From Limnobacter litoralis (lineage in GTDB: Bacteria > Pseudomonadota > Gammaproteobacteria > Burkholderiales > Burkholderiaceae_B): a DNA stretch of 43,056 nucleotides. The position numbers were made by a program, and so were the translations under genes. The DNA lies in assembly GCF_030160455.1 (NCBI RefSeq), contig NZ_BSOJ01000021.1, forward strand, positions 1 to 43,056. The letters run 5' to 3'. Position 1 is the first letter of the stretch. Every line of letters starts with the position of its first letter. Shown here piece after piece: positions 1-43,056 of this stretch. The notes under the pieces were generated by a model, which saw only the letters and a list, made by a program, of their open reading frames with translations, was not told the origin of the DNA and searched no databases.

Positions 1-375
1 GAAATGGTGGTCGATGCATTACGGATGGCCTGGTTCAGGCGTAAGCAGCCTCGTGGGGTCATTGTTCATAGCGACCGAGGTAGCCAATACTGTGGTCAGT
101 TATTCCAAGATGCGCTGAAGGCTTATGGGATGGTCAGTTCCATGAGCAGGAAAGGCGATTGTTGGGACAATGCGCCTACCGAGAGCCTATGGGGCAAACT
201 TAAGGTGGCGAGAATCCATGGAGAACCACTGAAATCAGCCGAACAAACTCGGCACGAAGTGATGGATTGGATACACTTTTATAACAGTGAACGGCTTCAT
301 TCAACACTGGGCTACCGCAGCCCAATGGAGTTTGAAAAACTGGCTCAAAACCAACCGAGGGGACGAGCCGCTTAG
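1..375 (+). CDS. IS3-family transposase OrfB, C-terminal part (5' truncated by window edge)
   Basis: This is the catalytic C-terminal half of an IS3-family DDE transposase. It cuts and joins insertion-sequence ends, normally as an OrfAB frameshift fusion. The frame is open to base 1, so the gene starts outside the window. Seen directly: an Asp in HSDRGSQY and a Glu in APTESLWGKLK separated by exactly 35 residues, the DD(35)E spacing of IS3-type rve domains, followed by the typical HFYNSERLHSTLGYRSP ending. The first catalytic Asp and the upstream OrfA are not in view. The reading frame is intact up to its stop, so it is cut by the window edge rather than visibly decayed. The subgroup (IS3, IS150 or similar) cannot be settled from this part. 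Confidence 0.92.
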   Translation, partial: EMVVDALRMAWFRRKQPRGVIVHSDRGSQYCGQLFQDALKAYGMVSSMSRKGDCWDNAPTESLWGKLKVARIHGEPLKSAEQTRHEVMDWIHFYNSERLHSTLGYRSPMEFEKLAQNQPRGRAA

Positions 376-384
376 AGACCAGTT

Positions 385-412
385 AACGTATCCATTATTT
401 GAGGGCAAGGTC
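385..412. repeat. Probable right terminal inverted repeat of the IS3-type element
   Basis: Just after the transposase stop the sequence ends in GAGGGCAAGGTCA. Its complement begins TGACCTTGCCC, which resembles IS3-family termini that start with TG and end with CA. The matching left end lies outside the window, so both the repeat and the exact boundary are inferred. The rest of the gap up to leuD (about 413-570) holds no gene. It contains a small hairpin with GAGGAA/TTCCTC arms (437-452) and another with CGCAT/ATGCG arms (548-560), the latter just past the leuD stop, where it could act as a weak terminator. Confidence 0.4.
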
Positions 413-570
413 AGTTTAAGCTTTTCGGAATACACGGAGGAATATGTTCCTCAAAACCAAATCGGGTCTGGTCTGGGCGCAGTGAAACAGGGTTACAACC
501 TGGTCGCTAACAAAAAGACCTGAAATCAGCTCATTCGGATCTAAGGGCGCATTTTATGCGTTTGCCCAAC

Positions 571-1227
571 TTATTGCGAGGCCTGCCTGCTGGCGAACAG
601 CCAGGGCTCGGTCGTCTTGCGTTGTGCCTCGTAACGCATGATCCGGTCAGCCAAAGTCAAGGTCAGTGCAATGTCATCCAGGCCTTGAATCAGCCGATTC
701 TTGCGCCCCTCCTCCACTTCGAAATGAATGTCTCGGCCGTCCGGGGTCAACAACAGTTGACTGAACAGATCCAATGTCAGGGTATAGCCAGGCTTGGCCT
801 GCACGGCCTGAAACAGGATCTCTATCTGCGCGGCAGGCAAAGCGATCGGCAACACCCCATTCTTGAAGCAATTCCCATAAAAGATATCGGCAAAGCTGGT
901 GGCAATCACCATTCGAAAGCCGTAATTCTCCAGTGCCCACACGGCGTGCTCCCGGCTGGAGCCACAGCCAAAGTTCTCACGACTCAGCAAAATGGTGGCA
1001 TCGGCGTACTGCGGCTGGTTCAATACAAACTCGGGGTTGGGCTGTCGACTTGCAGGGTCCTTGTCCAGCTCGCCCTGGTCAAGGTAACGCCATTCATCGA
1101 ACAGAAAGGGGCCGAAACCGCTTTTGCGAATGGATTTGATGTACTGCTTCGGAATGAGTGCGTCGGTGTCTACATTGCTGCGATCAAGCGGTGCAACAAG
1201 GCCGGTAAACAGATTGAGCTTTTTCAT
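571..1227 (-). CDS. leuD: LeuD-like small subunit of an isopropylmalate isomerase/hydro-lyase family enzyme
   Basis: This is the small (swivel-domain) subunit of an aconitase-superfamily hydro-lyase, 218 aa, normal LeuD length. It has the typical opening [22 protein letters not shown], the [15 protein letters not shown] substrate-binding loop near residue 85 and the [11 protein letters not shown] segment. With the large subunit it would move or add water on a hydroxy- or unsaturated dicarboxylate. The ATG overlaps the leuC stop by four bases (ATGA), with GTGAGG upstream as ribosome site, so the two are translationally coupled. No leuB follows, and the operon also encodes a CoA-transferase, a lyase and a transporter. 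I therefore infer a catabolic paralogue, for example citraconate/mesaconate hydration to citramalate, rather than leucine synthesis. The symbol names the family only. Confidence 0.9.
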
Positions 1228-2648
1228 TGCAATGCCTCACCCGCAGAAAAATGACCCGCTATCGCTGTTGCCGCAGCAACCGCCGGGCTAACCAAGTGAC
1301 TTCTGCCGCCAGCACCCTGTCGACCCTCGAAATTCCGGTTGGATGTGGACGCACAGCGCTCACCCGGGTTCAGGCGATCTTCATTCATACCCAGGCACAT
1401 CGAGCAGCCGGGCTCGCGCCACTCAAAGCCAGCCGACCGGAAAATCTCATCTAGACCCTCTGCTTCTGCCATGGCTTTGACCAAGCCTGAACCGGGCACC
1501 ACCAGCGCCTGCTTGACATTGGGTGCCAGGTATTTGCCTTTCAACACGGCCGCCGCCGCCCGCAAATCCTCAATGCGCGCGTTGGTGCATGAACCAATGA
1601 ACACCTTGTCCACTGAAATCTGCTGCATGGGTGTGCCAGCTTGCAAACCCATGTAGTCCAATGCCTTTTGCATGCTGGCCGCTTTGATGGGATCCGTTTC
1701 GTTTATGGGGTCAGGCACCTTGCCAGCCAACGGCACCACCATTTCTGGCGAAGTGCCCCAAGTCACCATGGCCTGCACCCGTTCTGCATCAATCAACACA
1801 ATCTGGTCAAACTCTGCATCTGCATCACTGACCAAGGTGCGCCAATATTGCTCAGCCATTTGACGGTGTTGCGCCTCAGGCGCCATGGGTCGCTCACGCA
1901 CATAAGCAAGGGTTTTGTCATCCACTCCGACCAAACCCACGCGCGCACCCGCCTCAATGGCCATGTTGCACAAAGTCATTCGACCTTCCATCGAAAGTGC
2001 CGAGATGGCCGTGCCCGCAAATTCAAGTGCATAACCCGTGGCACCCGCGGTGCCCAACAGACCGATAACGTGAAGAATCACATCTTTGGCTGTAACACCT
2101 GGATTAAGAACACCATCGACCCGCACCAGCATGGTTTTCATGCGATTCACCAACAGGCATTGAGTGGCCAACACATGCTCAACTTCGGATGTACCGACGC
2201 CAAAAGCCAGCGCAGCAAAAGCGCCATGTGTGCTGGTGTGTGAGTCGCCGGCCACAACGGTCATTCCGGGCAGGGTTGCGCCCTGTTCGGGGCCGATCAC
2301 ATGGATGATGCCCTGCCGAGGGTCGCCCAAACCAAACTGTCTTATTCCGAACTCCTGACAATTCTTTTCCAGCTGCTGCACTTGCAGGCGGGAATGCGTG
2401 TCCTGAATGCCGCGACTGCCCAGTTCACGATGGCGTGTGGGTACATTGTGGTCTGCCGTGGCCAGCACGGTGTCCGCACGCCAGGGTCGCCGATTGCCAA
2501 TTCTCAATCCTTCAAAGGCCTGTGGACTGGTGACTTCGTAAACCAGATGACGATCGATGTACAACAGACTTGGGCCTTCGCCCTGCTCGTCTTCATCGCC
2601 GACAACGTGGCTACGCCACAATTTTTCAAACAGCGTCAAGCCTGGCAT
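1224..2648 (-). CDS. leuC: LeuC-like large subunit (4Fe-4S hydro-lyase)
   Basis: This is the large subunit of an isopropylmalate-isomerase-type dehydratase, 474 aa. Visible family marks: [19 protein letters not shown] near the N-terminus, [40 protein letters not shown], and the cluster cysteines in [14 protein letters not shown] and [15 protein letters not shown]. These cysteines bind the catalytic 4Fe-4S cluster. The start overlaps the 3' end of the HMG-CoA-lyase-like gene by 13 bases and is preceded by AAGGGGG. The product would pair with the LeuD-like subunit encoded next. The operon setting points to degradation of a branched dicarboxylate. Biosynthetic 3-isopropylmalate dehydratase remains possible on sequence alone, because all core motifs are shared between the two uses. 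Confidence 0.9.
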
Positions 2649-3574
2649 GTTGCCCCCTTGCGCGTGTAGCGGCGAGTGGATGGACCCGCTTTCAAAACCT
2701 GACCCGGTAAATCACGGTGAACCAAGGTTTGCAGAGCACGGGCGCAGTCCAGCAAAGCCTCCAAGGACACGCCCGTTGTTAAACCCATGGCATTGAACAT
2801 GTGAACCATGTCCTCTGTACAAACGTTGCCACTGGCACCAGGTGCATAAGGGCAGCCACCCAAACCGCCCAATGAAGAATCGAAATGAACCACACCCGTT
2901 TGCCATGCAGCAACGGCATTGGCCAGCCCCATGCCACGCGTGTTGTGAAAGTGTGCTGTTAGCACCAGGCCAGGAAAAGTGGCACCGACCTGCCGGAACA
3001 AGGCCGCCACCTGAACTGGATTGGCCATACCAGTGGTGTCACACAGCGTGAGGCGCTTGACACCCAATGAGGCAAGCTGATCAACGAGACGAATAATTTC
3101 CGTGGCCGGAACATCGCCATCGAAAGGGCAACCAAAGGCCGTGGAAAGAGAAACGTTCACAACTGCCTGTGTACCGACAAGTTCAGAGATGGCTCTGATC
3201 TGTTGCAATGAATCAGTTCGACCCATGCGCAGGTTGGCCTGGTTGTGGCTCTCACTGGCCGACATCACCGCATTGATTTCATCCGTGCCACAACTCAAGG
3301 CCCGTTCGCAGCCACGCACATTGGGCACCAAGGCTGCGTATTCCACACCGTCAACCCGGTCAATGGATTTCATCACCTCCTCAGCGTCGGCCAAGGTGGG
3401 AATGGCCTTGGGTGAGGTGAACGAGGTGACTTCGATCTTGCTCACCCCGGTTCTTGAAATTTGGTTGATCAAGCGGATCTTGTCGTCAGTCGGAATAAAT
3501 TCAGGTTCCATCTGGAAGCCGTCGCGCACCGACACCTCCTGAATAAAAAGCCTTTTCTGTGTGCTGTCTGTCAT
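2636..3574 (-). CDS. HMG-CoA-lyase-like enzyme (DRE-TIM family), predicted 3-hydroxyacyl-CoA cleaving lyase
   Basis: A TIM-barrel lyase of the hydroxymethylglutaryl-CoA lyase family, 312 aa. Seen: the opening [13 protein letters not shown] (catalytic Arg-Asp of the DRE-TIM group), [22 protein letters not shown], the metal-binding [14 protein letters not shown], and the signature [20 protein letters not shown] with the flexible-loop Cys. HMG-CoA lyase makes acetyl-CoA and acetoacetate. Here, beside a CoA-transferase and a LeuCD-type hydro-lyase, a substrate such as citramalyl-CoA (giving acetyl-CoA and pyruvate) fits as well; that part is inference. The start has a strong AGGGGG site 5 bases upstream, 12 bases after the CoA-transferase stop. 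Leucine/isovalerate catabolism is less likely, because no acyl-CoA dehydrogenase or carboxylase genes are nearby. Confidence 0.88.
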
Positions 3575-3586
3575 GTTTGCCCCCTG

Positions 3587-4792
3587 TTAAACGACGCCCT
3601 GTTGTCGCAGTTCGGCCACTTCCTGCTCGGACATGCCCAATTGCTGAAGAATTTCTCCGGTGTGCTGGCCCAGTTGAGGGCCCAGCCAACGGGTCTGACC
3701 CGGCGTTTCCGACAACTTCGGTACAATGCCGGGAAAAGTAACTTGATCGCCATTGGGCAGCTGGTGTTCTTCCAGCATGTCGCGGGCCTTGTAGTGCGGG
3801 TCTCTGGCAATGTCTTCCGCGTTGTATATGCGCCCGCAAGGCACCGCCGCTTTTTCCAGCACGGCCAGCACATGTTCCAAATCATGCCGGGTGGTCCAGC
3901 CTGAAATGGCGCCATCCAGCATGTCCACACGGGCGACGCGGCCCTCATTGCGGGCCAGTTGGGGGTCTTCCGCAAGATCGGGGCGCTCAATGGCCACCAT
4001 CAAGCGCTTGAAGATGCTGTCTGAATTGCCAGCGATGATGACGTAATTGCCATCGCGACAGGGGTAGGTGTTCGATGGGGCAATGCCAGGTAGCGAGGCA
4101 CCGGACCGTTCGCGCACAAATCCAAAAGCAGAGAACTCTGGGATCAGACTTTCCATGCAACCGAATACAGCTTCGTAAAGGGCCACATCAATCAACTGCC
4201 CCTGACCACCATTGACCTTGTGATGATGCAGCGCCAGCAAAGCGCCGATGACCCCGTACAGGGAGGCCAGCGTGTCGCCAATGCTGACCCCGACGCGCAC
4301 TGGGGGGCGGTCAGGGTAGCCAGCCAGATAACGCATGCCACCCAGAGATTCAGCAATGGCTGCAAAGCCGGGTCTGTCACGGTATGGGCCACTTTGCCCG
4401 TAACCCGACACTCGCACCATGTTCATGTTGGGGTTGATCGCATGCAATGCCTCCCAACCGAGGTTCCACTTCTCCAGTGTGCCGGGTCGAAAGTTTTCAA
4501 TCACGATGTCGGCTGATTCCACCAGTTTGCGCACCACCGCTTGTCCCTTTTCGTGCTTAAGGTCCAGCGTCAGTGATTTTTTGTTGCGGCTTTGTGAGTA
4601 CCACCACAGCGAGGTGCCCTCATGCAATTTGCGCCAATTGCGCAAAGGGTCGCCATCACTGGGTGACTCCACCTTGATGACTTCTGCCCCAAACTGCGCC
4701 AGAACGCTGGCTGCATAGGGCCCGGCAATCAAGGTGCCCAACTCAAGCACCCGCACGCCGGTCAAAGGCAACTTGGAATCGGGTTTGCTCAT
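3587..4792 (-). CDS. Family III CoA-transferase (CaiB/BaiF type)
   Basis: A family III acyl-CoA transferase of 401 aa, which moves CoA from a donor such as succinyl-CoA to a carboxylic acid. Seen: LTGVRVLELGTLIAGPYAASVLAQFGAEVIKVE at the N-terminus, FRPGTLEKWNLG near residue 101, VSGYGQSGPYRDRPG near 128-142, and the catalytic Asp in VGVSIGDTLASLYG at about residue 173. I set the start at 4792 because AAAAGGA lies 7 bases upstream and the family N-terminus begins there. The longer frame to 4846 would add an unlikely Pro/Gly-rich leader. In this operon it would activate the imported or hydrated dicarboxylate (for example citramalate) before cleavage by the lyase encoded next. The acceptor acid cannot be read from sequence. 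Confidence 0.92.
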   Translation of the reverse strand: MSKPDSKLPLTGVRVLELGTLIAGPYAASVLAQFGAEVIKVESPSDGDPLRNWRKLHEGTSLWWYSQSRNKKSLTLDLKHEKGQAVVRKLVESADIVIENFRPGTLEKWNLGWEALHAINPNMNMVRVSGYGQSGPYRDRPGFAAIAESLGGMRYLAGYPDRPPVRVGVSIGDTLASLYGVIGALLALHHHKVNGGQGQLIDVALYEAVFGCMESLIPEFSAFGFVRERSGASLPGIAPSNTYPCRDGNYVIIAGNSDSIFKRLMVAIERPDLAEDPQLARNEGRVARVDMLDGAISGWTTRHDLEHVLAVLEKAAVPCGRIYNAEDIARDPHYKARDMLEEHQLPNGDQVTFPGIVPKLSETPGQTRWLGPQLGQHTGEILQQLGMSEQEVAELRQQGVV

Positions 4793-4885
4793 GGTGATAT
4801 TCCTTTTTTCAGGGCGAGCGGGACCATCAGGCCCGCCCGGCCACAACGACTAAGAAGGGGGTGGAGGTGAAAAAAAGCGCTGGAA

Positions 4886-6229
4886 CTAGTCCGGCAGATC
4901 CTGATTGCGCGTTTCAGGCATGAACCAAGGCACCACCAAACCGATGAGGTAGATCAGACCAATGCTGGTGGCCGCCTGCGGTGCACCGCCAAATGTCTTG
5001 ACGATGGTGCCAGCCACAATCGGGAAGACCCAGGCAATCAAACGTGCGGCATTGAAGATGAACGAGGCGGCCGTGGCGCGAACACTCGAGCCAAACAGTT
5101 CAGCAGGGTAAATCGCCATCCAGGAGTAGGCGCAGCCCAGGGTGAAAAAGCCGTTGACAAAACTGGCCACCATCAAGCCTTCAATGGAGTGGGTCCACTG
5201 GTAGGTAATCAGTGTCAGCAACAATGAGCCCGCGTAAGTGAACACCAGGAAGAGCCTGCGACCCAGCATGTCGGCCAGAAAGCCCGACAGCACGTAAGCT
5301 ACCACAGCACCTGTTGTGTAAACCAGCGCGGCACGCAGACCCCACACGGCGGGCGTTGCTTCACCCAACGTTTGGGCCATGTGCACCGCAAAGCCGGGCA
5401 ACAGGGCTGAAATGGCCCACCAACCCACAGTGGCAGACAGCGACAACAAGAAAGCCAGCAAAGTGCGTTTGCGGCTCTCGGGCTCGCGGAAAATCTCCGT
5501 CAATGTGAACGGGCGCTTTGTGGACCCGGTGCCGTTTTTGCCACCGTTGGTCGCCCAACGCTGAGCACGCACGGCAGCCACCCATTTTTCAGACTCGTCT
5601 ACAGCACGGCGAATGTACAGGCAGAATAATGCAGGCAAGGCGCCCACGATGAACACCAGTCTCCAGGTGTTTTCGCCCAAGGGGTTGGTCTGGCTAAGCA
5701 CCATCCAGGCCACCGCCGCAAACAAGGTGCCAAATCCAAAGCCGGACTGCAGAAAACCAGCGCCCTTGGGGCGAGCCTTGTTGGGCCATGTTTCAGCCAG
5801 CAGAGCCACGCCAGTGCTCCATTCGCTACCCATGGCCAGGCCGGTGATGAAGCGCAAGAAGCAAAACACCCAGAAGTTGCTGGCAAATGCCGTCATGCCA
5901 GTGAATAGCGCATAAAAGAACACGGAATACACCATCATGCGCTTGCGGCCCACATAGTCGGCCAGCACGCCACCCACCATGCCACCGATGCCCCAACCCA
6001 GCAATGTAATGCCGATGGCCAAGCCAGCGTATACGGGTTTGTTCGCCACCATGTCGGCGGTCAGCATCGTTTTCAACACAAAGGGCATCACGATGAACAG
6101 GGCGTAAGCTTCATAGCCGTCAAACACCCAGCCCAGCCAGCTTGCTGTCAAAATTCTCCAGTGTTTGGGGGTCAGGCCTGCATACCAGGGTTGGGTATGC
6201 GTGGAATCAGTGCGTGCAATGGATTGCAT
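4886..6229 (-). CDS. MFS carboxylate:proton symporter-like transporter
   Basis: A major-facilitator transporter of 447 aa with many hydrophobic segments. The family motif GGVLADYVGRKRMM sits after the second helix, and GWVFDGYEAYALFIVMPFVL marks the first helix in the style of the sialate/lactate/aromatic-acid:H+ symporter groups. It probably imports the organic acid that the rest of the operon degrades. It is first in the minus-strand operon, with about 90 bases before the CoA-transferase. I chose the ATG at 6229, which has GGAGA 9 bases upstream. The frame can run to a GTG at 6250, but that start has no ribosome site. The divergent LysR gene and the operator-like repeats between them suggest induction by the transported compound. 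Confidence 0.88.
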   Translation of the reverse strand: MQSIARTDSTHTQPWYAGLTPKHWRILTASWLGWVFDGYEAYALFIVMPFVLKTMLTADMVANKPVYAGLAIGITLLGWGIGGMVGGVLADYVGRKRMMVYSVFFYALFTGMTAFASNFWVFCFLRFITGLAMGSEWSTGVALLAETWPNKARPKGAGFLQSGFGFGTLFAAVAWMVLSQTNPLGENTWRLVFIVGALPALFCLYIRRAVDESEKWVAAVRAQRWATNGGKNGTGSTKRPFTLTEIFREPESRKRTLLAFLLSLSATVGWWAISALLPGFAVHMAQTLGEATPAVWGLRAALVYTTGAVVAYVLSGFLADMLGRRLFLVFTYAGSLLLTLITYQWTHSIEGLMVASFVNGFFTLGCAYSWMAIYPAELFGSSVRATAASFIFNAARLIAWVFPIVAGTIVKTFGGAPQAATSIGLIYLIGLVVPWFMPETRNQDLPD

Positions 6230-6280
6230 GAGGTTCAGTCTCCGTTTCACATCAGTTATGGTTTTAATCGGGTACAGGAA

Positions 6281-6299
6281 AATCCTAAAACTTTTGATT
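6281..6299. promoter_or_regulatory. Degenerate second LysR-type operator near the transporter promoter
   Basis: AATCCTAAAAC followed by TTTTGATT lies 52 bases upstream of the transporter start. It matches, with changes, the sequence of the perfect palindrome at 6326-6350 (ATCCTTAAC and CAAAAGTTAAGGAT). LysR-type activators commonly bind one strong recognition site and a weaker activation site close to the target promoter. The spacing of roughly 45 bases, about four helical turns, fits that model. The functional role is inferred. Confidence 0.4.
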
Positions 6300-6325
6300 G
6301 ACTTTGGATTCGCAATTGATTGAGC

Positions 6326-6350
6326 TATCCTTAACCAAAAGTTAAGGATA
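6326..6350. promoter_or_regulatory. LysR-type recognition site: perfect 10-bp inverted repeat
   Basis: TATCCTTAAC and GTTAAGGATA form a perfect 10-bp inverted repeat around the 5-base spacer CAAAA. The core TAACCAAAAGTTA fits the T-N11-A rule of LysR-type operators. The repeat ends 4 bases before the LysR gene start at 6355 and includes its AAGGA ribosome site, so binding should repress the regulator's own expression while controlling the divergent operon. Confidence 0.75.
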
Positions 6351-6354
6351 AGAC

Positions 6355-7269
6355 ATGTCCGTGCCCATCAATCTCAGCCGTTTCGACCTCATCTCGCTAA
6401 GGCTCTTTGTGGCCACAGTCGAGAGTGGAAGCCTGACGCTGGGTGCTGAACGATTCGGCATCAGCGTGGCTGCCGCCAGCCGACGCATCTCGGAGCTGGA
6501 GACCCACCTGGGCACCACCCTGTTGAGCCGTGGAAAAAAAGGCGTGTTAGCCACACCCAGCGGATTGACCTTCATGCGGCACGCCATTGACATCATTGCC
6601 GGGCTTGAACACCTGTCAATCGCCATGCAGGACTTTCAGCAAGGCGCAGTAGGCCACCTGAAACTGTGGGCCAACACCTCTGCTTTTACCGGCTTTTTAC
6701 CCGCTTTGCTGGCCGAGTACACCAAAGCCTATCCATCGGTTCGCCTGGACCTGGAAGATGCACTGAGCGCAGACATTGTGCGTGCTGTGGCCCGCGGCAA
6801 CGCCGAGTTGGGGATAATCGGCGACAACACCCCTGCTGAGGGGCTTGAAACTGTGCGCTGCGACACAGACGAATTGGTGCTGATTACTCGACCAGACCAC
6901 CCGCTGGCGCGGCACAGCGAGGCCCGTATCGAAGACGTGGCGGCCTATGACCTGATCGGCCTGGACCGGGCCACCTCGCTGATGCGACACATTGCAGCAG
7001 CCGCAGACGCCGTGGGTCGGGTTTTAACCCTTCGAGTGCAGGTGCGTGGCTTTGACGAAGTGTGCCGTATGATCGACGTGGGCATTGGCATTGGAGTATT
7101 GCCCAGAAAAAGCGTAACCCCCATCGTTAAATCCCTGGGATTGAGAATGACCAGCCTGACCGGAATACGATCAAAACGGCATTTGCTGCTGGCCATGAAA
7201 AATCGTCTAGCGCTGTCCGATCCTGCCAAGGCACTGGTTGAAATGGCCGAAAAAACAAACATCACTTGA
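6355..7269 (+). CDS. LysR-family transcriptional regulator of the divergent catabolic operon
   Basis: A LysR-type regulator of 304 aa, normal length. It has an N-terminal winged helix-turn-helix (AERFGISVAAASRRISELETHLGTTLLSRG, residues about 28-60) and a periplasmic-binding-protein-like effector domain from about residue 90. It is divergent from the MFS transporter gene; the 125-base space between them carries a perfect T-N11-A inverted repeat and a degenerate copy. It most likely senses the dicarboxylate substrate or a CoA-derived product and activates transporter-to-leuD transcription while repressing itself. It ends 12 bases before the convergent sulfatase-like gene. The effector cannot be deduced from the sequence. 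Confidence 0.93.
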   Translation: MSVPINLSRFDLISLRLFVATVESGSLTLGAERFGISVAAASRRISELETHLGTTLLSRGKKGVLATPSGLTFMRHAIDIIAGLEHLSIAMQDFQQGAVGHLKLWANTSAFTGFLPALLAEYTKAYPSVRLDLEDALSADIVRAVARGNAELGIIGDNTPAEGLETVRCDTDELVLITRPDHPLARHSEARIEDVAAYDLIGLDRATSLMRHIAAAADAVGRVLTLRVQVRGFDEVCRMIDVGIGIGVLPRKSVTPIVKSLGLRMTSLTGIRSKRHLLLAMKNRLALSDPAKALVEMAEKTNIT

Positions 7270-7281
7270 ATCGATCAATGG

Positions 7282-8955
7282 TCAGTTAGGCCCGAACGCC
7301 TTCAACAGCACACCCGTCAGTGCATTCATCTCCCCCAGCGACTTTCGGTGCGCGGGTGTCAAACCATTCGAGAACCCAGCCGCGCGGAATCGATCCAACA
7401 GCTTTTCATCGTCAGACACAATAAACACGGGCACGTCCCAAGACACCTCCCCGTGGGTCACGCTACCCACTGGCTGGTGGTCGCCCAGCAGGATGTAAAC
7501 CATGGGCCGCTTGTCGGGCTTTTGAAAGAAGCCTGCCAGCCAGGTGTGCTCGTAATTGATGGTGCGCAGGTAGTCGGGGCGGAAGTTTTGCCACTGCACA
7601 GGCTCCGCTTGCGCCTTGGCCACGGCCTCGTCATCGAAGGGGTGCGGCCCCAACACGCGCTGCCAGTCGGGTTGATAAGGCGGCACCTGACAAAACGGAA
7701 AGTGAGTCGAAATGGTCGGAAAGAATATGAACCGGGGCGGCGTGTCTTTGTGAATGGGGTACATCTGCTGAAAGCGCGCAATGGCGAACTGATCCGGAAT
7801 TTTCCAGTACCCAAAAGCAGGCCCTTTGTAGCCCAAGGCTGGCCCGTCCACGTAAGTGTCGTAACCATACACAGACCGTTCAATCCAGTCCCAAAACACA
7901 GAGTGATAAAGCCCAAACGTTTGGTAACCCTCGCGCTTGAACAGGCTGATCAAGGTGGGTCTGTTTTGGGTCATGAATACGTCGAACCGGCGTGGCTGCT
8001 TCAGATTCAAATCGATGCCCGACAACAGCGACATGTGGGCCAGATCGCTGCCTCCACCGACGGTCGGTGAAGTGTAAAAGGCAGACACTACATCTCGACC
8101 ACCCGCACGAATGGCCTGTTGCAGTTTCTCCCGTGACCCTTGAACTGCGGCGGATGCGTCGGGCTGGTCGTACAGCATGGCGCCATAGGTTTCAAGAAAC
8201 ATCACCATCACATCGCGGTGGTTCAGCGTGGCCAGGGGCGTGCCTTTGGGCTCGTCCATAGCTGCATTAACCACGGTCGTTGGGGGCAGCAGCTTGGCCG
8301 CACCCTCAGGCGAAAAGGCGTACCACAAACGCTGGGCCTCGCGGGCGTAGGTGGGCAACACCGGCTTGCACAACACTTTGAAGGTGATTTCAACCCCAGC
8401 GTAATTGGCAAACACCACGCCACACAGGGGCAACACCAACAGCCACCACCACACCTTGCGCGCCACGGGTTGTAAGCCAGTCAACAAGGCCGAGAACGCC
8501 ACCCGGAAAAGGCGATGCAGCACCCACACCAGCAAACCCACGGCCACAATGGCCAGTGCGGACACCCACCACGGGTTGCCCTTGGCGGTCACCCAGATGA
8601 AACGGGGCAACTGGGGCGCGTCCCAGTACAGGTTGATTTCACGCCCCAACACATTGGGCACCACCACATCGGCGTAGTGCGCAACCACCATCACCAAATA
8701 AAAACCAGCCAGCCAACCCGCTGCATTTGGCACAGGCCTCTGACCCCGCCATGCCAGCCAGACCGACAAAGCTGCCACCAGCAAGATAAACTCGGGTGCC
8801 AAAAGCCAATCGGGTTTGACCAGAATGGTCGGCCACACGGCCATGAAGCTGAGTGAGGCATTCAAAAACAGCAGCGCAAGTAGCAGGCCAAGCGCATGTC
8901 GGCGAGAGGCCCTGAACACTGGGTCAGCGGAAGGGTGGGTTACAGCTTGATTCAT
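7282..8955 (-). CDS. LTA-synthase/OpgB-like membrane sulfatase-fold transferase
   Basis: An inner-membrane protein of 557 aa. Several hydrophobic helices lie in the first 200 residues, followed by an alkaline-phosphatase/sulfatase-fold domain facing the periplasm. Seen: VMVMFLETYGAM with Glu255-Thr256 at the position of the metal ligand and Thr nucleophile of LtaS/OpgB/EptA-type enzymes, and LGDHQPVG, the conserved Asp-His metal pair. Such enzymes move phosphoglycerol or phosphoethanolamine from lipids to glycans. The ATG overlaps the stop of the upstream glucan-synthase-like gene (ATGA), so the two are coupled. I infer that this enzyme decorates the beta-glucan made by its partner. The start at 9069 would lie inside that gene and is rejected. 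A plain sulfatase or phosphatase role cannot be excluded. Confidence 0.8.
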   Translation of the reverse strand: MNQAVTHPSADPVFRASRRHALGLLLALLFLNASLSFMAVWPTILVKPDWLLAPEFILLVAALSVWLAWRGQRPVPNAAGWLAGFYLVMVVAHYADVVVPNVLGREINLYWDAPQLPRFIWVTAKGNPWWVSALAIVAVGLLVWVLHRLFRVAFSALLTGLQPVARKVWWWLLVLPLCGVVFANYAGVEITFKVLCKPVLPTYAREAQRLWYAFSPEGAAKLLPPTTVVNAAMDEPKGTPLATLNHRDVMVMFLETYGAMLYDQPDASAAVQGSREKLQQAIRAGGRDVVSAFYTSPTVGGGSDLAHMSLLSGIDLNLKQPRRFDVFMTQNRPTLISLFKREGYQTFGLYHSVFWDWIERSVYGYDTYVDGPALGYKGPAFGYWKIPDQFAIARFQQMYPIHKDTPPRFIFFPTISTHFPFCQVPPYQPDWQRVLGPHPFDDEAVAKAQAEPVQWQNFRPDYLRTINYEHTWLAGFFQKPDKRPMVYILLGDHQPVGSVTHGEVSWDVPVFIVSDDEKLLDRFRAAGFSNGLTPAHRKSLGEMNALTGVLLKAFGPN

Positions 8956-11543
8956 GGTCTGGTTTGTTCTTGTGCAACTGGCCGCACGCGCTGGGGCATC
9001 GCGCTGATCAGCGACACCACAAAAGCGGCAATAAAAGGCAGGCTTTGAGAGAAAAGCACCAGGCACCAAGCGAGGTTCTCACGCGTCTCAAAACCCAAAC
9101 GGAGGTAAATCAGAACCAATAGCGCCAGCAATGTAGCCGCCAGTAAGGTTTCATCCCTTGCAGCATTCATGGCGCGCAGCACCGCTATGCGGGCTGCCAT
9201 TTTTGGGGTGCGGATAAACGGAATTTTGCGGCCAATAAACAACCCCGCCAGCGTGGCGCGCCCGATGGTGTAACTCAGCGACAAGCCTGCCAAAGTTGCC
9301 GCCAATGCAGTTCGAAAACCTGTTTTAACCTGCCCCACATACAGCGTAATCAACTTGGTCACCTTGAAGATGAAAAAGAGGATGGGCACCACGCTGATCA
9401 GCATGGGCGGCGCGTTGTAGTACACCGGGTCGTACAGCATCAGGCCCGACCACAACATCGCCAACACCGTGAAAATCAGGTTGAAGCCGTCTGCGATCCA
9501 GGGCAGCCAACCTGCGTAAAAGTGGTAACGCTGCCCGGCACTCAAACTACTGGGGGTTAGGCCTGTCAGTGGCCGTGCGTGCTCGCGCAAAATCTGCATG
9601 GCCCCATACGCCCAGCGGTGCCGCTGTTTTTTGTAATCCGTGAAGGTGTCTGGAATGTAACCCTGACCGTAACTTTGGTCGATGTACACGGCCTCATGGC
9701 CTTGTTCAAGAATGCGCAGGCCAAGTTCTGTGTCCTCAGTAATTGTGGTCACCCCCCACTTGCCCGCAGCTTCAAGCGCAGACCTGCGCACCATGGTCAT
9801 GGTGCCGTGCTGAATGATGGCGTTGCGCTCGTTTCGGGTCACCATGCCCAAATGGAAAAAACCCTTGTACTCGGCGTAGCACAGCGCTTTGAACAGGCTG
9901 TCCTGGCCATCGCGATAATCTTGCGGGGCCTGCACAATGGCGATGTCGGGGTTTTCAAACTGGGGGGCCAGGTCTTTCAGCCAGTTGGGGCGCACTTTGT
10001 AGTCCGCGTCAATGACAGCGACCACCTCCGCTTTTGGGCTGGTGCGCTCCAAGGCGTAATTCAGCGCCCCAGCCTTGTAACCAGCCAGGGGTTTGACGTG
10101 AAAAAACCGAAAGCGTGCCCCCAACACCGCGCAGTGGTTCTGCACGGGTTTCCAGGTGCGTTCATCCTCGGTGTTGTTGTCCACCACAATCACTTCAAAA
10201 TTTGGATAATCCAGCCGGGCCAGCGCATTCAGCGTTTCAATCAGCATGGCGGGCGGTTCTTCATAGGCAGGCACATGCACAGACACAAAGGGCTGATTGG
10301 CCGATGACGGCACCTGCGTGGGCACTGCCAGCAGGCGGCTGCGGCGCTGGTACCACATGGCTTCGGCCCATTCATGCGCCTCGGCCAGCACAATCACGAA
10401 CACGCCGACCACACCCAACAACAAGAGGGCGGCCACCAACACGCTGGCCCAGGTGTAGTACTGCAGGGTGAAGTCGTAAATGACATAAATAATCAGCGAC
10501 GACGCAAAAAACGCATTGAACATCAAAAACGCGCGCCCACTGTTTTTAAGGCCCCCCGCATCCGTCAGCAGCAGCACTGTCATTAACAAAGCCACTACGA
10601 TAGATGCGGTCGCCAGCAACTTCCACTGTGGAATGGCAATGATGGGGCTGCGCATTTCAAATTTCTGCTCGCGCGCTGCGTCAAAAACGCCCCAGTGCCC
10701 GCCCACGCTGCCCTCTATGCCGGCCTTCCAGGGTTGGTCAAAGGCTTCCATCACGTAAAACACAATGCCCTCTTGCTCGGCCTTGTGAATGAAACGTCTG
10801 AGGAATTTGGCTTGATTGGCCTGCGAAGCCACCGCCTGTTTGATGGTTCGGCCCTGGCTGGGCCAACCCACTTCCGAAATGACGATGGGTTTGCCCGGAA
10901 AGGTGGCTTGAAGCTTGTGATACGTCTCCATCGTAAAATCGACCGCATGGTCGAGCGCAATGCCCTCCCAGAAAGGCAGCAAATGCACCGCGATAAAATC
11001 CACGTGCTGTGCAAGCTCCGGGTGCTTCAGCCACACGTGCCAAGGCTCAGCGGTGCTGACCGGAATGTCGGTTTTGGCGCGCACTTCATCCAGATAACTT
11101 TCAAGCTGGGCTTGTGGCAGGTCTTTACGCAGCAGCACCTCGTTGCCCACAATGAGGCGCACCACGTTGTAAGGCGGGGTGTTGGCCACCTCCAGCAGGC
11201 GGTCAATTTCGCGGCGGTTGGCTTTCAAATCGGGGCTGATCCAGGCGCCCAAGGCCACATTCAGCCCGTACGGGTCGGCCAGCGCAGGAATGTCAGCAAA
11301 CACGCCATCGACCGTGTAAGTGCGTATGGCGTTGGTTTTGCCTTGCAATAGCTTGAGGTCGCTTTGAATGTCGGCCTTGTTGGGTAGCTTGTTCTCGAGC
11401 GGGTTTTGCCCTTCCTGAAAAGGCGAAAACGAAAACCCCGGTATGACCTGTGGCCAGGGCGGCTCATCGATAGGCTGATTGACATAACCATACCCACCCA
11501 GAACCATCAAGACAAATGCGCAAAGCGCAAGAATGGACGGCAT
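8952..11543 (-). CDS. GH17-GT2 bifunctional beta-glucan synthase, NdvB-like
   Basis: A membrane protein of about 863 aa that joins two enzymes. Residues about 35-300 form a glycoside-hydrolase-family-17 domain with the acid/base in VGNEVL (Glu135) and the nucleophile in SEVGWPSQ (Glu224). After two hydrophobic segments comes a GT2 processive glycosyltransferase with VIDADYKV, the TEDTELGLRILEQG acceptor site and QRHRWAYGA (Q-x-x-R-W). The remaining helices lie at the C-terminus. Length and order match NdvB of Pseudomonas aeruginosa (PA1163) and related cyclic beta-1,3-glucan synthases. The role would be to polymerise glucose from UDP-glucose at the inner membrane and then transglycosylate it. 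The start at 11543 is the first ATG before a signal-anchor; an in-frame TTG at 11636 is possible but weaker. Confidence 0.85.
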   Translation of the reverse strand: MPSILALCAFVLMVLGGYGYVNQPIDEPPWPQVIPGFSFSPFQEGQNPLENKLPNKADIQSDLKLLQGKTNAIRTYTVDGVFADIPALADPYGLNVALGAWISPDLKANRREIDRLLEVANTPPYNVVRLIVGNEVLLRKDLPQAQLESYLDEVRAKTDIPVSTAEPWHVWLKHPELAQHVDFIAVHLLPFWEGIALDHAVDFTMETYHKLQATFPGKPIVISEVGWPSQGRTIKQAVASQANQAKFLRRFIHKAEQEGIVFYVMEAFDQPWKAGIEGSVGGHWGVFDAAREQKFEMRSPIIAIPQWKLLATASIVVALLMTVLLLTDAGGLKNSGRAFLMFNAFFASSLIIYVIYDFTLQYYTWASVLVAALLLLGVVGVFVIVLAEAHEWAEAMWYQRRSRLLAVPTQVPSSANQPFVSVHVPAYEEPPAMLIETLNALARLDYPNFEVIVVDNNTEDERTWKPVQNHCAVLGARFRFFHVKPLAGYKAGALNYALERTSPKAEVVAVIDADYKVRPNWLKDLAPQFENPDIAIVQAPQDYRDGQDSLFKALCYAEYKGFFHLGMVTRNERNAIIQHGTMTMVRRSALEAAGKWGVTTITEDTELGLRILEQGHEAVYIDQSYGQGYIPDTFTDYKKQRHRWAYGAMQILREHARPLTGLTPSSLSAGQRYHFYAGWLPWIADGFNLIFTVLAMLWSGLMLYDPVYYNAPPMLISVVPILFFIFKVTKLITLYVGQVKTGFRTALAATLAGLSLSYTIGRATLAGLFIGRKIPFIRTPKMAARIAVLRAMNAARDETLLAATLLALLVLIYLRLGFETRENLAWCLVLFSQSLPFIAAFVVSLISAMPQRVRPVAQEQTRP

Positions 11544-11739
11544 ACAACGACACTCAAATAACGCGGTGAAATTCGCAAGAAGGCAAGCAGCAAGAGTAAC
11601 ACGCAGGCAATTCAAGCACTTTGAACGCAACACCAAAGCCGCGCGTGCACAAAGCCCCCATCACTTAAACGCCCCAAGAGGCTTGCTGGATGAACTGGCG
11701 GTACAATCGGGTTTTATTCATCCCACTGCGGTACACACC

Positions 11740-12081
11740 ATGAGCGACGAAATCACACTGCCATCCGGCGTCAAAATCACATTCACCAAACGCGGCACTG
11801 GCACTGTCAAGCCGACACCCAAATCAAAAGTGACGGTGCATTACGAAGGCACCTTTTTGGATGGCCGCGTCTTCGACAGTTCATTTCGCCGTGGCGAAAC
11901 CATTTCATTTGGTTTGAATCAGGTAATTCCCGCCTGGACACAAGCGGTGTGCGAGATGGTAGTCGGTGACCGGGCAACCATTTTTTGCCCATCGGCCACC
12001 GCCTATGGTTCACGCGGTGCGGGCCCTATTCCGCCCAACACCGACCTGCTGTTTGACGTCGAGTTGTTTGAGATTAACTGA
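11740..12081 (+). CDS. FKBP-type peptidyl-prolyl cis-trans isomerase
   Basis: A small cytoplasmic FKBP-fold prolyl isomerase of 113 aa. Seen: KVTVHYEGTFLDGRVFDSSFRRG, the loop VIPAWTQAVCEMVVGDRATIFCPSATAYGSRGAGPIPPNTDLLFDVELFEIN and the terminal strand, all standard for single-domain FKBPs. No signal peptide is present when the ATG at 11740 is used. The open frame continues upstream to 11533, but that part is low-quality and lies in the promoter region of the divergent glucan-synthase gene. A TACAAT box at 11702-11707 could be its -10 element. It speeds prolyl-bond isomerisation during protein folding; a specific client is not evident from the neighbours. Confidence 0.93.
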   Translation: MSDEITLPSGVKITFTKRGTGTVKPTPKSKVTVHYEGTFLDGRVFDSSFRRGETISFGLNQVIPAWTQAVCEMVVGDRATIFCPSATAYGSRGAGPIPPNTDLLFDVELFEIN

Positions 12082-12099
12082 CGCCAAACAACAAGGGCT

Positions 12100-13062
12100 T
12101 TACTTCAAGCCATGGTAGTTGATCGGCAAGAAGGTGTAACCCTTGCCGTTTTTCACCAAATGGCCAATGCCAGGGAATGACAGATGGCTGCCTGCAACCA
12201 GGTAGCCCTGTTTGGCGGCGTTGGCGAACTCTTTTTCACGGGCCTTGCGTGCGGTTTTGGGGTCTGAATCAAACCCGATGGTCACCACGGGGTTGGCAAA
12301 TTGAACTGCCGCCACGTGAATCAGATCACCCCACACCATGAACTTCTGGCCTTTGCTGTCCACTTCGTATTCGGTGTGGCCAGGCGTGTGGCCTGCGGTT
12401 GGAATGGCCTTGATGCCCGGCACAATCTCGGTCACGCCGTCAAAGGGTTTCAGCTTGCCCGTATCGGCGTAGGGGTTGACCGACGCCATGGCACCCTGAA
12501 AAAAGCCCTGTTTGTCTTTGGGCGCCTTTTCCATGTTTTCTTTGCTCAGCCAGTAATCGGTGTCTTTCTTGTCGATGTGCAAGGTGGCGTTTGGAAATGC
12601 AATTTTGCCGTCGTGCATCAAACCGCCCACGTGGTCGGGGTGCATGTGGGTAATCACCACGTCGTCCACCTGCTCTGGCTTGTAACCTGCCGCTTCCAGA
12701 TTGGCCAGCACGTTGCCCAATGTGGGGCCAAACAAGCCTGCCGCACCCGTGTCAATCAACACCAGCTTGCTGCCAGTGTTCACCAGATAGGCGTTCACAG
12801 AGGTGTCCACGTCGTCATCGAGAAAGTGCTTTTTCAACACCTTGTCGGTTTTCTTGGCGTCTTCCTGCAACAGCTTGGTCACTGGCAGCTTGACGGTGCC
12901 ATCTGACAGTGCAGTAATTTCAAAATCACCCAACATGACCCGGTAGTAGCCTGGGGCCTGTGTTTTAACCATGGGGGCTGCTGCGGATGCGGTGTTGGCG
13001 GCTGCCAAGCCACCTGCGAGAACGGCCATGCTGATGGCCAATGCGGTCACTGTACGTTTCAT
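12100..13062 (-). CDS. Secreted metallo-beta-lactamase-fold hydrolase
   Basis: An exported MBL-fold metallohydrolase of 320 aa. An N-terminal signal peptide (MKRTVTALAISMAVLAGGL, cleavage probably after ASA near residue 28) precedes the fold. Zinc ligands are visible in THMHPDHVGGL (H-x-H-x-D-H), AGHTPGHTE, WGDLIH and GSHLSFPGIGHL, so the binuclear site appears complete. Relatives include lactonases and other esterases, but the substrate cannot be named. It is on the minus strand downstream of the hybrid kinase gene with about 100 bases between, so it may have its own promoter. The 3' end lies 18 bases from the convergent FKBP gene. Confidence 0.88.
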   Translation of the reverse strand: MKRTVTALAISMAVLAGGLAAANTASAAAPMVKTQAPGYYRVMLGDFEITALSDGTVKLPVTKLLQEDAKKTDKVLKKHFLDDDVDTSVNAYLVNTGSKLVLIDTGAAGLFGPTLGNVLANLEAAGYKPEQVDDVVITHMHPDHVGGLMHDGKIAFPNATLHIDKKDTDYWLSKENMEKAPKDKQGFFQGAMASVNPYADTGKLKPFDGVTEIVPGIKAIPTAGHTPGHTEYEVDSKGQKFMVWGDLIHVAAVQFANPVVTIGFDSDPKTARKAREKEFANAAKQGYLVAGSHLSFPGIGHLVKNGKGYTFLPINYHGLK

Positions 13063-13138
13063 TACTGCTCCTTGTTGAAATGTGTGACATTTGGAGCAGC
13101 CAATATAGCAAAAATCAAGAGACTGGATGTTCAGTCGG

Positions 13139-13162
13139 TTTTAATTATTGCAATAATTAAAA
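13139..13162. repeat. Perfect 24-bp AT-rich palindrome directly after a kinase stop codon
   Basis: The 12-base arm TTTTAATTATTG is followed at once by its exact reverse complement. It starts at the base after the stop codon of the hybrid kinase on the minus strand. The only G/C pair is at the centre, so an RNA hairpin would be weak. It could be a protein-binding site for the metallohydrolase promoter or a poor terminator. The sequence does not decide which. Confidence 0.5.
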
Positions 13163-15973
13163 TCAGTGTTTGATGGCCCGCTGCGTGACCCAATGACGAA
13201 TTTCATACAGCACCTTGTGCACATCCAGGGGTTTGGTCAGCACCGCATTCATGCCGGCGGCCCAAGCGTCTTGGTGCTCAGCCAGCATGGCGCCAGCCGT
13301 CAGTGCCAGCACGGGCAAATCTGCCATGTCTGTGCGTAAGCGAATTTGGCGGCAAGCCTCAAGCCCGTCCATCACGGGCATCTGCACGTCCATCAAGCAA
13401 ACATCAATTTCTGCCCTGTGGTTTTCAATTTCCCGCAAAGCCTCTTCGCCGTTACCCGCCTGAATAACTGACGCACCGTGATTAACCAGAATTTTTCTCA
13501 AAATCTTCAAATTCAACTGATTGTCGTCCACCGCCAACACAGTCAAGCCGGCCAGGGTGTCAGCGGACATCATCGTTACTGTCTCAAACTCAGGGCGGGC
13601 CAAGCGCTCAATGTGCAATACTTTGAGCAAACTGCTGCAAAACACACCGGGCGTGACTGGCAACTTCATATTCACCATCAACACATGCTCAGCCTTGCAA
13701 GCCTCATCGTTCGGCATGGCCAAACGTTCCAACCCTATAAACTGGCAGTTCGCCGCACCGGCGTTCAACAGCCGCGCCTCAATTTCCTGACGCTTAGCCC
13801 GCTTGATGCGCCTTGGGTCTACCACCACTACGACCGAACGCTGACGCAAAGTGTCCAAGGCGTTGGGCAGCAGTTCAAACAAGGCATCTGGATTGGGTGC
13901 ACACAACACATCGTGCATTTTGAACCGGCTTGCCAAATGCCGAAATGGGTCGTACAGCTTGGGCTGAGAGTCCACCAGCACCAAGTTGACCGGTTCCAGA
14001 TCGGGCACCGGAATCAAGGCCTGATTCAAGGTTTTGAAACGCAGGGAAAAAGTGAATCGTGAACCGACGCCCGGTGTACTTTCAACCTCGATTTTTCCGC
14101 CCATGCGTTCAACAAGGCGACCTGAAAGCGCAAGACCGATGCCGCTGCCGCCAAAGCGCCGCGAAATGCTCGAATCGCCCTGCATGAAATTGCCAAACAG
14201 TTTGGCCTTGGTGGCCTCGTTCATGCCAATACCGGAATCCTCAACCCGAAACTGCACCTGGCATTCGTGATCGGTCATTTCCAGCAAATGGGCACGCACC
14301 TTGACGTACCCCGACGAAGTGAACTTCAGTGAATTGCCCAGCAAATTGACCAGCACTTGCTTGAGCTTGGTACCATCGCCCATCAGGGTCGCAGGTAGGG
14401 TGCACTCTGGCGCAAAAATGACGTCAACGCCCGGTTTGAGCAAGTATCCGGTTGCGATGCCCGCCAATGAGTCAAAAACCTCATGAACAGTGAATTCATG
14501 CTCCTCCAGTTCAATCTTCCCGGCTTCAATTTTTGACAAATCCAGAATGTCACCAATCAGTTCGATCAGATTTCGCCCCGACATTTCGAGCTTTTGGAGC
14601 AAATCAAGCTGATCAGCATCCAGCTTGGACTGACGAAGGATGTAAGCAATGCCGACGATGGCGTTCAAAGGGGTCCTGATTTCATGGCTCATATTCGCCA
14701 GAAACTCCCCTTTGGTACGGTTTGCAGCCTCAGCTGACTCCCTGGCCTGTCGGTAGCTGAATTCTTGGCGTTTGCGTTCTGAAATGTCCTGAAAGGCGCC
14801 AAACAGCTTGATGACCTTTCGCTCACCATTAGTCACCTCAAATTCAGCTTCGCCAAACACGTGCACCCACAAGGGCCTGCCTTTGAAGGTGATGAACGGC
14901 AGTTCAAGGTCGATGGCTTCACCCGAGGTTTGTGCTTCTTGCAATGCAGCGGCAAGCTGGGCTGACGCTTCGCCAGGATACAAGGTCAAGGTGTGTTCCA
15001 CCGTGGGTGTGTGGCTTTCTGGCGCTTCAGCAATGCGATAAGTCTGGCGAGACCAATTCAATTCATTGGTGCGCAAGTCCAGAAACCAGGCGCCCACACC
15101 GCTAACCCGCCCAGCGGATTCCAGCAGGTTGAAGTTCAATTGGGATGCCTCGAGCGCCTTGGCCAGACGCTCCTCAGAAGCCTGGCGATGTTGAACTTCT
15201 CTGGCGAACTGCTCGTTCAGAGTGCTAAGGGACTGAATGCGATGTTCTAACCTTGTGGCCAGGTCATCGAGCAACAGAGAGAGCGAACCCATTTCGTCCC
15301 CCCGGTCTGGCAAGGCGACCCTGGCTGACAAATCACCAGCGCGAAACTTGCGTGCGGTGTTTTCAATTTGCTGCAACGGCTTAATGATGCGCTTTTGAAC
15401 AAAATACTGCACCAGCACCATGGCCAGCATCAACCCCCCAAGGGCCAGCCCGAATGCATACACCAGCCTGTCCGTTTGTTGGGCCTGTGCCATGCGCAAG
15501 CGCGACGAAATATGATGACCCAACTCAGTGATTTCATGCGCCTCACTCAGCATGCGCTCTACAAGTAGAGAAATGCGTTGATCCCTTAAGTTCAGGGACA
15601 AAATTTGATCTCGCTCGCCCAAAGCGGAGTACAACTCATCCAGTATCGCCAGTTTTTCATGAACCAGTGCCAGATCAGCATCACCCGGCAAGGCCCTGCC
15701 CAGTTGGGCCACATCGTCAGCCAGCTGCAGCTGTACCCCTTTCCATTGCTGCATGCTGGTCGGCGATTTATCCATACTGATGGAATAGGTCAGTTGCAGC
15801 AGACGAGAACCGGCCTGCGATGCACTTTCGGCCAGCAAGTAATTGACGTTGACGTGCTGACGCTCCTCGTTCAGGTTCAGTAACCACACCACACTGGGTA
15901 AAAAGATGAATAAACAGACGAAAAAGGCAGCATTCACCTGCGTTTCCAGCCGTTTTTGCATTGAGAGCCTCAT
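13163..15973 (-). CDS. Hybrid sensor histidine kinase with HAMP, PAS and receiver domains
   Basis: A 936-aa hybrid kinase. Order seen: first membrane helix (about 17-33), a helical periplasmic sensor, second helix (about 170-193), HAMP (KPLQQIENTARKFRAGDLSARV), coiled coil, PAS-like domain (about 285-400), dimerisation/phosphoacceptor region FLANMSHEIRTPLNA (His near 427), ATPase with N box NLLGNSLKFT, VEDSGIGM and GSGIGLAL, then a degenerate receiver-like segment. The last part is an intact receiver (LMDVQMPVMDG, ALTAG, LTKPL). The ATG overlaps the stop of the SsuA-like binding-protein gene by four bases, so the binding protein is probably its periplasmic sensory partner. No output regulator or phosphotransfer protein is adjacent. 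Confidence 0.93.
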   Translation of the reverse strand: MRLSMQKRLETQVNAAFFVCLFIFLPSVVWLLNLNEERQHVNVNYLLAESASQAGSRLLQLTYSISMDKSPTSMQQWKGVQLQLADDVAQLGRALPGDADLALVHEKLAILDELYSALGERDQILSLNLRDQRISLLVERMLSEAHEITELGHHISSRLRMAQAQQTDRLVYAFGLALGGLMLAMVLVQYFVQKRIIKPLQQIENTARKFRAGDLSARVALPDRGDEMGSLSLLLDDLATRLEHRIQSLSTLNEQFAREVQHRQASEERLAKALEASQLNFNLLESAGRVSGVGAWFLDLRTNELNWSRQTYRIAEAPESHTPTVEHTLTLYPGEASAQLAAALQEAQTSGEAIDLELPFITFKGRPLWVHVFGEAEFEVTNGERKVIKLFGAFQDISERKRQEFSYRQARESAEAANRTKGEFLANMSHEIRTPLNAIVGIAYILRQSKLDADQLDLLQKLEMSGRNLIELIGDILDLSKIEAGKIELEEHEFTVHEVFDSLAGIATGYLLKPGVDVIFAPECTLPATLMGDGTKLKQVLVNLLGNSLKFTSSGYVKVRAHLLEMTDHECQVQFRVEDSGIGMNEATKAKLFGNFMQGDSSISRRFGGSGIGLALSGRLVERMGGKIEVESTPGVGSRFTFSLRFKTLNQALIPVPDLEPVNLVLVDSQPKLYDPFRHLASRFKMHDVLCAPNPDALFELLPNALDTLRQRSVVVVVDPRRIKRAKRQEIEARLLNAGAANCQFIGLERLAMPNDEACKAEHVLMVNMKLPVTPGVFCSSLLKVLHIERLARPEFETVTMMSADTLAGLTVLAVDDNQLNLKILRKILVNHGASVIQAGNGEEALREIENHRAEIDVCLMDVQMPVMDGLEACRQIRLRTDMADLPVLALTAGAMLAEHQDAWAAGMNAVLTKPLDVHKVLYEIRHWVTQRAIKH

Positions 15974-16953
15974 GGCTTTTGCAACCCCTCAAGTGCTGGG
16001 TCAAATCGCTTCAACGGCTGAGGGTCCACGACATCCAGCAAGTTGGGAGTCTTGTTCGGTCCAGTCGCATAGCCAGAATCGATGGCCCAGTTCAACTGGC
16101 CTCGCATAGTGGTCAACAGGGAGGGACGCAGAGACAGCTCATAACGAAAACCTCGCCACACCTTGTTCACAACGTCCAGGGGAAGGTCAAGCCTGTGCAC
16201 CAGCAGAGCTTTTGAGTAAGCCGGATTTTGATGAATGATGTCGATGGCCTGCTTGACGCTTTTCAGCAATTTCTGGATGTCTTCTCGATGTTGATCTTTA
16301 ATGGCATCCATCACAACCAGGTTGAAGGTTTGGGCATAGATAGATGGTGCCTCTAACCGTTTGTAATCACGGGAGTTCTCACGCAGGGCAATCTCACCAA
16401 GTGGTTCCCACACTGAAATGGCGTCTACTTTGCCTGCCTCCAGGGCGGGCAACAGTTCCTCGGCAGACAAATTGACATGCGTCACGCTCGCCGGGTCAAT
16501 TTGATAAAACAACAAGAAAAGGTCAGCGTAATACTGTGAAGTGCCTTTGTTGATTACACCCAGCCTTTTGCCGATCAGGTCACGAGGTTTGTGAATGTGG
16601 CTGGCGGTGTTGGCGACAATTCGCATGTCGTCCTTGTTGCTCACAAAAGTGGCAATCAATGAATAATCGGTTCGATTGAATGCGTTCAGCACCACCGGAA
16701 TTTCGGCGCAAGTGATGACGTCGGCTTTGCCCTCCAGTGCAAGGTCCAGACACTTTACCCCGCCCAGGCACTCAACAGCCTTGACTGTCAATCCATTTTT
16801 ATGAAACAGGTCCTGGTCTTGCGCCACAAACAGCGGCAAACTCAGCGGCGAACGAGAAATAGCCACTGTCAGATCCGCTCGCGAAATCAAAGGTAGACAC
16901 AAAAGCCCGCCTAACACGAATAGTCTGGAAGCCAGCCGTCTCATGCGTTTCAT
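15970..16953 (-). CDS. SsuA/TauA-like periplasmic binding protein, likely sensor partner of the kinase
   Basis: A periplasmic binding protein of the NMT1/THI5-like (nitrate/sulfonate/thiamine-precursor) group, about 327 aa. A signal peptide (MKRMRRLASRLFVLGGLL, cut near SRA) leads into DLTVAISRSPLSLPLFVAQDQDLF. Ligand-domain segments GVKCLDLALEGKADVITCAEIPVVLNAF and GKRLGVINKGTSQYYADL follow. No ABC permease or ATPase gene accompanies it. Instead its stop overlaps the start of a hybrid histidine kinase (ATGA), which suggests signalling rather than transport. The start is uncertain: 16953 or 16944 both precede the signal peptide; the frame to 17019 adds residues that do not look like an export signal. 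The ligand is unknown. Confidence 0.82.
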   Translation of the reverse strand: MKRMRRLASRLFVLGGLLCLPLISRADLTVAISRSPLSLPLFVAQDQDLFHKNGLTVKAVECLGGVKCLDLALEGKADVITCAEIPVVLNAFNRTDYSLIATFVSNKDDMRIVANTASHIHKPRDLIGKRLGVINKGTSQYYADLFLLFYQIDPASVTHVNLSAEELLPALEAGKVDAISVWEPLGEIALRENSRDYKRLEAPSIYAQTFNLVVMDAIKDQHREDIQKLLKSVKQAIDIIHQNPAYSKALLVHRLDLPLDVVNKVWRGFRYELSLRPSLLTTMRGQLNWAIDSGYATGPNKTPNLLDVVDPQPLKRFDPALEGLQKP

Positions 16954-17061
16954 CCACAATGTTGAAAGTTGCCAAGTCACCCATTTGCATGTTCCCACAA
17001 ATAGGGGGTGACTTAACAATTAAATTGAGGGGTGAAAGAACGACTGTTTTGACTTACATCA

Positions 17062-18276
17062 TCAAACCATCTGCCTGTTTGGCAGTCGGGGCAGCCTGCG
17101 CGCCAGCCACAGCATCAGGCCAAGGCAACAGGCCAAGGCGGCACTGACACCCAACCAGTCACCCCAGCTCCAGGCGTAACCCGCCAGCGAACCGATTAAA
17201 CTGCCGCCCAGATAGTAGGCAGTCAGATAAATGGCCGAGCCCAGGGCCCGGCGACTGCCCGCCCGTTCGCCCACCCAGCCACTGGCCGTGGAATGGGACC
17301 CAAAAAAGCCGATGGTAAACAGCGCCACGCCAGGCACCACCAACCACAGCGAATGAAATTGCGTGAACAAAAGGCCACAGGCCATGATGGCGAGCGTACG
17401 CCACAACACCTTGCCACGCCCGATTTTGTCCACCAGCCGACCGGTCCATGCCGAAGCCACGGTGCCAAGCGCGTATAACAGGAAAATGGCGCTGACCGTG
17501 GTTTGAGTCAAACCGTAGGCGGGCGATTCCAGCCTGAACCCGAAGTAGTTGTACAGGGCTACAAAAGCCCCCATCAACAGGAATGACACCAAAAACAAAC
17601 ATTGCAAACCCCGTTCGCCCAACACCTGCCCCAGGTCCGCGATCAGGTTTGAAATCTGGATAGGGCGCGCCCGAAAGTGCCGGGAATCGGGCACGTTGCG
17701 CCAAAAGAGCATCGCCGCTGTCAGCCCAATCAGGCCAGACACCAAAAATGCGGTTTGCCAGCTGGACCATTCCGTAATGAACGCGATGATAAAGCGCCCG
17801 CTCATGCCACCAAAGGCATTGCCCGCAATGTACAAACCCATGGCACGGCCCCGTGCATTGGGGGCAATTTCTTCGCCCAGCCAGGCCATTGCAGTGGCCG
17901 GCAAACCCGCGATGGCCACGCCGAGCAACACCCGCAGAAACAGAAACTGCGGCAAAGAGTGAGCCAGAGGCAACAAGAGCGTGAAAAAAGCAGACCCGAA
18001 CAGCGAACACTTCATCAAAGTGCCACGCCCAAAGCGATCAGACAGCATGCTGAAGGGAATCAGCATAAAGGCAAGCGCAGCGGTGCTCGCCGACAGGGTC
18101 AGGCTGGCACCGGCCGGCGACACCCCAAAGTAACTGGCAAACAGGGGCAACAGGGGCTGAGGGCCGTACAGAAGGGAGAAGGTGGCAAACCCGCCCAGAA
18201 ACATGGCCAGGTTGGCCTGCCGGTAGGCGGGGGTGCCCGCCTCCAGGTAAAGAGAATCTGCGGTTGTTTCTGACAT
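17062..18276 (-). CDS. ynfM: MFS transporter, YnfM-like
   Basis: A 404-aa major-facilitator protein closely resembling E. coli YnfM. Shared segments seen: ATFSLLYGPQPLLPLFASYFGVSPA, LGEEIAPNARGRAMGLYIAGNAFGGMSGR, NVPDSRHFR, FLLMGAFVALYNYFGFRL and GFFGSHSTASGWVG. It is probably a proton-driven exporter or importer of small organic molecules; the substrate is not established. I use the ATG at 18276 because the family N-terminus follows directly; the frame to 18390 would overlap the divergent regulator. The divergent LysR gene 112 bases away matches the ynfL-ynfM arrangement of enterobacteria, so regulation by that protein is likely. Confidence 0.88.
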   Translation of the reverse strand: MSETTADSLYLEAGTPAYRQANLAMFLGGFATFSLLYGPQPLLPLFASYFGVSPAGASLTLSASTAALAFMLIPFSMLSDRFGRGTLMKCSLFGSAFFTLLLPLAHSLPQFLFLRVLLGVAIAGLPATAMAWLGEEIAPNARGRAMGLYIAGNAFGGMSGRFIIAFITEWSSWQTAFLVSGLIGLTAAMLFWRNVPDSRHFRARPIQISNLIADLGQVLGERGLQCLFLVSFLLMGAFVALYNYFGFRLESPAYGLTQTTVSAIFLLYALGTVASAWTGRLVDKIGRGKVLWRTLAIMACGLLFTQFHSLWLVVPGVALFTIGFFGSHSTASGWVGERAGSRRALGSAIYLTAYYLGGSLIGSLAGYAWSWGDWLGVSAALACCLGLMLWLARRLPRLPNRQMV

Positions 18277-18342
18277 TCTTGTACCCCGACAACGGTCCTT
18301 GAGCGTTAATGGTAAGAATGCCAATAAAATCCGTCCAATATA

Positions 18343-18360
18343 TTTATAATTCAAAATAAA
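18343..18360. promoter_or_regulatory. AT-rich divergent control region with an inverted repeat
   Basis: TTTAT and ATAAA form a 5-bp inverted repeat with an 8-base spacer within a strongly AT-rich stretch, about 30 bases before the LysR gene. A TATAAT hexamer (18345-18350) overlaps it in the plus direction. This is the likely binding and promoter zone for both divergent genes; no convincing -35 box was found. Confidence 0.35.
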
Positions 18361-18388
18361 TACATTTGGAATATATAAAGGTTCATCC

Positions 18389-19297
18389 ATGGAATTACGT
18401 CACCTACGCTACTTCGTGACTGTCGCCGAAGAACTCAACTTCACCAAGGCTGCCGAGCGCCTGCACATGGCACAGCCCCCTTTGTCGACTCAAATCAAAG
18501 ACCTTGAAAACCAGTTAGGCATCAAACTGTTTGAACGCTCAAAAAGACATGTTGCCCTTACGCAGGCCGGGGAGCGGTTTCTCGAACGAGCCACCCGGAT
18601 CTTGCAGGATGTGGAATCGGCAAGATTAGAAGCGCAACGATTCAGCAAGGGAGAATTGGGCGAACTGAGAATCGGCTTTGCCTCGTCCCTGCCCTACAGC
18701 CTGATGCTGCCCAAGCTGCTGTTCACATTTCAAAGTGAACACCCGCAGGTCAAGCTGCAGTTGTCGGAGCTGTTCTCCAACCAGCAGCTGCAGGCGCTCG
18801 CCGACGGGCTGTTGGATGTGGGTCTGGTTCGATACAACGGCGGAACACTGCCGAATGATGTGGAGGTTGAAGAACTGGGACGCGACAGCCTCAGGTTGGT
18901 GGTCAATGTCAACCACCCGCTGGCAGCTGAAGAATCTGTGCGCTTTGCACAACTGAAAGAAGAGTCGTTCATCACGTTTCCGGAGGGTGTGGGCTCAGGC
19001 CTGCCCGCCTTGTTGCAAAAACTGGCTCAAAAAGCCAAATTCACGCCCAATATTGTGCAACAAGCCAAAGAGGCCACCACCCAAATCGGACTGGTGGCTG
19101 CGGGCTTGGGGGTGGCTTTGCTACCGGCACCGTTGGAATGCATTCAATTGCCGAGAGTGCGATACTTACCCATTGTTGACAAAGACGCTTACTACACCTT
19201 GTCTGCAGCCTATCGCAAAAGTGACAAAAGCCCGCTCACCTTGGGCTTTCTGAAGGTATTGCGGCAACTCCACACTGACTCAGGCGGCCATGCCTGA
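18389..19297 (+). CDS. LysR-family regulator, YnfL-like
   Basis: A LysR-type regulator of 302 aa. The helix-turn-helix is in AEELNFTKAAERLHMAQPPLSTQIKDLENQLGIKLFERSKRHVALT (residues about 12-58), and the effector domain follows from about 90 (GELRIGFASSLPYSLMLPKLL). It is divergent from the YnfM-like transporter gene, an arrangement kept in enterobacteria, so it very probably controls that transporter. Its last 18 bases overlap the 3' end of the convergent hybrid kinase gene, with no room for a terminator. The inducer is unknown. Confidence 0.93.
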   Translation: MELRHLRYFVTVAEELNFTKAAERLHMAQPPLSTQIKDLENQLGIKLFERSKRHVALTQAGERFLERATRILQDVESARLEAQRFSKGELGELRIGFASSLPYSLMLPKLLFTFQSEHPQVKLQLSELFSNQQLQALADGLLDVGLVRYNGGTLPNDVEVEELGRDSLRLVVNVNHPLAAEESVRFAQLKEESFITFPEGVGSGLPALLQKLAQKAKFTPNIVQQAKEATTQIGLVAAGLGVALLPAPLECIQLPRVRYLPIVDKDAYYTLSAAYRKSDKSPLTLGFLKVLRQLHTDSGGHA

Positions 19298-21019
19298 GTC
19301 AATCTGCGAGGCGCACAGGTTGATCAACCTGTGCGGTTCACCGCCTTTGACAAACACCTCATCCATGCCTGCCCGAAGCGCCGCTTCACGGTCGCTGTAG
19401 AGCTGACTGGCGGTGTATCCAATGATTTTCAGTTTACGGTGTCGCATCGAGCTTCTCAGTGCGCGGGCCAGCGTGTAACCGTCCATGCCTGGCATGTGGA
19501 TGTCCAGCAGAATCAGGTCGTAAGGGGGCTCGGCGCGGTCAATCATCTTGTAAGCTTCTTCACCGCCAAGGGCTATGTCCACATCGGCCTGTGCAATCAA
19601 AAACATTTCACGACCCACCTCGAGATTGATCAGGTTGTCGTCGACCACAAGAATGCGACGGCCCTTCAGGCGGGCCTTGGGCACCAGTTTCGGAATGTCT
19701 TCTGGCAAATCGTCCTGCTGTCCCTGGGCGATCCAGAGTGGCACTTCCAAAGTCACATTCGAGCGCCGGTTGATCTGCTCCTCTGAAATAACATGGCCAT
19801 TCATCAGCTTGATCAATCGGAACGCCAGGCTCAAACCCACGTCACGACGGGACACACTGCCCAGGCTGTTCGACTTCCGGATTTTGTCGAAAGCCTCGCG
19901 CAACACGCGAAGCGTGCTGGTCACCTTGGGCTCGCCGGTGTCAGCCAGATCGATGACCAGCAAAAACTGGTGAGGAAACGTAAAACGCGCAAAAATGCGG
20001 CAGCGCAGTTGGCCGTTGCGCAACAGTTTGACGATATTGACGATCAGCTCCTCCAGCGCCTGTTGCAAGCGGTTTTGATCGCCCAGGGCGAGTTCGGGAA
20101 TGTCGTTGGACATTTCCACACTCAAGTCCAGGTTGTACTGGTGGGCCATGCCTTCCAGCAAGGCCACCAAGCGATTGAGCAAACGGTTCAGCTCAAATGG
20201 TTCGTTCAGTGTTTGTAACTGGCCGTTTTCCGCCTCGTTGAGGTCAATGATTTTGAACAACAGGTCATCCAGCGTTTTGCACGATTCCTCAATGTCGGAT
20301 GCAATCTTGCTCTGCATGACATCCAGCCCGGATGCATTTAAGGAATGCAAGCCTGCGATGACCGCGTGCAGGGGTGTTCTGAATTCGTGGCTGATTGACC
20401 GCAGAAAAACCTTCTGTGTGGAATGCGCTTCCAGCAGGCTCCGGTTTCTTTCACGCAACAGCAAGATAAGCCGATTGAATTTGCCCACCGATTGAATGGA
20501 GAGGCAGGAAATGGTGTGGCAAATGGCAATCATCAGTATGCCGGACAAAACAAGACGGATGAAGTTGTAGCTGCTGATGGGCTCTAGGCCCAACATGCCC
20601 ACGTGCAAACCCACCGCGTACGCCACCAGCGTACACACCAAGGCCTTGCCGGGCTGAAACACCAGGTAGACGAACACCATGCCCAATGGTGCATAGAAAA
20701 ATGCGCCAATCCCCTCCACATAGCAGGCCAGGAAAAAATACATCAGGCTGATACTCAGGAAAATCATCTCGCCCAATTGGGAATGACGATTGCGCTTTAA
20801 GGTGCCACTGACCCAAACATAGGCGAGGCCGGCGATCACATCGATCCAGACATTGAACCAGTCCCCGTGCATGACACCGGACAAAGCCAGCGGAAAGCTG
20901 AGTACAAACGCAAGAAACAGGCTCAAGCCGGACAGCATGTGCGCACGTATCCTGCTGACCCGGGAGAATTCGGGCGCAGCAGGAAAAAAGAACGATTGGT
21001 ATCGATCCCAGCGGCTCAT
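19280..21019 (-). CDS. Hybrid histidine kinase with a degenerate ATPase domain
   Basis: A 579-aa membrane kinase. Several hydrophobic helices occupy residues about 28-185. The phosphoacceptor motif FLRSISHEFRTPLHAV has His near 210, an ATPase-like domain follows, and an intact C-terminal receiver begins near 455 (ILVVDDN, LLDIHMPGMDGYTLA, GYTAS, FVKGG). The ATP-binding boxes are worn: the N box reads EELIVNIVKLL, the G1 box DTGEPK in place of DTGxGI, and the G2 box DVGLSLAF in place of GxGLGLAI. Autokinase activity may therefore be weak, or the protein may act mainly as phosphatase or phospho-relay. It lies downstream of the ethylene-receptor-like kinase on the same strand, with a 128-base gap. 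The AAGAGA upstream supports the start. Confidence 0.9.
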   Translation of the reverse strand: MSRWDRYQSFFFPAAPEFSRVSRIRAHMLSGLSLFLAFVLSFPLALSGVMHGDWFNVWIDVIAGLAYVWVSGTLKRNRHSQLGEMIFLSISLMYFFLACYVEGIGAFFYAPLGMVFVYLVFQPGKALVCTLVAYAVGLHVGMLGLEPISSYNFIRLVLSGILMIAICHTISCLSIQSVGKFNRLILLLRERNRSLLEAHSTQKVFLRSISHEFRTPLHAVIAGLHSLNASGLDVMQSKIASDIEESCKTLDDLLFKIIDLNEAENGQLQTLNEPFELNRLLNRLVALLEGMAHQYNLDLSVEMSNDIPELALGDQNRLQQALEELIVNIVKLLRNGQLRCRIFARFTFPHQFLLVIDLADTGEPKVTSTLRVLREAFDKIRKSNSLGSVSRRDVGLSLAFRLIKLMNGHVISEEQINRRSNVTLEVPLWIAQGQQDDLPEDIPKLVPKARLKGRRILVVDDNLINLEVGREMFLIAQADVDIALGGEEAYKMIDRAEPPYDLILLDIHMPGMDGYTLARALRSSMRHRKLKIIGYTASQLYSDREAALRAGMDEVFVKGGEPHRLINLCASQIDSGMAA

Positions 21020-21147
21020 TCAAGTCTCTTCTAGAGGACTTCGTTTTTCACAAAGGCCAAACATTATTACAGCAATTACAGTACTTTAACGTTGATGCGA
21101 AACAGACAGAACTACTCAAAGTTGTAGTCCCGCCACAGAGGGGGGTT

Positions 21148-23133
21148 TTAACCCAGCCACCGTTGCAGCATTTCTTTCAGTTTGCCGGGCTCAAATGGTT
21201 TGGACATGTAGTCATTCATGCCGGCATCCAGACAGGCAATGCGGTCGGATTTCAGGAACTGTGCCGTCAATGCAATCACCGGAATTTGACGGTTTTTCAC
21301 TGAACTGCCCTCCGCGCGAATGCGTCGCGTGGCCTCCAGACCATCCATGACCGGCATCTGGCAGTCCATCAAGACCAGGTCGAAATCACCGTCACTTAAC
21401 TGGTCGAGGGCTTGCTGGCCATTCTCGGCAATTTCAACCTGCAATCCGAATTTTTCCAGTATGCCCTTTTCCACCTTCTGGTTAATCGGATGATCTTCAA
21501 CCAGCAGAACCCTTGCATTGAATTGAGGCACAGCCGGAGCAGGTACATTGGCCGTGACTTGAAAATCAGACACGAACAAATGCGCCACTTTTTGAAGCAA
21601 GGTGTGTTGGGCGAGCGGTTTGATCAAATAGGCATCCGCCCAGTGCTCAATTCGTTCAATTTCATGCAAATGGCCCGCCTGAGAACTGATACACACCACT
21701 TTGATGGCTTGCCCAGTGTCGCGCACTTGGGCAATGACCGACTCCAGGTCAATGCGTGACCCCAGTGCCTGCCGGTCCAGAACAACCAGTTCAGGCCGTT
21801 TGTTCACCTCAAAATCATGGTTCAGCAAATCCTTCATGGAATCGAAACAGTCCACGCGGGCGCCAAATCGGCTCAAAATAGAAACCAGATATTCCTGAAG
21901 GGCTGGCAGGGGTGAGCACACGGCGGTCTGAACGCCCTCCAGAAACCGGGGGCCATAGGCGCGCAGCTTGGGGGGCTTCAAAGCCCGTTTCAGGGGAAGC
22001 GTGAACCAGAACATGGAGCCCACGCCTGCCTGACTGTCAACACCGATTCGACCACCCATCAGGTGCACCAACTGACGACTGATTGCAAGCCCGAGCCCGG
22101 TGCCCTGTGCAGCCTGCGCCAGCGACAGATCCACCTGACTGAAACGCTCAAAGAGTTTTTGCTGATCCGATTGACACATGCCCGGCCCGGAATCCACCAC
22201 CTCAAAACGCACCTCAGACATCTGAGATTCGGTGCTGCCCAAAATAACGTTCACCTTGACTTGACCGATTTTGGTGAACTTGATGGCGTTCGCAATCAAA
22301 TTGAACAGCACCTGCTTCAACCGGACCTCGTCGCCAAGCAAAGGGGTCTCGGGCACGTAACCCGTGGGGCACACCAGTTCAATGCCCTTCGACTCAGCCT
22401 CGGCATTCAGGGTTTGCGCCACTTCCTCCAGCAACTCGGGCAAATTCAGTTCGTTTTCACGAATTAAAAGCTGACCCGACTCCATTTTGGATGCGTCCAG
22501 CACATCATTAAGCAAATGAACCAGCGATGAGGCACTTTTGCGAGTGATGTTCAACAACTCGGATTGAGCCGCATTCAGAGGCGTCTCGCTCAACAAACTC
22601 AAAGCGCCGACAATCCCGTTCATGGGCGTTCTGATCTCGTGGCTCATGTTGGCCAAAAAATCAGCCTGGGCGCGCTGCAAAGCGAGTGCTTTTTCCTTTT
22701 CTTCAATCAGTGTGGACTCCACCTGGCGGCGGCGAGCGTTCTCATTGGACAACTGCTGATTCAAGGCCATCAGCTCGTCCAAGTTGGGCAGACTCAGCAC
22801 CATTGGCAGTTTGGGCAACAAATACAGCGCGGTTGCCACTGACACCACTGCCGTGAGCAGCTTCAAAAGCCCATCGAGGTAATAAAGCGGGTACCACAAA
22901 GTGACGATACCCATCAGATGGGTAAAGCCGCAGGCCATGATGAACGCAGCAAACAGGTAATACACACCATGCAGTGCGCCACCCTTGCGGCGGGACGCCA
23001 CGTACAGCAAACCGGCAGGAATTGAAAAATAAGCAATTGCGATCAGTGCGTCAGAAACCACGTGCAAAGTGAGCAAGGGAATGTTCCAAGCGATGCAAAA
23101 GCCGTGTGGAATGAACTGGTTGATTTGCCCCAT
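21148..23133 (-). CDS. Hybrid histidine kinase with ethylene-receptor-type (ETR1-like) sensor
   Basis: A 661-aa hybrid kinase. Its three-helix N-terminus matches the ethylene-binding domain of plant ETR1 and cyanobacterial SynEtr1. Seen: VSDALIAIAYFSIPAGLLY, ACGFTHLMGIVTLW and LLKLLTAVVSVATALYLLP. Asp28, Tyr35, Ile38, Pro39, Ile65, Cys68 and His72 line up, all with an offset of three, with ETR1 Asp25, Tyr32, Ile35, Pro36, Ile62, Cys65 and His69, the copper/ethylene pocket. Then come a coiled coil, NMSHEIRTPMNG (His near 163), an intact ATPase (NLIANAIKFT, VDSGPGM, GTGLGLAI), a receiver-like segment (LVVLDRQAL, LIKPL) and a full receiver (LMDCQMPVMDG). Copper and ethylene binding is inferred from residues, not shown. 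Confidence 0.93.
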   Translation of the reverse strand: MGQINQFIPHGFCIAWNIPLLTLHVVSDALIAIAYFSIPAGLLYVASRRKGGALHGVYYLFAAFIMACGFTHLMGIVTLWYPLYYLDGLLKLLTAVVSVATALYLLPKLPMVLSLPNLDELMALNQQLSNENARRRQVESTLIEEKEKALALQRAQADFLANMSHEIRTPMNGIVGALSLLSETPLNAAQSELLNITRKSASSLVHLLNDVLDASKMESGQLLIRENELNLPELLEEVAQTLNAEAESKGIELVCPTGYVPETPLLGDEVRLKQVLFNLIANAIKFTKIGQVKVNVILGSTESQMSEVRFEVVDSGPGMCQSDQQKLFERFSQVDLSLAQAAQGTGLGLAISRQLVHLMGGRIGVDSQAGVGSMFWFTLPLKRALKPPKLRAYGPRFLEGVQTAVCSPLPALQEYLVSILSRFGARVDCFDSMKDLLNHDFEVNKRPELVVLDRQALGSRIDLESVIAQVRDTGQAIKVVCISSQAGHLHEIERIEHWADAYLIKPLAQHTLLQKVAHLFVSDFQVTANVPAPAVPQFNARVLLVEDHPINQKVEKGILEKFGLQVEIAENGQQALDQLSDGDFDLVLMDCQMPVMDGLEATRRIRAEGSSVKNRQIPVIALTAQFLKSDRIACLDAGMNDYMSKPFEPGKLKEMLQRWLG

Positions 23134-23344
23134 GTGGCCTATTGTTCTTGATTTTAATTAAGGGATTGTACCTATTTTCAGAGGCAGATACTGACGCCTG
23201 AAAAGAGTCCCCTTGCAAATGCCTGACGACGGATTTTCACTCCATCTAGTTAAGGGCAAACAGCGATTCATCTCACCCTTTTGCGGGGCTACCATGACCC
23301 CTGTCAAACTCAAGGCGGTGCGTAAACTCCCACAGGGTGAACCG

Positions 23345-23755
23345 ATGCAATCCAAAACCATTTTCTGTCTCGAAGACGGCCTTTTCTACAAAAATATGAT
23401 CGAGCATCGTTTGACCGACTTGCTGGGTAATCATGCGCACATCGAATATTTCTTCAGCCTGGGGCATTTCAAGCAACGAAAGGGACCCTGCGACCTGCTG
23501 ATATCCGATCTCCATCTGGGCGACTCCAAAGGCGAACAAACCGCCGAATTCCTGCTCGACTACAGCCAACACACCCCGGTGATTGTTCAATCGTCTGATC
23601 CCTATTTGCCAGAGCGACTGGAACGCCTGGGCCAAGGCAATATCAAAGCGGTCGAGAAAGCTGGCAGGGGGCCCGAATTTGCCCTTGCGCTGGAAGCGTT
23701 TCTTCAACTGCAAATTACACAAGGAAGAGGACTGACAGTTTCACACCCCAATTAA
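23345..23755 (+). CDS. Stand-alone receiver-domain response regulator
   Basis: A single receiver domain of 136 aa without an output domain. The acidic pair Glu10-Asp11 (FCLEDG), phosphoacceptor Asp55 (LLISDLHLGD), a Ser in VIVQSSD and Lys105 (AVEKAG) are in place. It is divergent from the ethylene-receptor-like kinase, 211 bases away, so it is a candidate phosphate acceptor for that kinase or one of the two others nearby. I start at 23345, where the receiver begins and AGGGTGA lies upstream; the frame to 23213 adds a stretch without family likeness. DNA-binding or enzyme output is absent, so it would act by protein contact. Confidence 0.8.
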   Translation: MQSKTIFCLEDGLFYKNMIEHRLTDLLGNHAHIEYFFSLGHFKQRKGPCDLLISDLHLGDSKGEQTAEFLLDYSQHTPVIVQSSDPYLPERLERLGQGNIKAVEKAGRGPEFALALEAFLQLQITQGRGLTVSHPN

Positions 23756-23827
23756 ACTTGAAACGGGCGCTTTTGAATCCGGTTTGGTGGCACACTCGTT
23801 TTCTGTTGACCTTCTACAGGAGTTGTC

Positions 23828-24646
23828 ATGTTCAACAGAATGCGCATCGTGTTAACGGGTCTGATTTGTGCGGGGTTCATGCAGGTTGCCACCCTTGCTT
23901 GGGCAACCCCGATTGATTCGAATTTCAAGCAGTGGAACCAGCTGCTGCAAAAGCACGTACAGTGGCTACCCGGTAAAACGCAAAGCCGGGTGGACTACGC
24001 CGGCTTTAAATCCGACAAAGCGCAGCTCGACAGCGTGCTGAAAGAGTGGTCTGGGTTAACACAGGCTGAATTCAGCAAAATGGACGTCAACACGCAAAAG
24101 GCGTTTTTGATCAATGCGTACAACGGCTTCACGATCGAACTGATCTTGAGCAAATACCCTGATTTGAAGTCCATCAAGGACCTGGGCTCCCTGTTCAGCA
24201 GCCCTTGGAAAAAAGACTTTTTCACCTTGCTGGGTGCAACGCACAACCTGGACTGGATCGAAAACAGCCAGCTTCGCGCCAAATACAAAGACCCACGCAT
24301 TCACACCGCCATCAACTGTGCCAGCATTGGTTGCCCGGCCCTGCTGGACGAAGCCTTTGTGCCCGGCAAACTGGACAAACAGCTTGACGAGGGCATGCAG
24401 CGTTTCTTGAAGGATCACACACGCAATTACGTCAAAGACGGCGAACTGCACGTCAGCCCGATTTTCAAATGGTTTGGGGATGACTTTGCCAAAGGGTATC
24501 AAGGCTTCAACAGCATTCAGGATGTCTTTGCCAAATACGCAAGTGTACTGGGCAACTCCCCCCAAGACGTGGCCGCCATTCAGTCCAAATCCATGCCGGT
24601 CCAATTTGAGGATTACGACTGGTCCTTGAACGACATCAAACGGTAG
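23828..24646 (+). CDS. Exported DUF547-family protein
   Basis: A 272-aa DUF547 protein of unknown function. The signal peptide (IVLTGLICAGFMQVATLAWA, cut before TPID) implies a periplasmic location. The family core is visible as KAFLINAYNGFTIELIL, then IHTAINCASIGCPALLDEAF with the conserved Cys pair, and FKWFGDDF. AGGAG lies six bases before the ATG. It is followed after 16 bases by an ATP-grasp gene on the same strand, a likely operon. DUF547 domains are widespread, also in plants, but no reaction is established; the conserved NCAS-GCP segment suggests a catalytic or metal site, which is inference. Confidence 0.88.
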   Translation: MFNRMRIVLTGLICAGFMQVATLAWATPIDSNFKQWNQLLQKHVQWLPGKTQSRVDYAGFKSDKAQLDSVLKEWSGLTQAEFSKMDVNTQKAFLINAYNGFTIELILSKYPDLKSIKDLGSLFSSPWKKDFFTLLGATHNLDWIENSQLRAKYKDPRIHTAINCASIGCPALLDEAFVPGKLDKQLDEGMQRFLKDHTRNYVKDGELHVSPIFKWFGDDFAKGYQGFNSIQDVFAKYASVLGNSPQDVAAIQSKSMPVQFEDYDWSLNDIKR

Positions 24647-24662
24647 CCGGACCAGTTTCACC

Positions 24663-25991
24663 ATGAAGCAGCAAAAAACGCTCATTCTGTTCAATTACGA
24701 CTGGGACCAAATCGCCTTTGGTGCCTTAAAGCGCCAATGGCCTCAGAGCAGTCGCGGGTTTGACCTGTTCACTTTTCCGAGCAACGCTCGCCTGGCCTGG
24801 TTTGACATGGAAAGATTCGTCAACATCAGCGCCTGGCAGGCGAAGCTGACCGGTGCCAAAGCGGTCGTCTCAAACCATGAACAGTTTGGTGCCCTGTGCG
24901 CAGCACTGCTGGCCGAAAAAATGGGCTGGCCGGGCACACCTGTCCACGCGGTGCTGGCCTGTCAACACAAGTTGCACGCCCGGCGTGTTCTTGAAGAAGT
25001 TGCCCCTGAGGCCACCGTGCCCGCCCTGCGGGTTGAGGCGGCCTATGGTGGCCCGATACCCGATGGTCTGCCCTACCCCGGCTATGTCAAGCCGGTGAAG
25101 GCTGCGTTTTCAGTGCTGGCCCGGCAGGTGGACAACCAGGATGAACTGCACAGACACACGCGCTTCGGCCCCTGGGAACTGTGGGTAATCCGCCATTTGG
25201 TGGAGCCTTTCGAGCGTGAAGTCAAATTGCGTCTGCCACAGGCGGGCACAGCGCACAGCCTGATGCTGGAACAGCCTGTGAATGCGCGCCAGTATTGTCT
25301 GGACGGCTATGTGTTCAACAATGAGATGCACCCCTTGGGCATTGTGGACTCGGTGATGTACCCGGGCACGGACGCGTTCATGCGATTTGACTACCCCTCG
25401 CAACTGGCAAGCACCGCCCAAGGCAAGGCTGTAGACGTAGCGCGTCGTTTTTTACAGAAAGTCGGTTTTACGCACGGGCTTTTCAACATGGAATTTTTCC
25501 ATGACGAGGAAACGGACAGGCTGACCGTCATCGAATTCAACCCGCGCATGGCTTCCCAGTTTTCTGACCTGTATTCACGGGTGGATGGCATCAACCTGCA
25601 CGAAATCGCACTGATGTTGGCGCATGGCCAAAACCCGGAACAGGCCGCTCGCAAAAAGCCCAAGGCAGGCATGGCCAGCAGCCTGGTTTACAGGGCGCTT
25701 CGCCCACAAGACCATCCGCCGTTTCCAGACCACTTGCAAATGGCCGCTTTTCGCAAACAATTTCCGGACGCCCTGTTTTTCGAATTCAAGAAAAAGCCCG
25801 GACAAGTGGAACGCGACTTCAAGTGGCTGCGCAGCTACCGTTACGGCATCGTGCATCTGGATGGCAAAGACCGGCTTGACCTGTTTGGAAATGCGCAGGC
25901 CGCCAGCGATGTGCTGGGCTGGCCAACGCCACTCAGCCTGACCGAGCGCGCGCTGTTATCGGGAGAATCGCTTGCGGCTAAAGTAGCTTAA
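24663..25991 (+). CDS. ATP-grasp domain protein, predicted carboxylate ligase
   Basis: A 442-aa protein whose middle and C-terminal parts look like an ATP-grasp ligase, which joins a carboxylate to an amine or thiol through an acyl-phosphate. Seen: QHKLHARRVLEEVAPEATVPA (pre-ATP-grasp region), PGYVKPVKAAFS with the ATP-contacting lysines, and NMEFFHDEETDRLTVIEFNPRMASQF, where E-x-N binds Mg. It follows the DUF547 gene by 16 bases. Its last 36 bases overlap the convergent ABC permease gene. I do not recognise the substrate. Amino-acid, peptide or cell-wall precursor ligation are all possible. Confidence 0.8.
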   Translation: MKQQKTLILFNYDWDQIAFGALKRQWPQSSRGFDLFTFPSNARLAWFDMERFVNISAWQAKLTGAKAVVSNHEQFGALCAALLAEKMGWPGTPVHAVLACQHKLHARRVLEEVAPEATVPALRVEAAYGGPIPDGLPYPGYVKPVKAAFSVLARQVDNQDELHRHTRFGPWELWVIRHLVEPFEREVKLRLPQAGTAHSLMLEQPVNARQYCLDGYVFNNEMHPLGIVDSVMYPGTDAFMRFDYPSQLASTAQGKAVDVARRFLQKVGFTHGLFNMEFFHDEETDRLTVIEFNPRMASQFSDLYSRVDGINLHEIALMLAHGQNPEQAARKKPKAGMASSLVYRALRPQDHPPFPDHLQMAAFRKQFPDALFFEFKKKPGQVERDFKWLRSYRYGIVHLDGKDRLDLFGNAQAASDVLGWPTPLSLTERALLSGESLAAKVA

Positions 25992-26792
25992 AGCGTCCAC
26001 AGCAGCCACCAGAATAATCATGGCCAGCAAAATTGTACTGGTTTCAGACATCTGGAAAAGCGCCATGTAATAAGCCAGCATTTGCCCAAGGCCGCCTGCA
26101 CCCACCACGCCTAGAATGGCTGCGGCGCGAATGTTGTTTTCCCAGCGGTACAAGGTGTAGCTGACCAACTGGGGCAACACCTGCGGAAATGTGGCGTACC
26201 AAAAGACGATGAAGCCGCTGGCACCACGTACACGCAGCGCGTAGGCCGCCTCATCGGGGCTGTTCTCGATGCACTCGGCAAACAAACGACCCAGCACACC
26301 CGTGGTGTGAAACGCCAAGGCCACGGTGCCAGCAAAAGGACCCAAGCCCAGCGCAATCAGCAACAGCATCGCCCACACCAGTTCAGGCACGGCACGCAAG
26401 CCATTCAAAACACCGCGCGCCAACTTGCGCCAGCGGGCAGGGTCTGTGGGGTAAGCCTTGCTGGCCGGAATGGCCCAGGCCAAGCCGAAAATGGCCGCCA
26501 GAATGGTACCCAGGGCCGACATTGCCAGCGTTTCAAAACTGCTTTTAAACACTTTCAGCAAAAAATCATGCTCAAAATTGGGTCGCAGCAATTCAAGCAC
26601 GAATGACCCCATGGCGCGCATGGAATCGGCTGACATAAAACTGGCAATCTCCAGATTCAAGCTGTAAAAACTGCTGACGATCAGCACCAGAATGGCAAAA
26701 GTGACCCAGCAGGACTTGCAGCGCGCATCAAACAGTTTGGGCGGCAAGCGATACACCTCGTTGGCAGGCTTCGTAACCATTTTTGTGCTCAT
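25956..26792 (-). CDS. PhnE-type ABC permease 2 of putative selenium-oxyanion importer
   Basis: A 278-aa inner-membrane permease of the phosphonate/phosphite (PhnE) type. Several hydrophobic helices and the EAA-like loop ECIENSPDEAAYALRVRGASG, which contacts the ATPase, are visible, with ILGVVGAGGLGQML near the C-terminus. It is last of four genes in a tightly coupled minus-strand operon; its ATG overlaps the stop of the first permease (ATGA at 26789-26792). The frame to 26837 is rejected for that reason. Together with the sister permease it would form the heterodimeric channel for the anion delivered by the binding protein. A selenium substrate is inferred from the neighbouring selenoneine genes; phosphonate or phosphite is the alternative. 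Confidence 0.85.
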   Translation of the reverse strand: MSTKMVTKPANEVYRLPPKLFDARCKSCWVTFAILVLIVSSFYSLNLEIASFMSADSMRAMGSFVLELLRPNFEHDFLLKVFKSSFETLAMSALGTILAAIFGLAWAIPASKAYPTDPARWRKLARGVLNGLRAVPELVWAMLLLIALGLGPFAGTVALAFHTTGVLGRLFAECIENSPDEAAYALRVRGASGFIVFWYATFPQVLPQLVSYTLYRWENNIRAAAILGVVGAGGLGQMLAYYMALFQMSETSTILLAMIILVAAVDALSYFSRKRFSR

Positions 26793-27613
26793 GCCAACGC
26801 ACTCCTCAGCCAGCCACTCACCCGGTCGGCCATCCACACCAGCAGCACAAACACCACCAGTATGGTGGCCACTTCAGAGCCGGCAAACATTTTCATCGAG
26901 GAATCCAGTTCCTGACCCAAGCCACCGGCCCCCACAAAACCAAGCACGGCCGATGATCGAATGGCACATTCCCAGCGGTACACTGTGTAGCTCGACAGCT
27001 CGGCCGCGCACTGGGGCAAGGTGCCGTAAAAGAAGGCCTGCAGCCGCCCACTGCCGTTTTTAAGCAGGGCAGACGCCGCCTGCGTGTCAGACGACTCAAC
27101 GATGTCGGCGTACACCTTGCCCAACATGCCACCGTAGGTCAGGCCAATGGCAAGCATACCCGAGGTTGGGCCCAAACCCACCACGCGCACAAACACCAAG
27201 GCCCACACCAACTCGGGGATGCTACGCAGCACGATGGCAAACCACCGAACACACTGGCGAGCCGCCGCCGACCAAGGGGACATGCGGCCACCAATGGCTG
27301 AAATCGACAACACACGGGCTGACATCAGCGAAATCGGAAGGGCAACCAGCCAGGCCAGGGTTAAACCGGCCGTGGCGATTGCAACAGTGCGCCAGCTTTG
27401 ACGGGCAACCAGCCACAGAAATTCGGAATCCATGCGGGGCGGAAACATGCCCACCACGAAATTAATCGCGGGTTTGTAGTTTTCTTCGTCCAGCAACACC
27501 CAAGGCTTAAACTCGGTCAGCCGCGTCACCGGCCACAGCAGTACCAAAAAGACGCCAAACCAGAACACTCGGCCAAGCCAGGCCGGGTCGCGATCCCGGT
27601 AAGAGGCTGTCAT
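26789..27613 (-). CDS. PhnE-type ABC permease 1 of putative selenium-oxyanion importer
   Basis: A 274-aa permease homologous to its neighbour. It has membrane helices, the ATPase-contact loop DIVESSDTQAASALLKNGSG and the closing VLGFVGAGGLGQELD. Two adjacent ATGs are possible; I use 27613 because it gives the same four-base ATGA overlap with the upstream ATPase gene that the other two junctions of this operon show (27619 adds two residues). Heterodimeric PhnE pairs are usual in PhnCDE-like systems. Its job is to pass the bound oxyanion across the inner membrane. The rest of a C-P lyase (phnG to phnM) is absent, which argues against phosphonate use. Confidence 0.86.
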   Translation of the reverse strand: MTASYRDRDPAWLGRVFWFGVFLVLLWPVTRLTEFKPWVLLDEENYKPAINFVVGMFPPRMDSEFLWLVARQSWRTVAIATAGLTLAWLVALPISLMSARVLSISAIGGRMSPWSAAARQCVRWFAIVLRSIPELVWALVFVRVVGLGPTSGMLAIGLTYGGMLGKVYADIVESSDTQAASALLKNGSGRLQAFFYGTLPQCAAELSSYTVYRWECAIRSSAVLGFVGAGGLGQELDSSMKMFAGSEVATILVVFVLLVWMADRVSGWLRSALA

Positions 27614-28440
27614 CTGCATGTCATCACCACAGGCGCCGGCTTTTCCAGAATTTGCGCGGGCTCGGGTGCGGGCCCGGTCAATTCGTCCAGATGCTGCTCA
27701 TACAAACCCTGCAGCATAGCCTCTGTAATGTCGGCCGCCGGCAGGTCAAAATACACCTCGCCGTCTCGAAGACCAATGACGCGTGGGAAAAACCGCAAAG
27801 CCATTTCAACGTGATGCAGGGTAGACACCAAAGTGGCGTCAGAGGTCTTGCAACTGTCCAGCAAAACGGTCAAGGCCTGTTCAGCGCGCGTTGGGTCCAG
27901 TGCGGACAGCGGCTCATCGACCAGCAGCAATTCGGATTTTGCCAACACCGCGCGGGCAAGCCCAACACGCTGGCGCTCTCCACCCGACAATCGATCAACC
28001 CGCTCGAAAAGCTTCTCGCTGAGGTCAAAACGGGTTAGCGCCTCGTCTGCAGCAGGAATGTCCACAGGGTAGAAGAGACTGCGCAAGCTGCGAAACAGAC
28101 CCATTTTGGGCAACGCCCCCGCCAACACCGAGGTGACCACCCGCTGACGGGGCGGCAAGGGTGGCACTTGAGGTGCCAAAAACAGGCTTTGGCGCAGGCG
28201 GGTCAAAGCGCCCTTGCGCAAAGTCCAAGGCGATACGCCGTTGAAAAGCACCTCACCCCCGCTTGGGCGAAGTGCACAGGCCAACACCTGCAACAGCGTG
28301 GTTTTACCCGCGCCAGAGGGGCCGATGATGGCCACTTGCTCCCCTGACTCAATGCACAGGGAAAGCGAGGTGATGGCCGCCCGGCCCTGACCATTGTCAG
28401 CAGGGTGACGGGCACTGCATTGCTTCAATTCCAGTTTCAC
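27610..28440 (-). CDS. PhnC-type ABC ATPase of putative selenium-oxyanion importer
   Basis: A 276-aa ABC transporter ATPase. Walker A is GPSGAGKTTLLQ (residues about 39-50), the Q-loop region APQVPPLPPRQRV, the signature LSGGERQRVGLARA, Walker B LLLVDEPLSALDP and the H-loop STLHHVE. It is cytoplasmic and powers the two PhnE-type permeases encoded next. The ATG overlaps the stop of the binding-protein gene (ATGA at 28437-28440). The order binding protein, ATPase, permease, permease is a complete importer. The sequence belongs to the phosphonate/phosphite importer ATPases; the selenium assignment rests on the binding protein and on the adjacent pathway. Confidence 0.9.
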   Translation of the reverse strand: MKLELKQCSARHPADNGQGRAAITSLSLCIESGEQVAIIGPSGAGKTTLLQVLACALRPSGGEVLFNGVSPWTLRKGALTRLRQSLFLAPQVPPLPPRQRVVTSVLAGALPKMGLFRSLRSLFYPVDIPAADEALTRFDLSEKLFERVDRLSGGERQRVGLARAVLAKSELLLVDEPLSALDPTRAEQALTVLLDSCKTSDATLVSTLHHVEMALRFFPRVIGLRDGEVYFDLPAADITEAMLQGLYEQHLDELTGPAPEPAQILEKPAPVVMTCR

Positions 28441-29303
28441 TTCAACAATCCGGCTGAGCGTGCTGATTCCTCAATGCCCTTGTAGTTGGCTGGGCTGGTT
28501 GGAACAAACTTGGTGGCACGCTGGAGTTCAAGAATCTGTTTGCCCTCAGGTGTATCAGGCGTCAGGTCCAGAAAGGCCTGCTTGATTTTTTCACGTTCGG
28601 CAGCAGGCATGCTGTCGTTGACTGACCAGTTGTAATCGTAATAGGACGGTGTGGTGTAGATCACATGCACTTTGCTGGTGTCCACTTTGCCGTCTTTCAC
28701 AAACTGGTTCCACACGGAAATGCTCAATGCACCAGCCTCCACCTTGCCTGCAGCCACTGCAGCGATGGTCGCGTCGTGCGCGCCAGAAAATGCAATGCGC
28801 TTGAAATCCTTTTCGGGATTGATGTGGGCTTGCAGCAGGTAATAACGTGGCATCAGGTGGCCAGATGTGCTGGAAGCAGAACCGAAACTCACGGTTTTAC
28901 CCTTCAGGTCTTCCAGGGTTTTGATGCTGGGGTCGGTGGTGATGAATACAGATTTGAATTTTTCATCTTCAGCGCGTTGCACCAGCGGAATGATGTGCCC
29001 TTTGGAGCGGTCATTGGCTTGCACAAAGGTAAAACCGCCGAACCAGGCCAGGTCTACCTTGTTGTTGGCCAGTGATTCCACAGCGGCTGCGTAATCGGTG
29101 ACGGGGGTGTACACCACTTTCATGTTCAACTTCTTGGACAAATAATCCATCAGGGGGTCGGCCTTGCGCGCAAGTTCAGTGGGCGACTCGTCAGGAATGG
29201 CGGTTACCTTGAAAACTTTTTCGGCATGCGCCATACCGGCCAGTCCGATCATGGCACAGGTCATCAAGACTTTAAAAGTGCGTGAAGGTGAAAAACTGAC
29301 CAT
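28437..29303 (-). CDS. PhnD-like periplasmic binding protein, putative selenate/selenium-oxyanion type
   Basis: A 288-aa periplasmic binding protein of the PhnD/PtxB superfamily. The signal peptide ends at GMAHA before EKVFKV. VTAIPDESPTELARKADPL, PVTDYAAAVESLANNKVDLAWFGGFTFVQA and the Ser-rich ligand loop SFGSASSTSGHLMPRYYL are visible; YYDYNWSVND closes the pocket. These resemble the subgroup that databases call putative selenate ABC-transporter binding proteins, typically found next to selenium genes. The start at 29303 has CAGGAG 7 bases upstream; the frame to 29438 is rejected. It is the first gene of the importer operon, divergent from egtD across about 148 bases, so import and biosynthesis could share control. 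Ligand binding has to be measured. Confidence 0.87.
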   Translation of the reverse strand: MVSFSPSRTFKVLMTCAMIGLAGMAHAEKVFKVTAIPDESPTELARKADPLMDYLSKKLNMKVVYTPVTDYAAAVESLANNKVDLAWFGGFTFVQANDRSKGHIIPLVQRAEDEKFKSVFITTDPSIKTLEDLKGKTVSFGSASSTSGHLMPRYYLLQAHINPEKDFKRIAFSGAHDATIAAVAAGKVEAGALSISVWNQFVKDGKVDTSKVHVIYTTPSYYDYNWSVNDSMPAAEREKIKQAFLDLTPDTPEGKQILELQRATKFVPTSPANYKGIEESARSAGLLK

Positions 29304-29390
29304 TGTGTACTCCTGTTGGGTTTGAACATGCAGGCGTGCCGCCCGACATTGCAGTATAGGTGAGAAAATCCGGCAATTGGTCTGGGGCGT

Positions 29391-29420
29391 CTTACAGAAC
29401 ACCACCGCCCGATGTATAAC
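29391..29420 (+). promoter_or_regulatory. Possible sigma-70 promoter for egtD
   Basis: CTTACA (29391-29396) and TATAAC (29415-29420) are separated by 18 bases, with the egtD ATG 31 bases further on. The -10 box is good (5 of 6) and the -35 box moderate (4 of 6). The same region must hold the promoter of the divergent importer operon. Confidence 0.35.
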
Positions 29421-29451
29421 AACGGGACAAGCTGCCATTTGGTTTTACAAC

Positions 29452-30468
29452 ATGTCGACATTGCCAGAATTCCTTGAGTTTCACATACCCCAGAACGACC
29501 ATGACGCTGGGCAATTGGCCAGCGCCCTGCTGGCTAGTCATGTTGAAATTGAGCCCAAATACTTCTACGACGACCTGGGCTCGAAACTGTTTGCCAGCAT
29601 CACCGCGTTGCCGGAATATTACCCGACCCGAACCGAAGCGCAAATTCTACGCAACCATCCCAGGGAACTGGCGCAATGGGTGCCCGCCGAACACATTCTG
29701 ATTGATTTGGGTGCGGGCGATTGTAAAAAGGCGGCCAGCCTGTTTCCGGTCATAAAACCGGCCAGGTACATTGCCGTGGACATTTCCAGCGTGTATTTGC
29801 GAGAAGTGCTCACCCACCTGCAACGGCAGTATCCACAGGTCCGCATGACCGGTGTCGGGCTTGATTTTTCAAAGGGCCTTGCCCTGCCCCAGGCGCTTGA
29901 ACTGGAAAGCGACAAACCTTTGGTTGTGTTTTATCCGGGCTCCAGCATCGGTAACTTCACGCCTCAACAAGCCCTGCACTTCACAAGTACCATCGCTCAG
30001 ACTTGCTCGCATCATCCAGACAGCGGCCTTTTGATCGGGGTTGATCTTGTGAAAGACACCAACACGCTTCAGGCCGCGTATGACGATGCGCTGGGTGTGA
30101 CAGCGGCTTTCAACAAAAACATGCTGCTTCACATCAACCGGTTGATCGATGCCAATTTTGATATTCGTCAGTGGATGCATGTGGCGCACTTCAACACCGA
30201 CGACAGTCGAATTGAAATGCACCTTGAGGCACTCAGCGACCTGACGGTCCAATGGCGCATGCCAGCCAGCGGACAGAGAGTGTTCAAAAAAGGCGAACGC
30301 ATTCACTCTGAAAACTCATACAAGTGGCGCATCGACCAGTTCAGCGCATTGCTTGAACAGGCGGGCTTTGGCGACATTCGAATGCTGACAGACCCGGAAA
30401 AACAATTTGCGGTTTATTGGGCGCAGGTGCGAAAACCGGCAAACAGATCACGCCGGTCCGGCAAATAG
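29452..30468 (+). CDS. egtD: EgtD, histidine Nalpha-methyltransferase (hercynine synthase)
   Basis: A SAM-dependent methyltransferase of 338 aa that trimethylates the alpha-amino group of histidine to hercynine, the scaffold of both ergothioneine and selenoneine. Seen: PKYFYDDLGSKLFASITALPEYYPTRTEAQIL (substrate side), the SAM loop LIDLGAGDCKKA near residue 86, VVFYPGSSIGNF, and the C-terminal SYKWRIDQFSALLEQAGF. I start at 29452; the longer frame to 29377 lies in the promoter region. The gene is convergent with senA and the two coding ends overlap by 55 bases. With senA, senB and the SelD fusion next to it, hercynine is predicted to go to selenoneine. Confidence 0.92.
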   Translation: MSTLPEFLEFHIPQNDHDAGQLASALLASHVEIEPKYFYDDLGSKLFASITALPEYYPTRTEAQILRNHPRELAQWVPAEHILIDLGAGDCKKAASLFPVIKPARYIAVDISSVYLREVLTHLQRQYPQVRMTGVGLDFSKGLALPQALELESDKPLVVFYPGSSIGNFTPQQALHFTSTIAQTCSHHPDSGLLIGVDLVKDTNTLQAAYDDALGVTAAFNKNMLLHINRLIDANFDIRQWMHVAHFNTDDSRIEMHLEALSDLTVQWRMPASGQRVFKKGERIHSENSYKWRIDQFSALLEQAGFGDIRMLTDPEKQFAVYWAQVRKPANRSRRSGK

Positions 30469-31625
30469 AAATTGCGGTAAGCCGGGTGCTGCATTTCCGG
30501 TGCAGTGGCCCAACTTGCCCCTTTCAGTACTTTGCGTTCATTGAACCAAGGCTCTGAGTAGTCGGCATACGGATGCGCCTTAAACCCTTCGTAGGGTAAA
30601 AAGGCACTTGACGTCCATTCCCACACCTGCCCCCACTCGAAATCATTGTGAATTCGGGCCGCCACTTCCCACTCTGTTTCGGTGGGCAACCTTCGGCCAG
30701 ACCAGATGCAGTAGGCCATGGCGTCCCACCATGACACATGGGACACCGGCGAATTCAAGTCAAGCGCTTGCCAGTGCTTGAAACATTGAATCTGCCATCC
30801 TGAGGTCGTGTTTTTCAAAACATGCGGTATGGCATGTCCCGATTTCGCCAAAAAACCCAGATAACTTCCCCAGGTCACAGGCTTGTCATCGATCTCAAAG
30901 GCTGCAACAGTGCGTTCATGGGGAGACAATTCGTTGTCAAATGCAAAACCCGCCCCGGTCCACCCCACCACATATCGACCCGCTGGCACCGTCAGCACCT
31001 TTGGATTTGCCGGTTCAGCGTTCGCCGGGCCAAGTTCTCTGGTGTGGTGTTTCGACAAGGGAATTCCCAGTGTCTGTGCCATGTAAACCGCCGCTTCCGC
31101 ATGCATTTGCTCGTGAAACAACACCAACCGGAAAAAATAATGCGCCTCTTCAATCGCCTGGGCATTGCTCTCACCCAATGTCTCGATTTCCTGCAGGTAC
31201 TCAAGGGTGCGGTTCAGGGCATCCTGGGCATACACTTGTGTTTCATGCAAGTTGGGCAGTGGCAAGGTCCACCGTGTTTCATGGGGCACAAGGCTGCTGT
31301 TGTAAAACGCATCGGCCTGCACAAAGCTGGAGAGCAAGCGTTGAATGTCGCGATTGGCCTGCAATCCTCGGTACCGGTGAGGATTGCGACCAATCCACCA
31401 ATCCTGAAACCAGGCCAAATGACCAAGCTCCCAAAGCGGAGGATTGATTTCAGGCCGCCGGGGCACCCGCAGCTCAGGCCCAAGCGCCGCCACGTAGTCA
31501 GCAAGCAGGGTAATCGTTCTGACACGGGCTTCCTTGAGCAGACGGGCCAGGCTTTTACCTTTCGATACCCTTGCCTGATGAGCGATCGTTCCCCTTGAAC
31601 TTGTGTAAACTGGAAATACAGACAC
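30414..31625 (-). CDS. senA: SenA, selenoneine synthase (EgtB-like non-haem iron enzyme)
   Basis: A 403-aa EgtB-family enzyme. An N-terminal DinB-like domain has a likely three-histidine iron site: His69 (ELGHLAWF) and His171/His175 (FHEQMHAEA). The C-terminal formylglycine-generating-enzyme-like domain contains VSWWDAMAYCIWSGRRLPTETEWEVAAR and ends YRNFYLPDRRDLFAGFRTCA. EgtB forms the C-S bond of ergothioneine. The SenA group, described in Variovorax, joins hercynine to a selenosugar instead. I call SenA because senB and a selD-type gene sit at its 5' side and egtD at its 3' side, with no egtC. It starts at a GTG with GAGGG six bases upstream, only 44 bases from the divergent senB start. An ergothioneine-making EgtB cannot be fully excluded by sequence. 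Confidence 0.88.
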   Translation of the reverse strand: MSVFPVYTSSRGTIAHQARVSKGKSLARLLKEARVRTITLLADYVAALGPELRVPRRPEINPPLWELGHLAWFQDWWIGRNPHRYRGLQANRDIQRLLSSFVQADAFYNSSLVPHETRWTLPLPNLHETQVYAQDALNRTLEYLQEIETLGESNAQAIEEAHYFFRLVLFHEQMHAEAAVYMAQTLGIPLSKHHTRELGPANAEPANPKVLTVPAGRYVVGWTGAGFAFDNELSPHERTVAAFEIDDKPVTWGSYLGFLAKSGHAIPHVLKNTTSGWQIQCFKHWQALDLNSPVSHVSWWDAMAYCIWSGRRLPTETEWEVAARIHNDFEWGQVWEWTSSAFLPYEGFKAHPYADYSEPWFNERKVLKGASWATAPEMQHPAYRNFYLPDRRDLFAGFRTCAQ

Positions 31626-31669
31626 TAAATACCCTCACTACAACTCGATCAAACTAACAAACACCGGCC
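31626..31669. promoter_or_regulatory. 44-base divergent senA/senB intergenic region
   Basis: Only 44 bases separate the two divergent GTG start codons. GAGGG (minus strand) serves senA. No good ribosome site precedes senB, and no convincing full promoter fits in the gap, so at least one promoter must lie inside the opposite gene's coding sequence. Confidence 0.5.
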
Positions 31670-32671
31670 GTGCACAAACACTCAACATCTGCAGTCATTG
31701 TTGGGCCGCTGGTATCCAGTGGTACCAATGGCAATCATCAGACAGCTTATCGCTGGTTCCGCCATATCTCAAGCCTATTGAAAGTCAAGGTCATTAACCA
31801 AACGGATATCAATGCCCTCCAGGCTGAGATCCATGCCAGCGATCTCATGATTGCATTACACGCCAAAAAGTCGGCCATGGCCATCGAGCAATGGCCCGAC
31901 AACAAGGCGCTGATTGTTGTGTTAACAGGCACCGATTTGTACCGTGACATCCATGACAGTTCACAAGCACAGCGTTCAATCGAAAAGGCAGATCGTTTGA
32001 TCGTACTGCAAGGGTTGGGCGACAGGCAGCTACCCACCCATTTGAGGGAAAAAACGCGAGTGGTTTATCAGTCGTGTTCTGCCCGAAAAGCACTGCAAAA
32101 AACCGGGCGACACCTGCGCGCCGTGATGGTGGGGCACCTGCGAGAGGAAAAAGACCCGCTGACCTTCATGGCTGCAGCCACCCATTTGAAAGGCCAATCC
32201 ATCCTGCTTGACCACATCGGAGAAGCGCTGGACGCCGAGCTTGGTCAGGCTGCGCAGCGCACGGCGGCATCCTGTCCAGCCTATCGCTGGTTGGGTGGTC
32301 TTGACCACGAGCAAACACGGCGACGCATACAACAGGCTCACGTTCTGGTGCACGCCAGCAAAATGGAAGGCGGCGCCCACGTGATCATGGAAGCGGCCCA
32401 AAGCGGCACGCCAGTGTTGGCCAGCCGTATCGATGGCAATGTCGGTATGCTGGGAGAAACCTACCCCGGGTACTTTCCACTGGGCGACTCAAAACAATTG
32501 GCCGACATGCTGCTACAACTTCGACACGAACAGCAAACCGGCGAAAACGGACTTTACACTGAACTATGCGCCCATGTTGCACAGCGGGCCGAACTGTTTA
32601 CCCCGGAAAATGAGCGACAATCGTTGCTGGCAGTCATCCAGGAGGTTTTACCTGTCCATGAAAAGCGTTGA
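31670..32671 (+). CDS. senB: SenB, selenosugar synthase (GT4-like glycosyltransferase)
   Basis: A 333-aa GT-B-fold glycosyltransferase-like protein. The C-terminal donor domain shows VGHLREEKDPLTFMAAATHL and VHASKMEGGAHVIMEAAQSG, the E-x7-E type nucleotide-sugar site, followed by TPVLASRIDGNVGMLG. In the selenoneine pathway SenB uses selenophosphate and a UDP-sugar to make a selenosugar, a C-Se bond-forming step. Identity here rests on the placement between senA and a SelD fusion gene, plus the fold. It starts at GTG with a poor ribosome site. Its last 14 bases overlap the start of the selD-type gene, indicating translational coupling of selenophosphate supply and use. Confidence 0.85.
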   Translation: MHKHSTSAVIVGPLVSSGTNGNHQTAYRWFRHISSLLKVKVINQTDINALQAEIHASDLMIALHAKKSAMAIEQWPDNKALIVVLTGTDLYRDIHDSSQAQRSIEKADRLIVLQGLGDRQLPTHLREKTRVVYQSCSARKALQKTGRHLRAVMVGHLREEKDPLTFMAAATHLKGQSILLDHIGEALDAELGQAAQRTAASCPAYRWLGGLDHEQTRRRIQQAHVLVHASKMEGGAHVIMEAAQSGTPVLASRIDGNVGMLGETYPGYFPLGDSKQLADMLLQLRHEQQTGENGLYTELCAHVAQRAELFTPENERQSLLAVIQEVLPVHEKR

Positions 32672-34940
32672 TCAACCCGTTCTGCGCGACATCGTCCTGA
32701 TCGGCGGGGGCCACAGCCACGTCGGTGTCATCAAGAAGTTCGGCATGGCCCCATGGCCCGGCGTCAGGCTCACCGTCATTTGCACCGACATTGACACACC
32801 CTACTCCGGCATGTTGCCGGGCTACATCGCGGGTCATTACCGATTTGACGAGGTCCACATTGATCTCGGTCGCCTGTGTGCGTTCGCTGGGGCCCGTTTC
32901 ATTCAGGCACGGGTTACCGGACTTGACCGAATGGCCAAAAAGGTGATTTGTGAAGGCAGACCACCGATTGCTTACGATGCGGTGTCCATCAACATTGGGT
33001 CTACACCACGTGTTGACCTGCAGGAAAGCACACCGGGTTCGGCTGTGCCTGTCAAACCCATCGCGCAATTCAACACACGCTGGCAGGCCTTGCTTGAACG
33101 CATCCGTTCGCATGCACCGGGCGTGTCCATCGCCGTGGTGGGTGGCGGTGCAGGCGGTGTAGAGCTGACCTTGGCCATGCAATACCGTTTGCGCAACGAA
33201 TTGACCAAGGCAGGCAAGAACCCCGATTCACTGAGCTTTCACCTGTTGACTGCGGGCGACAGGCTGTTGCCCACGCACAACCCGAAAGTGCAACAGGAAT
33301 TCATGCAGGTGCTTCAACAGCGCGGTGTGAATGTGCACCTGAATGCGGAGGTGATTCAGCTCAACGAGGGCGTGTTAAGCACCACACAGGGGCTCCAGCT
33401 CAAAGCCGACGAAGTCATGTGGGTCACCCAGGCAAAAGGGGCCGCCTGGCTCGCCAACACAGGGCTTGATCTGGATGAAGGTGGCTTCATTGAGGTCAAA
33501 GACACCCTGCAAAGTGTCAACGACGACCATGTGTTCGCTGCAGGTGACGTGGCCAGCTTCAAAGACCGACCCCTTGAAAAGGCGGGGGTTTTTGCGGTTC
33601 GCATGGGGAAGCCCCTGACCGAGAATTTGAAAAGGCACATGGAAGGCACCCCATTGGTGCACTATCGCCCTCAACGCACCTGGCTGGCATTGATCAGCAC
33701 GGGCGACCAATTTGCGATCGCCTCCAAAGGCGCACTGTCATTTTCAGGTGGCTGGGTTTGGCAGTGGAAAGACTGGATCGATCGTCGCTTCATGCGCAAA
33801 TTCACTGATCTGCAACCGATGGACATGGACGCTGCGCCCGCAGCCCCGGCCCCTTCTGTCAACTTGAGTGCCGAAGAAAGCCAGCAGGCCATTTCGGCAA
33901 TCGCCATGCGGTGCGGTGGCTGTGGCGCCAAAGTGGGCGCCAATGTGCTTTCTCGTGCACTGCAGGCCATTCACCCGATTGAACGTGACGACGTGCTGGT
34001 GGGTCTTCATGCACCCGATGACGCCGCCATTGTGCGGGTGCCCCCGGGCAAGGCCATGGTCCACACCGTTGATTTTTTCCGGGCATTCATCGACGACCCC
34101 TATGTGTTCGGCAAAATTGCCGCCAACCATGCATTGGGCGACGTGTTTGCGATGGGCGGACAAGCCCAGTCTGCAACCGCAGTGGCCACGGTTCCCCCAG
34201 GGCTTGAGGCCAAGGTGGAGGAGACGCTGTTCCAGATGATGTCGGGTGCGGTGGAGGTGCTGAATGAGGCGGGCTGCGCACTGGTCGGTGGACACACCGG
34301 TGAGGGCAAAGAACTGGCTTTGGGATTTGCAATCAACGGACTGGTGGACGAAAGCCTGAAAGGGGTGATGATCAAAGGGGGCCTGAAGGCTGGGCAAGTG
34401 ATCGTTCTGACCAAACCGATAGGCACCGGCACGCTGTTTGCCGCACTTCCGCAACTGGGCACGCGCGGCGTGTGGATACAACGCGCGCTGGAATCCATGA
34501 TGCATTCCAATCGAAAAGGGGCCGCAATCTTGATGGAGGCAGGGGCAACCGCCTGCACCGACCTCACCGGCTTTGGCCTGTTGGGCCACCTGGTCGAGAT
34601 GATCAAACCGTCGGGTGTGGACGTTCGCTTGAAACTGACAAGCTTGCCACTGCTGGACGGTGCACTTGAAACGACCCGCGCGGGCATTGTCAGTTCATTG
34701 CAGCCAGCCAACGTGCGGCTGCGCCGCGCCATACAAAACCAGGCAGCCTGGGTGAACCATCCACTCTACCCGCTGTTGTTCGACCCGCAAACCGCTGGTG
34801 GCCTGCTGGCCAGTGTGCCAGCAGACAATGCACTGCACTGCGTTGCGCAACTGCGCCAAAATGGATACCCGCACGCCGCCATCATCGGCGAGGTGCTTGC
34901 CCAAGGCGATGCGCTGGAACTTGTCGCCCTGACAGAGTAA
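32658..34940 (+). CDS. selD: Selenide-water dikinase fused to a flavoprotein domain (SenC/SelD)
   Basis: A 760-aa fusion. Residues 1 to about 380 form a pyridine-nucleotide-disulfide-oxidoreductase-like flavoprotein (VLIGGGHSHVGVIKKF, TPYSGMLPGYIAGHY, SIAVVGGGAGGVELTLAM, HVFAAGDVASF). Residues about 410-760 form selenophosphate synthetase (RCGGCGAKVG, GLHAPDDAAIVRVP, TVDFFRAFIDDPYVFGKIAANHALGDVFAMGG, LVGGHTGEGKELA, FDPQTAGGLL). By alignment Cys422 and Lys425 match E. coli SelD Cys17 and Lys20, while Cys19 is Ala424; no Sec codon is used. The product makes selenophosphate from selenide and ATP, and the flavoprotein part may deliver reduced selenium. AGGAGG lies about 12 bases before the ATG. 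Next to senB it fills the SenC role; general SelD duty (SelU/SelA) is also possible. Confidence 0.92.
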   Translation: MKSVDQPVLRDIVLIGGGHSHVGVIKKFGMAPWPGVRLTVICTDIDTPYSGMLPGYIAGHYRFDEVHIDLGRLCAFAGARFIQARVTGLDRMAKKVICEGRPPIAYDAVSINIGSTPRVDLQESTPGSAVPVKPIAQFNTRWQALLERIRSHAPGVSIAVVGGGAGGVELTLAMQYRLRNELTKAGKNPDSLSFHLLTAGDRLLPTHNPKVQQEFMQVLQQRGVNVHLNAEVIQLNEGVLSTTQGLQLKADEVMWVTQAKGAAWLANTGLDLDEGGFIEVKDTLQSVNDDHVFAAGDVASFKDRPLEKAGVFAVRMGKPLTENLKRHMEGTPLVHYRPQRTWLALISTGDQFAIASKGALSFSGGWVWQWKDWIDRRFMRKFTDLQPMDMDAAPAAPAPSVNLSAEESQQAISAIAMRCGGCGAKVGANVLSRALQAIHPIERDDVLVGLHAPDDAAIVRVPPGKAMVHTVDFFRAFIDDPYVFGKIAANHALGDVFAMGGQAQSATAVATVPPGLEAKVEETLFQMMSGAVEVLNEAGCALVGGHTGEGKELALGFAINGLVDESLKGVMIKGGLKAGQVIVLTKPIGTGTLFAALPQLGTRGVWIQRALESMMHSNRKGAAILMEAGATACTDLTGFGLLGHLVEMIKPSGVDVRLKLTSLPLLDGALETTRAGIVSSLQPANVRLRRAIQNQAAWVNHPLYPLLFDPQTAGGLLASVPADNALHCVAQLRQNGYPHAAIIGEVLAQGDALELVALTE

Positions 34941-35041
34941 TCCGCATTTCCTGCCCCGGCAGGGTTACCTCTTCTGCCTGAAGGCGCGCGTTTCGACCAG
35001 AGCGATACTTGTCCACAGTGAACATGGACGGAGGTATCACG

Positions 35042-37063
35042 ATGAATTACGTTGCACGCGCGCTCGGGCGGCTGAAATTGAGCCGGCAAATCCTGCTCAT
35101 CGCAGCGCCAGTGGGCTTGGCTTTTGGCCTGCTTTTTATTAACTATTTTCAAACAGCCAACGGGCTGATTCAAGCCAGCAAAGACGAGCTGATTGGTGCG
35201 CAGAACCTGCCTTTGCAAACTCAATTAATGGATCTGATTCAAACCCACCGCACGGCAACCGCTTTGGCGCTTTCCGGCGATGTTGCTGCCCGGCAAAGCC
35301 TCGGAGCCATCGAACAGTCCGTTCAAAACGGGCTGACCGATCTCAAGACAAAGTTGCCCTCTGAATGGACGAAAACCCAGGCGGCCATTGCCCAGATGGA
35401 TGCGGACTGGAAAACACTTCAATCCAAAAATCTTGTTCAAACTCAAAAAGAAAATTTTCGCGCGCATCACTCAATGCTGAATGCGATCATTCACAGTATC
35501 CGATTGGCAGCCGATGAAAGCCAACTGACACTTGATCCTGAAGTGGCCGGCTATTATCTGATGAGCCCAGCCAACTTCAGCTTGCCTTTGATGCAAGTTC
35601 AACTGGCCACCATTCAAGGATTGCAGACGGCATCCCTTTCCACCCCCGAAGAATACGCCCAGGCCCTTGGGGAGGCTCAGGCCTTGCTGGACAACAACCA
35701 ATTGCTGGCATCGGACGTGGCGGAAAGTCTCAAGAAGGTTCAGGAGGCAGGAACTGATGTACCTGCCCCCCTGTCTGAACAGGCCAAAAACCTGGCCACC
35801 CGCATCACTGAAGCGCGGCATTTGCTGGAACAGACCAACGCCAACCCACAGGCTTTCAAAGACCCAAAAGTCATTGGAGCAATCAATGACTGCCTGGCCA
35901 ATGTTCAAGCCACGCAAACACAGATCATCACGGTGCTTGATCAGGCACTGGCCAATCGCATCGAACAGATGACCCGTGATTTGACGCTTAAATGTCTTGA
36001 AGCCCTTGCGGTGCTGACAGTGGCTGTCGCACTGGGCGTTCTCGTCTTTCGCCAAATCACAAAGCATGTCAATTTGCTGAGGCACCAAACCCAGGCTTTG
36101 GCCGAAGGCAACTTGACTGCGGTTGAACTGGTCCAATCGCAGGACGAATTGGGCCTGATATCCCAATCGGTTGAAACGGTGCGCATTCAACAAAATCAGA
36201 TTCTTCGACAAATTCGCGAAGCCAGCAATCAGCTAGGCCAAAGCACCGAGACGCTGAGCGTGGCCACTGAACAGGTCAAAGCTGGCGCGTGCGCACAATC
36301 GGACTCTGCCGCATCAGTGGCCAGTTCAGTGGAAGAACTCAGCGTGTCTGTCGGCCAAGTCGCCGACTATGCAAACCAGGCATTTCAAATGGCCCAAAAC
36401 ACGGGCACGGCATCCAACACGGGGCAAGCCAAAATGCGGGGTACTCAAAATGCAATTGAGCGTATTGCAGAATCCTCCGAAGAACTGGCTGCCAGCATCG
36501 ATAGCCTGGGACAACGCTCTGACGGCATTTCCAGCATCATTCAAACCATTCAAGCCATCGCCGAGCAAACCAACCTGCTGGCCTTGAACGCTGCAATCGA
36601 GGCGGCTCGAGCTGGCGAGCAGGGTCGAGGCTTTGCGGTGGTGGCCGACGAAGTTCGTCAGCTGTCAGAAAAGACAGCGCGATCGACCGAGAGCATTTCT
36701 GAATTGGTTACAGGCATTCAAAAAGAAACCCGCAAAGCCGTTGAAAATGTGCAAGGCTGGAAGGAAAAAATCAGCCAGGGCATTGATGATTCCAAGGGAG
36801 CCAATGGAAGTATGGTGCAGATACGGGAGCACTCGGAGATTACAGAAAGAGCCGTTCAAGAAATCAATGATGCGCTGAGTGAGCAAACCGCCGCCTCGAA
36901 TGCGATTGCACAGAAAATTGAAAAAATTGCACAGATGACCGAGGAAAGTGCGACGGCAGCCAGACAAGTGTTTGAGGTCAGCCACGAGGTTCACCAAACC
37001 TCAAAAGCGCTTCAAGGCTTGTTGTCGCGATTCAAGCTGGATGACGCAACCGCGGCGGGCTGA
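35042..37063 (+). CDS. Methyl-accepting chemotaxis protein
   Basis: A 673-aa chemoreceptor. There is an N-terminal membrane helix ([20 protein letters not shown]), a long helical sensor domain (about residues 45-310), a second helix (about 314-338, [16 protein letters not shown]) and a HAMP-like stretch. The conserved signalling tip [20 protein letters not shown] and [22 protein letters not shown] lie near residues 506-540. It would pass ligand signals to CheA/CheW at the cell pole; no che genes are near and no CheR-docking pentapeptide is at the C-terminus. A GGAGG site sits 8 bases before the ATG at 35042. Its last 52 bases overlap the convergent ClC gene. A weak hairpin (CCTGCC/GGCAGG, 34950-34963) separates it from the SelD fusion gene. 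Confidence 0.93.
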
Positions 37064-38796
37064 CGCCCCAACACGGAAAAAGTCTCCAGAATGGCCGACT
37101 TGTGAACCACACCCATTAACAACGGTTGCTCGTGGCTATGAACCACGGGCAGTCGTTCACCGAAATGCTGCATGAATTGAGTCAAACCTTCTGAAAGCGA
37201 ATACGCGGGCAACAGCACCGGTATTTCTCCCGATTTCAGGAAAGGGGCGACTGCCTGGGTGGCAATTAAAGGATCACGTGTTAAAGCCTCAGACACATCT
37301 TTCAAAGACACCACACCCTGGTACCAGCCCTTTGAGTCAACCAGATAGACGTATTTCACCGGGTATTTAAAGAACATCTGCATCACGGCAGACACCGAAT
37401 CATCCAGCGTCAACACCGTGTCAGCAGGTTGAACCAGATCGGCCATGGTTTGCCCTTCCAGACGAGTCCGTTCCTGCTCCTCCCGATTGCGCTGCGTCAC
37501 AACCTCGTACATCCAGCGACCACCCCCGAAATTGCGAGCCACCCAAAACGCAATCACGCAAGCCACCATCAAAGGCAAAACCACCTGATCGCTCAAGGTC
37601 ATCTCGAAAATCATGAAAATGGCCATCAACGGTGCACCCGTGGTGGCAGCCAAAAATGCGCCCATGCCAACCACTGCAAAGGCACTGGGCAACACACCCT
37701 GGGCAGGCAGAATCACCATGGCGGCTGCACCAAACAGCCAGCCCAAGGCGGCACCGACAAACAGCGTTGGCGTGAATACGCCGCCCACTGCTCCGGAACC
37801 TGTAGTCAGCGTGGTTGCCAGCACCTTGGTCACCAGCACAAGCAGCACGCTACTCCACAGCCAGGGCTGGTGTAACAGGGAATTGACGACGCTGTAACCG
37901 TTGCCCCACACCTGTGGAACCCACACCGAGATCGCCCCAACCAAAAAGCCGCCGACTGCAAGACGGATCGGCAAAGGCAAACTGAGTGACTCAAACAGCC
38001 GCTTGCCTGCCGCAAGGGTTCTCAAAAAAAAGGGCGCCATCGCCCCGACGAACAAACCCAAAGGCACACACCAAAGCACCTGCAAGCCTTGTAAACCCGC
38101 GAAGGTCGGCATGGCATAAACGGGATGATAATTCGGCAAAGCGCGCATGGTGACGTTGGCCACTACTGAGGCAAGCAACATTGGCCCAAGCGTGTCGATC
38201 GCAATGCTACCCAGCACGATTTCAGAGACAAACAAAGACGCCGCCAAAGGCGTGTTGTACGCCGAGGTCACCCCCGCTGCCGCGCCACAGGCAACCAGCA
38301 ATCGCAACTGAGGGCGATCCAGCCGCAAGCGGCTACCCAACACCGAGGCGATCAAGGCCGACAGTTGCACCATGGAACCTTCCCGGCCGATCGATCCGCC
38401 AGAAGCCACCGAGAACAACGAAGAAACGCTGCGCAGAAGACTGTGACGAACCGGCAAATGACCATCACCCACGGCAATGGCTTCCATGTAGTCCGATCGT
38501 CTTTCCGCCGAGACGCGCCGAGCCCAGGCCAGCAGCAAGCCCGCAACCAGCCCGCCAATGGTCGGCAACCAGAGCCGCGCCGTCGGGTTCAATTGCATGG
38601 CCATGCCAACCATGGAACCCGGGTGACGAGTGAACAACCACTGAAGACCGGCAATGGCCTCTCGAAACAGAAAAGTGGAAAAGGCACCCAGCAAGCCGAT
38701 CAACACAGCCCACAGCAGCACCGGTTGTATGCGTGACAGCCTGAACAATTCAAGCAGTCGAAGCCGGAGAGACAGAAAGCGGGTGTAAAGTGACAT
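37012..38796 (-). CDS. ClC-family chloride channel/transporter with C-terminal CBS domains
   Basis: A 594-aa ClC protein. The anion-pathway motifs are visible: [17 protein letters not shown] (gating Glu in GREG), [23 protein letters not shown], and [20 protein letters not shown], with a hydrophobic core up to about residue 430. Two CBS domains follow ([42 protein letters not shown] and the final segment [21 protein letters not shown]), which often bind nucleotides to regulate gating. It may exchange chloride for protons. The start has no clear ribosome site and lies behind a hairpin-forming leader. It overlaps the chemoreceptor gene by 52 bases at its 3' end. Confidence 0.93.
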
Positions 38797-38801
38797 GAGG
38801 C

Positions 38802-38839
38802 GGGCAAAGAAGATGAACCATCATCGTTGCCCGATTATA
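38802..38839 (-). promoter_or_regulatory. ClC promoter -10 box and folded 5' leader
   Basis: On the minus strand a perfect TATAAT lies at 38834-38839, with a moderate -35 (AAGACC) 17 bases upstream inside the end of cynS. The leader that follows contains nested inverted repeats: GGGCAA/TTGCCC (38802-38807 with 38827-38832) enclosing GATGA/TCATC with a four-base loop. The hairpin ends 6 bases before the ATG, where a ribosome site would be expected and is not seen. Translational or transcriptional control by this structure is an inference. Confidence 0.45.
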
Positions 38840-38850
38840 GCGACTCTGGG

Positions 38851-39294
38851 TCAGTAGGTCTTGAAGGGCAGGAACTTTCCGCTCATGACGATGTTGACGC
38901 GGTCACCCTTTGGATCGGGCTGACGCATGATGTCCATGGAAAAGTCAATCGCGCTCATGATGCCATCGCCGAACTCTTCACCGATCAGTGCCTTCAGCGT
39001 GGTGCCATACACATTGATCAGTTCATAGAACCGATACACCAGCGGGTCTGTTGGAACTGCTGTTGGCAACGATCCCTTGTAGGGAATTTCTTGCAGCAAT
39101 TCAACCGCCTCTGCTGGCAGCGACAAATATTCTCCGATCGCTTTCGCCTGCGTTTCGTTCAGCACCATCTGGCCCAGCAGTGCCGCGGTACTCCATTCTT
39201 TGGAATGTCCAATGACCTCTGCGCAGTTGGCCCAGGTCACTTTTTTCTTGCGTTTGGCCGCAATAATCATTTCAGTGACGTCTTCTCTTTTCAT
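38851..39294 (-). CDS. cynS: Cyanate hydratase (cyanase)
   Basis: A 147-aa cyanase, which converts cyanate and bicarbonate to ammonia and CO2 (via carbamate) and works as a decamer in the cytoplasm. The core YRFYELINVYGTTLKALIGE and EFGDGIMSAIDF is present; the catalytic triad is Arg88, Glu91 and Ser114, matching E. coli Arg96, Glu99 and Ser122. The N-terminal helical domain (STAALLGQMVLNE) is also intact. I start at 39294, with GAGGAG 6 bases upstream; the frame to 39324 is rejected. No cynT carbonic anhydrase, cynX or cynR is adjacent, so it is a stand-alone cyanase gene, with the ClC gene 54 bases downstream. Confidence 0.95.
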   Translation of the reverse strand: MKREDVTEMIIAAKRKKKVTWANCAEVIGHSKEWSTAALLGQMVLNETQAKAIGEYLSLPAEAVELLQEIPYKGSLPTAVPTDPLVYRFYELINVYGTTLKALIGEEFGDGIMSAIDFSMDIMRQPDPKGDRVNIVMSGKFLPFKTY

Positions 39295-39434
39295 TTCATA
39301 CTCCTCTTGAAAAACAAACTTCACTCGGTTTGTTTAGCAAGACTGGTGCCATGAAATTTCAGACAAAGCTGCACGGTGGTGGTGCAAACCGACTCCCGAA
39401 ATGCACCGATATGTCGCTTATTTGCAAACCAAAA

Positions 39435-39450
39435 CCCATTACAGAATGGG
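39435..39450. repeat. Short perfect hairpin in the cynS/H1-like divergent gap
   Basis: CCCATT and AATGGG pair perfectly around the loop ACAG, in the 233-base space between the divergent cynS and H1-like genes. On the minus strand it is followed by TTTTGG, a weak terminator-like tail, but no gene would end there. It may be an operator. Confidence 0.35.
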
Positions 39451-39527
39451 AATAAACAAAATACTTTTCAGCAGATGAAAAATCGGGTATCAATTGAGAT
39501 GTAATTTTTTTACGGAAGGTTCTTAAC

Positions 39528-40133
39528 ATGGTTACACCTGAACAGAAAACAGCAGAAGCCGACGTCAAGAAAGCACCTGCTCCAAAAAAACCAGCCAGTA
39601 CCACCGCTACAAAACCCGCCACCAAAGCCGCTGCCAAACCAGCTGCTGCAAAAACCGCCAAGCCCGCTTCAAAACCTGCAGCCAAACCTGCCGCCAAGAA
39701 GCCTGCTGCAAAACCCGCAGCAAAGCCTGCCGCCAGCGTCAAGGAAACTGTTGCCACCGCAGCCACCAAAGCACAAACCGCTTTGAACGAAGTCAAAACT
39801 GCGGCTGAAACGAAAGTCATTGACACCGTAGACAAGGCCGTAGACACAGCCAAGCAGACCAAAGCGAAGGTCACCAAGAAGGTGACAGCCGCCAAGAAAG
39901 ATGCAACCGCTGCAGCCACGAAAGCCAAAAAAGAAGTGACCAAGAAAGTCGACAAAACCAAATCCACAGCCAAGAAAAAAGTGGAAGCCGTGAAGTCGGT
40001 CGCCAAAGAAGCGCTTGACGCAAAAGAGCGCAAAAAATTGTTCGGTGAAGTGCAAAAGCATGTGAAAGAACTTGCCAAAACACTGCAAACCGATCTGTTG
40101 AACAAAATCAAAAAGCAGTTTGGACTGAAGTAA
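39528..40133 (+). CDS. Histone-H1-like Lys/Ala/Pro-rich nucleoid protein
   Basis: A 201-aa, strongly basic, low-complexity protein. Residues about 14-70 are repeats of the A-A-K-P-A type, as in bacterial H1-like proteins (AlgP/Hc1-like, common in Burkholderiales). The middle part is Lys/Ala/Thr-rich, and the last 35 residues (KERKKLFGEVQKHVKEL and onward) form a distinct amphipathic end. It probably binds DNA through lysine-rich tails and may shape the nucleoid. GGAAGG precedes the ATG by eight bases and an intrinsic terminator follows the stop. The repeats make the gene prone to length change between strains. The opposite strand carries a long open frame that is only a product of this biased composition. 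Confidence 0.85.
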   Translation: MVTPEQKTAEADVKKAPAPKKPASTTATKPATKAAAKPAAAKTAKPASKPAAKPAAKKPAAKPAAKPAASVKETVATAATKAQTALNEVKTAAETKVIDTVDKAVDTAKQTKAKVTKKVTAAKKDATAAATKAKKEVTKKVDKTKSTAKKKVEAVKSVAKEALDAKERKKLFGEVQKHVKELAKTLQTDLLNKIKKQFGLK

Positions 40134-40158
40134 TCTCAACGGTTCTTCAAGTCACTCG

Positions 40159-40187
40159 AAGTCCGGCAAATGCCGGACTTTTTTATT
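40159..40187 (+). terminator. Intrinsic terminator of the H1-like gene
   Basis: AAGTCCGGCA and TGCCGGACTT pair perfectly over 10 bp with two bases between (in practice a four-base loop), followed by TTTTATTT. It starts 26 bases after the H1-like stop codon and also overlaps the 3' end of the convergent flavoprotein gene. Confidence 0.88.
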
Positions 40188-40884
40188 TCAGCGGGTTCAT
40201 GTCTGAATCAAATTGTTCAAGCTTGGGAAAGCGCAACACGGGCCTGTCTTCAAGCGTTTCAGCCGCCTGAACACAGTCAGCCATGATGCTGTTGCGCTCT
40301 GCCTCAGGCAGGTAAGGCACATGGTAAGCCGCAAAGGGCTCATGCACAGTGAATCCGCAGTAGCCCAAGGTGCCACGCAGCAAAGGGCGAAGCATGGTTT
40401 GAATGTCGCCATGCACCGCCTCTTCGCCGAACATGTTTGAACGCCCGCCCAAGGTGAAGGTGACCCAGGCTCGCTTTCCGGCCATCAAGCCCCGGTCATA
40501 AAACGTGCGCCCGCCGTAAAAAACACCAGACAAAAACACCCTGTCTATCCAGCCTTTCAAAATGGCGGGCACTGAAAACCAATAGAGCGGAAAATTCAAC
40601 ACAAGCAGGTCGCAACGCTTTACTTTGTCCACCTCAGAGGCGATGTCTGCCGGCAGGGAATTGGTTTTGACCGCGTTTCGCTGCTCGAGCGCGTACACCA
40701 GGTAGTCGGGGTTGGCACGCTGGGTAAAGTCGTTTGGCCCAGACACTGGATTAAACCCTTGTGCATACAGATCTGACCATTCGACGGTGTGACCTTGAGA
40801 CTGCCAGGCACGGGCCATTTCACGACCCATCGCGCTGCAAAAAGACTGGGGCTCTGGGTGGGCGTGAACAATCAGAATATTCAT
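40183..40884 (-). CDS. NAD(P)H dehydrogenase (quinone)-like flavodoxin-fold protein
   Basis: A 233-aa flavodoxin-fold oxidoreductase of the NQO1/KefF/MdaB group. Seen: MNILIVHAHPEPQSFCSAM (FMN/FAD phosphate loop), CDLLVLNFPLYWFSVPAILKGWIDRVFLSGVFYGG (isoalloxazine contacts), and TLGGRSNMFG. These enzymes reduce quinones by two electrons with NAD(P)H and protect against redox cycling. It is on the minus strand 12 bases after a small gene, probably cotranscribed. The specific substrate is not evident. The 3' end lies within the hairpin-tail region of the H1-like terminator. Confidence 0.88.
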   Translation of the reverse strand: MNILIVHAHPEPQSFCSAMGREMARAWQSQGHTVEWSDLYAQGFNPVSGPNDFTQRANPDYLVYALEQRNAVKTNSLPADIASEVDKVKRCDLLVLNFPLYWFSVPAILKGWIDRVFLSGVFYGGRTFYDRGLMAGKRAWVTFTLGGRSNMFGEEAVHGDIQTMLRPLLRGTLGYCGFTVHEPFAAYHVPYLPEAERNSIMADCVQAAETLEDRPVLRFPKLEQFDSDMNPLK

Positions 40885-40896
40885 GGATGTGGTGAC

Positions 40897-41160
40897 TCAG
40901 GGAAATTGGCGATTCCTTGATGCTACCAAAGCTGGCAAGGGCGCAATGGGCTCTGGGCCGTAATCAGGCCGATAACGACGCCAAATTGCGCCCTCTGCAT
41001 CCAGATGCTGCTGAAGTGCCCACATGCGCTTCAATTGCTGACGGGCAAGCGCTTCTTCCTCGGGTATTGCATGAATTTGAAAGGCCCAGTTGAATCGGGC
41101 CAACAGACTTGTGTATTCATCCTTTAATGCTGCATCGGGTTCGCTTGGCGAAGTGTGCAT
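40897..41160 (-). CDS. Small conserved-looking hypothetical protein
   Basis: An 87-aa soluble protein with no membrane segment or signal. It is rich in Ala, Arg, Gln and Glu, with a predicted helical middle (ALARQQLKRMWALQQHLDAEG) and a Pro-rich tail. I do not recognise a family. It lies 12 bases upstream of the quinone-reductase-like gene on the same strand, which supports a two-gene operon. The ribosome site is poor (GGACCC). No competing frame on either strand looks coding here. Confidence 0.55.
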   Translation of the reverse strand: MHTSPSEPDAALKDEYTSLLARFNWAFQIHAIPEEEALARQQLKRMWALQQHLDAEGAIWRRYRPDYGPEPIAPLPALVASRNRQFP

Positions 41161-41235
41161 GTTGTCGGGTCCATTCGCAATTCAGAATTTGAATCTTAAT
41201 ACGAAATCGAGAATCAATACGACAACACATTCCGG

Positions 41236-41901
41236 TCAGGTTCCACCCCTCGACTGCCAGGTGTGGCACACGCGACCAACAACAACCAGTCCGCGGATTT
41301 TCAGCGGATTGTCCACTGCGCGAATGGCTGGGTTGTCGCAGCTCATTTCGACTTGACCGCTCAAAGTAATCCGGAATCGACGAAGTTTCAGATTGCTGTT
41401 CACCGACACCAGAAAGATGCCTTCGGATTGCTTTTCCTGAGTGGACACATCCAGAAGCAGCAGATCACCCGGTGACAGGGTCGGGCTCATGTCTGAATCG
41501 CAACAGGTCATTAATCGCAGTTGCGAAGCGGGCAAACCCACGTGCTTTTCAAGCCAGCTCTGGCGGATATCCATGCTGACGACCGATTGCGAGGCGTCTG
41601 TTTTCAGCGTATCCAGGGTCGCAATCCGCGCAAACTCGCCATACACCACCTCGCTGGCCTGAACTGCCACCCCGACGCCTTCAATGTGCTGAATGCTGTA
41701 CACCAAATCGCCACGCAAATGGCTTTCGGTCAGACCATAACACTGGGCCAGCTTGCGAAGTGTACTTGATCGGGGCTCAGCATGTTCGCCCGACAGAATA
41801 CGGTGAATGGTGGGTTGTGGGACACCCGACCGCTCTGCCAGTTGATAGGCGTTTTCGCGGTGGGCTTGCATGAGTTGCTTGAGAATGGATGCTGTTTTCA
41901 T
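41236..41901 (-). CDS. Cro/CI-type repressor with S24 (LexA/CI-like) C-terminal domain
   Basis: A 221-aa repressor. The N-terminal helix-turn-helix is AYQLAERSGVPQPTIHRILSGEHAEPRSSTLRKLAQCYG (residues about 19-57). A LexA/CI-type S24 fold follows (CDSDMSPTLSPGDLLLLDVS, GIFLVSVNSNLKLRRFRI). In active S24 proteins a Ser precedes Met (SM-x-P); here Asp takes that place, and the usual Lys-Arg reads as Arg-Arg, so RecA-triggered self-cleavage looks unlikely. The ATG at 41901 sits at the inner edge of a long inverted repeat containing its promoter. I reject the start at 41940, which lies inside the operator. No adjacent prophage genes are seen, so the targets beyond itself are unknown. Confidence 0.87.
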   Translation of the reverse strand: MKTASILKQLMQAHRENAYQLAERSGVPQPTIHRILSGEHAEPRSSTLRKLAQCYGLTESHLRGDLVYSIQHIEGVGVAVQASEVVYGEFARIATLDTLKTDASQSVVSMDIRQSWLEKHVGLPASQLRLMTCCDSDMSPTLSPGDLLLLDVSTQEKQSEGIFLVSVNSNLKLRRFRITLSGQVEMSCDNPAIRAVDNPLKIRGLVVVGRVCHTWQSRGGT

Positions 41902-41958
41902 TACCAAAATATACGCATCCGTATATAACGTATCAAACACGGATGCGTATTTTGGTAA
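41901..41958 (-). promoter_or_regulatory. Autoregulatory operator-promoter of the S24 repressor
   Basis: A 22-base left arm (41901-41922) and a 20-base right arm (41939-41958) are inverted copies differing only by a two-base insertion; both contain ACGCATCCGT and TTACCAAAA. Between and within them, on the minus strand, TTGATA (41931-41936) and TATATT (41908-41913) are 17 bases apart, a strong sigma-70 promoter. The predicted start of transcription coincides with the ATG, so the mRNA should be leaderless, as for lambda cI from PRM. Confidence 0.75.
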
Positions 41959-41978
41959 TACTTTCTCGCATTAAAGCG

Positions 41979-43056
<1,078 letters not shown>

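Follow-up and report, generated by a model that had tools for sequence, protein, structure and literature searches.

Organization of the locus

The window, by which we mean the whole 43,056-nucleotide stretch of the Limnobacter litoralis contig that was analysed, carries genes assigned to EgtD, SenA, SenB and a flavoprotein–SelD fusion (SenC), a PhnCDE-like importer that diverges from egtD, and, beyond the importer, an ATP-grasp gene and a gene for a DUF547 protein (Table 1). The sen/importer locus is laid out as four units of alternating direction. The 3' ends of the ATP-grasp and permease 2 genes overlap, egtD and senA are convergent and overlapping, and the proposed start of senC lies in a 14-bp overlap with the stop of senB. 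No Rfam family matched positions 20000 to 40000 at gathering scores. A complete selenoneine cluster joined to its own importer had been reported at 25956–34940 in a preliminary description. Profile searches recovered all eight genes of that set at or within these coordinates; the importer, egtD, senA, senB and senC stand as described, but the set was not complete, as the ATP-grasp and DUF547 genes had been missed.

Table 1 Features of the locus, with the matches on which they are based (profile scores in bits, with family cut-offs).
Feature	Position	Strand	Evidence
DUF547 protein	23828..24646	+	PF04784 76.6 bits; 16 bp upstream of ATP-grasp gene
ATP-grasp ligase gene, uncharacterised	24663..25991	+	PF13535 29.4 bits, cut-off 27
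PhnE-like permease 2 of importer	25956..26837	-	TIGR01097 251.5 bits, cut-off 216.7
PhnE-like permease 1 of importer	26789..27619	-	TIGR01097 202.2 bits, below cut-off 216.7
PhnC-like ATPase of importer	27610..28440	-	TIGR02315 187.5 bits, best family, below cut-off 266.1
Importer substrate-binding protein (putative selenate family)	28437..29303	-	TIGR04553 395.6 bits, cut-off 250; proposed ATG at 29303
Intergenic region, 148 bp, between diverging importer and egtD starts	29304..29451	.	Proposed starts
egtD, histidine N-alpha-trimethyltransferase (hercynine supply)	29452..30468	+	TIGR03438 345.3, cut-off 290.9
senA, selenoneine synthase	30414..31625	-	NF041186 443.3, cut-off 420; PDB SenA 8ryz 328.5 bits; tree
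Gap, 44 bp, between diverging senA and senB starts	31626..31669	.	Proposed starts
senB, selenosugar synthase	31670..32671	+	TIGR04348 389.3, cut-off 300
senC, NDH-2-like flavoprotein domain fused to SelD	32658..34940	+	TIGR03169 506.3, cut-off 310; TIGR00476 284.1, cut-off 125

Selenoneine biosynthesis genes

The three enzymes had been put forward for profile comparison, and all of them exceeded the cut-offs of their families (NF041186 for SenA, TIGR04348 for SenB, TIGR03169 and TIGR00476 for SenC). The locus SenA is just over its cut-off, and the OvsA of the same genome passes NF041186 as well, at 427 bits. Because OvsA passes it too, this model alone does not separate SenA from OvsA, and it was dropped as proof by itself. 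In the second SenA tree, which leaves out five rows (L048, L157, L182, L074 and L150), the EgtB-like protein and V. paradoxus SenA share a clade of 20 rows (support 96/99), apart from the OvsA group and from the EgtB-type rows, the latter being named from egtD adjacency and tree position, not from an EgtB model. Its earlier reading as SenA is therefore upheld at the sequence level, since it clusters with V. paradoxus SenA and not with the EgtB-type rows. The passing of the SenA model by OvsA and the distance to the nearest tree row (at most 51% identical) could be taken to mean that the protein makes ergothioneine, as an EgtB, or ovoselenol, as an OvsA, instead of selenoneine. We consider this very improbable given its place in the SenA clade, its PDB scores (328 bits for the crystallised Variovorax SenA, 164 for OvsA and 114 for the best-scoring EgtB structure), the adjoining egtD, and the separate OvsA-OvsM pair that the genome already has.

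Searching the whole genome gave a single egtD match. At E<=1e-60 the SenA profile retrieved only the locus SenA and OvsA, so that no egtD-linked EgtB type was found in this genome at that threshold, which a distant EgtB type could escape; the same search recovers egtD-adjacent EgtB-type genes in four genomes of the same family (G053, G098, G207 and G237). The second SenA-like gene was considered as an ergothioneine EgtB and rejected, as it is OvsA, paired with OvsM. These results strengthen the proposal of the preliminary description that hercynine is made on site.

The two halves of senC match a YjlD-type NADH dehydrogenase and SelD in the PDB, and no other selD match was found in the genome at E<=1e-40. 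TIGR04369 ('fusion_not_SelD') scored 456.5 on SenC, below its cut-off of 700. The SelD half contains the stretch CGGCGAK, whose Cys and Lys we take to be catalytic, after E. coli SelD. Each of the predicted EgtD, SenA, SenB and SenC assignments is supported by profile, residues or tree. By alignment read by eye, SenB keeps the counterparts of N20, T23, R155 and K158 and the EGGAHV motif; N20/T23, R155, K158 and EGGAHV are given as catalytic in PMC10891094.

Elsewhere in the genome lies the OvsA-OvsM (ovoselenol) pair, which was absent from the earlier picture of its selenium genes and leaves that picture incomplete. A profile search of the genome gave no match to SelA. The genome is a clean case: it has no SelA match, yet its genes for selenoneine, ovoselenol and selenouridine apparently all draw on a single selenophosphate synthetase, the fused one.

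A candidate selenium importer

The PhnC-like ATPase contains GPSGAGKTT and LSGGERQ, presumably the Walker A and signature motifs. In the binding protein, nine of ten pocket positions of Pm_PhnD, a phosphite-binding protein, are identical (N176 is replaced by S), the ligand contacts being those given in PMC5700983. Y46, S126, T127, S128, H158 and the cap residue Y206 are each kept in 56 or 57 of 57 homologues; this count and the binding-protein tree comprise 55 of the 57 importer genomes of the sample plus L040 and L044, with G237 (below the map threshold) and a fragment in G104 left out. AlphaFold models of the binding protein (mean pLDDT 56) and of the ATP-grasp protein (48), each built from three sequences, were too poor to use.

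Of the 57 importer genomes, 10 have importer genes no more than 10 kb away from sen, egtD or selD. Proximity to egtD and/or sen at this distance was seen in five genomes of the 250-genome sample (G049, G076, G102, G113 and G179) and in two named loci (L040 and L044); on the binding-protein tree, this linkage takes no fewer than six gains or losses to explain. In neighbour clustering, the clusters that recur near the importer across families include SelD, SenB, SenA and EgtD; inspection by eye found no rival pathway around it, and neither ptxD nor C-P lyase stood out among the 40 largest importer-neighbour clusters. In one genome (G059, L099) a DUF547 gene stands beside the importer. SelD accompanies the binding protein in 51/57 genomes (counted by eye), against 179/250 overall. 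SenA is lacking from 23 of the 57, both SenA and SelA from 13, and a SelD match from six. Within families, the importer showed a modest link to SenA (157 of 20000 shuffles reached as high a value), whereas its link to SelA was not above chance (7151 of 20000).

These observations have to be weighed against an ordinary phosphite or phosphonate importer that lies by chance between the ATP-grasp gene and egtD. The Pm_PhnD phosphite contacts are conserved across the importer binding proteins, and the nearest solved relatives are named phosphite/phosphonate binders, both as such an importer would have it. We nevertheless regard it as unlikely: the binding protein exceeds the TIGR04553 cut-off, the linkage to sen, egtD or selD is scattered over the tree, it is selenium and hercynine genes that recur in the neighbourhood, and pyramidal selenite could take the place of pyramidal phosphite in the pocket. 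The importer is likely to take up a selenium oxyanion, and its phosphite-type pocket suggests selenite over selenate as substrate. According to a 2022 review (PMC9312934), no specific high-affinity selenium transporter had been identified in prokaryotes, and a 2026 review (PMC13188914) says the same. A candidate importer tied to a named selenium product makes this question directly testable.

An ATP-grasp gene confined, in the sample, to genomes with a SenA match

New here is the ATP-grasp gene, which lies outside the coordinates given earlier and occurs in the sample only in genomes with a SenA match. It was found in 27 genomes of the order sample of 250, all 27 with a SenA match, and in 0/187 SenA-negative genomes (E<=1e-20). 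The 63 SenA-positive genomes comprise 54 over the SenA cut-off, some of which may represent OvsA, and nine below it; seven of these nine adjoin a senB match, G076 has its match in the same cluster, and that of G170 is a truncated match of 419.0 bits on another contig. SenA matches were thus present in 27/27 carriers and 36/223 non-carriers or, counted strictly over the cut-off, in 21/27 and 33/223; the other six carriers are G113, G125, G163, G198 and G228, below the cut-off and beside senB, and G170. In within-family shuffles, with three genomes without a listed family treated as their own families, none of 20000 reached as high an association with SenA, and 1 of 20000 did so with SenB. Furthermore, egtD was searched in 240 genomes, and among the 103 positive ones the ATP-grasp gene was present in 27/57 with SenA and 0/46 without. 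Because none of these 46 genomes carries it, we rejected the possibility that the gene follows ergothioneine.

In five of the 27 carriers the ATP-grasp gene is no more than 5 kb from senA or egtD on its contig, and in 22 it is not; in two further genomes (L032 and L033) it is in an overlapping operon with egtD. The chance of five such adjacencies was about 4e-7 under a crude model that ignores common descent and is too favourable, because the six sen-linked copies in the ATP-grasp tree lie on one side of one branch and the linkage may have arisen once. The gene is missing from 36 of the 63 SenA-positive genomes, and from eight of nine further genomes with sen loci, chosen from those behind the 18 named loci with L032 and L033 excluded.

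Relatives at 32–35% identity occur in plasmid copper and heavy-metal resistance regions with no sen genes listed nearby, and a Hydrogenophaga plasmid joins senB and an EgtB-like gene within an As/Cr/Hg/Cu island. Together with the 22 copies away from senA and egtD, this would fit an enzyme of metal (copper) resistance, or of some other redox function frequent among sen-carrying bacteria, that has no action on selenoneine. We see this as quite possible, though not as the expected case, in view of its absence from all SenA-negative genomes of the sample, the two genomes in which it overlaps in an operon with egtD, and the five close copies with the odds qualified above. The gene is instead probably one for a selenoneine-tailoring ligase, as judged from its genomic association.

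With 61.2 bits, the best NCBIfam match of the protein stays below the family cut-off of 625. A profile of the protein extends to CPS and to the L-amino acid ligases BL00235 and BacD. K143, E277, E291, N293 and R295, which we take to be the metal/ATP residues of the ATP-grasp fold, are invariant in 23 homologues (from L032, L033 and 21 of the 27 carriers, without G002, G046, G059, G170, G179 and G233). Conserved C-terminal residues R384, W388 and R393 are the family's own. In G038 (L205), too, a DUF547 gene immediately precedes the ATP-grasp gene, and in G016 (L215) the two are 1.6 kb apart, the DUF547 match there being partial. The DUF547 protein is a possible partner of the enzyme.

Proposed route to selenoneine and beyond

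Taken together, we read the region as a selenoneine locus that also provides the hercynine and carries an oxyanion importer of its own, with a ligase that probably acts downstream; to this reading we assign a probability of roughly 0.7. The SenABC selenoneine chemistry has been described in V. paradoxus. The binding protein would capture selenite, and the PhnC-like ATPase and the two permeases would import it. Selenite would be reduced to selenide by cellular thiols, perhaps also by the flavoprotein half of SenC, and the SelD half would form selenophosphate, which SenB would join to a UDP-sugar. EgtD would trimethylate histidine to hercynine, and SenA would join hercynine and the selenosugar product of SenB to give selenoneine. 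The ATP-grasp enzyme would then probably activate the carboxylate of selenoneine, its natural ligation point because the amine is trimethylated, and join an amine to it to form a conjugate.

In the literature searched, no publication was found on selenoneine and ATP-grasp together, and the hypothetical amide conjugate of selenoneine appears to be undescribed so far. The ATP-grasp gene hints at a selenometabolite beyond selenoneine; if so, bacteria would have another selenium small molecule in addition to selenoneine and ovoselenol. The fullest version, in which the enzyme turns selenoneine into an amide conjugate and the importer is a dedicated selenite importer on a phosphite-binding scaffold, is tentative and in our view rather doubtful as a whole.

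Comparison with known and related loci

The senABC genes of V. paradoxus DSM 30034 form a selenoneine cluster of SenA, SenB and a selenophosphate synthetase (PMC9814287). The present locus shares these three, with SenA and SenB resembling the crystallised proteins, and set beside it has egtD in the locus, a flavoprotein-fused SenC, an ABC importer and an adjoining ATP-grasp gene. The order egtD-senA-senB-fused senC was found in six of 18 named SenA loci, two from Rhodocyclales MAGs (L032 and L033) and four from Accumulibacter (L034 and L036–L038), all alike in core order and orientation; because it recurs in this way, the order is not a matter of chance. In the two Rhodocyclales loci the ATP-grasp gene likewise lies upstream of egtD, but with no importer between the two, and the operon there includes a weak YHS-domain gene as well as one of VTT type. 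Two sen loci of the sample (G049 and G076) likewise have importer, egtD, senA, senB and selD in one stretch; they differ in an unfused SelD, another gene order and no ATP-grasp match in the genome. The importer binding protein is over the cut-off of TIGR04553, an NCBIfam hypothetical equivalog whose name predicts selenate, whereas the pocket geometry here suggests selenite. Finally, the ATP-grasp L-amino acid ligases BL00235 and BacD are distant profile matches over the ATP-grasp fold, at low similarity (E about 1e-9 to 1e-6), from which the present protein is set apart by R384, W388 and R393 and by its genomic tie to SenA.

Locus layout and selenoneine genes

The window corresponds to contig C21 of a genome of 3.01 Mb assembled in 47 contigs. 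Open reading frames and profile searches bore out every gene named in the preliminary description and, together with the SenA tree, upheld its parts and its main assignment, a selenoneine cluster joined to an importer.

Features of the selenoneine locus and of a related gene pair in the same genome
Feature	Coordinates	Strand	Remarks
ATP-grasp gene	24663-25991		beyond the importer; preceded by a DUF547 gene
Importer	25956-29303	-	two PhnE-like permeases, PhnC-like ATPase, binding protein (ORFs and profiles)
egtD	29452-30468	+	start 148 bp from importer start
senA	30414-31625	-	convergent with egtD, overlapping its end
senB	31670-32671	+	divergent from senA, 44 bp between
senC	32658-34940	+	proposed start 14 bp inside senB end
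OvsA gene	L106:9489-10778		contig C6, second SenA-like gene
OvsA-OvsM pair	L106:8724-10778		OvsM-like methyltransferase gene follows OvsA

Profiles and PDB matches identify senC as a fusion of an NDH-2-like flavoprotein domain with SelD. Compared with solved structures, the EgtB-like protein reached 328 bits for crystallised selenoneine synthase; the selenoxide synthase OvsA gave 164 bits and the best-scoring EgtB 114. A tree of 75 rows placed it in a clade of 20 rows (support 96/99) that includes V. paradoxus SenA, with OvsA and EgtB-type rows outside; these scores and this placement make it SenA type, not ergothioneine EgtB, as first proposed. A match to the NCBIfam SenA model NF041186 would by itself be no proof, because the genome's OvsA also passes it (427 bits, cut-off 420), so that automated annotation may give OvsA the name SenA. 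The window SenB aligns with four different SenB sequences of solved structure, and the alignment retains counterparts of N20, T23, R155, K158 and the EGGAHV motif, the SenB residues described in PMC10891094.

Other senB loci varied. The senB-linked SenA-like proteins of L124, L130, L133-L135, L139-L141, L143-L145, L147 and L148 have SenA and OvsA structure scores within about 35 bits of each other and no adjoining egtD, and are possibly a further functional group. SenB over the cut-off occurred with no SenA-like gene in the surrounding stretch at L108, L110-L112, L115-L117, L121 and L126, among others (families f14, f33, f43 and f50); some of these genomes have a SenA-type match elsewhere, and they may spend selenosugar on ovoselenol or another product. 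Sen genes are also mobile: a Hydrogenophaga sp. BPS33 plasmid (L222) carries senB and an EgtB-like gene within an As/Cr/Hg/Cu resistance island, and in a small Methylorubrum populi plasmid (L223) senA-senB adjoins an insertion sequence.

Selenium metabolism elsewhere in the genome

The whole genome has one match each to egtD and SelD, the latter being the fused SenC, and one to SenB over the cut-off. SelU is present, and the profile search gave no match to SelA. The second SenA-like protein is OvsA (557 bits to PDB 8u41 vs 201 to SenA); with the adjoining OvsM-like methyltransferase (281 bits to PDB 9bxh) it is, by sequence, an ovoselenol pair. Selenoneine and ovoselenol may thus share a single selenophosphate synthetase and a single SenB, and SelU would use the same SelD. 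The SenA profile (E<=1e-60), which recovers egtD-linked EgtB-type genes in four family relatives, found none in this genome; the single EgtD therefore probably serves selenoneine. Among the eight sampled genomes of family f1, only the window's has SenB over the cut-off and the ATP-grasp gene, which suggests acquisition by transfer. Across the order sample, at least G005, G046, G055, G090, G131, G144, G169, G181 and G233 have SelD matches whose reading frame holds one TGA; these SelD proteins probably contain selenocysteine.

The importer and its likely substrate

The binding protein scored 395.6 bits (cut-off 250) to TIGR04553, named 'putative selenate ABC transporter substrate-binding protein' in NCBIfam. 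Selenite and phosphite are trigonal pyramids, whereas selenate is tetrahedral. The phosphite contacts of the phosphite-binding protein Pm_PhnD and its capping tyrosine, described in PMC5700983 as a steric barrier to bulkier ligands, are conserved among 57 homologues (Y46, S126, H158 and Y206 in 57, T127 and S128 in 56). Given a pocket for a pyramidal ligand with this cap, selenite would be expected over selenate. The same facts would also fit a true phosphite importer. A high-affinity prokaryotic selenium transporter is described as not known in two reviews (PMC9312934, PMC13188914). Pocket positions 13/176/205 (Pm_PhnD numbering) covary in two subtypes, D/N/D in 32/57 and E/D/N in 22/57 binding proteins (L050-L105, L040, L044 and the window); the window protein has D/S/D.

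The binding protein was found in 57 of 250 order genomes (E<=1e-60). SelD accompanied it in 51/57 (179/250 overall, p = 3e-4), and SenA or SelA in 44/57 (100/250 overall). Within families the association with SenA was modest (157/20000 shuffles as high) and that with SelA not above chance (7151/20000). In 10/57 genomes the gene maps showed selD, senA, senB or egtD no more than 10 kb from the importer; a crude model of chance, which takes no account of common descent, gives this a probability of ~6e-7. The sen/egtD link requires six or more gains or losses on the binding-protein tree, much as for shuffled labels (as low in 114/500); the link is scattered and not one inherited block.

An ATP-grasp gene that accompanies SenA

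The ATP-grasp gene occurred in 27/250 genomes (16 genera, 11 families), all with a SenA match: 21 over the cut-off, five below it but beside senB, and one truncated (419.0 bits). It was found in 0/187 SenA-negative genomes (E<=1e-20; p = 4e-19, uncorrected for relatedness). With the strict cut-off, SenA was present in 21/27 carriers vs 33/223 non-carriers (p = 3e-11, likewise uncorrected). Within-family shuffles never reached 27 for SenA (0/20000) and were as high for SenB once in 20000. Among 103 egtD-positive genomes, the gene was present in 27/57 with SenA and 0/46 without; it therefore tracks selenoneine-type genes and not ergothioneine.

In 5/27 carriers (the window's genome G000 and G102, G175, G179 and G210) the gene and senA or egtD were no more than 5 kb apart. 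The six sen-linked copies in the ATP-grasp tree stood on one side of one branch (support 100/99), so this linkage may have a single origin. Directly upstream of the ATP-grasp gene in L200, L202, L203, L032 and L033 is a gene for a VTT-type (DedA-like) membrane protein, assigned by Pfam on the L200 member alone, and a small SAM methyltransferase gene adjoins the ATP-grasp gene in L208, L209 and L212 (three genomes, three families).

In NCBIfam the highest score of the window protein was 61.2 bits, for a family with a cut-off of 625. Its profile extends to carbamoyl-phosphate synthase and to two L-amino acid ligases, BL00235 and BacD, and 23 homologues share invariant ATP-grasp residues; on this evidence the enzyme looks active. 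Since the amine of selenoneine is trimethylated, its carboxylate is the natural point of ligation, and we hypothesise that the enzyme would join this carboxylate to an amine, a selenoneine-amine conjugate being the simplest product. This hypothesis is weakened because the gene is missing in 36/63 SenA-positive genomes and 8/9 further genomes with sen loci. It is also weakened by relatives (32-35% identity) on six plasmid records: copper and heavy-metal genes abound in the three regions viewed (Paraburkholderia, Sphingobium, Sphingomonas), for which an incomplete gene table lists no sen genes within 10-12 kb. Two full-length plasmid relatives form a separate long branch in the ATP-grasp tree.

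Comparison with known systems

Two Rhodocyclales MAGs (L032 and L033) carry ATP-grasp, egtD, senA, senB and fused senC genes in the window's order, but without the importer. Their ATP-grasp gene, a gene for a YHS-like lipoprotein (Pfam matches weak at 23-31 bits vs 30.3) and egtD overlap by 4 bp each and therefore look like one operon, upstream of which lies the VTT-type gene. As far as our literature search reached, the association of the ATP-grasp gene with SenA is the part not found in print; the gene families are already known, a selenium role for the binding protein was predicted by NCBIfam, and loci joining importer and sen genes recur in relatives.
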